The notes below the pieces were generated by a model. It was not told where the DNA came from and searched no databases. It worked only from the letters and a program-made list of their open reading frames with translations. A program made the position numbers and the translations under genes. Below, one piece after another: positions 1 through 64,000 of a stretch of DNA of 64,000 bases (its first letter is position 1; every line of letters begins with the position of its first letter). This DNA comes from Eublepharis macularius (Eukaryota; Chordata; Lepidosauria; Squamata; Eublepharidae): assembly GCF_028583425.1 (NCBI RefSeq), contig NC_072805.1, forward strand, positions 13,030,001 to 13,094,000. Direction: 5' to 3'.

Positions 1-609
1 GATTCAGAAAAGCTTATGGTGGAAAAACGGCTAATGTTCAAGATGTCCCTATTCTGGGCTGTGCACAGAAATGGTGAGAGGGGACCGCGATGGCACAGAA
101 CTGGCTGTACAACTTTCACTCCAGGATGCTGCCCTCCCACAGCCTGAAGAGATGCGCTGGCCTTGGGCTTCAGCTGAGCAGTACCTACCCGAGGGGGACC
201 CAGCAGACAAAGGAGCTAGCTACCCTGTAGGGTTTCCATCCTCCAGGTGGGATATGCTGATCTCTGACTAGGGGTCTTAAACCGGTCTCTCTAGGGGTCC
301 CTTTTCTATTAGTTTTGCCTCTGTCAAATACCAGGGGACGTTATTTATTTCCCTGGCATGAAAAGCTTCAGTCGCCCATTTCCATCCACTCGGGCTCCGT
401 TAAAGGGCCAGGACGCTTTTCTCCTAGCCTAAGCGGCAGTCACAGACTTCCCAGAACTGAAGCTGCTCCCTCTACTACACAGACCAGCTGCTCCAGGAAT
501 ACTCATTTTCCTAGAAGAAAAGGTAACTTCAGAGAGTGGACTCTATTGCCTGACATCCCTGTTGAATTCCCTCCCCAGGCTCTGCTGACGAATATCCAGG
601 AACTTCCCA

Positions 610-665
610 GCCATTCATTCATAGACCGCCTTTCTCACCGAGACTCAAGGCGGAATACATAGTGT
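610..665 (-). repeat. LINE 3'-end remnant (L2/CR1-like, antisense)
   Basis: The stretch reading 'accgcctttctcaccgagac' followed by 'tcaaggcgg' is the antisense of the 3' tail common to squamate L2/CR1-type LINEs. The remainder of 1-640 upstream of the promoter shows no gene I recognise. Confidence 0.4.
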
Positions 666-902
666 GAGTTGGCAACCCTACTCCACAGCCAGTCCACGCT
701 CCCGGTCAAGAAAAGCGGAGGCCGTGTCTGAAGTCGCTTCTGAAGGCGTAGAAAATCCCACCAGCTTCGGCCAAAGTTTCCGCCGCAAAATATATATATT
801 TCAAAGCTACCTTTGCGCAGACGCGCTGATTTCCGCCCCCCCCCCATCCCGTTCCAGTTTCTGCCGGCCGGTCCAGGGCAACGCGGAAGTTGGCTGCCGG
901 CT

Positions 903-912
903 GGGGGCGTGG
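903..912 (+). promoter_or_regulatory. GC/KLF-type box
   Basis: gggggcgtgg lies about 240 bp upstream of the start codon inside the CpG-rich block, in the usual place for SP/KLF factors. Motif call only. Confidence 0.4.
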
Positions 913-995
913 CTGAGGCCTTTCTCGCCCAATGGGGCTGCGCCCTCGGCGGAAGCGGCGGGCTGCCCACCGGCCAGGCCCCGCGTGCCCTCACT

Positions 996-1005
996 CAAGA
1001 TGGCG
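996..1005 (+). promoter_or_regulatory. YY1-like site
   Basis: caagatggcg matches the core YY1 motif (AAGATGGCG). YY1 sites in this orientation are common just inside the 5'UTR of housekeeping genes. The ATG inside it has a short frame that does not enter the VAC14 frame. Confidence 0.5.
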
Positions 1006-1144
1006 TCGCCCTGAAGGCCGCCCCCTTTCGCCCCGCAGCCGGTCTGTCGCCTCACAAGTCACGACTCTGCCCGTGCTCGGGCGGGGGAAGAAGGCCCGTG
1101 AGCGCCCCGGCGCCTCTCCTCCCCCGGCCGGGCCCCGCGGCGCC

Positions 1145-1248
1145 ATGAACCCCGAGAAGGACTTCGCGCCCCTCACGCCCAGCATCGTGCGGGCCCTGAA
1201 CGACAAGCTCTACGAGAAGAGGAAGGTGGCGGCGCTCGAGATTGAGAA
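1145..1248 (+). CDS. VAC14: VAC14 exon 1 (coding part)
   Basis: Encodes residues 1-35, beginning [12 protein letters not shown] and ending ALEIEK, nearly identical to human VAC14. The start ATG sits in gcgccATGa. The exon ends two bases into the last Lys codon at aa|gtaagc. This is the N-terminal helix leading into the HEAT array. Confidence 0.97.
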
Positions 1249-4200
1249 GTAAGCCGGGCGGGGAGCAGGGGAGCCGGGCCGGGGCTGGGGGCGCTCCCGC
1301 CAGCCGCTCCTTCTCCTGGGGCCGCAGGCAGCGCCGCCACACGCCCCTTCCCGCCGCTTCCCCTAGTTGGGGGCGCTTTGGGCTGATCTGTGCAGGCGGC
1401 TCAAGGGAGGCCTTGGAAGGGGCTGGAGGTCCATTGAATAACCAGGGGCCGGATCGCGGCTCTTCCTGTTTTCGTATCAGCAGAAGCTCCCTGCAAAGGA
1501 CAGAAACCGCGAGCCTGTCATTGAGACCGATGCCTTCCTTCCCAGTGGGCATCCAAAGTAGCATCGTTCTCCTCCACTTTATTCCCACAACAGCCCTCTG
1601 AGGTAGCAGTAGGAAACAGCAACGGTCCAGGAGCACCTGTAAGACTAACAACGTTTGTGGTCGGGGATGAGCTTTCGTGAGTCACAGCTCACTTCTTCAG
1701 GTACAGCTAGAATGTGAGTCCTTCTGTTCTTATACCTTGGAAAGTGGAGTGATGGTGAGTGATGGAATGAGTAGATAGATGGACTCACATTCTAGCTGTA
1801 TCTGAAGAAGTGAGCTGTGGCTCATGAAAGCTCATCCCCGACCACAAATATTGTTAGTCTTACAGGTGCTCCCGGACTTTTCCACTGCTACAGGCAGACT
1901 AAGACGGCTATCTACCCATCTTGATCTGTCTCCTGTGAAGTAGGTTAAGCTAAGTGTGTGTGACATGTCCAAGGCCACCCAGTAAGCTGCTGTGCCAGAG
2001 GGGGGATTAATACCTGGGTCATCCAGTTCTTAACCTGACACTGTAACTGCTGCACCAGTCTACCTCAGGATCTTCCTTGCTACACTGCTCTGACACAAAC
2101 TGGTGGTCTTACAAAATCAGTGTTGTCTATTCTGTCTGGCCAAGGGTCTCAGGCTGAGGTAAACCTCATCCCCTGCTACTTGATTCTTCTAACTGGAGAG
2201 GCAGATGATTGAACCAGGATTTTCTGCATGCAAAGCAGAGGCTCTACCACTGAGCCATGGCCCTTTAATGAAGAAGTGGCTTTGTATTGAATCTAACCAG
2301 GGTCTATCAAAATCAGTATTGTTAACTGACTGGCAGTGGCTTCAAGGCAGAAGGTGTTTCATATCACCTACATGTTAAGTGAGTGGCTTGTGCTAAATAT
2401 GGAAGAAATATTTTTTATTTTATTTTTAATCTGCCCTCCCCGCAAGCGGGCTCAGGGCAAGGTACAACATTGATTAAAATACAACTTAAAATCAATCATA
2501 AAAACAGATAAAACCAGCGTGAGTGGACTCTCCATACCACTTGTGGAGGGAGACCGGTGGAATGCTCGGCAATGATGGACTAAAATTAGCCTCTACCATA
2601 TGCCTGGCAGAACATCTCTGTCTTACAGGCCCGCCAAAATGATACAAGATTCTGGCAGGCCCGAGTGTCCTCAGATAGAGAGCTCCAGCAGGTTGAGGCC
2701 AGGACTGAAAAGGCCCTGGCCCTTGTAGAGGCCAGCTGAGCCTCCCTAGGGTCAGGGACCACCAGTAGATGTTTTCCGGTTGAATGAAGTGCTCTCTGGG
2801 GCACATACAGGGAGAGACAGTGCCTTAGGTATGCTGGTCCCAGTCCGTGTGTGTTGGGTGTGTGTTTCTCTTTGGTAGCTCCATAAGAATGCAGAAAAAG
2901 ATAACCTTGTAAAATAGCTTAAAGCTAGAGAAATAGCTTCTCGGCCTGAACATTTTGAGGAGGCTCCAAGTGGTACAGAACGGCGAGACTGATTTATTTA
3001 GTATGCTTTTAAACCCCCCTTCTTTCAAGAGGCTGGCTCACTGTCTCGCATTGAGTTTCCTGGCTGAGTGGGGATCTGAACCCAGGTCTCCATAGTCTGT
3101 GTGTGACAGTTTAACCACTGCACCATTTTCATTCTCTGAGTAGGTTAAAGAGAAAAGAGCAAGAGTCCAGTAGCACCTATAAGACTTAACAAAATTTGTG
3201 GTAGGGTAGTCTTATAGGTGCTACTGGACTCTTGCTCTTTTCTCCTGCTATAGACAGACTAACATGGCTACTCATCTTGGTCTAGGTTAAAGAGAGTCAG
3301 CTAAAGAAAAAGAAGGAACTGGGGAAATTTCCAAATACAATTGATAAACATGTCAAATGACCAAATGACAAGACCATATGCGTTTCGGTCTTGTGTTGGT
3401 CAGCTGTATTTGGAAAATGTTACAGCTTATATAAAGCTTGCTCTGATTTTTTTAATGCACCCTGACATTCAGGCGATGTGTTTTCAAGTTTTCTATTGTG
3501 TACTCTGCAGAATTATCTTGAATATCTTTCATTTGTTTAGCTTGACCCTTGCAGCATTTTCAGTATATTTCAGGTTGAGTTTTGAGTGTCCCCCCCCTTC
3601 TTTTTTTGATTGGAGCAACTTAGTGCTGAAAATAACTTTCTTTTGTTCCTAGGCTGGTGCGTGAATTTGTGAGTCAGAACAGCGCAGCACAGATTAAGCA
3701 TGTAATTCAGATTTTGTCACAGGAGTTTGCGCTTTCCCAGCACCCACATAGCCGGAAAGGGGGGCTTATTGGCTTGGCTGCTTGCTCCATTGCTCTTGGG
3801 AAGGTGAGTATTGATCTCATTTTCCTCGTAGATGAGGACTAAGCCCTTTGTGTGTGTTGAGGGAGGCTACTTGCTGTGTCACTCTGGGGAGGTTAGTTAC
3901 AGCTGAGTGGAAAAGAGGGCTGGTTTCCGCTAATGTCCACTTTGTCTACAGCTTGAGGAAAAAGGGAAGCAACCTGGAAGAGGGCCTTATGTGCACGTGG
4001 CCTGCTTTGGGGTACTTATCAGAAACATCAAGAGATTAGATCCAGAGGAGTTAGCCGTGTTAGTCTGTAGTAGCAAAATCAAAAAGAGTCCAGTAGCACC
4101 TTTAAGACTAACCAATTTTATTATAGCATAAGCTTTCGAGAATCAAGTTCTCTTCGTCAGATGCCTGATCAGGCATCTGACGAAGAGAACTTGATTCTCG

Positions 4201-7200
4201 AAAGCTTATGCTTCAATAAAATTGGTTAGTCTTAAAGGTGCTACTGGACTCTTTTTGATCAAGAGATTAGAAAAGCTTGTGAGAAAAAACGAGTTACTTC
4301 CTTTATCCTCAGCACTAATGATCAGTGTGAGATTTAGAACCCACACTGGATTCTAAACCCCCACTGGGTTCTCTCACACTGAATTGGGTCAGGATATCCA
4401 GTGCTGAGTTCACCACTCATTTTAGGAGACTCAGGATCGGCTCCTGCAGTCCTCGAACTTAAAGACTTGGGGGAGGGGGTCTTCCCTGCACCCCCAGCCC
4501 TTTCTAACTCCTGGAAAGTTTATTCCTGGAAGGATTCACGCATGCTAATAGCGATGCGGGTCAGGCAGCTGCAGTGGGGAGAGAGTAGAACTCTTTTCAA
4601 AAAGGCAGAAGAGGTGATTTTAGTTCCCAACCTACACAACTGCTGGCATGCATCAGTCCCTCCTTGACCTTGAGAATAAACTTTCCAGGGGTCAGAAAGG
4701 CTGCAGGGAGCAGTAGGTAAAATCTTGGACCATCAATGCCTCCTGCTTGATGGGTTTATAGGATCCAAGCCTTTGTGTAAATCTGATTGCAGCATTAAAC
4801 AATTGATGATGTAATGCTGCAATTGCCACTACATTTATTTTAGTTACCTAGGTAGCTTAGAGGGCTTTTACAACGGGTTAGTTAATTTGTGAAGTATGTT
4901 AGTAGTCGTTAACCAAAATAGCTTGTGAGTACCAGATGCCTGGGATTAACAAAGAACGGCTTCACTTTCGGGCTGTACTTGTGAGCTTCCAGAAGAAGCT
5001 GGGAAGCTGTTCTTGGATATGGAATGCTGACTCAATGTTATCCAGCTAAATGAAATTAACCTGCACCAAAATGTTTTCCTTTAATCAACTTTCCTCGCAG
5101 ATCTTCCGTACTGCAGTACGAGCCATCATACTTGTACTGTCCTAGGAGTATTGACCACCCTTTTTGGTCTTTTCTGCACAGGGCTTTTTGTTGGTTCTGG
5201 CCCCATACGGTATCTATTTCTCTCCAGAGTCCTGCATGCATGATCAAATTACCCTGATCCAGACTCCAGATTGCTTCCCAGACGTTTTGCATTCTGCACA
5301 GTGAAAGGCTGCATCAGCTGCAGAGTTGATTTTCCTCTGGGTTTTTTGTGGGTTTTCTCCCTGTGCACATACCCCCATTTTTTTTCCAGCGAAGTCAAAC
5401 CAGGCCTTTTTTTTTTTTGAAGTACAGGATGCTTTCTTCATTGTGAGGCCAGGCCCCGCCTGCGTGAAAAAACCCTTGCAGTTTTCGTAAGCCTCTCATT
5501 TTCAATATAGCTAAGAGAATTTTTTAGAATGGACTAAAAAGTGTGTTGTGTCTGCACACTAACCTCGGCAGTAAGAAGTAAGTCCCTTTTTTAATTTTTT
5601 TAAAACAACAGTGTTGCAAGGTTAGTGCATTGAAAACAACAGCAACAAAAAACTCCCAAGTTTCTTCAGCCCATCAGCTGTCGAATCCTCAGCCGATCAA
5701 ACGACAAAACAACAGGCACCAGAAAGGAGGCATTTTTCTAGTGCAGAAAAATAGACACACTTTGGTTTGACTTCCTTCAGGTGCTGAATTACAGAGGTTC
5801 AAAGTATATCCGGTCCATGTGGATTGAATACCCAGACAACCTGGTGTAAATATGCATGTGGAAAACTCTTGTTGAGGCTCTGCCCTGAGAACACCATTTT
5901 TGTCCATTTTTAGGAAAAGATGGAGGACGGTTCTGTTCTATAAATCATTTCTTTAAGGGTTTAAAGGACACATGACACATGTTCAACTGTTGTGTGGATT
6001 TTCGGCATTGAGGTTATGGCATGGTTAAATGTGATGAGTGGTCGCTTAAAGCATTGGCATGTTTTTAATCAGAGTGGATAAAAATCAATGATTTTTTTTT
6101 AAAAAATTAAAAAATGGATTTTTTGATTTAAATTGGATTTTTTGATTTAAATTGGATTTGTTTTATTTAAATAGGATTTTTTAAATAATGTTTTTTGAGG
6201 AAAATATATTATCATCCAAAGGTTATTCCTTCATGAAATAAGGATTAGTTTTTAATTATGTAGCATAAGGCTGTATATGTTTAAATTTTTTGGTAAATAA
6301 ATTCCATTAATCCATTCACAATGCCATGCTTTTCCAGGGGTTTCTGTAAGATTACTGGGCAGTTTCTCTGGCTACAAGATATTATCACAGATGCTTGGTT
6401 TTGCAGTTCTCAAAACAGTGAATTTGTGTCTGCAGAGATCACATGCCTCTTCTTCACAGCCAAAATGTTATAAAATGAACAGAGTTGAGAAAAACCTTAA
6501 TCCCATTGTTCTACAAACCCATGTACACAGAATCAATCCCTTAAGTGCTAAGTTTCAAAAAGTTCAATGAATAGAAAAAGATTGTTTGGAGTGGAATAGA
6601 TCTGCACAAGAAGAAACTTAGTGTGAGGAGGGAGGGGCAAGCAGTAAAAATGAAAGTGAAACTGGAGATAATTCACCTCATAATAATTTCATAATTGTCT
6701 GTAATGTGCTTCTAATAGTATTAAAAATCAATATTTGTATATAACTGTAAAACTAATATGAACAGTTGTTATTCTAAAAATGAAATCTTCATCTAGTTGT
6801 ATATTAAGGTTATACCAGCAAGAATGAGTCTTTATGTAGAAAACTATGATTTACATCTAGTCTTACTGACTAGTGATTTAAATCGTGATTTAAATCATGA
6901 TTTAAATCAATTTGATTTAAATCAAATCCACCCTGTTTTTAACTGATGATGGCTGTAGGCTTTTTCTAAGCTAATGAAGGCTTTTTGTAGGGAAATACGG
7001 GAATATAAATATTCTAAACCGAAATAAATTCTGGGTTTAAAACAGTGGTGAGGATATTTTCTTTTCTTTTTTTCCTCATAAAACCAGCGCCTTTATTTCC
7101 ATTGATACTGCTTTGTTTTTACATGGTGGAATTGCAGAAGCTCATCATCATTTTAAAATACAAATCCAACTTCATTGCTGCACATTCAGTATGTGTTGCC

Positions 7201-10200
7201 CTGCTGTGGGACTGCATGGGCAGTATTCAGTGTATGTGCAGCTTCACAATGGGGAAATAACATCTGCCAGGGTCGTTTCAGCTCAGGAAAATGGTGGTGG
7301 GGGGGGGGAAGGCTGAAGCCCCTTCTCCAGGTGTCGTGGTCCAGAGCTGAATCGGGTCCCAGTACCCTTGGAAACTTTATTTCCCACATGTGATTGATCA
7401 GAGTTGGGTCAGGGGAACCCACATCCTATATGTGCCAAATGCCATTGGCTAGCTTGCCCCTAATTAATAGATAGCATATTAACAGTGCAGTCCTGTGCAG
7501 AGTCACAAAAAACAGTGATGAGTGTGTTTAGTGTGAGAGTAACTTAAAGATAAATTGCCCTAGCTTTATTTAAACCATTTATATGCTGCCTTTTAACCCA
7601 AACAGGGTCCCTAATGCGGCAAACATCAAGGTATTAAAACAGTTAAAGTGTGTGTGAGTGTATTTAACAATAGAATAAAAACTTACAATAAAAAGTGTAG
7701 AGTAAAATATACAGTAAAAGCAGACACAATCAGGGAGGAGGGCTAATAAGAACTTATTGAGGGTAAACCAAATGAAACGTCTTTCAGGCGCATGCACGTA
7801 TGTGTCCCCTGTCACCTCCACCCCCCCTCCAGGCATGTGCCTTTAAAGCACAAGAGAGTTTAAACTGCAGTTGTGAGGCAGAGCGGTTGAAAGAAAATGG
7901 TTCTGAAAATGGTATGAGTGTGCCTCTTTATATTACAGCCAACCTGTATATATCCTGAGGTCATCCTTTGGAAGGGTTGCATCTTTATTCTTTAATGCTG
8001 ATAGACAGAAGGGCTTATCCATGCCAGTTTCTGTCTTGCTATGGCACACGTGTGCGGGGAGGAGCGTATCCTAGCCCAGGAGAGCACTTCTTTGTGTTGC
8101 AAATATTGCATGTATAGTGGCCCAGTTTAAATTAGATGGTGGGTACCCGCAAAGTCCCTGCAGTAGGTTCTTCAGTCCTATTGGTGTGGCATTTAAACCA
8201 GGCCTTGCACAGTCAGTGTGGAGGGCATTTGAAAACACCAAGGCACCTGAGAGGCTTTCTGTGGCTCAAGCATATGTGCTCCTATTAAGCTCCTTCTGCT
8301 GAAGCAGACTCTTTGCCCATCTGCTCAGATTGGCAGAAGCTCTGCAAGGTCTTTCTCAGCTCTGCATCCTATCCTCGTTTTAACTGGAGATGCCGGAAGG
8401 CTGGACCTGAGGCCTATGGACCCGAGGCCTAAGGATCTGCTTTGCCTCTGAACTGTGAGCAGGACTGGATCGAGAGGGGGCAGGGGGGGTAGTCTGCCCC
8501 CAGCGCTGCCAGGGAGGGGGCCCAGGAGCAGCTGCCAGCCCCCCATGCTGCCTTTTGCTTGCCAGCCGCCCCCTGTCCTGTGGGGAGGCGAATGGCGCGG
8601 GTGGCTTCCCAGCCCCACACACTGCTTCTGCCGGTGCGCCGCGTGGGTGGCACACTCCACCCTGTGTGATGATGTCACAGAAGTGATGTCATCACGCAGT
8701 GCCGGGAGTGCGCTGCGTGCACGCGCGCAAGGAGTCAGACTAGGGTTGCCCTAGGCGCTGGCAACCCTAGATCCTGCCCTGACCATGAGCCCCCCTCCTT
8801 AGGTCCCCTTTCTCCTGGGAAAGCGATGACTGACTTTCTTCCTGTTGGGGCACTCTAAGCTTGTCAGTGACTCACCCTGAGAAGAGTTTGGCCTTGGGTT
8901 CCGTGCTTGAAAATGATTTTTTAAAAATCATCACAATCAGTATTAATGGGGCTGCAGAGTGATGTTGCAGGTGCTTGCTTTCTCTCTCAGATGGAGAATA
9001 ACATTAAGAGAATCTGGCTGCACCTTTTATGCCCGCTAGCTTTCAGGTGGAGATGGAGTTCGACTGAGAGGTTGCCCTACAAATATAAAAGAAGGAACTT
9101 CACTAGCTACAGTCCTCCTGAAAACGGGCATAGAATACATTTTTTTCAAAACAGAGAGAGCGTCGAAGACTTTTGTTTGCTGCTTTTGTCACATTCAGAA
9201 ATGTTTCTGAACTGTATCCTTCTGCATGGTCAACAGTCTGCGAAATATAGGTGATACCTGGAACCACAGACACATCCTGTCTTCCACAGCGAAAATGTGG
9301 CCACTGTCACAGGCTCAGTCAGACTTAGTGCACCTTTGACTCTTCTAATGAGAGAGTAAACCTGTATTTGAATCCCCTTCTGTCTGTTTGGGATCCCAGA
9401 ATGGGAATCAAGGTGGACTTCCCTTGGGTGCTGGTCAGGAAGGGAGGGATAGAAGTTCTTGTGGGACAGGAGCAGCTTTACTGGCAGATTCATTCTTGGC
9501 GGTAGCGCCAGAGCTTGGACAGCAGGAACTTGGCCCTGCCTGAATTAGCAGGCCCAGTGAGGTGCCCAGGAGCCTCGTGGCACTTGCCTGTGCGTCTTCT
9601 GTTGCCTACTTGTTTTTGAATCTAGATTTCAGATGATCTGAAGTGGAACAGGAAGAAAAAACCAGGGATTTGGGTCAGTCCCTACCAACTAACTGGCTAG
9701 CAAAATGCTGAGCATGCCATAGCTGTGCGTTCTTGATTTGGCTGACTTGTGGGTTTGGAAGCTTTTCCGTATAGCTGAGTGGGGAGAATACTCTCCTAGT
9801 TCCTTAGAAACTGAAACAAACAAACAAACATCTGATCTTGTCCTCGGCTGCAGATATTCTGTGGCTTCAAATGTTCTATGATGGTGCCTGCTGATTTTTC
9901 TCCCAGCCTAAATTGTCAGGGGTTCTTGATGCAGGCCTTCCAACCTTGGCCTGGAGCATCTTGGAGTCCAGTACACCCCATAGGGCTAGTTGTCCTGTTT
10001 CAGCTCCAAGTTGCTTTCATGCATTTAGTGACCTTCCTTGATTTAGGCACCATTCAAGCACTGCCCCTTTTCTCCCCACCCCTTGTGGTTTCAGGACTCT
10101 GGGCTATACTTGAAGGAGCTGATCGAGCCGGTGCTGACCTGCTTCAATGACTCTGACAGCCGCTTACGCTACTACGCCTGTGAGGCTCTGTACAACATTG

Positions 10201-13200
10201 TGAAAGTGGCCCGGGGTTCCGTCCTTCCCCACTTCAATGTGTTGTTTGATGGCTTAAGCAAGGTAACAAGATTTCTTTGGATACACAAGCCAAGAGATTC
10301 TCCCACTTCAAGGCCCCTGTTGCAATGCTAGTTTATGCTGTGGGGTGTCTGGCTTGGGCTCCTCTGGTTCAGCAGCTACAGACTTCTGCCCCACGAGAGA
10401 TCAGGTGCCCCCCTCAGCCTACCCTTGTCTTGTCATTGACAGAAGAAGCATCAGTGGGGTGCTTGCACTATTCAGTTTGCAGTGATCACCACCAATCCTG
10501 GGCAGCCCTACTGACTTTGGGGGGATCTGCTGAGAATGGGGCAGAGAGTGAAGGTAGGCAGTGACCCCACCTCCACGCACAGTGATAAAAGATTTCAAGG
10601 AGAATCACTTTTGGAAAATATCTCCCACGTCGTCTCTGACTTTGCCCTGAACTTCAGAGGCCCTGGGAAAGAGGCAAGAGGCTTTTGCTGCTTCTAAGTT
10701 CTCTGTAGCTCAGCATGAAGTTGGGGGAAAGGAAAGGGATGATGGCCGCCAAGGATGGATTGATTTAAATCATCATTTCAATTTCCAGTAAATGTCTTCT
10801 TTAAATCAAGTGGGGTTTTTTTCTGTTCGAAATGCATGCACAGTGACTTGTTGCTCTGTAGATTGAAATAGGCTAGTTTGCAACTAAATATATCATTTGT
10901 ACAGCATAGGAGCATAATCCATAAACATCCATGCTGTATGACTGGCAATAATCAATAACTGGCACTAATAAGTGTCCACTGTTTGAGAACAGAACACTTA
11001 GCAGGTAGCTGGCAGGTATATCTTCTGTTCGATTTTTTCGAGGAAGTTTAAGGTAGCATTCATGGCTGTCTTCCCTCTTCCGTTTTATCATCACAAAAAC
11101 CCGGTCAGGCAAGCTAGGCTGAGCGGATGATGGTGCCTGGCCCAAGATCCTGCCTTCAGGTTCATGGTGGAGTGAGCCTTTGAGCTAACTCTCCAGTCCT
11201 AGTGTGATACTTCAGTCAATATACCACGTTGGCTGTCCCCAACCCAGCGTAGGGCCATATCAAGATACTGGGTGACATACCCCAAACCTTAAATGTCTAT
11301 GATCAGTTTCTAGTTCCTGAGCCGGTAGGAAGCCAACATTTCTAATGCTTAACTTCAGAAGTCAGATATTTTTTCACATTTGTTCTAATTTTGAAAGCAG
11401 CCTTTTTAGTGACACTTTATTGGTTGTGGTTCAGTTTTAAGAAGTCACAATTTCAAGCATGCTTGTTCCGGTTAAATTCAGACTTCTTTTTTAAACCAGG
11501 TTTTTTTTCTAGAAAACGGCTTTTGATATAATTGAGCTTTTATGAGCAGTTTGTTTCCTACCATACCAAAAAGTGTAGACCCTGTTACAGTTACTCTGAA
11601 CATTTTATATGCTTGGCTTAGCCAAACGGTCTTCTCTTTTTGGTTGCTTATGTTTTTTTCTGTCCTAGCTTGCCGCAGACCCAGATCCAAATGTAAAAAG
11701 TGGCTCTGAGCTTTTGGACCGGCTTCTGAAGGTACCTCTCTTCTTCCATACGTGCTTTTTGCACTGAGGCATTTTCATCTCGGGGCTGTGAGGTTTGCTT
11801 GCTGCTGGTGCTGAACCCAGCCCTGATTAAATCTCTCTTAAGGGGATGCACAATCAGTCTGAGTGTAGCAAGAATATAAAAGGGCCCAGTGCCAGAGGAG
11901 AGCTGGCTTGTGAGCATGCAGTCCAAAGCTCTGCAGGATTGGGCAGCTGGATGTGTGAAAATGAGGAGGAGCTTCTGGCAACGCTTGGAAGGCTGGGGGA
12001 TTCTTCAAGCCAAACTGCCTGGTGTAGCAATGTAAAATTCCGAGGGCAGTGTTCATTGTATCCTGGGCTCCTCTCTCCTCCTCCTCTCAGGGCAAAGTGG
12101 GATAAGAGCCCTGGGACAGGGATTGCGGAAGGGAAGAAATCTTAGCTGGAGCTAGTGGGGGTACATAACAGTGAAGAGCAGGCTTTGGATGCTGTTCCAT
12201 GTGAAGGAGGAAAGCTCTGTCCCTGCAGCAAGCGGCTTGATCTATGCAAGCTGCTTCGGCTGTTGAATTGATTTTAGAAATGGATAATGCTCCAAATCCA
12301 CAGTTTTTCTGATGCATTCTTGACAAGCAAACATTTGATGCAATTTTCATCTACCTTTGTTTATTCAAAAATACTAAACCAAACAAAAAAAGTCAACCAG
12401 TGTGCATTTTGAACAGCTGTTGGATCAATTCACAGCTAATTTAATTCAATAGTTTGAATGGCAGTCCAGGTTTTCTTAAGGAAAATATTCAACTTATAGG
12501 GGATACCCCAATTATATCTGATTTTTAAATCTTTAAATATAGCTATGAGGAATTGAAATAGTCTTTTTCTAATTTTGCTAATCTTACTTGATGTTGCACT
12601 TTTAGAGGCGTTAGTAACATTTGTATAAAAAGGAGTTGGCTTGTTATGACACCAGAGCCGTTCTGTTGTGTGTCCGTGTGTTGCAGTTGTTACTGGAATT
12701 AATCTGTGTGGGTGTATGATTGTACAACAAACAAGGAGAGTAGGTGTTTTCAGGTGGGTCTGTTTGGGGTAGGAGGCAAGGGAAATGCCAGCGATTCAGG
12801 CATAGATGCTCAGAAATAGTACATAAACTAACTCGGGAGTATAGAGCCAGTGCAGGCAGTCCTTGTTGCATGAGCAAACTCATAGTACAAATTATCGTGA
12901 AGCTTCTACCAGGGATCACTGCTGTGTTTGGAGAAAGCTGGGTGGGGGTTCACGAGAGGACCATCTGTTCCATTGTGTGCCACAACACCGAAAAAGCTGA
13001 GACGGGTGGTCTGGGGACATTGCATGATGGGAAGCTGATAGCGCTCTTTCGATGTTGGGTCGAGATGCTGGCGGGTGGGGATTAGAGAATCTTAATGTTC
13101 CTTTGTTTTGGCTTCGCAGGACATTGTGACTGAAAGTAACAAGTTTGACCTTGTGGGCTTCATTCCCCTGCTCCGTGAGAGGATCTACTCCAACAACCAA

Positions 13201-16200
13201 TACGCTCGGCAGTTCATCATTTCCTGGGTAGGTTTTTAGGGTAGAGCTTGACAAATGCACAATCCCTAGAAATTTCATTGCAGTGGTTAGTATTTTCATC
13301 AGTTGTTTATTCTAAGTGCCTTTCAGTGATTCTCAGTAGAAGTATAAAGCTTATTTAGGTTAGAGCTAAAGGTTAGTTTTTTGAGTTGACAACTACGCTT
13401 GCCCCATATTTATTTATGTATCACAATGTCTTTATTATTGCTTTTAAAAATGACAAATGGTGAACAGTTTAGAATTAGATATTGTGGTAGCAGTAATGAG
13501 AAAGCACAGTCATTAATAATATCTGTGCTTATATACCGCTCTTCTATACAGATTAGTGCCTCACCCAGAGCAGTGAGCAACTTAATGTTATTGTCCCCAC
13601 AATGCAGCTGGGGAGTTGGGGCTGAGAGGAGTGGCTTATCCAAGGCCACCTTCTGAGCTCATGGCAGTAGCGGGATTCAAACTAGTAGAGTGCTGATTCA
13701 CAGCCAAACCACTTAGCCACGGTGCTACAGCATGAAGCTTGAAAAACGAGCCTGGCCCCTAAATTTTTGGGGTGGCACCTAAAGCTGAAGAATATTTATC
13801 AAGGCCTGGTTTAGACTTAATGAAGTTTTCGCTTAACAATCTGTGGCTATGAAAAGCATGAAACATGCAATACTACTTAATAGGTTAGCATCAAAATTAG
13901 TAAATCCCCAAATGCCCAATATTATTTAGTACCATTATTATTCTCAGTCTTTATTACATACGATATCTCACATATCAGAGACAGTAAGAAAACTGATAGT
14001 AGATCCATCCTCTCTTTTCCTGCCATAATACAGAAGCAAATTTTACTATTCCATTTTCTACTCCCTTTACTTTATGAGGAGTTCTAATTAAGGAAAAGCT
14101 ATCCTTACTCTCTTCCCAATACTAAAAAAAAAATCCCCACCATATCCGTAATCTTTCTTTGTCTAAATATTCCTGCTTTGAACAACTTCATTTCACGCAA
14201 ATCTACCCGCTATAAGAGTTGACTCTTCCCATCGCAATCCTATGCAGCGTTACTCTAGTTTGCTTGAGCTAGGAAAGTTCTACTCGGCTACCATTCTGCT
14301 TGCTAATATAATTCCGTTCTGAATTGTCTGCTTCTATATTACAGCCTCTATTTTCTTTAATTTTCATTCTTATTTGAAATTCACAAGTACAATTTTCCTT
14401 TCCATGGACTAGATCTTGGTGCTTGAGTCTGTCCCTGATATTAACCTACTGGATTACCTGCCAGAAATCTTAGATGGGCTCTTTCAGATCCTGGGTGATA
14501 ACAGCAAGGAGATCCGTAAAATGTGAGTGCAAAGATGAGTCTGGAATATGGAATGTGCACATTTGGGGGGGGCTGGGGGGGCTGGGGTGACTCTGGGTGG
14601 AGTGATGTCTTTCCACCCTCTCCTGGTCAAGTTGGAACTCTGGAGGAGGAAACATCATTCTAGGAGGAACACGTCCTCTCCTTAGACATTGAAGTTTCTA
14701 GGCTTGAGCATGTGGTGTGTGCTTTGGAAGCATCTCTGAACAGTACGTATGTATTCTGCTCAGGGGCAGGCTGTAGCAGGGGTTGTAGATGTGGATTGGA
14801 GTGAGGGGTGGGGGTTGGCTGGTTGGTGAATGATTCTGATGTGAAGCTGGTAGGATTGGGGCTCTCGGTACACTCCCATCTACAGGTTTAGCATAAGTGA
14901 ACAGGGAGGGAGGAACTTGTTTCCTTCCCCACTTCCTGGGTAAATGTTTCTTTCTGGTAGAGGTAGTGCCCTGGTCCTTCAGTAACAGGGTCCTGACTAG
15001 AGGTGAGGTGGTTAAGTACATCATGGAATTGAATGGGCAAGGAGAACATAAGAAGAGCCCTGCTGGATCGGACGAGAGGTCCATCTGGTTCAGCTACCTA
15101 CTTCACACAGTGGCCAACCGTTTGCCCTGGAGGTCAACAGATGGTTCAGAAGCTGAGGCCTTCCCCTGAAAGCCCTGGGTTTCAGGCATTTACTGTCTCT
15201 GAATGAGGAAGTTTCCCTTTCTTCACAAAGAGCGGTCCTGCCCCCATGAATCTCGCAGGGGGGAGGAGTTCTCTGACCCACTCGCCTTCTCTCTCTCCAT
15301 GCAGGTGTGAGGTAGCCCTTGGTGAGTTTCTCAAAGAGATTAAGAAGAGCCCTTCCAGCGTCAAGTTTGCTGAAATGGCCAACATCCTGGTGATCCACTG
15401 CCAGGCCTCTGGTGAGTTTTTTGTTACCTCTCCATAGGCACCCCCATGTGGCCTGGTCAGAGCTTTGCCTTCTCCCGTCATGCCTTCCCCCACTTGCTGA
15501 AGGCCACTTGTCTTGTTCTGTACTGTAACCTACTGTGTGAGCCCCAGGTTGTGAAGTCTTCTGAATGTAAGAACCAGCGCCTTGAAATGAGCCAGGAAAT
15601 GCTTAGTGGTCTGCGAACTGGTGTGACATTCCTTGTGGCCACGTTTTGCACTAGTTGAAGCTTCCAGGTCAATTTCAAGGGCAGCCATGTGCAGAAGTAC
15701 TTGGCAGTACTCCAGTGGAGAGGTTGGGTGGTGGTGGTGGATTGATGTGGCCAGTTTGGCTGAGCCTAGAAGGGAAGATAACCAGTGCATGAACTTCTGA
15801 GGAAAGCAAGCACTCCTAGAAATAAGGCCAGCCTTCTGCTGAAGGGACAGGAGACTCCCGGTATCCAGGAGTACCCCCTCCCCCCCAAATCTACACATCC
15901 TAATGGAATTCTTACCAGCAATGGCGTATCAGATGCTTTCAAACGGATTGTTACTTATTTATTTAATTTGTACCCTGTCTTTTCTCCCTAATGGGCCCTA
16001 AAGTGGCTTACATCATTTTCCTTTCCTCCATTTTATTCTCACAACAACCCTGTAAGGTAACTTAGGCTGAAAGCCCAAGGTCACCCAGACAGCTTCTGTG
16101 GCAGAGCAGGGAATCGAACCTGGGTCTCCCAGATCCTAGTCCAGTGCTCGAACCGCTACATAGCATTGGCTCTCTCAGCTGTTAACAAACTCCTCTTCTT

Positions 16201-19200
16201 CCTTAACCTTTCAGACGATCTCATCCAGCTCACAGCCATGTGCTGGATGCGAGAGTTTATCCAACTGGCTGGCCGGGTCATGCTGCCATATTCCTCGGGG
16301 ATCCTGACAGCCGTCCTGCCTTGCCTCTCTTACGATGATCGGAAGAAGAGTATCCTTACAGCAAAGGGATAAAACATTAGGACTTCCTTTGCAAAGGTAC
16401 CTGGTTGTCCAGTGGAAGGGAGGAGAGCAGAGTTCAGGTTCTGCAGTTGAAGTCTTTGAATGTGTATGCTAGCTGTTCAGGAGCAGGAGGAGGTATCGAG
16501 AACCCAAGTGCATCTTTGTTGACGGCGAACTGGGAACAGATTGCTAGGTAGGGGTGCCTGCGCAACAGTGTGCCCGCTTCGGCCTTTGCTTTCCCCTGAA
16601 GTCTAAGCAGCACTTCAGTTGCCTCCCATGGACAACTAAAGCAAACGGTTTTAGTATAAGAGCTACTGTTGTGCCGCATAATAGGGGAAACTTTTTGTGA
16701 GTTTGGGTTGAATGAGTTTGTCGTATCTTTATCGAAGGCCCTTGTAGTCCCTCAGGGTTACAGGGCTTAGGCTCAGAAGGGGGATAACTTCACTTTAGTG
16801 GTATATCTGTTACAAGTTAAGACGCAGATACCTCTTTCCTCGGGCACAACTCTCTAGCAAACGAAGGGTTGTGTGTGTGTTCTGCTGGTCTTTGTTTTCT
16901 GAACATGTGCCAAAATGTGGTGTTTGTTTCAGAATTTAAAAACTGAGACTTCCATTTAAGCGAGCCTAGTTTTCTAGCCCTTATGGCTGCACAGAAAAAT
17001 ATTTCCAGAGGTTTGAGGTTTCTCTGGACTGGTTTCACCAGTCCCCGTGTCTCCAGTTCTCCTAATCCTGATTTCTTTTCCTTCTATTCCTTTGGTGTTT
17101 CTTACATCGATACATACAAATTTCCAGCAGACCTAAATCTTGAAAGGAATCTAAATTATGTATAATATGAAAACTTCCTTATTTTCCAACTGATTGCAAA
17201 ATTAAATTTCTTTGCACTGTGATTGCAAAATTAGATTTCTTTGCACTGTGTTTCCCTAGCTAAGAGAAGATCCCAAAACCTACAGATTTGGGTTGGCTGG
17301 ATGGCATTTGTAGGCTGTCCCCATCTCTTTTTAACATTCACACCCTTCTGGCTAGTTTAGGGCCAGATTACAAATGACAGCAGCTACGAGTCCATCCCAT
17401 GGCTGCTGGCACCATTGTAAAAACAGGCACCAAGTCAGTCTCCCACTGCTGTTTTGGTACCTGAAAAGGCATGGGGGATTGGGAGATATAAGGCCTCTTG
17501 AGGCTGCTGCTTGCGTGATCCCAGATTGGGGCCCTGCAACAGATTTAAGGAACTATAGCTGCTTTTAAATTGGTGCCAGTGGCCACAGGATGGACCCGTG
17601 GCCGCTGTCACTTGTGGTTTGGCCCTTGGAGACAAGCCCGATCTCTTTGCTGTCTTATGACAGTTTCGCTGTCTCACTGGACAGTTTTCTCTCTCTGTTC
17701 CTGGAAAGTCCTTCTTTCTCTATTTTACAGGCGCAAAACAAACTTCCTTCTTTCATTTTAAAGGTTGAGCTTATGTGGATGTTACACAGTCAAGATGTCA
17801 TGGCTGTTTTTGTATTATGTAGTCAGGGGTTCATATACGCAGTGGGCCTGTGTCTTGTTTCCGTGCTCATCTCTGATGCTATCTCAACAGTAATAATCTG
17901 TTTGTTTAGACAGGGAAAACTCCAGCAGTTGTTCATCTTGTGGACTCCTGTTCATTTCCTGACAGACTTCCAAAATAGTCCATATGAAGCTTCCCTACTT
18001 GCCCAGCATTGAAAAGAATCTGTTTCAGATGCCTCCTGAGAAGAAATTCCATCTTCTAAAAGGAGCAAATCTTTCTCACGGAAAGGTCATGTTACTCAGT
18101 GCTAAGTTTTGTGTGTAGGGGCTTTGTTTCTTCTAGCCCAGCTTCAGTTATCACAAACTTACCATTTAGGTCCAGAAAAGAAATAACTGAAAGCTTCCAA
18201 GGTCGCAGCTCCCTTGATTCTAGTTTGTCAGTCGAACTGCTGAAAAACTCCTCTGTGTACAGGCTTAAGTAAAGTACAATGCCATTTCATGGACAGTTTC
18301 TGCAGTCTAAGCCCGTTGATATCTGTGAAGTAACTCTGTATAGGAGTTTGCTTTACGTTGCCTGAGTTGGGGCCCCAGTGCCACCCCCTGCAAAGATCTC
18401 CCTGAATTCTAAAATCTTGAATTTTTTCTCAGTTAATCTCCTTCTCATGCAACACATTTTCCTTTGCTCATCTTTTATTTATTCATCATCTTGACTATGC
18501 TGAATTTCCTCTGTATTATTTTTGGTCTGTAATACATTGTGTAACAAAATTCTGCTTTCTGAGTGGACTAGACTTGCGCACATTTTCCTACATAAATCAC
18601 TAAATAATAGAGATTTCCTGCCTTTAGTTAATCCCTGTCTTCCTGCTCCTACTTAGGTTTTTTGGACTTGGATCAGCCAGTGTTTGACCTCCAAATCATC
18701 TACAACTCTTTTTAGCCATGCTCAGTACCAAAATTCTGTTGTCTAAAACTTTTGTCCTTGAAACATTGAATAGCTTATCCCCACAGGTACTTTCTTAGCA
18801 GACAGAACCATTCTTTTCATTTACCCTTTGGGGGAAAAAAGCTGATTAAATCTTCACTTTCAACTGCTTCTGGGATACCTCTTATTTTTGTATTACCTGA
18901 TCTCAATTTGTTCAGCATTTCATTTCTCGATCTCTGTTTCTGCAGTTTCCTAAATTGCTCTACCGTTGTATCTGCATTTTGTTGCATATAATGTTGCTAT
19001 AACGCCCTCTTAAAAACTTTTGATTAGCTATAAAGTCTTTTGCTAGCTGCTGTAACCTTTCACTTCCTATATAACTTCCTCCCTTTTCCGCATCAGCTTT
19101 TTACCAGGTCTTTCCATTTTCTCAGTGAGCTCTGTTCTGAAATTATTGATTGTACTGTCACGGTATCCAGTAGTAAAGCAGCTGGCCTCCGTACAAATGA

Positions 19201-22200
19201 GGAAGGCCAAACTAAGCAGAAATATGGCCTGGGAGGATAACAGCCTGCCTCAAGGAAGGTATTTGTTGTATGGGGAGGGCCACTTATCCCTCCCTCTGGT
19301 TTGAGGGAGTCTTAATACTTTTATCCAACTAGGGAGAGAGTGGGGGGTGGTGTGCGGAGGAATTCATAGAAGAAAAGTTTCCCTTTTGGTGAGCCTTTGC
19401 TTTCTTTGGTGCCGAGTATCTCAGTTCCTCTAACTGCTGGCCCTTCTGGTGTATTGAAGTCCTGGGATATACCTGGGACCCTGCCCGCGAATGCAGTGGG
19501 CAGCAGCAGGGGGGTACATTCCTTACATTGGTGGCGTGCAGGCATCAAAGAGGTGGCAAATGTGTGTAACCAGAGCCTGATGAAGCTGGTCACTCCAGAA
19601 GACGACGAAACTGAAGTCAAGCAGCCCACAGCAGTCCCCCAAGCAGAGGGAGACCACGACAAAGCTCTCTCCAAGCAGGAGGTGGCTTCAGCTGGTGAGT
19701 TTATCTTTCCAGATATCTTCTGACTACTTTCATATAGACTGTATTGGTGTAAATAAGTGGCTAAAAATGACATTTGTCTCATTGCTAAACTGCGTTGGCA
19801 GGAAAACTTAACTGTTTGCAGTTCTAGGACTTGTGTTCAAATATGTAATTGACATACCATTGTAGAATGGGGCACAGACGTAGAAGCTTTTGTGGAGAGG
19901 GTGCAGGGCAGGCCTGTCAGAGGTACATTTATTTATTACTTATTGCTGACTTCTCAGGAGGAGCCTCTGCCCTGCCCCCTTACCCTGGCCATTAGACTAG
20001 CTTAGCTCTTGCCCCAGCCTCTGGGGTTGAGAAGGCCTGACCCTTTTACTTGCATGGGCCAATGTGCACACCCTTGGGCAGAGAGGTACTGATTTGTCAG
20101 GGTCTTTGGTGCTGGTGGTGGTGGTGGGGGGCTGTCTTGATGCAGTCTCTTCCCGTGGTGATGGGCCTTGGCTTTGCATGCACCACCCTGCAGGGGGAGA
20201 TCTGGGGCTAGATCCCGCCAACCTTTCCATGGATGCAGCTTCCTTCTCACTACAGCCTTATCTCTCATGACTTTTTGATCCGCACGTGTCCCATGATCAC
20301 CCCCTTAGTTGCCTTGTGGTCAGAAGCAGCCCCCCCCTTCTTTTGTCAACGGAGAAACTAGTAGGGCAAACCTGTTTATTGGAACCCAGGTTCTCTCTTC
20401 ATCTTGCAGATAATCTTATTTATAAAATACTTAGTAAGTTCTTTTAAAAAAAAATTAAAACCATGTATCCTTGCCTAGAGGCTTATGAAAGAGAACCCAT
20501 TTTTTTGGAAGAGCCCATCTTATTGCAAGTAGTGTACGATACTGAAACTAATGTAAATGTCTTGCTGTAGGCTGCCTGGATGTCTCAAATGGTTCCAGTT
20601 TTGGCAATGCCAGCGTTTTCATGCCAACCAGGTAATGTTCTTCACTTTTGTTTGTGATGCTGGGTGGTATCTGTTTTGAGGGAAGGCGAGGAGATTTTTG
20701 TGCTGCATCTAGACCTTGCGTCATGTTATGCCACTGAACCGAAACAGGTGGTCCTCTTGGTTGTTGCTTGTAACACTTAACGGAGCACTCATTCATTCAG
20801 AGAGCTGAGCTCAGTCTTAAAGAGCTTGTGCTAGATGGCATTCAAAACAGCAGGAGAAAGACGTGCCGATCTTGGGTGCACTTTGTGCACGTTGCGCCTC
20901 ATTTGCTGGGAAAGGGGGTGGGGCTCAAAGGGGTCAGTCTTTCCCATGAAGTCCCACAGTGGTGTTCAAAACAATTCTTGCTTGCGAATAGTAAATCTCA
21001 GCCCCCTCCCCCAAATAACTGCTTGGGATTAAATTTGGTGACTTTGTGTAAACTTGCTCTTGCCTTTCTCTGGATACGTAATTTCTGGTTTTGCAAAAAT
21101 GCACCATCAGGCTTGGTGGTCTGATGTGCTTTTGAGGCACTCTGCACTCCTCCAGCGGTGTGCTGTGAGGGCAAATCACGGACCTTGAAGGTGTTTGTCA
21201 AAAATGTGTCACTTTAAAAGAACAGGCCGGCACAGTCTGGAGACAGAGGCCATGGACACTGAGAGATCTCTGTCTTTTGGTGCTACACCTCTGAAGATGC
21301 CAGCCACAGCTGCTGGCGAAACGTCAGGAACTACAATGCCAAGACCACGGCAGTACAGCCCGGAAAACCCACAACAACCATCGCCATGGATAGTGCCTGT
21401 GTAAACAGGCAAAAGTACAGCAACTTTGCCCTTGGAGGGTTCCCATTTAAGCAGCTTACTCTGCTTGTGAACTTCCAAGCATTTTGCTGGAGGCTGGAGC
21501 ACTAAAATCTTGCTAGGACTGCCCCCTCCCCTCCAATTCAGGCTTTAACTTAATTTTTGTGCTAGCTTAATTTCCCTCCTTTGTGGCGAAGGGTGAAACT
21601 CTGCTGGGCACCGAGAATGACATCTGCAGTGGTTTTTTTTGTGCAGCCTCACCATTGTACCACTGAGGATCGCTGTAACTCCAGCCTAACTGCTTGTTGT
21701 TGAACTGTCCTTAATGACATTGGAGGTGGCAGACGACAGTCTTCTTGCTGCTCTTGCCAGTCCTTTTCACCATTGCAGTAATTCTCTGTGCTGAATTCCA
21801 TCTTCAGTTCCGCCCCTCTTGCTCCAGTGCCTCCTGCCAGTAACGTATGATCCCCCAAGCATGTCCTCAAGGGAGCTTTTATATTAATACTTTCAGGCTA
21901 TCACAACCTTGACATAATTTGCCTTTTCAGCTTTTCTACTTTCTGTAACTGACTCTCTGGATTGTTATGGCAACACCATATGGACCAGGGCCAAGAATAT
22001 TTTTTGGAAGGATATCAAGGCAAGGGTTAACGGTATATGCTGGCAATAGAGCGGTCTTTCCATCCTCTTGGCTTTTCAGATGTGGATGTACCAAACGCTG
22101 GGCTCTAATATGCTAGTTTCTAACACTGGTTTCTTTTAGTGTTTATAAATGGCTCAAATGAGAGAATAGCTTCATGTGCAGTGTTTATGGCCAAATGATA

Positions 22201-25200
22201 TCTAACTTGATTAGACTGTTTTGCTCAGTAATGTTGAGGGAAAACTGGTATGGAAGAGAAATCAATACGATTTTTGGTTCTCCAGGAATACTTTGGAAGG
22301 AGGTGCGTTCTGCGTACTTCTTCCATTTCAGGAACTGTTCAATCCCTCATGCACACTGGTATGCCCCTTACCTGATATTGAGTCATTACAGCTCATTACA
22401 TGCCTTAATCTCAATTTTGTTGTTTTACAATAACAGTGAATTTGTTTTGCAATTTCCTGAAGTATCAAACCTGTTGCTGATCACAATATTTTAAAAAAAG
22501 TTAATGCTTTAAAAGTATTTAAAATCAGTATTTAATATCATACTGGTCAGTTGAACCGTATTTTATTTATTTACATTATATCTTTTCGCCTGGTTCAATG
22601 GCCAACCCAAACAAGGATTCTTCTTGGATGTTTAGATAGAGGAAGCTAATAAAAGTAAGGGAAAGGGGACAAAGGGTTGGAAAGCTGTTGGAAGTCAACA
22701 AAAATGGGGGGGAAAGGGAGGGGGTTAGAGATGAAAAAAATGGGGAAAATTGAATGTAAATGTGGAAATAATGGATTCTAACCCAATAAAAATTTTTCAA
22801 AAAAAAAAAAAAGGATTCTTCTTGGATAGACTGTGGGCAAGCAATGATATATGGAATATATACAAAATTAAACATATAAACACTTGCTGTGAAAACACAA
22901 CTTAGTGATAATGTAGGACTTGCGAAAGGGAAGAGTACTTTCCCCTGTATCTTGGTTAAAGAAGGAAAAGCAAACCATTTTTTCCTTTTTTTTGTGGATA
23001 TCATGTGAAGGAATCTTATTTAGAGCCCATGGAAATGAATAGCAGTTGAATATTAGCGGTGCTTGATGGACTGTCATTTTGAAATAACAGGGATCCCTTC
23101 GTGTTCCCCAGATTAGTTGGGTAAGAGTGCAATCCTAAGCAGAGGTATGCCAGTCTAAACCCATTGATTTCAATAGGCTTAGACTGGAGTAATTCTGCTT
23201 AGGATTGCATTGTAAATCACTGCTTTGGGCAGATATTTTCACTGATCTTGGTATAAATACCCAATCTGCTCTATGATTTGTTTGTTTATTCTCTATCTAC
23301 AGCGCTGAGAGAATTCAAGTAACCCTCAATCTTGATGGAATTGTCCAGGTATTGGATTGTCATCTTCATGATTCAGCTATCGGAATGATGACTCGTATTG
23401 CAGTTCTGAAGTGGCTCTACCATTTGTACATCAAGACTCCTCGCAAGGCAAGTCTGCATCTCGAGCACACCAGACATCATTTAGGAATTGGGCCGTGCGA
23501 TCTCTTGTAACAGGTGGAAGCTTGAACTGGTTTATATTGGGTATTGGTACCATTAAGATTATGTATCTGTAATCGGAGGTGAAATTTTTTCTCTGTTGAG
23601 AAGCTTGTGGAAATTGTCGCAAGGAATCAAAACTGCTCCTAACCTGACAGTATCCTCTTACAGATTGATTGTACCAGCTCAGTGATTCAAGTGTGTCATG
23701 CTTCCTCATCTCAGTTTTTTTGGTATTTCTTCCCAAGATACTTGCCATCATGTACTTACTTTCTGACAATTCCATGCTTTTAAAGAACTTTTTCCTTGGC
23801 AGATTAAATGCCAATCCTTGTATGGTAATAAAAGGCAGATATTTTAAGTTACCTTACTCAGAAAGGACCTGCTTTTATTCCTCTGGTTTAGTCGATACTT
23901 TAGCGCATGTATTACTGGATTGTCCCTCTTAAAAGGATCTTCACTTGCATTATATTACTCCTCTTTTAATTGATTGGCCTCGACTATCTGTGTCTGAAGT
24001 AATACCCTTTTTATTGAGTGATAGGGATTCTAAAGTTACATTGGCAGTTGCAAAATTTATATGACTCCTTATGTCCCTTAAGCAATAGGTTTAAATAACT
24101 CTGTTGCTCAAGAGTTACATATCAAGGAGCTTCTAAGGATAAAGGAAAGGAAATCTGTCCTCTTATGCTGTGGTACCAACAGTACATGTGGCACACAGGA
24201 CAAAGCTCTGCCATGGCTTGGATGAGCTGGTCTTTCCCCGTTTTCCTTCCTTGTATGGTAATAAAAGGTCTTTCCCCCTGTTTGCAGATGTTTCGGCATA
24301 CAGACAGCCTGTTTCCTATTCTGCTAAAGACCTTATCTGACGAGTCAGATGAGGTGAGTATGAACTCCATGCAGATAATTGTTTATTACCAGTAAATGTT
24401 TTCCTACGTGGTGGAAATACCCTAGAACATCTTGCTTTATTATGTCATATGGTCTGTCTTTTGGCATTGGCTGTTGGTTTATTTTACCCCCGAAGTAATG
24501 ATACTGAATTGTGTGATGGCAATTCCAGGTAAACTAACAGTGCAGTCCTAAGAAGAGTTACTCCAGTCATGGAAGTCATTGGGGGCTTAGACTGGAGTAA
24601 CTTTGCTTAGGATTTCCCTGCAAGCCATTTTGAGTTCTATGCACTTACCACTGTATGATTGGTATATGCCTGCTGTTAGAAAACAAATCCAATCACTGGG
24701 AACCAGGAACGGTTGGACAGCCTAAAAGATTTTTCATGCATGATTATGCTGATTTATCTGTTGAGATCTTAAGATGTAAAGGGTATAAATAACTGGGTAC
24801 AAATGGTTATACATAGGGGAAACCGTTAATAGAAATGTAGAGACCAAATATTTTGTTATAATAGTGGTGAGAATGCCATCTGCCTGGCTAGCAGAGCACT
24901 CAGCTCACCCTGGGACAGGTGCATCACAGCTTATGTGTCTCTGGCTTGGTCCTAGATTGGGAATCCCCCAACCTTGTTGTCGAGTTGGAGACAGAGGCCA
25001 GTCACCAGACGGCTGATGCGGAGTGGAGAGTGTGGTTCATTGCTTTGGGGAAGAGACACTGTGTGGATTCAGTTCCCCAAGGAAGGACAGGATTTGCTCT
25101 CTGAGCAGCCTCAGGGAGATGCTGCCCAAAGAGCTTCATCACCTGGATGGTGTGGCTTTTGGGTTGTTTATAAAATGTTATCAGCTCAGTCAAATGTTTG

Positions 25201-28200
25201 ATAAACTGTATTGGAACCATCCACATTTAATTTTGGTTGCTCTCAAAGCTGATTGTGCCGTCTTGTGTTCTCTTGCCAGTGGCCGTGTGTTGGCCACTGT
25301 CATCACTGCCCTTTGTTGTGGGTTGTTGGACACATTCTTTCAGTACGTGAAATGTTTACCTGTCATAGTAAAGAAACTACTGATGTTATACATCTTCCCT
25401 TTCCCGTTACTGCTGGCTGACTTAGTGTTAGCAAGCTGTTTGGATTGGGAATAATTTAGGCATGTGCTTTGTTGCAGTGTTTTGCCATGGCTTCCCCCTC
25501 CCCAAAACAATTTCTGTCCAAAGGAAAGAAAATCAACTTGTGAAATAAATTCTGCCTCCATTAGAAATGACCTGTCCGCAATCCTTTCTTTATAGGGGAA
25601 TTCTGTTTCATGAAGGTCCACATCTTTGTGGCTAAGAAGGCCTTGATCAATTTCATTGTGCCTGGAAGGTGAAATTGACTAAAGATTTTAGTGACCACAA
25701 AAGCATTGGTTAGTTTCATCTTCCATCCACTGGGTGAACTCTCTTAATGTTGTGGGGAAAGTGCAGATTTGAGTATGGGAGCTTGAAATGAAATTGGAGA
25801 TGTGCACATTTGGGATCTATATAGATCACAAAGGAAGAGAGAACCCTACATGTGAAGATGGAAGGAGGAAGAAAGAGGTGAAGGCTGCCAAGCTACCCAA
25901 GCTTGAAAGTAAAACACATGGCCTACTTTGGATACTTAAAAAAGAGTCAGTCTTTGATGATCCAGGACATCATAATCAAGCCTGTGTGATCAGCTATTGC
26001 TGGGCTGTCATGCCAAATGTTGCCGTCCCGTAGATGCAAAATTGCTTGTGAGCAAATCCTCCAGGCAATCAGAAGAGATGCAGACGCAACAAAAAATGGG
26101 GCATTCCAAGAAAGATGCATTCAAATATCAGCTGCAAGTTTTTGCAAAGATCTTCGCATTCTTGTTTGCCCAGACCAGAGACATACCACTACCCTAACCA
26201 GATAATCCATCCCAGCTGGTGGCACATGTTCTTCCTCGGTTGGCACAAGGGGTGGGCAGAAATCCTATTAGATATGATGGGTATTGTTCCCATACACACC
26301 CCTCCAGTCCAGGGCTGCTTCCTTCACTTTTCCAGCCAACAGGTTTGGATTCTATGCAGTTCCAGTTAATGACCTCAAAAGGGTAAGTCCTAGAATCCCT
26401 TAGGGTACCAAGAGAGAAGTTTATAGCATTTCCCAGGATTCAGAAGGAAAAGAAACTTTGGAGGATCCTGGCAGCTGTTCTGGCCCCCCTGGACAAAGAA
26501 GCTATACAAGCAGTTACCTTGTCCCAGATGTCATTGGGCTGTCTATCCAATACCCTTGGCAATCTTGAAGAATGAAGATACTGCAGTTCTGGTATTCTCT
26601 AGGGGCTAAATTGCTTCACCTAGAAACCAATAGTGACAGTGGTTGGTAGTAGAGTTTTCTTGCCAACCTCACTGAGTCCTGCCTTACCCATTCCTCTTAA
26701 TATTCATTGCTGATTCCCGAGACTCCCACTTGCAGTACAGAGTCTCACCCTTCAATCTGAGCTTCTCCAGGCTCTGACTTCTGCCAGTGATTGTCCTCCT
26801 ATTCCTGGGTACAAGGTCTCAAGAAACTGACAACCATCGTAGAATCCCTTTGCAGGCACAAGTTCCTAGGAACCAGGGAGAAGATTTTCCTTTTGCTCTT
26901 GTAAGCTTGTCGAGCAACTTGGAATTCTAATGGGCATCCACAAAAATAACAGGATCCTGTCAGAAGGGCAGGAAAACAAAGCAGCTGTTTCGACTGAAGA
27001 TGATAATCCTAGGCTAGCTCATCTGCTTGGGATAGCGGTATCCTGTTTAGTTTTAGGGAGTGTGGCCTTGTGGTCTACTTCAGGGGCTCCTGGTACAATT
27101 TCAGGAGGCAGTTATGAAGCAGTCAGAGCTCAGGGTTGTGATTCTGGAACTGGGAAAGTCCTCTCTCCTCTGGTGGAGCTGCTGGGTCAGGTTATTCATG
27201 TTTCTACTTACCACTGAAGGAACCTTGGAGAATAGTCATCACCACTGTAGTCCGACTGTGCGAGATGTGTTGCCTGGGGTCTGTGTTCGAAGGCTGCTGA
27301 AATCTCAAAGGAAAAGAGAACAAACTGCATGGAATTCTAAGCCATCCACTTAGCAGCGTTGTGGTTGGGAGATGCGGCAAGGGACAGGTATACTGTGGTT
27401 CTCGCCGTCAGTGCCCCACAGCAAAGGCGTGGGTCAGCTGCCAAAGATAAAATAAATCTTCCTCCTCCTTACATGGGTGGTGGAGGACATGCTTATGTCT
27501 CTGAGGATGGAATTTGTGGCCAGGTTCCAAAGCACGATGGCACATTCGCTCAGTCAACAAATAGTCCACTAGGTGGAGAGGTCCCAACACTGGCAGGTAT
27601 TTAACCGATAACCTAAAACATGGGAAAGCCTGCACTCAGGCTTTTGGAAAGGTGCTTAGCCTGCTTCCAAGGTTGAGGACACAAGCCGGAGGGGCCTTAC
27701 CTTGCTCAAGCCCACAAATCTTTTCTTAACTTTTCTACTGCTCTCCAGGATGGTTGAAAATAATCAAGAACAGAAGACACGGGTGATCTCAGATATGCCT
27801 TACTGATTCAGACATGTACAGTTCACAGATGTTCTGAGAACTTGGGGGCTTCAAAGATACGAAATCTACTGAGATGAAGACTTATTTTTTTTTACCATCC
27901 ACAACCAAAAGCCCTCCAGCTGATGGCCTGGAGACTGAATACTTGTGTTGTTGTGATGTGGATGAGTGGAGAGCACAAGAACTGTACTTGCTCAGTGAAT
28001 TTAGGGTGTGGAAGCGTCACCTTTTTGGCATTGATGGCTAAATCTTCCATGTTATTCTGTTGTCATGAAACCGGCCTCTGGCCCACTCTAAAGTCCTCTT
28101 AAAAGCTTGGGTTTTCAGCTTGGTAGCGGCGCTCCTTCCAGTTTCAGACTTCCCCCTTCACCTCCCTGGAGCAGAGCTTGCCTGAAGGAGGACAACGCAG

Positions 28201-30527
28201 GTTTCACTCGCCACAGCCCAGAGCTGCAGGGCCTGTTGTGCCAGTCTGCTCTGAAGAATGGGCTTTCTCACTCTAAATCCCCAGGGGCTTTTCTCCACGT
28301 GATACAGATTTCAAGTACAGTAACAAAAGCTTTTGCCAGCGTGAGTGGCTGTCCTAATCCAGTTAGACTTTGATTTTTGCCTGCTTGGATTTCATCCTGT
28401 GGAGTTCCCAGCTTTCTTCTTGCCAAGGCTGAAATTTGGGACTTGGACATATAAAAAAGGAGAACAAGGGCGAGAGTAATGACCTGTGACTCCTTCCCTC
28501 CTGCTTGTCCCCACACGCAAGCCTTGTGTACGGATAAAAAGTTTGCAGTTAGCTGTGTTGATCTTCACACTCCTTGGCTCGAGGATGGCGTGTGGGTGAG
28601 CCATGTTGGCAGTGTAGCTGAGCTGTCCTCCGTGAGGCAAGCAAATTTAATGTCTTTCTGTGATTCCAAAAAGGGACTTTAGATTCCTAACACGCCATAG
28701 GTACTAATAGCATGCATATCCCACCCCTTACTGTTGTTAGTTTGCGCAACTCATTTTCGTTTTTGCAGGTCTGTGATGGTAATCAATTGATTGATACTTC
28801 ATTTCAACCTCATTAGATTGATGTATTTTATTTTCTTCATTTATACCCTACCTTTCTCTCCAGCCATAGATCCAAAGGAGTTAGCTGTGTTAGTCTGGAG
28901 TTGCAAAATAGTAAAGAGTCCGGCAGCACCTTTAAGACTAACCAACTTTATTGTAGCATAACCTTTTGAGAACCATAGCTCTCTTCGTCAGATGCAACTT
29001 TATTGTGGCATAACCTTTCGAGAACCACAGCTCTCTTCGACGATGCATCCGACTAAGAGAGCTGTGGTTCTCGAAAGCTTATGCTACAATAAAGTTGGTT
29101 AGTCTTAAAGATGCTACTGGACTCTTTACTATTTCTCTCCCGTGGGGATGCGAAGCAGCATACATCATTGTCTTAGTGGTAGAGCCTCTGGTTTGCATGC
29201 AGAATTTCCTAGGTTCAAAGAACTGAGTAAGAGGTAGCGTGAAAGACCTTAACCTGAGACTGGAGAGCTGCTGCCTGTCAGAGTTGACGATACTGACCTT
29301 GATGAACCAGTGGTCTGACGTGCTATAAGGCAGCGTATTGTGTTCAGTAGGGGTGAGGACACTTTTAAGTTGGAGGAAGGCTCCTTAGGTTGGAGAAAGG
29401 CTTCAGACTGGAGCCAAAAGGAAAGGTGTGCTATAAATATTTTAATAAATACATAAGTAAACTGTGCTCAGTGTAGGATGGGGTAGGATGCACCCCGTGG
29501 TCTTACAGCCTACCTAGCTCCAGGGCAGCACAGGGGCTGAAGGAAGCACACATTCCCTCCCCACGTGTGCCGCTGCTGCCTGGAACAAGTGGAGCAGATA
29601 GAGAGCAGGGACTGCCCTGCTTGTGCTGCTGTGGCCATCTCTAAGGTGAGTCTTGGAGCCTGTCAGCCGCGGCACGAGTGGAGGTACGCCTCCTCTTATG
29701 CTACCTACATCGTCATCTTCCAGTGTGATAATAGCCGTAGAGCTGTCTTATGTAAAGCCTTCGTATTATATGTACTGAGTGTGTAAAAACTTGCCTTATA
29801 AAAGTATTTCCCTGTTTGCATTGTTCACCTTTTGTGGTATGGGCTTCCGTGAGACATCCGGATGCTTAATTTTGTATCGCCATTGTTTAATTGTTTCCCT
29901 TTGGCAGGATGGGAGCTTCTTTGTTTCAGGCTTCTAGAACCCTGTGCTAAAGGAAACCTAAATTCTGCAACCAGAAAACCCAAATCTGATATGGGGAAAT
30001 GTAGGCAGAGGCCATTATCTTTCTGTGTTAAGCTCTGGAGAGGGAAGAACAGAATAACATGCCTGGGAAACTGCGGGTGGCAGGGGATCCACAGAGAAGG
30101 TGTGTTGGGTATAGGATCCAAACTCACCCCTAGCTGTTGAGGGGCTCACCTCATTGATTCTAGCTTTGTGCTTTTGATGGGGTAACTCCCCCCCGCCTAC
30201 ATTTTCAAAAGGCATTTCAAACATGGCATGAAGGAAAAAGAGAACCCATAATCATGCTTGTATGTGTGACTGCCCTTTAAGTATATATGCGCTTCTCCAA
30301 AGTTGTGAAGGCTTCACATGTTCTCCTGCAGCTGATGCAAGGATACTTGGGAGGGAAAGGGTTGGAAGCAGCTCTCTGGAAGTTGGCTGAGTGCGAGAAT
30401 GACTCACTGCAGCAGCGAAGGCCTGCATCTTTCTGTGTAGGAAAGGGTTCATCTGCAGCTTCTGTGAAGCCCCCAAGGCTCCTGCTTCTGGTTTTCTTGA
30501 ACAAAAGAGCATGTGATTGGAACAGGA

Positions 30528-30614
<87 letters not shown>

Positions 30615-33600
30615 AGTCAGGGAAGTCTCTTGCACGCAGGCTGACTGTGGTGCTTTCCATGGTCATAGATCCAGAGGAGTTAGCCCTGTTAGTCTGTAGT
30701 AGCAAAATGCATCTGACTAAGAGAGCTGTGGTTCTCGAAAGCTTATGCTACAATAAAGTTGGTTAGTCTTTGAGGTTCTACTGGACTCTTTACTACACAG
30801 GCCGGTTCTCTTGCCCATAGCCCCTAAATTTCCGGAAGGCTCACGCAGGAAAAATCCCCCTGTCATTTGGCACTCCTGTTAAGCAGCTGTTTGCTGCTTT
30901 GGGGCATCATCTACTCAGAACTGATCTGAAGCAGGGATGCCTTTTACAAAACAGCCCTGGTGGCTGTGAAATTTCTGGTTGAGAGACCAAAGGGCAAAGG
31001 TCAACATTCCCTTTCTCCCCTGGCCAAAAAGGGCAGTTAAATTGTCACAGGAAGATTGATTGGGATCTCTTTGGGGGAGGGGGCTGGAACAAGTTTACTT
31101 TTCACAGCTCACAGTCACTTGGGGGTCTGCCAAAATTGGGGCTCGCATTCTTGGCCCTGGCACCATCTTGCCTGGGTTGCTTCCTGCTCCTCTCTTGAGC
31201 TGTGTATTAAAAGAGAAATGAATTAAAGGAGCTCCTTGACATGTCAGAAAAAGAATTCATCGCCCGCCATTGCATTCAAGTCCCAGCCCAGGCAGCCTTC
31301 CCGTGAGATGAATTGCCTCGTTCCTTCCCTCAGTGATGTGCCTGGGTTCCTAAGCTGCCCTTCAGCCTCAGATGGCAGGCGATTGCCACTAGGGGGCAGC
31401 TGAGGCCACAGCAGCCTCTCCATTTCATATCTGACTCCCAGTTAGTGTAGGAATCTGTACCAAAACGTCCCACTTTCTGCAGCGGCACTGTGTTGCCTCC
31501 CTGTTCGTCAGCATGGGTCATGATAGCCCTGGGACTTGCTTGTGTGTAGGTCCTGCACAGAACTGAACAGGCTGCAGCCCCATCCTCGTAGGCTTCCCGC
31601 TTCCTAATCAGCGTTTTGGAGCCAGTGTTCCAACTGCTTTCCAATCAGCATCTACAACCCTCCCCTGCCCCACCCAACTTTGCAGGGGTTGGTGACATAC
31701 ACATGTCTCGCTACTTCCAAATGTAAGGAAACCCTTTTCCTTAGTTGTGCTCTTTGTCCGTGAAAGGAAGTGAGAAGTAAACAGTGGCTCCTTTTTTGTA
31801 CAGAGAAGGGACTTGTAGCTTCTCTCTGTGTCACACGTCTCCCCAGATATTGGAAACAAGCCATAGACCGGCTTCCCTTCCTTTAATTCTCTGCCTCTTG
31901 ACAGCTCCACATCTACAGAAGGTGGCAGAGAAGCCCAGCAGGTTGACTCATGGGCTTGCCCTGAAACTTGGGCCATCAAAAGCAGGGAGTGATGGAACAG
32001 GTGGAGTGATGGACTAGGCCAGAGTGCCTGATGGACTGGTGTGGTAGGAATCACGGCTGGTGTCCCTGCGCTGTGCATTTGTAGTAGAAGTGAGGGAGCT
32101 CTCTGGGAGTGTGAGCAAAACGGCACAAGGAAGAAAGGTTGGAGGAAAGCTTTGCACAACACTGTGTTATGGAGGAAGTGGCTGGGGGGAAAACGTGGGT
32201 TCAGATTTCCATCTTCTCTGGCGAGTCTTGTATAGGCTCTCTCAGCCTAATCCACCTCACAAGGTTGTTGTGAGGAGGGCCACAGGTACAGTCCCAAGCC
32301 AAAGAAGGATAACTAAAGATGTAACACTTCTGGAAAATTTCAAAATCATAGGGAGATCTTTTTTTTTCTGTTCTTTGGTGAAGCCTGAAATTTTGGGAAA
32401 ATTGGGAAAAAAAACCCTTATCAAACCTAACATCCTTTACTGCTTTAACAACATGATAATTGCTGTGTTGTTGAAGGAGGGGCCGTGGCTCAGTGTGAGA
32501 GCATCTGCCTGGCATGCAGAAGGTCCCAGCTTCGGTTCCTGGCATCTCCAGCTAAAAGGATCAGGTGCTGGAGGACGTGAAAACCCCCGGAGAGCCACTG
32601 CCAGTTGGAGCAAACAGTACTGACCTTGTATTGTCGAAGGCTTTCACAGCCGGAGAACGATGGTTGTTGTGGGTTTTCCGGGCTGTATTGCCATGGTCTT
32701 GGCATTGTAGTTCCTGACGTTTCACCAGCAGCTGTGGCTGGCATCTTCAGAGGTGTAGCACCAAAAGACAGGGATCTCTCAGTGTCAGAGATCTCTCAGT
32801 GTCTCAGTGACACTGAGAGATCTCTGTCTTTCAGTGCTACACCTCTGAAGATGCCAGTCACAGCTGCTGGCGAAACTACAATGCCAAGACCACGGCTATA
32901 CAGCCCGGAAAACCCACAACAACCATCATAATACTGACCTTGATGGACCAATGGCAGTATAAGGCAGCCTCGTACATGTACAAAATGCATGTTTCATCAT
33001 TTAGGCAGTATACGAGAATGTACCATTTAGCTCCCACACAGTTTAAAAGTGGGGATGCTCTAATTTTCTGCCAGCAAAATTGCAAGCACAGCCAATACTG
33101 GAGAGAGGACGCTGCAGACTGCTGCACTCGCTCTAGCTCAGCAACGATGTCTTGATTTTGCCAAGTGAAAGACGGGAAAAAATAAAATTAGAAAATGTAA
33201 TAAACAGATTTTGGAGTAAACAAAAGGAAGTGTGTTTGGATAGAAACTGTCTTGTATAGACATAATGGGACTACCAGCACTTTTGGATATTGACTTAAAA
33301 TTTTAACACTGAAGACACAGAACTCTTCATTTGCGAATTATATGTGGTGGAAAGTGCTGTCAAGTGGAGGTTAACTTATGGTGGCCAAAAGGCGAATAGA
33401 GGTGGTTTGTCATTGTCTGCCTCAGAATGTGACCCTGGGCTTCCTAGTTAGTCTCCCATCCAAGCACTAGCCAGGGCAACCCTACGTAGCTTCCAAGATC
33501 TGATGAGATAGGGCTTGTCTGGGTCATCCAGGTCCATATGCATGCATACGTGTGTGTATGTATGTATATGCTGTACTGTTATAATGTTATAGCATATAAA

Positions 33601-36600
33601 TTGTGGATAAACAATAGCCATGTTTTAGCAATAAACTTATCTGTGAAAATATGCCACATATGCCCACTTTGCATACACAGGAATTATTATTATCTAATGC
33701 TGTAGATTGTTTTACACCTTTATATTCCACATATTGAGTAAGTAAAACCTTTATTAAAAAGCATTCCAAAGGAAGAAAAAATCTCAGGAGATTTTTGTAG
33801 TGGTCCCCAAATCTTCAGTTTTTCTGTTTGGAAAAACGGAGGCGGGTATGAAGGCGGGGGGTAATGGAGAGCAAATTTTTAAAAATATTTTCAGTTTTAT
33901 TCCGGGCCTTCACGTCTCTCAAGGTATAGCTTAGCAAGTTGTTAAACCAAAAGCCTCAGTCTGTATTAGGAGATAAGAATTCTGGTGTGCAGCAGGAAAA
34001 AATCCATGGTGACAAGTGAACACGGTCAGCAAGCTGAATTACGCCAGCAGTGGAGGATGCCTGAATGGAAGAGAGAGAAACCAGATGATGATGCAAAGCA
34101 AAAAAAAAAAAAGGTGAAGAAAGGGCAGAGCTTAAGGGTAATTTAAGATGGTTAGGTAAGAGCTCCAGTCTGGGATCTGCATCACTCTGCTTCATGGGCT
34201 TGACTGGGGTTCTGGAGGGAAGGGGGCCAGAGGTGTAGAGCTGAGCTGTTAAGTCTCAGCACTGGGTAGCAGAGATTTCAGTCTTTAAAGTGATAAATGT
34301 GTCTCATTTGCAACTCTTTATTTCTCCACTTGCTGTTGTGCTGTACTTTTTAACTTCATTTATGTTCGGCTTTCTCCCTAAACGGGACCCAGAATGGCTT
34401 GTCACATCGTTTTCACCTCCCCCACTTCATCTTTATAACCACCTTGTGAGGAAGATCAGGCCAAGAGATTGTGAGAGGCACAGTGGCACAGTGTGGGTTC
34501 ATTCCTGGTTGTCCAAGATCATGGTGCAGCAGTCTAAATGCCATGCCGTGCCAGCTTCGCTTTTGGTTATTTTCAAAATGATGAAAATGACTGTAGAACT
34601 TAATTGAACAGACTGAGCAGTTTAGAATCACTGTCTTGACTAGAAGGCCTGGCAGAATAAGAATATTTCTTCCTGACTCCAGAAGGCAAGGACTGAGCTG
34701 AATATGGGAGGGTGTTTGCCCTACATTGGGGCAACCACTGAAAAGCCCTTGCTCCCAGCTCAAGCTTAGCTTCAGTCCACAAAGATCTGATCTGATGTTA
34801 AAAGGGTGGGAGAGATGCTCCCTTAGACATCTTGGGTGTAGATCTTTAGGCAAAGGTGGTAGAAAAGGGGGCTCTTAAACTGTAAAGAACCCGGGGGCTG
34901 TAGAGTTCTGTCCCCCTCGGTTGCCTCTCCAGTTTTTGCAGGCTGCGGTTCCACCAAGAATGTTGGGAGCATCATTCTTCAAGTTTAGAGACTCCCCTCT
35001 CGGAAGAAAAATTGTCCCGTTAGCTCACTGTGAGTTTTGTTCTCCACAGTTTTGTGAGGGAAGGGGGAAGAAATTGTGATGGGCGTGACTGTCCAGCCAC
35101 CTGTTCCCTGGTCGCACGTGCACCCACTCGGATATGAACATTTCTCTGTGTGTGTGTAGCAGAGGCAGAGGTGTCAAGAAGACAGCAGTGAAGTGTTTTG
35201 ACGCCTCTCCATGTTTCCATGCTGAGTTTCCGACCACGCAGCCAGCCCTCTACTAATTCTTCGACAAACGCCAGGCACTAGAGAGCACCAGCAGAATGGG
35301 AGTGGGTGGGGAATGAATGGAGCTGAAACTGCTGTGGAATCACAATTCAGATCTTTCTTTTGATGGGAGTCACATGCTCTTCTCATTCAGGCCTGAAGAT
35401 AAGCATGTTTTGGACGTAAAGGAGTCAAAGTCTTTCAGTTTTTCAGCTTTCAGGAGCAGGAATTTGCTTCATCTCCCTGGTAGATCTTCCCTTTATTCTC
35501 CTACCTCTTATTCTGTGCCTGCCATGTCTGTGCCCCATCCATGCCGTTATTTGGTGCTGACCTGTTACTCTGAACCAGTGTTTAATGCTTTATCTTGATG
35601 TCATATTGCCAGTGCCATAACTGCTTTGCTTTCACAGGCTTACTGAAGCTGCAAGTGTCTTATCTAACGGCTTTGGGAGCTCTCCGTGCTTCTGACCTTG
35701 TATACTGCTCGCTCCCATGAATTACCGTGTTTCAACTTTAATCTCCTGCTTTCTCACTGTCTAGACTTGATAGTTAAAATATGTGAGAAGTTCTCAGGAC
35801 GGGTTCGCGCCAAAAGTCCTGTTTTACTGATGGGAGGGGGAAGGAGTGAATGTGGGTGTTAAGAGGAAGGGTTTTCCCACATATTGCCATTCCTGTCAAC
35901 CTGTTTTTACTGCTTAGTTGCTTACCTTGCTTCTGAGTAATCCTATGGACATATCTGTGGAAATGATCTGATTCCTGAATAAAACCTTTAAAGCAAGAGC
36001 CTGGATTCTTTCTGTGATGGCACAGGGGCCTATCTGCCATAGCCTGACACCCCCCCATAATGCTGTCCAGAATGTCCATAAGCCCGCTTGCCTCTTCCTT
36101 ATCCCTAAGTGAAAAACTGTTTGGAAGCTGATTCACATGCTCACAGTACAGAATTCAGCACCCAATGCCAGTGCCTTCAAGTGTGCTGAGTATGATCCTG
36201 GGGAAACATAAAATTCCTGGTCTGTTGCCCCTTGGTAACCTCTTCCATTTTTGCAGGGCGTACTTCTAAAATGCTGAGGCGAATTGCACTTGAACGGATG
36301 CGGGAAAGGAAACCCAGAAGAGAGGGGGGCTGCCCTTTAGAAACACTGTAACAGCCTCCATGTGAGCTGGTGAAGTGAACATTGGACCGATTCAACTAGA
36401 ACGTGATGCACATTGCATTGACCTAGTTATGTATAGTGCAGGAAATCTCTTGTTTTGTTGTTTATTTTTGCAAAGCATATTAGGGGAGAGTAAAAGAAGC
36501 CGGAAGATGTTCATTATCAGAAAGCTGCTTGTTGTCTTGAAATGATTTTCTAGCTAGGCCAGTGCCATATGGAAGGGTGAGCCATATTTTTCCACTGGCA

Positions 36601-39600
36601 AATTGCAGTAAATAGCTTCCCAGTGTAAAACCGTGCAGCTTTTAATCAAAAGAATGCAGCTTCCTCGCTCTTGTTAAAGATAAACATCTGGAAGCACATG
36701 CTGGCTAGCTGGGCTTGGAGAAGTGCCTGCAGCCATTGGAGTCTTTGTACTAACCCCTCCCGCCTGTCATTTTTCCATAAGACATGTCTATCCTATTGCA
36801 TTGTCTGGCACAAACTTAATACAAATTCCCCAGTTTTGTGCTGCTTGTGCCACAGCTAGAGCCACATATTTATTTTCCAATAAATATGTGGACCAGTTTG
36901 TATCCTTTTACTCAGTCACGGGGAACCTCTTTGTGCAGCTTCTGTTATCCCAGCTCACTGTGAACCGTGGCAGAAGTGGAAGAAGCCTCATCTAGTTTTC
37001 TTGTTACTTTGAGCCTCGTCTCTCAATGCAGCCTGGCCTCTCCACTGGAGAGTCTGTGCCCAGCTGCTGTGCTGGCTCTTAACACCCGGGCTCTGCAGTG
37101 CCTTTCCGAGCTGGCCGCCCTTTCCTGGTTGCGCCCCCTACCCACCAGGGAGGCCTCCTTATTTGCTCTGGTGGTGGGGAGCCCTTCATTGCTCTTGGTC
37201 GGTTCGTGTCCAATAACAGGAGCTCAAATGGCTGCTGCCCTGGAATGATGGGACTCAGCTGATGCTCCTTTCTGGCACCTGGCCAGTTGCCATGGTAACA
37301 CTCTGGCATTTGTGCTCTGCCAGGATATTGCTTTTCTTACACCCTTCCAGTTTCATTCTTTTGGTTGCACAAAAGAGAGAGAGAGACGGAGAGAAGCGGC
37401 CTGAAATTTGTTCAGTGGCAAGATGCAGGACGAATGTAAAGCACTCTGTCTCCCCCCTCTTTCCCCCCACCCTGGTTGGTTCCCTCTGCGACAGGGTTGT
37501 ACTGTTTAAAGCTTATATGAAGCTGCCTTTTACCAAGTTGGTTCGTCTTGCGCAATACAAGCAACTTTGACAGGCAGCTGCTCGCTGGAGCCATGGGCAG
37601 GAAAATGTTTTTCCCTCTGATTCTTTGAACGACAGGTGCAGGGGTTGAGCCCCAGGACCTTTGGCAAGGCATGCAGGTGCTCTGCCAGTGAGTCATAGTC
37701 ATCTTTACCCAGAATCTGCTCTTGCACAGTTCCTGCTTTGCAGAGTTAGAAGGAGAGTCCAAGTAATCCGAAATCCTATCATTGAAGGGGATATGCATTG
37801 AAAACCAGTCCGCCTGCCCTCCACTTGCTGCTGCCATCCCTTCCGATGCAGCCAAGAAGGGGTGTGTGCAGCAAATGTTGGTACTGTTGTTACCTGCTGC
37901 CCACACTCAGCTCTGGCTCCGGTTTCAGTCTAGGCTATGGCAGGTGGCTCCAAAGCTGTGTAAACTGAGATGGGTCCAAGTGCAAGTCGCTGAGGGGAAA
38001 CCTCACAACAGAGGTGTCTCCTTTCCGTTCATGGCACCCTGATATAATGCACTGTCAGCAGCTAATGCAAGGGAGCCAGGCTGAAAAGTCCTTGGTCACC
38101 TCCCTTACATCTCCGAGCATGAGACAGGCTGCATGGCTGCAGTGACTCCCCGGGCTTTTTCATGCTTGCTCTTGAAATCCACTTGAGTCAACATCCCATT
38201 TGCCCAGGGGAAAGTCTCAAAGCAAGTCACTTGTTTAAAACAGTCCCCATGAATGTGCCCAGCTCTGTTTTGGAAGCTCGTGATTTTGTTTGCTTGCTTG
38301 TTTAGATTTATGTTCCGCTTGCCCTGCAAGGAGGCTCAGAGTGGATTACAACCAGAAAGTATACAATCAAGCAGGTAGCCTAAAAATAAAAAACCAGTAG
38401 TATAAAATCCATTTAAACAGCAGGACACATATTGCACTACCCTCTCCTATCACAAATCTGTGGGACAGGGCGTCCAATTGATAAAGGCAGCAAAAGCAGA
38501 GGGGCATACGCCCGCCCCCCCCCCCCCCCCCCGTGGCAGAAGGCCAGTTGAGTGGCTCGCCCACCTCAGCCCCCATACGCCTGGCGGAACATCTCTGTTT
38601 TACAGGCCCGGCGGAAGGATAACAAATCCTGCTGGGCCCGGGCCTCCTCAGAGTTCCACCAGGTTGGGGCCAGGACCGAGAAAGCCCTGGTCCTAGCTGA
38701 GGCAAGGTTAACCTCCTTGGTGCCCAGGATCCCCGGGAGGTGTCTGTTCGCTAAGCGGAGCACCCTCCGGGAGACGTATGGCGAGAGGCGGCCCCGCAGG
38801 TATGCCGGCTGCTGCCTGAGTATTGGCAGGTCCCCGTTTCCCTTGTCTCTGCAGGCTCCTTGCACCTGTCCTTCATGAGGTCGCTCGTTTGCGTGTGTGC
38901 TCGTTTTCCCTCTTGCCGCCACGATACTTCTTTGATTGGGGCCAGCACCGGTGGTTTGTTTCTGTGAGATGGTTTGCCTCGCTGTGCTGTTACTGGCAGC
39001 TTGTGTGTGCTTCCACGGTGCAAGTTGGTGAAATTCTGTCACCCTGACAAGTCCAATGTGTCATGGAGGCTGGCCCTGGGGACCAGATGACCCAGGAGGC
39101 AGCTAGCAAGCGCATCACCATGAGAGAGTTGTATCAGCAGCAGCCTAATACATTTGACTAGCATTTTCTTTGCTTTACTTTACTTTACTTTATTTGGTAT
39201 ATAGCCTGCCCTCCCTGCAAGCAGGCTCAGGACAGGGTACAACATTCATAAAATACATCATTATATAAATACAATTAAAATCATATCATAAAATCATAAC
39301 TCAGATGGCCTATTGCACATGCCTGCCCTCAAATACAAAGAGGGAGACACCCAGACGGACGGGATGTCATTGGATAGGAGAAGGCGACGGGAGGCTCAAA
39401 GATGGTCCTCTAATATGGGCCTCAACCATACGCCCGGCAGAACATCTAATAGCTCTGGGGGAGGGATTTTAGCTTAGGGGTAGAGCAGGTGCTTTGTGCA
39501 CAGAAGGAACCTCAGTTCAACCTCCCATGCTATTCATTCTGCGTGTAAAACCCTTTGGGGAAATCCTTTGTGGGTTTGGAGCTGGGTGTCATCAATATGA

Positions 39601-42600
39601 CAATGACACCCAGCTTTATGTGTCTTTATCCAAATCACCTGGCAATGCCTGAACCAGAGCCTTACTGGCATTATTGTCATTAAACAAATGAAGGTGAATG
39701 TTGAAATTGAATCCTGACAAGGTGGAGGTAATGCTGGTGGGAAAGGACGGGATCTTGAAGGGCATTGTGCCTTCCCACTTTCGATGGTGTTCAGCAGAGC
39801 CTTACTGACTCAGTTAAGAGCCTAGAGGTTATACTAGACCCAGCACTATTAGTAGAGAAGCAAGTTGGTGTAGTGGTTAGAGGGCCAGTGTGGTGTAGTG
39901 GTTAACGCTATCGGACTAGGACCTGGGAGACCTGGGTTCAAATCCCTGCTCGGCCGTGAAAGCTCACTGGGTGTGTTGGTGGTTGCACAGCAATTAGATA
40001 TAAGTTTTCAGAGTTGCAGAGTTTGATGATAGCGCAGTGGGAATAAGTAGACAGACTTCTGTGATTCTAGCTCTATAAAAATACTTTACTACATAATAGG
40101 GTAAAAAGGGTATATTTGTTCGCAGAAACAGCAAACAGCTTCTGACTACATCTTGATAGTCTCAACTAGGTCCTAGAGAGAGAAAAACTTAGACTGCGTG
40201 GTCTAGTGAAGAAGTAATAGTGTAGTGGCAGCAGACTGCTGAACAAAGAGCAGTAAAGCCTTACTCTATGTTGCTAGCTAATTGCCCCCCAATAAACTGG
40301 CTCATCCAATAGACAATCCTGGATTCTCTCATTATGACTAAAGACACCCACTTTCTCTGGCGGGAACTTCTCTGGAAGCCTAAGTGGTCCTACGCTAACC
40401 AGCTATTTGACTAAACAAACAGAATGACAATTTAACTCTTTCATGACTGAGCATAGGAGACTTGCAAAAAGTCCAGCAGGGTGACCTTGGGCCACTCACA
40501 CACTCTCAGCCTAACCTGCTTCACAGGGTGGTGGTTGTGCGGATCAAATGGAGGAGAGGGAAACTACGTGTGCCACTTTGGATCCTCATTCGGGGGAGAA
40601 AGGCTGGGTGTAAATAAAGTGAATGCAGCTGAAAGGAAATTCTTCCTTCCATTTTTGTGCAGCATGGAATTTGGCTCTCTTCCTTGATTCAGCTAATCCA
40701 GCCCTACATACCCAGGCTGCGGTAACTTCAAGGCCAGACTTTTGAAATGCACTCCACCTGAGTCAGCCCCTAAAGTCCACTTGATTCAGATCAGGCTGCC
40801 TCAGTTGATGGATCAAAAAGAGTCCAGTAGCACCTTTATGACTAACCAATTTTATTGCAGCATAAGCTTTCGAGAATCAAGTTCTCTTCGTCAGATGCAT
40901 GATACAGAGACTGGTCAAATATAGAAAAGGAGGGAGAGAAGGGGAGGAGAGAGAAGAGGCAATTAGGGGGGAGGGGGAGGGTGCAACCAAAACATTCCTT
41001 TGCTAGTATATGTAAACATCTCCTTTTGGTGTGTGGATCAGTTGGCTTCAAAGGAGTTTGCCCTGTTAGTTTGTAGCAGCCAAACAGCTAGACCATCCAA
41101 TTCCAATGCAGTGTGAGCCTTCAATAGCCACAGCTCTCCTTGCCAGATGCATCTGACAAAGAGATCTGTGGTCCCCGAAAGCCCACGCCAGGTGCCACTG
41201 AGCTCCCCCAGACCCCGCCTCTGTAAAGGAAATCTGTTACCTGTGATAATGTGATAACCATTCATAGTCCCTATTCAGTCCCAGCTTGACAGAGTCAAAT
41301 TTGCATATGAACCATATGCAACCATGGATGTGGAGGCTTTATACACCGATATCCCACATGCAGATGGACTGCTAGCCATAGGGAATACTATCCCGGACAA
41401 AACCACAGCACACCTCGCCACTAAACTTTGTCACTTCGTACTCACTCACAATTACTTCGAATTTGGTGACAACTTATAGCTACAGATTAATGGCACAGCC
41501 ATGGGCACACACATGGCACCACAATATGCTAACATATTCATGGCGGACTTGGAACAATGCTTCCTCAGCTCCCATCCACTGGAACCACTACTATACTTAA
41601 GATTCCTGGATGACATCTTCATCATTTGGACCCATGGGAAGGAAGCTCTTGAGAGATTTCATCAGGACTTCAATAACTTTCACTCTACTATCAACCTAAG
41701 CCTGGACCACTCTACACAACAGGTACACTTCCTGGACACCACTGTACAACTACATAATGGACGAATAAATACCACCTTATACCGGAAAGCAACAGACCGA
41801 TACTCATATCTACATGCCTCCAGCTACCACCCTAAACATACCACTCAGTCTATTGTCTACAGCCAAGCCTTACGTTACAACCGTATCTGCTCCAATGCTC
41901 TCGACTGAGACTCACGCTTAAGAGATTTACAACAAGCATTTTTGAGACTACAGTACCCACCAAATGAAGTGAAGAAACAAATCAACAGGGCCAGACTAGT
42001 ACCCAGAAACAGTCTGCTCCAGGACAAACCTAAAGGAACTAACAACAGAACACCACTGGTTGTCACCTATAGCTCCCAGCTCAAACCCATCCAACGTATC
42101 TTCAGTAAGCTACAACCCATCCTGGAAAATGATACCTCTCTCTCAGAAGCCCTGGGTGGAAGACCTTTCCTTGCCTACAGACAACCCCCCAATCTTAAAC
42201 AACTTCTCACTTACAATCATGAATTGGCCAGCAGAGTCACCAGCACAGGTACCAGGCCCTGCAACAGACCCAGCTCTGCCCCTATATCTACCCAGGGAAT
42301 ACAATTACAGGACCCAATGGCATCAACTACACTGTCTCTGGCTCTTACAGCTGTTCATCCTCCAATCTGATATATGCCCTCATGTGCCAACAATGTCCTT
42401 CTGCTCTCTACATTGGACAAACCAGCCAACCTCTACGCAAAAGAATAAATGGACACAAATCTGACATTAGAAATGGAAACGTCCAGAAACCAGTGGGAGA
42501 ACACTTCAGTCTACCAGGACATTCCATCAAAGACTTAAAGGTCGCTGTAGTTCAACAGAAACCTTTCAAAAACAAAATCCAATGGGAGGCTGCTGAACTG

Positions 42601-43640
42601 GAATTCATATGCAAATTTGACTCTATCAAGCTGGGACTGAATAGGGACTATGAATGGTTATCACAGGTAACAGATTTCCTTTACAGAGGCGGGGTCTGGG
42701 GGAGCTCAGTGGCACCTGGCGTGGGCTTTCGGGGACCACAGATCTCTTTGTCAGATGCATCTGGCAAGGAGAGCTGTGGTTATCGAAGGCTCATACTGCA
42801 TTGGAATTGGATGGTCTAGCTGTTTGGCTGCTACAAACTAACAGAGCAAACTCCTTTGAAGCCAACTGATCCACACACCAAAAGGAGATGTTTACATATA
42901 CTAGCAAAGGAATGTTTTGGTTGCACCCTCCCCTTTCCCCCCTAATTGCCTCTTCTCTTTCCTCCCCTTCTCTCCCCCCTCTTCTATATTTGACCAGTCT
43001 CTGTATCATGCATCTGACGAAGAGAACTTGATTCTCGAAAGCTTATGCTACAATAAAATTGGTTAGTCTTAAAGGTGCTACTGGACTCTTTTTGATTTTG
43101 CTACCACAGACTAACACGGCTAACTCCTCTGCATCAGTTGATGGATGATTCTGCATTTCTTTTGTGCCCCGACAGCACACATGGATTGTTGTTTTTAGTA
43201 AAACTTGCTCTCCTGTGAATGCCTGAAACGTTCTTATGAATCAGGCCATTGCTCCATTTTGCTCCATCTTGTCTACTCTGCCTGAGTCCAAGCAAAGATT
43301 TGTTGCATCTCCTGGTACCTTAACCCAGAGCAGTCACTGGTTGCACCCAAGATCTTCTACATGAAAAGTATGCTTTTGAATACTAAGCTAACTTTGGAAC
43401 TCGTTTCAGAAACCTCCTTGATTCCTTCTCTTTCCTGACTTTCTGGTTGCTTACTATGTGTTGGTTTCTCTGCTTCATTCCAGGTTATCCTTAAGGATCT
43501 CGAAGTCTTGGCTGAGATTGCCTCCTCTCCTGCTGGGCAGACAGAAGGCCAAGGGCCATGCGATGGCTCTGAATCACAGCCAGGGCAGTTGGAGCTTCAC
43601 GTTCCTGCTCCAACCAGAACTGGCCAGGCTGGCTCCCCTG
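1145..43640 (+). CDS. VAC14: VAC14, PIKFYVE complex scaffold (5' two-thirds; exons 1-13)
   Basis: Thirteen exons with GT/AG (once GC/AG) borders join in frame to 1528 nt, about 509 codons. I recognise them as VAC14 from memory of the human protein; identity is near complete in the N-terminal HEAT region. Family knowledge: VAC14 oligomerises through HEAT repeats on endolysosomal membranes and holds the kinase PIKFYVE and the phosphatase FIG4 together, so it controls PI(3,5)P2 level and turnover. Coding pieces: 1145-1248, 3653-3803, 10095-10262, 11669-11731, 13120-13227, 14413-14522, 15305-15411, 16215-16349, 19542-19694, 20571-20631, 23303-23447, 24288-24353, 43484-43640. The later exons, including the FIG4-binding C-terminal region, were not found. 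All visible exons are open, so the gene looks functional. Confidence 0.97.
1616..1922. mobile_element. Penelope-like foldback copy, end type A
   Basis: Two copies of one end sequence face each other. The left arm (from about 1622) reads 'agcacctgtaagactaacaa' and is reversed in the right arm, which ends near 1910 in 'cagactaagacggcta'. About 75 bp of unique-looking sequence, including the repeated word actcacattctagctgta/tacagctagaatgtgagt, lies at the centre. Each arm holds a hammerhead-like core. This end type (gaagaagtgagctgtgg) differs from the other copies in the window. Confidence 0.65.
1802..1832 (+). ncRNA. Candidate hammerhead core (type A)
   Basis: CTGAAGA is followed by one A, a stem (gtgag/ctcat, loop ctgtgg) and GAAA. 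The opposite arm (about 1700 to 1672 on the - strand) has the better-paired gtgag/ctcac stem. Stem III (agc/gct) seen in other copies is not formed here, so activity is doubtful. Confidence 0.35.
2180..2268 (-). repeat. tRNA-derived SINE head (antisense)
   Basis: Read on the - strand it begins 'gggccatggctcagtggtag' and runs on to agcctctgctttgcatgcag. These are the A-box half and anticodon region of the widespread squamate tRNA-SINE. The B box is degraded. Confidence 0.65.
2405..2830 (-). repeat. L2-like LINE 3' end (antisense)
   Basis: The - strand ends in a tail like 'gccctgagcccgcttgcggg' plus gagggcag and an A/T-rich end at 2405-2460. Upstream on the - strand come remnants of the ORF2 C-terminus. 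Further copies lie at 38285-38880, 39165-39450 and 50440-50865. Confidence 0.65.
3027..3140 (-). repeat. tRNA-derived SINE (antisense), cut by a PLE copy
   Basis: On the + strand it reads 'gatctgaacccaggtctcc' and 'agtttaaccactgcacca', the reversed B-box and 5' head of a tRNA-SINE. A small Penelope-like copy follows at 3154-3282. Confidence 0.6.
3154..3282. mobile_element. Short Penelope-like foldback with 13-bp TSD
   Basis: Inverted arms built on agtccagtagcacctataag and cttataggtgctactggact, followed by the outer end 'agacagactaacatggctac'. It is flanked by taggttaaagaga at 3141-3153 and 3283-3295, a perfect 13-bp target-site duplication. The core with the ribozyme-like motif is absent. 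Intronic, with no coding capacity. Confidence 0.7.
3653..3803 (+). CDS. VAC14: VAC14 exon 2
   Basis: Residues 35-85: [20 protein letters not shown], then a run ending AACSIALGK. The acceptor is ttcctag|g and the donor is aag|gtgagt. It belongs to the first HEAT repeats, a region used for VAC14 oligomerisation and PIKFYVE binding in the family. Confidence 0.97.
4041..4257. mobile_element. Penelope-like foldback with 14-bp TSD
   Basis: Two near-identical arms of about 85 bp face each other around the palindrome gcctgatcaggc (about 4163-4174); the outer left end reads 'gaggagttagccgtgttagt'. The flanking atcaagagattaga at 4027-4040 and 4258-4271 is a perfect 14-bp target duplication, so the foldback itself inserted or formed at insertion. 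Both arms keep the hammerhead-like core. Confidence 0.8.
4177..4213 (+). ncRNA. Candidate hammerhead core (type G)
   Basis: CTGACGA, one A, stem II gagaa/ttctc with loop cttga, GAAA (4200-4203), then stem III agc/gct with loop ttat. The mirrored arm carries the same core on the - strand (about 4160 to 4125). Stem I pairing is not evident. Confidence 0.45.
6070..6935. mobile_element. Non-autonomous hAT-like DNA transposon
   Basis: The ends are cagagtggat on the left and, read inward from the right, cagggtggat. The flanks tttttaat (6062-6069) and tttttaac (6936-6943) form an 8-bp target duplication with one mismatch, the size expected for hAT. Both ends are built of repeated gatttaaat words, which can pair with each other. 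The interior has no open frame of note, so it needs a transposase in trans. Confidence 0.7.
7560..7690 (-). repeat. Possible antisense LINE 3' tail
   Basis: 'atttatatgctgccttttaa' followed by a run with repeated ttaaaac words resembles the reversed 3' tail and UTR of the L2-like LINEs in this window. Weak match. Confidence 0.3.
8740..8770. repeat. 11-bp perfect inverted repeat (ctagggttgcc)
   Basis: ctagggttgcc (8740-8750) and ggcaaccctag (8760-8770) are perfect inverted arms with a 9-nt spacer. The word ggcaaccct recurs next to other repeats (about 671-679 and 49847-49855), so this is probably the end of an interspersed element. Just upstream, 8666-8694 has two tgatgtca-type words in near-palindromic arrangement. 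Confidence 0.5.
10095..10262 (+). CDS. VAC14: VAC14 exon 3
   Basis: 56 codons, residues 86-141: from [20 protein letters not shown] through [18 protein letters not shown] to FDGLSK. Acceptor tttcag|gac, donor aag|gtaaca. HEAT-repeat segment with almost no change from human. Confidence 0.97.
10263..11668 (+). other. VAC14: Intron 3
   Basis: 1.4 kb. A gatttaaatc-rich remnant near 10760-10810 resembles the end of the hAT-like element at 6070. Otherwise nothing recognised. Confidence 0.75.
11669..11731 (+). CDS. VAC14: VAC14 exon 4
   Basis: 21 codons, residues 142-162: [20 protein letters not shown] plus K. Acceptor tcctag|ctt, donor aag|gtacct. Leu156 is present; this is the residue changed (L156R) in the mouse ingls mutant, which impairs complex assembly. 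Confidence 0.96.
11732..13119 (+). other. VAC14: Intron 4
   Basis: 1.4 kb between exons 4 and 5. I see no repeat or gene that I can name. Confidence 0.7.
13120..13227 (+). CDS. VAC14: VAC14 exon 5
   Basis: 36 codons, residues 163-198: [20 protein letters not shown] then [16 protein letters not shown]. Acceptor ttcgcag|gac, donor tgg|gtaggt. HEAT-repeat segment. Confidence 0.97.
13510..13738 (-). repeat. MIR-like / tRNA-derived SINE (antisense)
   Basis: The + strand shows 'ttaatgttattgtccccaca', 'gcttatccaaggccac' and 'accacttagccacggtgcta', the reversed body and 5' head of a MIR-like tRNA-SINE, in intron 5. Confidence 0.5.
14413..14522 (+). CDS. VAC14: VAC14 exon 6
   Basis: Residues 199-235: [20 protein letters not shown] then [16 protein letters not shown] and the first two bases of Met. 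Acceptor gactag|atc, donor aaaat|gtgagt. HEAT-repeat segment. Confidence 0.97.
14523..15304 (+). other. VAC14: Intron 6
   Basis: 782 bp. It includes a common squamate interspersed word at about 15045-15120 ('ataagaagagccctgctgga', 'acagtggccaacc'), which I cannot assign to a family. Otherwise nothing. Confidence 0.7.
15305..15411 (+). CDS. VAC14: VAC14 exon 7
   Basis: Residues 235-271: [20 protein letters not shown] then [15 protein letters not shown] and the first base of Asp. Acceptor catgcag|g, donor tctg|gtgagt. Confidence 0.97.
15945..16178 (-). repeat. tRNA-derived SINE (antisense), abutting exon 8
   Basis: Read on the - strand it has a tRNA-like head (tagcggttcgagcactgg), a B box (caggttcgattccctgctc), a body and an A/T-rich tail at about 15955. 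It ends only about 35 bp from the exon 8 acceptor, so part of the branch-point region is SINE-derived or SINE-adjacent. Confidence 0.75.
16215..16349 (+). CDS. VAC14: VAC14 exon 8
   Basis: Residues 271-316: [20 protein letters not shown], then [20 protein letters not shown] and DDRKK. It ends in the first base of Ser. Acceptor ctttcag|ac; the donor is aaga|gtatcc, weaker than its neighbours, but it is the position that keeps the frame. Confidence 0.95.
16350..19541 (+). other. VAC14: Intron 8
   Basis: 3.2 kb. It contains an adjacent 29-bp duplication (17191-17219 and 17220-17248, one difference) of tgattgcaaaatta plus atttctttgcactg. T-rich, no recognisable element. Confidence 0.75.
17191..17248 (+). 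repeat. 29-bp tandem duplication
   Basis: Two adjacent units starting tgattgcaaaatta and ending ctttgcactg, differing at one base. A recent local slippage duplication. Confidence 0.8.
19542..19694 (+). CDS. VAC14: VAC14 exon 9
   Basis: Residues 316-367. The first part, [20 protein letters not shown], is conserved. The rest ([20 protein letters not shown] and onward) is a charged, probably disordered linker that differs strongly from human. Acceptor gtgcag|gc, donor gctg|gtgagt. Confidence 0.95.
20571..20631 (+). CDS. VAC14: VAC14 exon 10 (variable linker)
   Basis: Residues 367-387: [19 protein letters not shown]. Phase and splice sites (gctgtag|gc, accag|gtaatg) fit both neighbours. Only the Ser-rich character resembles the human linker, so this exon rests on frame and position more than similarity. 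Confidence 0.85.
21259..21382 (+). mobile_element. Penelope-like end copy, type B
   Basis: A single-orientation copy ending in 'cggaaaacccacaacaacca'. The flanks gccatggaca (21249-21258) and gccatggata (21383-21392) make a 10-bp target duplication with one difference. It carries a hammerhead-like core at 21291-21325. The same family occurs as a foldback at 32629-32931. Confidence 0.65.
21288..21328 (+). ncRNA. Candidate hammerhead core (type B)
   Basis: CTGAAGA (21291-21297), one T, stem II gccagc/gctggc, GAAA (21318-21321), then C and the classical cleavage triplet GTC (21323-21325). Bases cct before the core and agg after the triplet pair as the first 3 bp of stem I. This is the best-formed core in the window. 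Confidence 0.55.
22630..22810 (+). mobile_element. 5'-truncated L1-like LINE 3' end with 17-bp TSD
   Basis: 181 bp ending in cccaataaaaatttttc and an A-tail. aaggattcttcttggat occurs at both 22613-22629 and 22811-22827, a perfect duplication typical of target-primed insertion. The intact duplication and clean tail suggest a young insertion. Confidence 0.75.
23127..23211. repeat. Palindromic MITE copy 1
   Basis: Arms tgcaatcctaagcag and ctgcttaggattgca close an almost complete hairpin of about 85 bp. It is a very common squamate miniature element. A second copy lies at 24540-24617. Confidence 0.7.
23303..23447 (+). CDS. VAC14: VAC14 exon 11 (GC donor)
   Basis: Residues 387-435: [20 protein letters not shown] then [20 protein letters not shown] and LYIKTPRK. 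Acceptor ctacag|c. The donor is aag|gcaagt, a GC-type splice site with otherwise perfect consensus. Frame and homology leave no nearby GT alternative. Confidence 0.95.
23448..24287 (+). other. VAC14: Intron 11 (GC-AG)
   Basis: 840 bp with GC donor and tttgcag acceptor. Much of it is a LINE C-terminal fragment. Confidence 0.85.
23600..24247 (+). mobile_element. Non-LTR retrotransposon (LINE) ORF C-terminal fragment
   Basis: The + frame reads [20 protein letters not shown] then [12 protein letters not shown]. This is the C-terminal cysteine-histidine segment (C-x(n)-H-x4-C) common to several LINE clades; I cannot fix the clade. A 21-bp direct repeat beginning tccttgtatgg occurs at 23815-23835 and 24248-24268. 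It may mark the borders of the inserted piece, in which case the insertion is 23836-24247. Confidence 0.5.
24288..24353 (+). CDS. VAC14: VAC14 exon 12
   Basis: 22 codons, residues 436-457: [20 protein letters not shown] plus DE. Acceptor tttgcag|atg, donor gag|gtgagt. Confidence 0.97.
24540..24617. repeat. Palindromic MITE copy 2
   Basis: Same family as 23127-23211: tgcagtcctaagaagagtta ... gcttagactggagtaacttt with gcttaggat at the right end. The arms are more eroded. Confidence 0.65.
25700..28000 (+). mobile_element. Unassigned decayed retroelement-like stretch (possibly DIRS-like)
   Basis: A 2.3 kb stretch with scattered + strand peptide pieces that recall the spacing of DIRS-type reverse transcriptase and RNase H regions. 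Nothing is clear enough to name a domain. If it is such an element it is an old fossil with many breaks; no terminal repeats were seen. It could instead be ordinary intron sequence. Confidence 0.22.
28830..29165 (-). repeat. tRNA-SINE tail (antisense) split by a PLE foldback
   Basis: 'atttataccctacctttctc' on the left and 'cgtggggatgcgaagcagca' on the right are one reversed SINE tail and body, interrupted at 28862-29131 by a Penelope-like copy. Confidence 0.6.
28862..29131. mobile_element. Penelope-like foldback with 9-bp TSD, inside a SINE
   Basis: Outer left end 'gagttagctgtgttagtct', two partial left arms in a row (28910-29000 and 29000-29041), then the opposite arm to 29131. The flanks tttctctcc at 28853-28861 and 29132-29140 give the target duplication. 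The ribozyme-like core departs from consensus in the right arm. Confidence 0.7.
29168..29350 (+). repeat. tRNA-derived SINE
   Basis: Sense copy: ttagtggtagagcctctgg (A-box region), taggttcaaag (B box), then 'gaaagaccttaacctgagac', 'gaccttgatgaaccagtgg' and ataaggcagc. Same family as 32475-32985. A LINE-like A/T tail (ctataaatattttaataaat) follows near 29430. Confidence 0.65.
30530..30612 (+). repeat. Compound (TG)n(AG)n microsatellite
   Basis: About 17 TG units run directly into about 24 GA units. The block probably varies in length between individuals. Confidence 0.95.
30664..30803. mobile_element. Penelope-like copy with a short inverted outer end
   Basis: 'gaggagttagccctgttagt' (an outer end read backwards) joins directly to the + copy 'tgcatctgactaagagagct' running to ggactctttac. 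This makes an asymmetric foldback. No clear target duplication was found. The ribozyme-like core is altered at CTGACTA. Confidence 0.65.
32235..32285 (+). repeat. SINE fragment
   Basis: ctctctcagcctaatccacc followed by tcacaaggttgttgtgagga is the middle of the common squamate tRNA-SINE, without head or tail. Confidence 0.5.
32629..32931. mobile_element. Penelope-like foldback, type B, with 11-bp TSD inside a SINE
   Basis: Left arm 'tggttgttgtgggttttccg' mirrored by right arm cggaaaacccacaacaacca. The centre contains several nested gagatctctcagtgtc palindromes. tactgaccttg at 32618-32628 and 32932-32942 is a perfect duplication. It also restores the SINE exactly when removed. Confidence 0.8.
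32713..32750 (-). ncRNA. Candidate hammerhead core (type B, left arm)
   Basis: On the - strand: CTGAAGA, one T, gccagc/gctggt stem, GAAAC, GTC, agg. The same layout as 21288-21328 with one G-T pair in stem II. The right arm of this foldback lacks the GTC region. Confidence 0.5.
33349..33534 (-). repeat. 5S-rRNA-derived SINE (5S-Sauria type)
   Basis: On the - strand, 'atctcatcagatcttggaag' followed by ctacgtagggttgccctgg and 'cttggatgggagac' matches the internal promoter half of 5S rRNA. The body then reads 'caatgacaaaccacctctat' and 'gccaccataagtta'. 5S-derived SINEs of this form are known from lizards. Confidence 0.75.
34345..34560 (-). repeat. tRNA-derived SINE (antisense, eroded)
   Basis: 'ttctccctaaacgggaccca' and 'tctttataaccaccttgtga' give the reversed tail and body of the common SINE; the head region is degraded. 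Confidence 0.5.
35520..36049 (+). mobile_element. LTR of a Ty3/Gypsy-type family (same family as 47914 and 49225)
   Basis: The 530-bp unit begins tgccatgtctg and ends tagcctgaca. It aligns by eye along its length to the reverse complement of the LTRs at 47914-48423 and 49225-49767, including 'tcctatggacatatctgtgg' and a cctgaataaaacc polyadenylation signal near the end. No internal region or clear 5-bp duplication was seen. A fossil solo LTR or a remnant. Confidence 0.7.
37505..37712 (-). repeat. tRNA-derived SINE (antisense, eroded)
   Basis: 'catatgaagctgccttttac' (tail side), 'tgagccccaggacctttgg' (B box reversed) and gcatgcaggtgctctgccag (head) are in order. Confidence 0.6.
38285..38880 (-). 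repeat. L2-like LINE 3' end with ORF2 C-terminus (antisense)
   Basis: On the - strand a frame reads [20 protein letters not shown] then [20 protein letters not shown]. This is the L2-type ORF2 C-terminus (P-x-x-W-N ... F-x-x-x-x-K-T-x-x-F). The 3' UTR and tail reach to about 38285. A C-run (38515-38532) breaks the UTR. Confidence 0.75.
38515..38532 (+). repeat. Poly-C run
   Basis: About 18 consecutive C within the L2-like 3' UTR. Run length may be unreliable in assembly. Confidence 0.85.
39165..39450 (-). repeat. L2-like LINE 3' end (antisense)
   Basis: Starts with a (ctttа)-type tail of repeated tttac words at 39170-39195, then 'cctgccctccctgcaagcag' plus gctcagg, and ends with catacgcccggcagaacatc. 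A second, shorter copy of the element at 38285. Confidence 0.7.
39460..39545 (+). repeat. tRNA-derived SINE head
   Basis: 'ttagcttaggggtagagcag' with 'tgcacagaaggaacctcagt' and tcaacc resembles the A and B box half of the gene-desert SINE also seen at 32475. The body is lost. Confidence 0.5.
39545..39835 (+). repeat. L2-like LINE reverse transcriptase fragment
   Basis: 'caatatgacaatgacaccca' then gctttatgtgtct corresponds to the Y-x-D-D-T-Q-L-Y region of L2 reverse transcriptases. It is followed by 'gaatcctgacaaggtggagg' and taatgctggtggg (N-P-D-K-x-E-V-x-L-V-G). The frame is broken. An isolated internal piece. Confidence 0.6.
39868..40625 (+). repeat. tRNA-derived SINE split by a solo LTR
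   Basis: Head 'tggtgtagtggttaacgcta', B box tgggttcaaatccctgctc and gctcactgggtg up to 39973. The body resumes at 40479 with gggtgaccttgggccactca, cagcctaacctgcttcacag and a tail ending ctgggtgtaaataaag. The 505-bp solo LTR explains the gap exactly. Confidence 0.8.
39974..40478. mobile_element. Solo LTR (505 bp) with 5-bp TSD inside a SINE
   Basis: Begins tgttgg and ends ccagca (TG...CA with short inverted ends). gggtg is duplicated at 39969-39973 and 40479-40483. Family not identified; it is unlike the 47914/49225 LTR family. Fossil left by recombination between two LTRs. Confidence 0.75.
41500..41905 (+). pseudogene. PLE reverse transcriptase fragment
   Basis: An open stretch of 135 residues from [20 protein letters not shown] to SNALD. 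It includes the FLDD catalytic motif and [19 protein letters not shown], typical of Penelope-like polymerases. It is a piece of the element at 40814-43133. Confidence 0.8.
42382..42660 (+). pseudogene. PLE GIY-YIG endonuclease fragment
   Basis: [20 protein letters not shown] then [11 protein letters not shown] and [11 protein letters not shown], the CCHH/GIY-YIG layout of Penelope-like endonucleases. The 3' part overlaps the inverted end copy. Confidence 0.75.
43014..43050 (+). ncRNA. Candidate hammerhead core at PLE right end (type G)
   Basis: CTGACGA (43014-43020), one A, gagaa/ttctc stem with loop cttga, GAAA (43037-43040), stem III agc/gct with loop ttat, then A. The left end carries the mirrored core on the - strand (40894 to about 40858). 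Confidence 0.5.
43484..43640 (+). CDS. VAC14: VAC14 exon 13
   Basis: Residues 458-510: [20 protein letters not shown] is conserved. The following [20 protein letters not shown] and [12 protein letters not shown] is the variable, Pro/Gly-rich linker before the C-terminal helical half. Acceptor ttccag|gtt, donor cctg|gtaagt. The next exon should begin with one or two linker residues before the MNSYFYKF-type segment. Confidence 0.95.
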
Positions 43641-44989
43641 GTAAGTCCCCTCATTCTGGCACCTTGCTGGCAAAAATCGAATATGCTAAGCAGCTTTGTA
43701 GTGCTCATCTTCATTTCTTGATACAAAACACTCCATGATGGGTTTTATCAGCCAGAGGCAGAAGCAGATGTTCTTTGGCACAAACCAACCATCTTAGGAA
43801 AGAGAAGCTAGCATGGAAGCCTCCAGTCCTCCTTTCTTTTTGGAAGTCCAGCTGCAGAAGCAATCTAAATCTTTGTGCTACTTAGAATTGCAATAATAAA
43901 GACTGGGTTGTAATTTACGGACAGTAGCCTTCTTAGCACCCCAAGTGAAACTGATGCAGAAGATGGGGGTTGGGGACTAGAAGCAAGGAAATTGTTCTGC
44001 TGTTACCAAGGGGTGGGGTGTTTGGGGTGGGGTAGCTTTGAAAGTTGGGGAACGGAGGCGTTTCGTTGCTTGCTGGTCTCTTAAATCTCCCTTGAGCTTA
44101 AGGGCAAAGTCCTGGCCTTGGTGGTCACAGAGGGAAGCTGGAATTTGGTGGGATGGTTATTTTGTAATCAGAAAAACAGGGCAGCTTCAGCCAGCTGTTA
44201 TTGATTCATCAGCAGAATTGATCATTGGTCTTGGAGCATAAGGGAAATTGCATGCCCAAAGTTTTATTGCAAATCGATATATTTTTTTCCTGCAAAACAA
44301 ACCCCGCTGCTGTTAAGTGGTGACTGTATTTGCAGAGTGTGCCTGTGTGAACTGTGAAGAATATGAATCTGGTAACCACCTTTGGGCAGATTCCACAGAG
44401 AGGCGGCATATGAAATGCTGTGGAAGGCTAGGTCCAGAATTATCACACTAGTCAACGTTGTATGTGATACTTTACAGTGTGCAAGCAAAAGAGGAGTCCA
44501 TGCCCCTTGGAGCAGATAATCCAAATCAGGCATGAGGATAGCGACAACAGAAGAAGGGATACCCAAAGCTATTTTATTGTATTTCTTTTTTTACTTCATT
44601 TATTACTACATATTTTGGTGTGCCAGGCCCATCTGTCTGATTTTTTCCAGGGAGGTACTATTTCACTGTGGCTCTGATCCTTTTGACAGGCATCCCCTAA
44701 AAGGTAACGCTGACAAGGTTCCGCAGGGCTCCTGCTTTCCCCTGTTCTGTGTTAACATCTGTGTGAAATAGCTGTGAGACTCAGAGTAGAATAGCAGCAG
44801 CATGTGGATTATACCCAATGAATGCTCTCTTGCCTTCCCATGAAACTACAAGAGAGGGAGTGGAAACTCTGAACGGAACCCGTGAGCTCTAGAAGGTCTG
44901 GAAGTGTGCAAACAAACATAAACAGACGAGTTGGCGGTGCTGTGATTTGGGGATAAAGCTGATTCAGCAATAGGTGTACAAGCTGTCCT

Positions 44990-45600
44990 GTGTTCTTTCG
45001 CACTCTTCACTTTCTTTTTTGCGGTAATCCAGGGTGGACTACTGCAACATGTTGTACGTGGGGCTGCCTTTGAAGACATTCTGGAAATTGAGTTGTTCAG
45101 TGCTACAGCTGGGCTGATGTCCGGAACCCTGGATAATGAGCAGATAAGCCATATGCTTTATGAATGGCACTGGCTTTAAATTTGTTTTCTGATCCCATTC
45201 AAAGTGCTGTTAAAGCCCTACAAGAATTGGGTTCAAGCTATCTGAGGGGATGCATCCTGACCTGCATGAACTTGCCTAGGATCTCAGGTCAGCTGGCTGG
45301 GTTCTGTTAAAGCAACTCTCTTTCTAGGATGAGGTTAGCAGGGACGCAAGAGAGCTTCCTCCGCAGTCCCCACCAGGCTGCAGAACTCCCTTCCACCAGA
45401 GGCGTGGTTGGGACTGTCTGTGTTCTCAATTGCGGGGCGGGGGGGGCGGGGGCGGGGGGAGTGCAGACCTTTCCAAAAGGGCCTTTGAAAGGTGATATTT
45501 TATCTGCTGTTCTGTTTTAGATGTTGGACTTTGCCAGTGTTAAACTTCATTTTATTTATTGGTTTTGATTCTGTAAGCACCTGCTGGATATCCTGCTCTT
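44990..45600 (+). repeat. L2-like LINE fragment
   Basis: 'cagggtggactactgcaaca' encodes the V-D-Y-C-N motif of L2-type ORF2 with LYVGLPLKTF after it. Later 'gcagaactcccttccacca' marks the W-N-x-L-P region. Eroded, with a G-rich tract inside. Confidence 0.65.
45433..45461 (+). repeat. G-rich tract, possible G-quadruplex
   Basis: Four G-runs (4, 8, 5 and 6) separated by single C bases. This meets the usual G3+N1-7 pattern with very short loops. Confidence 0.6.
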
Positions 45601-45649
45601 ACTCTTTTTATTGTTGCCCCTATAGGCTTTGATTTGTTTTGCTTTTAAG

Positions 45650-45840
45650 CAGGGCTTTTTTTTTGCCGGAACACTCTGGAACAGTGTTCTGGCAGTTCTC
45701 AAAACTGCCCCCCCTCCCAGCCATTTCAGGCCCGAAATGGCCTGGAACGGGCCGCTGCCAGGTGTTCCCTCACCTGGCAGTGGCCCAATCCTGGCTGTTC
45801 CAGGCACGAATTGGGCCAAAATTGGCCCAAAATTTCCGAA
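45650..45840. repeat. Cluster of short perfect inverted repeats
   Basis: In a row: gaacact/agtgttc (45669, 45683), ggcagtt/aactgcc (45691, 45703), ccatttc/gaaatgg (45721-45740), ctgccaggtg/cacctggcag (45755, 45771) and ttgggccaa/ttggcccaa (45811, 45822). Probably part of a squamate interspersed element I cannot name. Confidence 0.6.
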
Positions 45841-47913
45841 ATGGGCCCCAAACGGCTGCGAAATGTCCAACGCCCCCCACATTTCAAACAGAGTCCTTGT
45901 CTCCATCGTAACTGTCTCCCAGTTCCTGGGATGGGGGGCCTTGGCCCTAGCTGGGTACGTCCCCTTCCTTCGGTGGTTGGCCTCCTCAGCCCCGCATGTT
46001 GCTGCATTCATACGAGTTTCACAACTTGGTTTCTGTTTTCGACCTCGCATGCTAATTGGATCCATCCTAACAGAGTCTGTGGGTCATCCTCTATCTAGCA
46101 GGTCAGCATTTAGTCCGTTTAGGAAAATTTCAATTTTAACTCCTTCCTGATAGTCATGAACTTTGGTGGCTAATTGCCTAAATTCGGCAGCATACTCTCG
46201 TACGGATTGGGACCCTGCCTTACGGTTCTAAGCTTTGTTCGGGCCCTTTCCCCTTCCAGCGGGTCTTCGAATTGGGCTCTTAAAGCATACACAAAAGCAT
46301 TTAAATCATATAATTCGGGTGCTCCCATTTCATATAAAGTCACATGCCATGCGACTGCAGGGCCCCCTAATCGAGATCCTAAATAGCTCACTCGGCTGTG
46401 TTCAGTTGGAAACAAGTGTCCCCAATCTTGGAAAAATTCCATGGCTTATACTATAAAAAATCCCAAGTCTTCGGGTTTTCCATCAAATCTGTCTTCCAAT
46501 TTAAATCATCCCTGTGGCAGTCCTGCACCGGGAGCTCTGACTCCCTGATGCCCTGCTGGCTGCTGGAGTGGGGCCGCTCTGGGAGGTGGCTGGTTGGGTC
46601 CCTGCGCCATGTAGGGTATGTGCTATGCTACATTTGCTCCATACACAATGGGGACTGCTTGGGTCACCACTCTGTGAGGTAGTTGGAGCGGTTGTGCTTG
46701 GCCTCTCGACACTCTTTGAGGGGGGTATACTGTGGGGCCTCCTGGCGGCGGATGGCCCATTTGTAATCCTGTCTCCATTGGGATGACGATAGGGGCTCCC
46801 TGTGGTTGGGCGCTTTGGGGCACTCTCATCCCTGTGGCAGCAAACGATGCCCCTGCACTTATTACAGCAGGCGGGATGCTCACTGGCTGTGTTCCCACTT
46901 GCTGGACACCCACTTTTCCTTGGGGTGGTAAATTTGGAACTGTCACTACTGTGGGGGGTGGAATTTGACTTGGTAAGCTCCTCCGTATTCTCATCCCTGA
47001 AGTGGCGATTGGTGCGCCTGTGCTAGTCGCGGTTGCTGGGATGATTAATGGTTGCCTCCCCCCCCCCGTATGCCCCCCACCCCCCGGGGTGGTTTATTAG
47101 AGGCAATTACTATGGAGGCTGAACAGAACTCTCTCTCCCTGCTCCAGTTACAGTTGGGACCCGCGTAACTGGGAGGATTACTTGAGCTTCCACTGAAGGT
47201 GCGGAAGTTACTAAAAGCAGCCTTCTCCTTTCCGAAGGTGTTAGCCCCACAACGTTGATTGGTTCCTGGCCAATCTGTGCAGCTCTCCCTCGCTCCCTCG
47301 GCAGCAGCTGCTGTAAGGAAGTCTCTGGCTTTGATTCTCCGCGCTCCTCATGCGGGTCCATAGTCGGTCCCATCGGCAGGCTCATCATTTGGTTTACTGG
47401 CTGGGCGGTTTGCCCCAATTCCTCTCTCATCATGGCCACTTGGGCTTTGACGGCCTTGTACCTCTCTTCCACCTCTCTTTGGTTGCAGCGTCTGGCCCCC
47501 GGACGGGTCTGCTGGCCCGGCCACACTCCAGTCCATGGTGTAGGTACCGCCGTTACCAATGTAACCCGGGAAACCCTGCCTGGTGCCGGGGTAATCCAGG
47601 CCCCCACCCTTGTATTTGTAAATCCTCCAACACCGATTGTGTTGCCTTTTCCATTGGCACGGGTAACTGCGGCGTCTGGCCCCAATCCTGGTTATTTGGC
47701 CCAGCCACAGTTCCCATTTCACACGCGTCCAAGGGATCTGTCCCTGTTTCAACTGTACGGCCACGATACTCCTCGACATTGCCCGGGGGTAATCCAGGGT
47801 CCCCCGGTATTTGTAAATCCACTTGGGTTAGGGTACATTGGGCATCCACAGCACCTCTCATCCAACCCCTGGTAAGTCCTGTTAACGCCAACAGGTCGTA
47901 TCTCATCACCTGG

Positions 47914-48423
47914 TGTCAGGCTATGGATGACAGGATAGAGCAGACAGATCTCTGGCCCATTTGCAGTAAGACACAAGTACTTAGTCAAATGGCTTTTATT
48001 CAGAAATCAGATCATGTCCATATGCAGGTCCATAGAACTACTTAGAAGCAAGGCAGGCATCTAAGCAGCATGAGCAGAAGTTGACAGGAATGACATCATA
48101 TGAGAGAAACTTCTCTCTTACCATTCTAGTTTATGCCTTTCTCCCCCCTCACAACTGTAAACAATACTTTGGTGCTTTCTTGGTGTGAGAACATTTCACA
48201 TATTTGTGATACCACGATGAGTTACTAGGAAGCAAGACACAGCACTGTCTGGGAGTGAGCACAAGGTCATAAACACTGGAAGCTGTTATAGTTCAACAGA
48301 TGAACACCTGTGAAAGCCTGAGCATAGTTATGACACTAGCAAAGTGATATTGAGCTATAGCTAGATACACTGTGTTCAGCAGAACAGAATCAAAATTGGC
48401 ATGGATGGGGCTCAGACATGACA
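47914..48423 (-). mobile_element. Solo LTR nested in the gag fossil, 5-bp TSD
   Basis: 510 bp from tgtcaggc to catgaca (inverted tgtca/tgaca ends). cctgg is duplicated at 47909-47913 and 48424-48428. It is clearly related to the LTR at 49225-49767, so a member of the family jumped into an older relative and later lost its interior. Confidence 0.8.
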
Positions 48424-49224
48424 CCTGGAGCTGTTCATTGAGGTAATCCAAACAATCCTCTCCTCTTAAATCCGTCCCATCATCTGGCTCTGGTGAATCT
48501 CGGGTGAGGAACAAGCTCCCTTGGCAAGTGCTTTTCCATTGCCTGTGAACCTTTCAAGACTCAGGGTCTCCCCCTCCTTTTTGAGGGAGATCCGGAGGGG
48601 GCTCCAAACCCCACGGCAAATAATTATCTCTCTGCAGTGGGGAGCTTACGTAATGTCTCAGCTCAGCATCCCACCACAGATCCGGTCCACTTGCGGCTAT
48701 ATCCGCTACTTCCCTTTCGAACGTGTTTTGGGATGTCCTGAACAAAGAGTCCCCCATGGGCTCTATCCCCGATTCGTCCTCAGGAATGGAGGTCAGTTGC
48801 GGTACCATCGAGACGTCGGTCACCCCTGTCTCATTTGGGCAGCGTCCAAACAGAGCTCCTCCTCACTTTCTCCTCCTGGGGTCGGGGCTCCCATTGTCTG
48901 GGAGCTGGTAAAGTTGTCCATGTAAGATGGGTAACCCCCCTTTGGGGGATTGCCCCCAGTTCTGGATACATGGGGGAGGGTTCCTGCAGCTCCAAGTCCC
49001 CTCATCTCAACTGTAGTAGAGTCCATTCGGTAGTCCAGTCTCGGTTGAGTCACAGGCACCAGCTCTCCTCCGGGAGTTGCACCTGGTCCCAGTTGCAAGT
49101 CTGGGTTGCTGGTTGGGTCCTCTGGCTCCATAGTCCCCGGGTCTGGCTCTGACGACGTGAAGCCGGTGGCCATTCTCCAGAGATAACACGTACAGAGGAA
49201 AATAAAGAAGGATTCCTGTCAAAA

Positions 49225-49767
49225 TGTCTGGCTATGGATGACAGGCTATGGCAGATAGACCCCTGTACCCTCACAGCAAGAATCCAAGTTCTTGGTTAAA
49301 AGGTTTTATTCAGGAATCAGATCATTTCCACAGATATGTCCATAGGATTACTCAGAAGTAAGGTAAGCATCTAAGCAGCAACAGCAAGTTGACGGGAATA
49401 CTCATGACGTGTGAAAATAATTCTATTATAGAGCACAATTACACTTTCCCCCCTCCCAGCCATAAACATAACTTTTGGCGCAAGATTGCCCTGGGAGCTC
49501 CTCGCATAGTTTACATATCAAGTCTAGACACTAGGAAAGTACAAAAGTTGAAACACAGTAAGTCATGAGAATGAACGGTTACAAGGTCAGAAGCCCTGGG
49601 AGCTTCGAAGGAACGAGATAAGGCACCTGCAGCTTCATTAGGCCTGTGAAAGCGATGCAGTTATGACATTGGCAATGTGACATCGAGGTACAGCAACAGC
49701 AATGGTTAAAATACCAGGTCAGCATTAGACAATGGCATGGCATGGATGTATGGGTACAGACATGACA
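49225..49767 (-). mobile_element. 5' LTR of the Gypsy-type fossil
   Basis: 543 bp from tgtctggc to catgaca. It shares 'ggttttattcaggaatcag' and 'atgtccataggattactcag' with the copies at 47914 and (reversed) 35520. Internal gag-like sequence follows on its low-coordinate side. Confidence 0.8.
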
Positions 49768-50439
49768 CTGAAGCTCTCGTTTTCTCCAAGGGAACCGATC
49801 TCTGTAATCTGGAGATGGCTTGTAATTCTGGGAGAACCTGGAGGATGGCAACCCTACTCTGGCTCCTGCGGTAGTCATTTTGTGGTTGCACCCATCAAAT
49901 GGTGTTAGAATGCCAAAGGTGCCCACAGAAAAATTGGGGACCCCTGGCCTGGACAGCTGAAGGACTGCTTGTTTCATTTGGGCAGCCCATTCTTGGGGGG
50001 AGGGTTTCTGCTTTGGCTGTCACTAGGGTGGCTAAGGGACAGCCCCGCTCAGGAGAGGGAGGGGCTGTGCCACTCATCGGCATCTTGGCTCATTTCTTGT
50101 CAGGTGCACTTCTATAGCGGGTAGGGGTTACCCCTCCATTGAAGCACTTGCTGCTGCTGGCAACCCCTGCATTCATTCACTAGGCATTACTACGCTGGCT
50201 GCCGGGCAGCAGTGGATAGCACATCCTGCAGGAGGCGGTCCCAGGGTCATGTTTCAAGCCTGATCTGCTTGTAGGAGGAGGCAATTTGCTCGTAGTGGTG
50301 AGTGGTCACCTGCCTCATGTGAGTGGAGAGAAGATGGGGCTTTACGCCTGTTACCAGTAGAGGGCTTTGGAATCCAGTGTAATGGCCTTTCCTAGCACTG
50401 TTGTTGGTTAATGTGTGTGGAGGTTATATTTGATCATCT

Positions 50440-50865
50440 TAGCCCTTTTGGTCCCGGCTCTGACCTGGTGGAACTCTCTGTCTAGCGGGACCAGGGCCCA
50501 GCAGAGTTTGCTGTCTTTTTGCGGGGCTTGTAAGACAGAAATACTCCGCCAGGCATATGGCTGAGGCTAGGCCAGGCCTCCTCCGGCCTTGGAGGGGGAG
50601 GAGGAGGAGGAGGAGGAGGTGAACGACTTAAACCTCCCCATCAGATCTGTCCGCTACCCTGTTTTTAATTAGTTAAGCAGTGATTGTCACCGTCTGGGAA
50701 ATTATACAACCTCAGTAAATTATAATAAACAATGTTTTAAGTGATTTTTATAATGTTTTTAATGATTGTATGTAATTATGTTACTGTGTTTTTAAATGAT
50801 GTAATCTGCCCTGAGCCCGCTTGCAGAGAGGGCGGAATAGAAATCCAATAAAATATTTTTTAAAA
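50440..50865 (+). repeat. L2-like LINE 3' end
   Basis: Sense copy: 'ttggtcccggctctgacctg', 'gccaggcatatggctgaggc', and a tail 'tgccctgagcccgcttgcag' ... gaaatccaataaaat. A (gga)n tract lies at 50584-50620. Confidence 0.7.
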
Positions 50866-52029
50866 AATCATGTGATAGGCTGTGGGAGGCTTTTCCTTGC
50901 AGTGTGGCCCTGCCTCCTGGTCAAGAGAAGGAGCTACCAACCCGCAGGACATCATGGTTGAAGTCGGTATTTAATGCTCATGTGTTTGGTCTGACTCTTA
51001 ACTCTGGAACTGCTATACTATGCTGATTCTATATCTGGCTCTACAAATGAACAGGAAGGGGAATCATCAGTCATTGCAAACTTTGGAAAGGAGAAGGGTG
51101 TCATTGAGCTCCATCCTCCATGAGTGCTAGAATCTTGTTTTTTTTCCCCCTAGGAGTATCAAGTTGTGTGTGTGTGTTCTCAGCATGGAATTTTCATAGC
51201 TGCCTTTTGGGGGGGGGGCGTGGAGGGAGGCACTGCTCTTTACAGTCTTTGTTATAATGCCACTCCTTGCAGTCTTGCTGTCTCTGGCGAACGTGCGCAA
51301 TGAGCTCATGCTCTGCATCCTAGCATTGGCTCACAGTGAACACAGCTGGAGCCAGATTCAGTGCCTTGGGTATGTTGTTGATCCGCTCTGTCTGGGAGAC
51401 AGCGTGGGCGGAGTTGCTTCTGCAGAGTTGGCCCAGCAACTGCGGAGCTGTGCTTTAGATCAAGTGGATGGCTTTCTCTTTCCTTCCCTGTGGAGTATCT
51501 AAAAATAGCCATATAGTTATGGCATGTATCCTAAAGACTATCATGGCCCCTGTAAGTGAAATCCAGGCTCAGCTTTCTGTGTCAAATACTTGGAAGGTTT
51601 GGAAGGAAGTCCATCCAAATGTATCTATTTTTTTGTCAAATAGCTATTTTAGATTTTAGAATGCTCGTAACTGCGCAGTTCTTTTTTGAAAAAGAGATAA
51701 TGTGGCAGGTTGCTTTAAGTGGATGGCCATATTGGCAGTTAGTTGCAGAATACATGCTGAGAAGATGCTTGCAATATTGCATTCCCTTCATGTTCAGACA
51801 TAACAAGCCCGTCACCTCTTATGGCCAGAAAGAAGCACACAATGTCGCTCTGTCCTTTGGTGCCTTCCCAGGAGCATCTAACTGGCTGTGCTGCTAGAAG
51901 GCAGAGTGCTGGGCTTGAGGGCCCACGGTTCGTCCCTGTATGGATTTCCTGTGTTCTTTAACATAGTCCAGTAACATTTGACAAATAAGTCTGTACCTGC
52001 ACTTCCTAGTAAGAGACAAGCCTCCTATT

Positions 52030-52270
52030 ATAGTGAGGAGTCCAGTAGCACCTTTAAGACTAACCAACTTTATTGTAACATAAGCTTTCGAGAACCACAG
52101 CCCTCTTCGTCAGATGCATCTTTGTCAGATCTTTGTCAGATGCATCTGACAAAGAGAGCTGTGGTTCTCGAAAGCTTATGCTACAATAAAGTTGGTTAGT
52201 CTTAAAGGTGCTACTGGACTCTACTATTTTTGTGACTACAGACGAACACGGCTAACTCTTCTGGATCTAA
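52030..52270. mobile_element. Penelope-like foldback with about 11-bp TSD
   Basis: Arm 'agtccagtagcacctttaag' mirrored by cttaaaggtgctactggact, with a short repeated gatctttgtcagat at the centre. The right outer end reads gacgaacacggctaactctt. The flanks agcctcctatt (52019-52029) and agcatcctatt (52271-52281) differ at one base. The left arm keeps the hammerhead-like core on the - strand; the right arm core is altered (CTGACAA). Confidence 0.7.
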
Positions 52271-52344
52271 AGCATCCTATTGTTGCCATCAGTCCTCCAA
52301 TTTCTTGGCCTTTCTCTTTTCCTTCTGAAAAGCCATTCTCTGCC

Positions 52345-52582
52345 AGTTGCATGAGATCTTTATTTTTATTTTACTTCATTTGTCCCTTATCTTTCCAAAG
52401 TGTCTTACGTTGTTCGCCTCTCCTGCATTTTATCCTCACAACAGCCCTGTAAGGTAGGCTAGGCTGAGTTGGTGTGACTGGCCTAGTCACCCAGCAGGCT
52501 TCCATGGCAGAGTTGGGGAACTGAACCTGAGTCTCCCAAATCCTAGTCTGGCACTCTAACCACTACACCACATGGCTTTCCA
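52345..52582 (-). repeat. tRNA-derived SINE (antisense)
   Basis: 'tttatcctcacaacagccct', 'aggctaggctgagttggtgt', 'cctgagtctcccaaatccta' and 'ctaaccactacaccacatgg': body, B box and head in reversed order. It lies directly after the Penelope-like copy. Confidence 0.75.
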
Positions 52583-54319
52583 GAAAATTAGTTCAAGACC
52601 AATGGCAAGCTGTGACCACTATTTCTTTAACGATGAAGGTGATGTTTCTCATAGCTGTATCTTTGGCAGAATGGGTGAATGACCTCTGCATTCTATGATC
52701 AGACCCTCCCTGCCTTCTTTTTCATAGATAGAGTTGTCTGACCACATGCTTGCTGCTCTAGGCTCCAGTCCCCATATGGACAAGGAACTTGTTTTGCATA
52801 CATTCTTCCTGAACCCTTGATCAAATATGGAGAGAGTGCTGCCTTCCATTAGCTTAAAAAAACTTGCTGGGAAAGTAGCTGCCTCCACAGTCTTCAGTAA
52901 GACTATGCCTCTTTCAGAGCGAGCAGAAATGCCTTGGAAGTGTTGCAGTAATATAGATTAAACAGCACATTGTACTAAGCAATGTAAAGCAATACACGTG
53001 TATTCTAAGTGAACTGCTGCACTTTGTATGGACTGTATTGAATTTTTTGACAGGATGTTGCGTAAGTAACACAGGTGTGCTTTCATCTTTGACAGCCAAT
53101 TAAAAATAGTGGATTCTTATCTAGAGAACATTAATCGCAGAATGGACCAATGGTGATCTACCAACTTAACTCTGTTATTTCTCACAGATTTATAGTTTTG
53201 TTTTGCAAGTTGGATATAACGTTACTTTTTGGCTAATTAAAAAGGTTATACAATAGAAAATATGAATATTTAATTAAGCATCAAATCAATCATAGTTTGT
53301 TTATGCTATCACATGAAAAAGTCTTTAGATATTTGCATAAGAACCTATAAAACATGCAAATTCAGATAGTATGTTAGAGTTCTGATTGGAAGAAATCTCA
53401 TGAGAATCTAGATGAGACTCTTATCTTTGTATTTGTATGCTATGGGTGTCTTAATGCATTTTGTAGAAACATGATTGTTTTAAACTTAAAGTTAATTAGG
53501 AAATGTTAGCAAACCTCATTCTTACGCTTTTCTGTGTCCTATTTTTGTAGGATTTATATTAATGATCATATATATTTTAATATCTTGCTTCTTCAAAAGA
53601 CTAGTGTGTAGTTTCAGTAAAAAGGAAATAGAGACTCTAGAAGGTGTCTGTGTACTTTGATGAGAAAAAGCAAAGCAAGAAGGACCCTATAAATAATGTA
53701 CTGATAAGCAGAACTAGTTGAAAGTGCAGTCTCTGTTTGACGGGTCTTACTAATTGCTGAAAGCTACACAGGAGTAAAGATAAATCTTTCTTTTGGGATG
53801 GTGGGAGCTTAGTGAAGACACGGGTAAAAATCTGTTATAGAAGGGAATACAGCCTTTGGCAGAGCAGTGTTTGAGGCTGTCTTCTTGTGAGCTTACCTGT
53901 TTCCATCTCCAGGTAATGTCAGTTACCTTTCTCCATAGTGGTCTTGCTTACCTGTCCTCCCCCACAATAGGTGTGTTTGGCCTACTGTCTCATTCTAGGG
54001 AAGAATGGGAGGGCGTGGCTCTGCTACTTTAAGCCTGCATGCTGGCACTCTGTGCTCTGGGTGTGCAGAACTGGTGCTTAAAATTTTAACTTTAGAAACC
54101 CATAGTATGACTGCACAGGTGCCCACTCATAGAACAGGCAAGTTAGCTATCTGTTCTTAAACATTTCAAATACAAAAGGATAGGAAAGGACTGATAATAT
54201 CCCTGCTTAGTTCTTTGGGAAAGGAGGAATCCAAAGATTTTTCAGGGTGATCTCTTGATCTTGTTGCATCTTCAAAATGACAAGAAAGTTACATCTTGAA
54301 AATTCTAATGAGGTGGCCA

Positions 54320-54520
54320 TCCGTGTGTGTTCAAAACTGGATAGACTGAACATGATTTAAACTACCTTGAGGTCTGTGTATTTTAATGTACAATTAATGG
54401 AAACCAGGTATTCAGAAGGTAAATGAAATTTAAACAGAGATAAGAAAAACTAGTAGTAGCTCAGTAAAAGTGTGTGTCCATACACAAAGTGTATCTCTAT
54501 ACGCACACTCGTCCACACAC
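54320..54520 (+). repeat. Repeat unit R1, copy 1
   Basis: A segment running from gtgtgtgttcaaaactgg through aaaccaggtattcagaag and agtagtagctcagtaaaa to the ca-rich end. It recurs at 55803-55990 in the same orientation. Family unknown. Confidence 0.7.
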
Positions 54521-55399
54521 ATGCTCACATGTGTGCATCATAAGCAATAAGTACCTGTCTATTTTGGAAATGTGCTATTACTTACAACTTAATATTCTTA
54601 ACATTATCTCATGCTATCCTCAGACTCCCCCATCTTGTATTTCTTGTTCTGTTTTCTTCCATGTGGCCCTTCCCAGGCCTTCATGGCTGTAGTGAATGCT
54701 GTGGGGCTGTCCCAGAACACCTTAGTGACCACTCATGCAGCAAGTCATAATCTCTATTTTTGCTAGGTTAATCAAATGCTAGATGATACTGGAAAAAAAA
54801 TTCTACACTTCCTTTGTCTCAGATCAGCCATTACCTGAAAGACTCAGATAGCTTCCCGAGAGCCCACCGTGAGTTGATTCTCCTATTAAAATGGTAGTTA
54901 ATCTGTTAGAACATAGGAGTGATCTGAATCAATTATACGATTACTCCCAGATGCCCTCTTCAACCCCCCAGAGTCCATTCTCCTGGATTTACTGGGGAAT
55001 TTAACAGAATGAACCGGGCAGGCAAACTGCTTGGTTGTATTAGTTTCACGTTGTCCTTCACTGGCGCCCAACTTGAAACTAATACAATCAAATACTAATA
55101 ACTAATAATAATAATACAGCCAAACACTAATATAATCCTTGTCTGTCTGTCTGTCTCTCTCAGGTGTTTTTTGTGATTGTGATGGCAAAACGTCTGCATT
55201 CTGCAACCATTGCAGCTGTGCAGGGACTTTCAGCTGAACTGCTCCAAGTTATGAAACACGTTTACATCTGACCAGGCCCTGTCTCTTATTGGCTGCGACA
55301 ATATTGCAGCTCACTGAGACATTTGCTAAGCGTTGTGCAGACAGAAATCGCTCACATCTGTTGTGACTTGGACGTCACTGGGTTTGTCAGTTGAATTTT

Positions 55400-55615
55400 G
55401 GATTGTTGCTGGAAATCAGACTCGTTGCCTTTGCTTGAGTGATTTTCAGTTATGGAATCCCAGTTCTGGAGGCAGGTTGCGTTGGCATGATACTTGTTTT
55501 AATCTTGCTGAAGGACAGTTACATTGTGTTTGTGTCCTTGCAACTTCTTGTTGCATTGTTGGCTGCCTTGAGCATGAGGAGATAAGGTGGGACATAAATA
55601 TTTGAAATAAATAAG
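55400..55615 (+). repeat. L2-like LINE 3' tail
   Basis: 'gttggctgccttgagcatga' ... aaggtgggacataaatattt and an aaataaataag end is the usual 3' tail. The upstream part is weak. Confidence 0.5.
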
Positions 55616-55802
55616 TAAGCATATCAATATTAGAGCCCTGCCCTTCCTGGCTAGTGACATATTTAATTATTCAAGGAATTTATATCCTGACATTCTACAA
55701 ATATGTGCTCAAAGTAGTTTACCAAAGGAATCCCTACTACAATATTAAAATGACAGTATTAACTATCTGAGGCTTTTAGATAAAGTTGTAAGAATCTAAA
55801 GC

Positions 55803-55990
55803 GGTGTGTGTTCAAAATCGGATAGGCCGAACATTATTTAAACATCCTTGATGCCTGTTTTTTAATGTATAATTAATGTAAACCAGGTATTCAGAAGCTA
55901 AATGAAATTAAAGATAAGAAAAACTGGTAGTAGCTCAGCAAAATTGCGTCTCTCTGTACACAAAGCATGTCTGTACACACACGGGTGTGT
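55803..55990 (+). repeat. Repeat unit R1, copy 2
   Basis: Direct copy of 54320-54520, with scattered differences (gtgtgtgttcaaaatcgg, taaaccaggtattcagaagc, ggtagtagctcagcaaaa). Confidence 0.7.
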
Positions 55991-56029
55991 GGGTGCGCAT
56001 GCACACACGGGGCTGATCTCCCCTAGCTT

Positions 56030-56120
56030 GCTTATTTATTTATTTGTTTGTTTATGGCTTTTATTCCGTCCTCCCCACATTTCCAGCAGGCTCAGGGCGG
56101 TTTACAGACACATAGAGGTT
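56030..56120 (-). repeat. L2-like LINE 3' tail (antisense)
   Basis: tttatttatttgtttgttta, then 'ttattccgtcctccccacat' and 'ggctcagggcggtttacaga'. The LINE body would continue to about 56600, but I cannot confirm it. Confidence 0.5.
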
Positions 56121-57939
56121 AAAATATATAAAAAAACAGTTGTTATAAATTAACAATCCTAAAAGCATCCAAATTTACACAGATTAAAATACAAAAGTAA
56201 TGTGACTGCTCAATAGCTGCAATACGTCTTGCTGGAGACAGAGGCCAGAATGACCTTTCCCTGGCGAGCAGATTCACAGGGTCTGTGGCAATTGGAGCAA
56301 AACTCTTTCCGGAAGGGAAGAAAGAGGAACTTTTGAAGCTGCTCGGGTGGTGGGGCCCAGGCTGTTCTCCCCTTTGCCATGATGTTCTTTATGGTGTGGG
56401 TATGGGGGGCAACTTTTCACCGAACCTGGGACGTCCAGGCGGATGAGTCAAGGTTGAACCAGCCTCCCCGTTGCCTCTTTAGTCCCTGGACAGTTGAAAG
56501 TTGTAGCAGTCCTTTTTCTGGCAGGGAGGGGCAAAGCCAACTCCCCAAGACCCGGCTGGGCGTCCCCTTAAGGAGGACGGCATGTGAGGCACTTGGAGCA
56601 GGTGAGACGTGCCTTAAAAATGCTGTGATTCCATAGAAGGTCCAGAGACCTACAAGAAGCCGCTGGTTTATGATCCCTGCCAGTCCTGTGAATTCACCAT
56701 GAATGTCAGGAGTCCAGAAGTCTTCCTGTTACCGTCAGATTTTCCTCTATATGAAGAACGCGGTCTTTGTGTCTTACAGGGAGACTCTTGTAAGAGTGAG
56801 AGGATTGCTCAGAAGCAACGGTTTGGAGCGGCTGGATGCCAAGCCCAAGGACACGTCGTTGCTTTTCAAAATGCGTTTCTCTGTTTTTGTTTTAAAGATG
56901 AGACGGTCTGGCTTGTGATCTTGAATTGCTCGGGCAGAGAAGCAGAACTAGCAGATCCGTTGCGCTGTCATGTGAGAGCTTTGGCCACAGGAGGAGCATA
57001 AAGCAGAGGACTGGCCGGCGTGTGTGCTAGCTAGCTAATTTCTGTCTGCCTTGAAAAGTGCTTAGCTTTGTGGGGCGAATCCAGTAGATGCAACGTTGGA
57101 GGAAAAGACTCCTTTCCCATCATTACAATGAGGCGGGTTGCCCGTTGCATCTTAGCTAGTGCTGCATGGAATGCATTCAAATAGTCTAAAGCATCCCAAA
57201 TACTTGCAGAGTCTAATGAAGCGCACTGTAAATCACTTCCAAATATTGCATCTCCTCATTTCTGCTTCAGGAGGGGTATGGAGAGGGAGAGGAAAAGTGA
57301 AATGGCTGATTGAGATCGCTGCAGTATAAAACGCTACAAGTTCACACCCCTCTCATATTCCTGAACATAAAAACAAGGTAATCCTATTTTCTGGAGGAGA
57401 GATCAAGCAGACAAAGCATGTTTGCAAGGCCCAGCCCCTTGTGCTAATCTGAGCTGGCCTGGAAGGCAGACTTCGTGAGCAGGGGTCACAGAGCATGTCA
57501 GGGAAACAAGACGATGGGGCTTGGAGGTGGAAGTGGGCTTCCTGGAGTCCTGGGCATTGGGTGTTCTAGCCCAGTGCTCCAGTTCCATTTTGGGAGGATG
57601 CTCCCCAGTGTTTAGCAGCAGGGAGGCCTTCTTGTAGTACCACAGTACAGTACACCTATCAGATGACAAGTTGCTGGTTTATCGATGCCCTGAGTAATAT
57701 TGCTGCCTGAAGCAATTCCGTTTGGGTTTCTCTGCATAGTCAGCGGTTCAGAGAATGGAGTAATATTTGCTCCCTGTTTTTGGCCTTTTCCAGACAGGAG
57801 GCAGGAGTTATATATGTATCATCTTCATTCCGATATTTTCTCCTAATTCTACTTGCCTCATGGGGAGAGAAGCCAGTGATATGGGAAGGGGCAGCCATAC
57901 AAGGCAGCCAGGGGAAAGTAATGTCTCTTGACCCTGGTA

Positions 57940-58930
57940 CATATGGAAGCATGCTGTGTCCGGGGTCCACAGCCCAGCCCCTGGACTTACTACAGAAGAG
58001 GACGGGAGACCCCCGGGATACAGTGGCCCAGCAGACAGTCAGACCCAGAACCAGCTGGTCACAGAAGGAAGGGAAGAGACACCCAAGCCTCAGAGGATTA
58101 GAAGGGGCAGGTGGAGGCTAGCTAGCCTCACCCTCCAGTGGGAGTTCAGGGGGCCAGGCAGGGAGAGTGGGGGCAACCCAGAGGGGACCAGAGCAGACAG
58201 GGAGGGCAAAAACAGTGCAGACAGCCAGCCAGCAGCTGGCCAAACTGAAGCCTTACCAGCCAGGGAGGAGAAGCAGCCCCAGCAGCTCAGAGCCATGCCC
58301 CAGCCTGCATCCCAGCTTGAAAGCAATAACCTAGCCCAGGGGATGCGAGCAGCTAAGCAACTGCAGGTGGAGCTGCCTGAGGCATTCTGTGGAAGAAGAG
58401 GGGCAGCCAGCCAAGGAGGCTCAGCTGTGCCTGCCTTCAGCCATCAGCTCAATCAGAGAGGCTGGACAGCCAGCCAACGAGGCACAGGTACAGCTGCCTA
58501 GGCCAGCTAGGGCCATGGTTAGAAGGTAGCAGGAGGGCGTGGTTGGCAGGTGGAGCATGGCAAGGCTGAAGGGATAAAAGGGAAGTCCACCCGCAGGGTG
58601 TGGTGGGTTGAGTAGGAGTGATGGAATGGAGCTGGAATGGAGCAGAGTGAGAGGAGGTGAGGAGGAAAGTGGATGAAGGAGGAGATGGAGGAGATCAAGG
58701 GAGAGGACTGGATCAGGTTGAGCAGGCCAGCAAGTGGACTGAGAGGGAGTCTGGTGAGGTATACTGCCCCTCCTTCCACAGAGCAGGGTCCTGCAGTATC
58801 CCTGACCCCCTTTGACGTCAGGGCCGGGCATGCTGGTACCCTGCCCAGCAGCGGCCGCAGCAAGCCCTGACATGCCGCGTCTCCAAGTGGCAGTGATCCT
58901 TTCCTTGTGCATGCCCAATAAATGTTTGTG
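57940..58930 (+). mobile_element. GC-rich LTR-like unit (candidate)
   Basis: A purine-rich, repeat-like block with a TATA-like gataaaag (58573-58580) and an AATAAA (58917-58922) about 340 bp later, the order expected in an LTR. No terminal repeats or duplications were identified. A long open frame across it is low complexity (Gln, Gly, Ala, Arg) and shows no domain. Probably a fossil; family not named. Confidence 0.3.
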
Positions 58931-61550
58931 TAACCAAGCAGGAACTGTGAACAGTCAGGAGGTCTCGGAAAGCTTAGTCTGCTGACTCCAGTTCTTGAGC
59001 AGACGTTCTGGGATGACGTGCCTTTCTGTCCAGAATACTGTCCATTGTGGCTGTAGCCTAGAGGGTTCCATCGCAGAGTGCTAGTCCCACAATCACTGAA
59101 AATACGCTGTGAACTATCTTGTTGCTGTTCAGCTATACCAAAGTCCTGATGGCCACGCTTGGAAGAAAGTACAGGACTTGGGGGCCCTTTCCAGTGTACG
59201 GGTCTTTCCAACTCAGTTCCTCTATAGAGATGCTTTCCCTGCCTTAATCTCCCCAGAAAGTAACAAGACCGTGCGATTACCAGGACTAGATCTTACCCTA
59301 TTCTATTCCACTCCATATACTCCACTGAACAAAGTTTGATTTATTTACAATAGTACTTACACCTCACCATTCCTTCTGGCTCAAGTTCAAAGCCTTCCTC
59401 TGATACAAAAAACCCTCTTCCAACTGAAGTGGCTCTTTTTTCGATTGGAGGATTCTGGCAGAGGAGTCCAGGGAGTCTGGCAGAGCAAAGACTGACACTC
59501 ATCCCAGCATCTGGCTGGTGGCCTGGGCTCTGGACAGAACTTTCGTTGGATAGTAGCTTGATCTAATCCTGGCCATGTCCCATTATCCCCCTCTGTCTTC
59601 AGACCATGGCTATGTTATGGAGGATAATCCACGTGTTGCCTTTTCTTCCGTCTGTCACTCTGTTGCTAGAGGTGCAGCAGCCACAGTGCTTGCCATTGCC
59701 TCTCTGTCCCTCTGCTTGCTCAGGAGTTTGGCTGCAGGCCACAGCACAACTGCTCCAGATGTTTCCTTGTCATGCTCAGCCTTCTATGCATTCCTGCTAG
59801 TTTCCTATAGCGGCTTACGGATTTGGTCTTCCAATCTGTACTGAATTCAGATGGGGTTTCCAGACTACCAGAGGATTACTCCTCCCCCCCCCCCCCAGGG
59901 TGGGCTTTGCCTTGGTCAGACAGCAGCTTCTGTCTTTTTAAAGATTGTTTTTCACGTGTCTTGTGCTGCTGGAACTGGACCAGGCAGCCGCTTTAATGAA
60001 ATGGCTAACACAATTTAGTAAACGTAACCAAATCAATAAAATAGTAAAATGCAAGAAAAATTGATATACAGAACAACAATAAACCCAGTTCATAGCAACA
60101 GAAGAAAATTAAAGGGCTAGCTGGATAAAAAGTCTTGGTGTAACTCTTGAAACTGAAAAGGTCCGGCATCAAATAACCACTGGGAAGAGTGAACCACAGA
60201 TGGTGTGCCATAACAACAAAAGACCTCTTGGGTAGAAACCCACCACATCTTTGTTGGGGCCACCAACAGCAGAGCCGAAATAGATGATCTCAGTTCTTAG
60301 TTTATATGACAGTACGTGGCTCTTTAAATTGCTCCTTTTTTAGAGGAGCTCGGGGGGGGGGGGGCGTGTGTGCATGTAGTTGTGTCCTCTTTCTCCCTAC
60401 CCCATTTTGTCTTTGCTGTGTCCCTATGAGGTAGATTAGCCTGAAGGATGATGAGTGGTGCAAGATAACCTAGTGAGCCCAAGACATCCTGGTCTCAGAT
60501 GGACTCTAGTCTGTACAGTAGCATGGATCCCAAGGCCATGCTTGGCTAATGGGAGGCTTCACAGTTAAGTACAAGGCAGCTTCTATGTGATCTGAGCCTG
60601 CGGCCGTACATCTTAACATCTGTTTTGATGAACCAAGGGGAAGGTTTGGGGTGGTTTTCTGTTTTGATCTGGTCTATTTTTATCTTGCCTTGTGATGTCC
60701 CTTTACATCATATTTACCCAAAGCTGAATGCACAACATCCTGGAATAACTCGTTGGGAAGACACCCTGTAGGGATTTTCTTTTGCTGCACATCAGGTTTC
60801 ATTTAGGAACATCTGCCTTTCGTTGCGGCGCCTGTGTCTGTGTGTCTCTCTGAAAGAGAGGATCGTGATTTTTGGAGTTGCTCAATTGAAGTTCTTACTC
60901 TAGTCCGCAGGAGGATAATGCTTTGTGGGCTTCCTTCTCAGCTGGTTCCTGATAGATAGAGGCATGGGATGTAGATGGAGATATGACACACTTTGGCACA
61001 GGGTTTTTTCCCCTGCCACCTGACCTGTGATTGCTTATTGTTCTCCATTTATGCCTTGTGGGCAGCGAGGAAGGTAGGGGGGCCCTTCCCAAAAGAAGCT
61101 TGCTGGAAAACAACAAAGCTCCTTAACACATCTGCTTTTCTAAGTTCCTCTTTCTCTATCACCTTCTCTTCCTATATATATCCTCTTCCGATATCAGTGC
61201 CTGATCCCAGTATGCCAGGCTCAGCCCAGTTTGGGGCGAGGGATCAACTGGATCCAAAAGCAGCCCCTCTGCGGCCCAGCTTCAGGGAGTGAACACCCTC
61301 CCTGCCTTCCCTGAACAGGGCCTCAGATGCTCTCTATTAGGGCTCTGCTTCTTTGAACGGTGCCTGTTTTCTCTCCATATTTTCCCCACTCCAATCCTGA
61401 AACGTGGAGGGTGCTTGGGAACTATTGGAAAATGTAAACCAAGTCCTCAGGCCTTTGTGGGAGAACAGGTTTCCCTGAGACCTTCAGACTGCTCATTCTT
61501 TGGCCTTAGGCCTAGGAGGATCATGACATAGTATCTTTTCTGCCATCTTC

Positions 61551-61685
61551 TGCTTTCACATACATTGAATAATGGACTTTCAGTGTACTTTAATAACCAT
61601 TTGCAAGTGGATGTTCCTGTCTTCACACAGGGAAATCCAGTTGCAAACTATTGCTAAAGTGCATTGTCCAATGTATGTGAAAGCA
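61551..61685. repeat. Palindromic MITE
   Basis: tgctttcacatacattgaat at the left and atgtatgtgaaagca at the right, with arms of about 55 bp pairing along 'ggactttcagtg' and 'gcattgtcc'. The centre is gttcctgtcttcacacaggg. A squamate miniature foldback element; flanking duplication unclear. Confidence 0.7.
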
Positions 61686-61974
61686 GCATGGATCTGTTCT
61701 GTGCCATCCAAAGTTGTTCCAAGTGTGGAACAACATACTGGAAGTGCTTAGTGAATAAAACTGATCACATCTCAATTTGACATTTAATTATTGTTAAATT
61801 ACTAGACAATGCTCCTGAGCCAGTTGACCTGGCTACCCAAAGGGATCGTACCTCCTTTTCCCTCCTCCTTGGGAAATGAGAGTGAAGCATGCAAGCACCC
61901 CAGTGCTTACACTTGGTTGTCCGTTAAAGGTGTTCCTGCCTGCGCACCAAATTCCAGCAAGTAAATGTAACTGC

Positions 61975-62780
61975 TAAAAAGGCCTTCTCACAATGCAGAC
62001 TAGCCTGGAAGACGGCCCCCCTACCTTGACACGGCTGATCTGGCCACCTGGATTCATGGCACAGTAACGTCAGGACTAGACTACTGCAATGCACTCTGCA
62101 TAGCTCTCCCTTCAAAGTTGACTCAGAAACTCCAGCTGGTGCAGAACGCTGCAGCTCATTTACTCTCAAGAGCTAGATAGAGCATGTGTATCACTCCCAT
62201 TCTGCAGTCATATCATTGGCCTCTCTGACATGTCAGCTTCACTTATCTGGTCAGGGCCTTCCGCAGATACCACCCTGCAGTTGGGCAAAACCAACAGCTG
62301 CCCGCACACAGGCTTTCTCTAGGGTAGCCCCCATTTTATGGAATGGTCTGCCTGAGGTCAGGAAAGGTCCTGCTCTCCTGTCTTTCTGCAAACTATGCAA
62401 AATTGAATTATTCAGGAGGGCTTTCTGTGCAGGTTATAGACTGTGTCATAAGTAGCCCAGAGAGACGCAGAGACTATACGCCACTGTACTGAGTGCTGGC
62501 AGACGTGCATCTACTAGGGAGTTTCCACATTGATAAACATGCCGTGTAATTTAGTTATGCTGGGTTTCAGGAAGATTTCATCTCCATGCTTGGCTTTATG
62601 CTTGTTTTTCCATTTTTTTCTGCTTCCATACCCTATTGTCTCTTTCACTGACTGTCCTAACTGCTGTTCATTATTCTACCTTGATCAATGAATGTCCTAG
62701 CTGTTGATTGTATTGTGTTTTCACTAGCGCTGTGTAATCCACCTTGGATCTCAATAAGAAAGGTAGACTATAAATAACAA
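61975..62780 (+). repeat. L2-like LINE ORF2 C-terminus and 3' end
   Basis: 'aggactagactactgcaatg' (L-D-Y-C-N), 'ctccagctggtgcagaacgc' (L-Q-L-V-Q-N-A-A), then FSRVAPILWNGLPEVRKGPA and LLSFCKLCKIELFRRAF, and a tail 'tccaccttggatctcaataa' ... gactataaataac. The frame is broken, but this is the most complete L2-like copy here. Confidence 0.75.
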
Positions 62781-62834
62781 CAACTCTCTGTTGGGCCCTT
62801 ATGCTTGTTTATAACACCTTCCCACCTCTCTGTG

Positions 62835-62925
62835 CACCTGACGAAGAGAACTGTGATTCTTGAAAGCTTATGCTACAGTAAAGTTGGTTAGTCTTAAAAG
62901 TGCTACTGGACTCTTTTCTATTTTA
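62835..62925 (+). mobile_element. Penelope-like single end with 13-bp TSD
   Basis: A 91-bp sense copy from the ribozyme-like core to 'gtgctactggactcttttct'. ccacctctctgtg at 62822-62834 and 62926-62938 is a perfect target duplication. This is the simplest insertion in the window. Confidence 0.8.
62838..62875 (+). ncRNA. Candidate hammerhead core (type G)
   Basis: CTGACGA, one A, gagaa/ttctt stem (last pair G-T), GAAA, agc/gct stem III with loop ttat, then A. The copy begins three bases before the core, so the 5' strand of stem I would come from the target DNA. Confidence 0.4.
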
Positions 62926-63559
62926 CCACCTCTCTGTGTCAGCATATTTGCTCCTCTGGCTCTCCCTCTCCTTCAGAGTGCAAACTGTCTGGGAAGCAAT
63001 CACAGCGTGAGGGAGGATTATACTCGCCAGTCAAGAAGAGGCTAATCTGAGCTGGAGCTAGGTTTGTCAGGTCCCCCCAGTAACTGGTGGGAGAGTGGTG
63101 GCAGCGGGGCACCAATTTTCCTACCTTGCAAGCCAAGTAGGGCCTTGATTTTCTGCAAAAAGTGAGACAGAAACATCGGAGTGCCGGCACCGTGTGCAGG
63201 TACATAGGCTCCAGATAGTGTCCTGCCTTCTGGGAGCAAGAGTATCATCATCTCTTCCTCTTCTGGGCTCTTGAAGGGCACAGCCCTTTACCATCTACCC
63301 AATATTCTTTTTTCCTACTTGGAACCTGAATTGGGTGTGGTTAATCATTGTTATCCTCAAAGGGGTTTATTCTTCCAAGTGGAATCCATAAAAATTGTAC
63401 ACTTCTCAGTTCTGAAGCTGCTAATCCTTAACTAGTAGGCTTGGCCCTGTTTTTGAAGACGCGGGTATTGGTAATATCTGAGTGTGCTTTTTGTCAGCTG
63501 GCAATTAATAATCCCATGTTTGGTTGGCTTGGGAAGAACTGAACTATTCCAAAATATGC

Positions 63560-63710
63560 ATGCCTTGGTAATGTCCAGTTTGGCTTACTGTGACATATTC
63601 TGTGAAGAATGTCTGGGAAATGTAGCAGTGAGGTTTCTGACTGGTGCCCTCTGTGGTAATCAGGTTACCCAGTGCTGTGCCAACTGCATAGATTGCTAAT
63701 TTACTTCTGG
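63560..63710 (+). repeat. L2-like LINE fragment (weak)
   Basis: VMSSLAYCDIFC and GNVAVRFLTGAL recall the L2-type S-x-L-D-Y-C-N and N-A-A-A-R-x-L-T-G motifs. Eroded. Confidence 0.4.
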
Positions 63711-64000
63711 TAGAACTCTTGGCCTTATTGAGGTGTTCGGGGTGGGTTGGCTGGAGTCAAGAAGCAGCTCCACCTTGTATAGGAGGAACAACATATGCTT
63801 GTGCGATTGCTGACCAGCTCTCTGTTTGAGTAACACTATTGTTGTTGCTGTCAACACACCTCCTTCGTGGGACATCTCAGTAGCTGTTGCAAGCAGTTCT
63901 CCTGAGACCCTTCTGATTTGCCCATGAGCTAACCATAACAGCCAAGGTTTCCTATTTGTAGCTAGTGTCGGGCTTCTCCGTATGTGTGCTAACAGCCAAT

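Follow-up and report, generated by a model that had tools for sequence, protein, structure and literature searches.

Endonuclease-bearing Penelope-like retroelements (PLEs) are marked by a reverse transcriptase (RT) joined to a GIY-YIG domain. Minimal type I hammerhead ribozymes of PLEs in animals have reportedly been described by Cervera and de la Pena in 2014, and by Lunse, Weinberg and Breaker in 2017.

As far as the accessible parts of two published accounts go, PLEs carry minimal hammerheads that lack helix III (PMC6155905, PMC7761336); these may act as dimers, and their role is given as unknown (PMC7761336). A first-pass annotation of the DNA studied here had noted that hammerheads were reported in PLEs. 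The accessible parts of both articles say so, and this kind of ribozyme is therefore already known. In the portions of PMC11167929 at hand, the element Poseidon_Ac (PAc; Penelope/Poseidon clade, Anolis carolinensis) has its start codon at the start of stem II and its cleavage site 26 nt later, and its RNA cleaves only when the protein is present; single changes at C3 or G8 are reported to abolish the cleavage of PAc, and exchanging both to restore part of it. According to the same source, hammerhead-dead PAc RNA inserts normally in vitro, no RNA-seq ends fall at the cut site, reverse transcription starts at two adjacent sites, which yields an optional tail of 30-40 bp, and both target strands are cut and extended. 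For Penelopes of the rotifer Adineta vaga, the available text of PMC3846280 reports arms arranged head to head, junctions that are palindromic and a tail present on one arm, which it reads as self-priming.

Here we analyse hammerhead-like motifs in a 64-kb stretch of Eublepharis macularius DNA (the window, meaning the whole stretch analysed). We interpret them as minimal type I hammerhead ribozymes of PLEs, with catalysis presumed, at a probability of roughly 0.86, because they match a minimal-hammerhead descriptor, show covariation, lie next to RT and GIY-YIG remnants and, in one type, have a PAc-like geometry.

Hammerhead cores in the window

The bare CTGANGA heptamer is not enriched in the window (48 observed against 44.1 expected). 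Once stem II and GAAA are added, 11 places remain, against a mean of 0.08 per dinucleotide shuffle, and the full minimal-hammerhead descriptor, which adds a zero-loop stem III and an NUH triplet, is satisfied at 10 places, while 100 dinucleotide shuffles yield no match. The first-pass annotation had drawn attention to CTGANGA with a single extra base, then a stem of 5-6 bp and GAAA; this combination was verified at all six places it named (1802, 4177, 43014, 62838 and 21291 on the + strand, 32750 on the − strand). Five additional copies were found at 1700−, 4160−, 32845+, 40894− and 52113−, and five more decayed ones, with core bases changed in each, at 28991−, 29042−, 29049+, 30713+ and 52146+. 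The hammerhead-like cores are real, and the observation is confirmed. Pattern scans for relatives in viral and prokaryote contig collections found none, which says little because of the make-up of these collections. The motifs fall into types A, G and B:

1665..1704, − strand: type A hammerhead, short-tail arm, paired with 1798..1837
1798..1837, + strand: type A hammerhead, long-tail arm
4126..4164, − strand: type G hammerhead, long-tail arm, paired with 4173..4211; the pair has a 14-bp duplication, ATCAAGAGATTAGA (4027-4040, 4258-4271)
4173..4211, + strand: type G hammerhead, short-tail arm
21288..21328, + strand: type B minimal hammerhead; stem I CCT/AGG (21288-21290, 21326-21328), core CTGAAGA (21291-21297), extra T (21298), stem II GCCAGC/GCTGGC, GAAA (21318-21321), stem III AC/GT, predicted cut between 21325 and 21326
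28953..29087: type G arms, tandem hammerheads 29046− and 28995− opposite 29045+
30668..30791: type G pair, minus arm made of tail positions 126-86 only, plus arm of positions 1-82
32713..32753, − strand: type B hammerhead, minus arm of the head-to-head pair 32786−/32809+
32842..32876, + strand: type B hammerhead remnant, plus arm of 32786−/32809+, triplet lost (TAC)
40860..40898, − strand: type G hammerhead, inverted short-tail arm of the RT-bearing element 40814..43133
43010..43048, + strand: type G hammerhead, long-tail arm of the RT-bearing type G element; stem I GCAT/ATGC, stem II GAGAA/TTCTC, stem III AG/CT, predicted cut between 43044 and 43045
52078..52117, − strand: type G hammerhead, short-tail arm
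52142..52181, + strand: type G hammerhead, long-tail arm, core now CTGACAA

A revised fold

Fifteen copies were parsed for their fold, type B by position. The parsed copies share an open stem I, the core CTGANGA, one extra base, stem II, GAAA, and then two bases followed by UH. The looped stem III of canonical hammerheads is absent; in its place, the two bases after GAAA pair with A15.1 and U16.1 to form a loopless stem III of two base pairs (AG/CU in types A and G but AC/GU in type B), with the cleavage triplet directly after it, in the register that also yields stem I and NUH. One of the three forms AG/CU-U, AG/CU-C or AC/GU-C is present in 13 of the 15 parsed copies, and is lost in 28991 and in 32845, where TAC replaces the cleavage triplet. 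The 3-bp stem III with a ttat loop that the first pass had drawn for type G is possible on paper, and was ruled out: it consumes the ATGC of stem I and leaves no triplet to cleave.

Stem I had also been thought not to be evident in types A and G. For type G it is a 4-bp GCAT/ATGC helix, complete in 9 of 10 rows, one of which includes a G-U pair, and short of one pair in copy 62838; for type A the earlier impression stands, stem I being weak in both copies (2/5 and 3/5 pairs). The 3-bp stem I noted for type B is there in two of three copies as CCT/AGG. Stem II reads GTGAGC/GCTCAC in type A, GAGAA/TTCTC or GAGAGC/GTTCTC in type G and GCCAGC/GCTGGC in type B, with variants in each. As for the extra base before stem II, which had been called unusual, it does occur in all 10 full-descriptor matches (A in types A and G, T in type B), but it need not be a defect, since PAc, by its published description (PMC11167929), has the same geometry as type B.

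Lone copies were also folded by minimum energy. Type G forms stems I and II in the hammerhead register (z -1.6); type B (21270-21350) forms stem II, but TCTGA pairs with TCAGG and replaces stem I (z -1.2); type A is not hammerhead-like (z -0.6). Because the z-scores are low and only the G fold resembles a hammerhead, this is weak support; such modelled behaviour would suit a ribozyme for which a partner or a protein is described as necessary. The stem III words ACGU and AGCU are self-complementary, and two copies could therefore share a 4-bp helix as a putative dimer.

Two lineages with a common core

The first-pass annotation had counted three end families. Types A and G are 71-78% identical across their first 80 bases, and there are therefore two lineages, A/G and B, rather than three independent families. 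A covariance model built from the 12 A/G copies of the window recovers those 12 and five further decayed copies (29005-29048 −, 42755-42799 +, 42716-42760 −, 41147-41191 + and 41108-41152 −), with noise from E 0.36 onwards; searched against the window, it does not recover type B. The two lineages therefore have the core and the fold in common, not their overall sequence.

Searches with Rfam models gave a different outcome. The first pass had proposed an Infernal search as its check and had named the lack of a match above noise as a refutation, and formally that is what was found: cmscan of the window, at the gathering threshold and up to E 10, reported no hammerhead family, and neither did cmscan of two short stretches. 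In our judgement this probably reflects models unsuited to a zero-loop stem III and an extra base.

The Rfam result is one of two observations that would suit an accidental likeness, in which the motif is a simple hairpin of the retroelement end, serving RT binding or acting as a DNA palindrome; the other is the richness of the copies in inverted repeats. We regard this explanation, already disfavoured, as very improbable: B and A/G resemble each other in core letters and fold and not in overall sequence, both lineages combine CTGANGA and its extra base with GAAA, NUH, a palindromic stem III and stem I in register, and none of the 100 shuffles matched the full descriptor.

Covariation and conservation

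Covariation was measured on 30 A/G-like copies selected because their length was intact: 12 lie in the window and 18 in the 200 kb adjoining it in the same genome, type B being absent from the counts. The descriptor match at -89996 on the − strand, which straddles the border of a retrieved segment, the tandem copies 29042−, 98669− and 98688+ and the degenerate pairs internal to pLTRs were left out, as were shorter or decayed arms, including -89973, -74725, -73954, -33586, -30220, -16304, -16310, -246, 95481, 95489, 122561 and 139875. The structure comprised nine pairs, a sixth stem II pair (columns 20/25) having been dropped as unpaired in 6 of the 12 window rows.

The covariation of stem II claimed in the first pass was borne out, and extends to stem I, both stems showing changes on both sides. 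With shared ancestry left in by the shuffles, the covariation score is 0.255 compared with 0.168 in shuffles (0/500 as high), and paired cells amount to 95.2% of 270 compared with 90.3% (0/500). Both-sided changes affect 15 cells, against 1.4 in shuffles (0/500), and four of the nine pairs (1/500 as high). Versions of the structure slid out of register score lower (at most 0.121), 92.5% of stem I cells are paired, and the count of further pair types is unremarkable (86/500 as high). The 12 window copies alone, with ten pairs, give a weaker signal (score 8/500, both-sided pair changes 48/500).

Between the lineages, the G-C pair of stem III is flipped to C-G and still pairs, stem II pairs 2 and 3 are altered on both sides and still pair, and stem I pair 2 goes from A-T to C-G. 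Across the 30 aligned copies the minority fraction is lowest in stem III (0.011) and GAAA (0.017), followed by CTGA.GA (0.061), stem I (0.092), stem II (0.14) and the other columns (0.181), and 19 of the 30 keep every core base.

Carrier elements

RVT_1 and GIY-YIG remnants, each identified with Pfam in a search of its own, lie upstream of the type G hammerhead at 43014, on the same strand and in broken frames, between the G cores at 40894 (−) and 43014 (+):

40814..43133, + strand: type G Penelope-like element, with a 501-bp inverted repeat (40812-41311 / 43096-42604, 96%) around RT/endonuclease ORF remnants; 13-bp duplication TCAGTTGATGGAT (40801-40813, 43134-43146)
41480..41908, + strand: reverse transcriptase fragment, Pfam RVT_1, E 2.4e-6, 27.8 bits, slightly below the curated cut-off of 29.6
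42223..42819, + strand: GIY-YIG endonuclease fragment, Pfam E 1.9e-5, 25.3 bits, exceeding its cut-off of 22.6
42716..42799: older pair of degenerate hammerheads, set head to head, in the type G pLTR, centre AGATGCATCT, A/G model 36.1 + 34.8 bits

The inverted repeat and the target duplication enclose both remnants, so that RT followed by GIY-YIG, as well as inverted pLTRs, a duplication and tails, all features of an endonuclease-bearing PLE, are present in one element. The placement of hammerhead cores in PLEs made by the first pass is thus upheld by type G; types A and B are tied to PLEs only by homology or geometry. In type B an ATG (21297-21299) overlaps the core and the predicted cut falls 26 nt past it; the cores of types A and G hold no ATG. 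The window copies look like dead insertions.

Paired insertions, tails and duplications

The anatomy of the insertions was surveyed in the window plus 100 kb on either side (264 kb, one genomic region). From a list compiled by hand from BLAST hits, fragments excluded, this region holds 18 A/G head-to-head pairs, with hammerhead ends facing, and 11 solo A/G-like copies. The tail sites are related to a stem-loop downstream of the hammerhead: short arms stop in its loop (GGACTC...) and long arms beyond its 3' strand. It is given here with two solo insertions:

21257..21382, + strand: solo type B insertion with an 8-bp flanking duplication, GCCATGGA (21249-21256, 21383-21390); 5/400 random flank pairs match as long
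43058..43118, + strand: stem-loop GGTTAGTCT...AGACTAAC, z only -0.96
62835..62925, + strand: solo short type G insertion, beginning at the first bases of the hammerhead, with a 13-bp duplication, CCACCTCTCTGTG (62822-62834, 62926-62938)

Arms were scored by a script for the CAGACTAAC tail beyond the inner end site, 0-5 mismatches counting as tail and 6-9 as no tail; this cut was set after the values had been seen, and a score of 5 or less is also reached by 35 of 3000 random 70-mers. The two type B pairs, whose arms end alike at ACAACAACCA, were excluded. Both anchors were found in 16 of the 18 A/G pairs, and 15 of these 16 consist of one short arm without the tail and one long arm with it. 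In the exception, pair 18, neither arm is tailed; given a plus arm that ends near position 56 and an anchor matched with 3 mismatches, this pair was set aside as neither for nor against. Pair 5 (30708/30709), with its tail-only minus arm, is mixed by eye, and pair 17, whose minus arm lacks its 3' half, was left uncounted. With pair 5 counted and pairs 17 and 18 out, if 16 long and 16 short arms were paired at random, all 16 pairs would be mixed with P 1.1e-4.

Direct flank repeats of at least 11 bp, looked for in windows positioned after the flanks had been read, accompany 10 of the 23 insertions tested. These repeats, 11-18 bp long, belong to 8 of 16 A/G pairs (pairs 17 and 18 excluded) and 2 of 5 A/G solos. 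The other A/G insertions and both B insertions tested have flank matches of 4-9 bp, some no better than chance. Clear target duplications were lacking at pair 30708/30709, the A pair, the B pair 32786/32809, pairs 8 and 16 and the solos 125659 and -47901. The 18-bp flank match of pair 12 may be longer than the true duplication.

Such regular pairs might be copies of pre-formed palindromic masters with one long and one short arm, rather than being made anew, as the mixed arms of 15 of the 16 scored pairs and the ATGCAT centre common to several pairs would suggest. We consider this improbable. The centres vary (TGATCA at 4164/4173, about 50 nt of unique sequence at 1705/1797, 24 nt at 52117/52142), and so do the arm lengths, from the tail-only arm at 30708 to the 501-bp inverted arm at 40898. 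Moreover, in the six G pairs compared (4160/4177, 40894/43014, 52113/52146, 28991/29049, -27046/-25854 and 99798/99805) the stem II loop type is the same or one base apart within a pair, across loop types.

5' ends of the inserts

If cleavage made the 5' ends, copies would start at position 36 (ATGCTAC...). Among 25 G-type bodies in the 264 kb, none starts at this predicted site, and none lacks the hammerhead half directly upstream; it seems, therefore, that the 5' ends of these inserts are not produced by self-cleavage, which was rejected in that capacity for these copies. Insert 5' ends instead pile up at the 5' edge of the hammerhead, ATGCATCTGA. By direct scoring, resemblance to the reference pLTR does not reach upstream of the first hammerhead base in 24 of the 28 listed G arms, a count in which 52142, scored as extending with three others, is probably spurious, -27042 and -25858 were scored as stopping yet have upstream sequence of their own in common, and 4164 and 4173 are at threshold and probably extend by a few bases. 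With these corrections, about 21 of 28 G arms stop at the first base of the hammerhead.

ATGCAT, the palindrome at this edge, lies exactly at the centre of 29046/29045, -69956/-69957, 99802/99801, 122564/122561 and the old pLTR pair; it is present again where the centres are stuttered, in 52117/52142, 143405/143416 and 98669/98688. Template jumps from the same edge seem to account for the tandem hammerheads at 28995-29046 and 98546-98785. The pile-up may correspond either to the start of transcription or to a site where cDNAs are joined.

These 5' ends also bear on the question of whether the hammerhead acts at all. The fold could be ancestral and catalytically idle, retained through descent or because the folded RNA binds protein, and have no role in transposition. 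The absence of starts at the predicted cut in all 25 bodies fits such a state, as do the weak stem I of type A, the lone B and A RNAs that do not favour the hammerhead fold and, by the accessible text of PMC11167929, the normal insertion of hammerhead-dead RNA in vitro and the lack of RNA-seq ends at the cut. An idle fold would leave unexplained that GAAA and stem III are the least variable columns, that stem III compensates between A/G and B, which mere protein binding does not require, and that PAc RNA is described as cleaving when its protein is present (PMC11167929). On balance we hold it to be unlikely.

Discussion

Our preferred reading remains that of minimal type I PLE hammerheads. The interpretation of the first pass keeps its two main elements, hammerhead cores in PLEs and stem II covariation, and is revised as to the stem III fold, type G stem I and the number of families. 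The ribozyme would consist of an open stem I, stem II after one extra base and a loopless 2-bp stem III, with a cut after NUH. Because stem III has no loop, a single copy should be a poor ribozyme. Two copies may share a 4-bp stem III through palindromic ACGU or AGCU, or the protein of the element may help folding, as the accessible description of PAc would suggest (PMC11167929). Target-primed reverse transcription probably begins at either of two adjacent sites on the downstream side of the hammerhead and runs back to its 5' edge or past it, often on both target strands, which would give head-to-head pairs. Cleavage would serve another step of the cycle, for instance the separation of tandem transcripts, and not the formation of insert 5' ends.

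We put forward only tentatively, and consider doubtful, that a paired insertion comes from two coupled RT events, one from the inner and one from the outer start, whose cDNAs would meet through ATGCAT at the 5' end of the RNA. Both events might take place on one RNA held by a protein dimer, and the 5' strand of stem I might double as a cohesive end that closes the insertion. Pair 30708/30709, whose arms hold positions 86-126 and 1-82 with no overlap, could then represent both cDNAs made off one template.

Both the ribozyme and the element that carries it belong to known kinds, and the remaining interest lies in the anatomy of the insertions. Raw sequence confirms a pairing constraint on PLE hammerheads in two lineages of one animal genome, and Rfam overlooks them. 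G-type insertions of the region carry no 5' cleavage footprint and pile up at the hammerhead 5' edge, and each of the two tail sites is used about once per paired insertion, which suggests a mechanism for PLE integration, a process still poorly understood.

Comparison with known systems

The closest likeness is to the minimal type I hammerheads of animal PLEs. As in the accounts available, there is no helix III beyond the core, copies are dispersed and lie in pLTRs, and dimers are proposed; nothing tested here sets the present copies apart from them, the comparison being made by description.

With PAc, as described in the accessible parts of PMC11167929, the present copies have stem I, stem II and loop II in common, and both target strands, extended in PAc, would be extended here too. 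Type B agrees exactly in the start codon at the start of stem II and in the 26-nt distance to the cut; unlike PAc, it is found here as short pieces only. The short and long tails of A/G resemble the two RT start sites and the 30-40 bp tail of PAc; types A and G differ from it in having a core without ATG.

Retrozymes, non-autonomous elements of metazoa, likewise carry type I hammerheads on dispersed non-coding copies, by the available text of PMC7761336; the present copies differ in ending at PLE-type tail sites, some with target duplications.

Finally, the Penelopes of A. vaga, as far as PMC3846280 could be followed, share with the present copies inverted head-to-head arms, junction palindromes and short target duplications. 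Unlike in that account, the junction palindrome of several pairs here is the 5' edge of the hammerhead (ATGCAT). In A. vaga a tail of about 31 bp is described as optional on one inverted pLTR; here 15 of 16 scored pairs have one long and one short arm, and, on a limited check of the literature, this near-strict pattern is an addition to the rotifer description.

Arms of the head-to-head pairs

In the type G head-to-head pair at window 30668-30791 (two inverted copies of a Penelope-like retroelement, PLE, with their hammerhead ends facing), one template is covered by the two arms without overlap: counted from the first base of the hammerhead, the long arm, which carries the tail past the inner end site, consists of positions 126-86 alone, and the short arm, which lacks the tail, consists of positions 1-82. 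A second arrangement lies in the adjoining sequence, in window numbering:

98546-98785 (L005:4546-4785): tandem hammerhead pair in each of two facing arms

In both arms the tandem hammerheads are joined from about position 40 to position 1, and they look as if a single tandem template had served for both arms, or as if they had arisen via template jumps from the RNA end.

Other features of the window

Rfam and Pfam searches returned the following matches:

32479-32550, +: tRNA model (Rfam), 46.9 bits, above gathering score
2196-2264, -: tRNA model (Rfam), 33.1 bits, above gathering score
33424-33541, -: 5S rRNA-like (Rfam), 34 bits, below gathering score of 38
46173-46445, -: gag-like retrotransposon reading frame (weak Pfam DUF4939, E 0.009, under cut-off)
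10047-10328, +: VAC14 homologue, one exon (Vac14_Fab1_bd in Pfam, E 1.1e-21)

The two tRNA-model matches are probably the heads of tRNA-derived SINEs, and the 5S-like match is possibly a 5S-derived SINE. A reading frame with a 35-residue stretch near 1145-1252, for which the Pfam search gave no match, is presumably the first exon of the VAC14 homologue. Sub-threshold Rfam matches to the plant miRNA models MIR529 (both strands) and MIR821, at 3136-3255 and 52025-52234, overlap head-to-head PLE pairs; the most likely source of these matches is the long inverted repeats, not miRNA genes.
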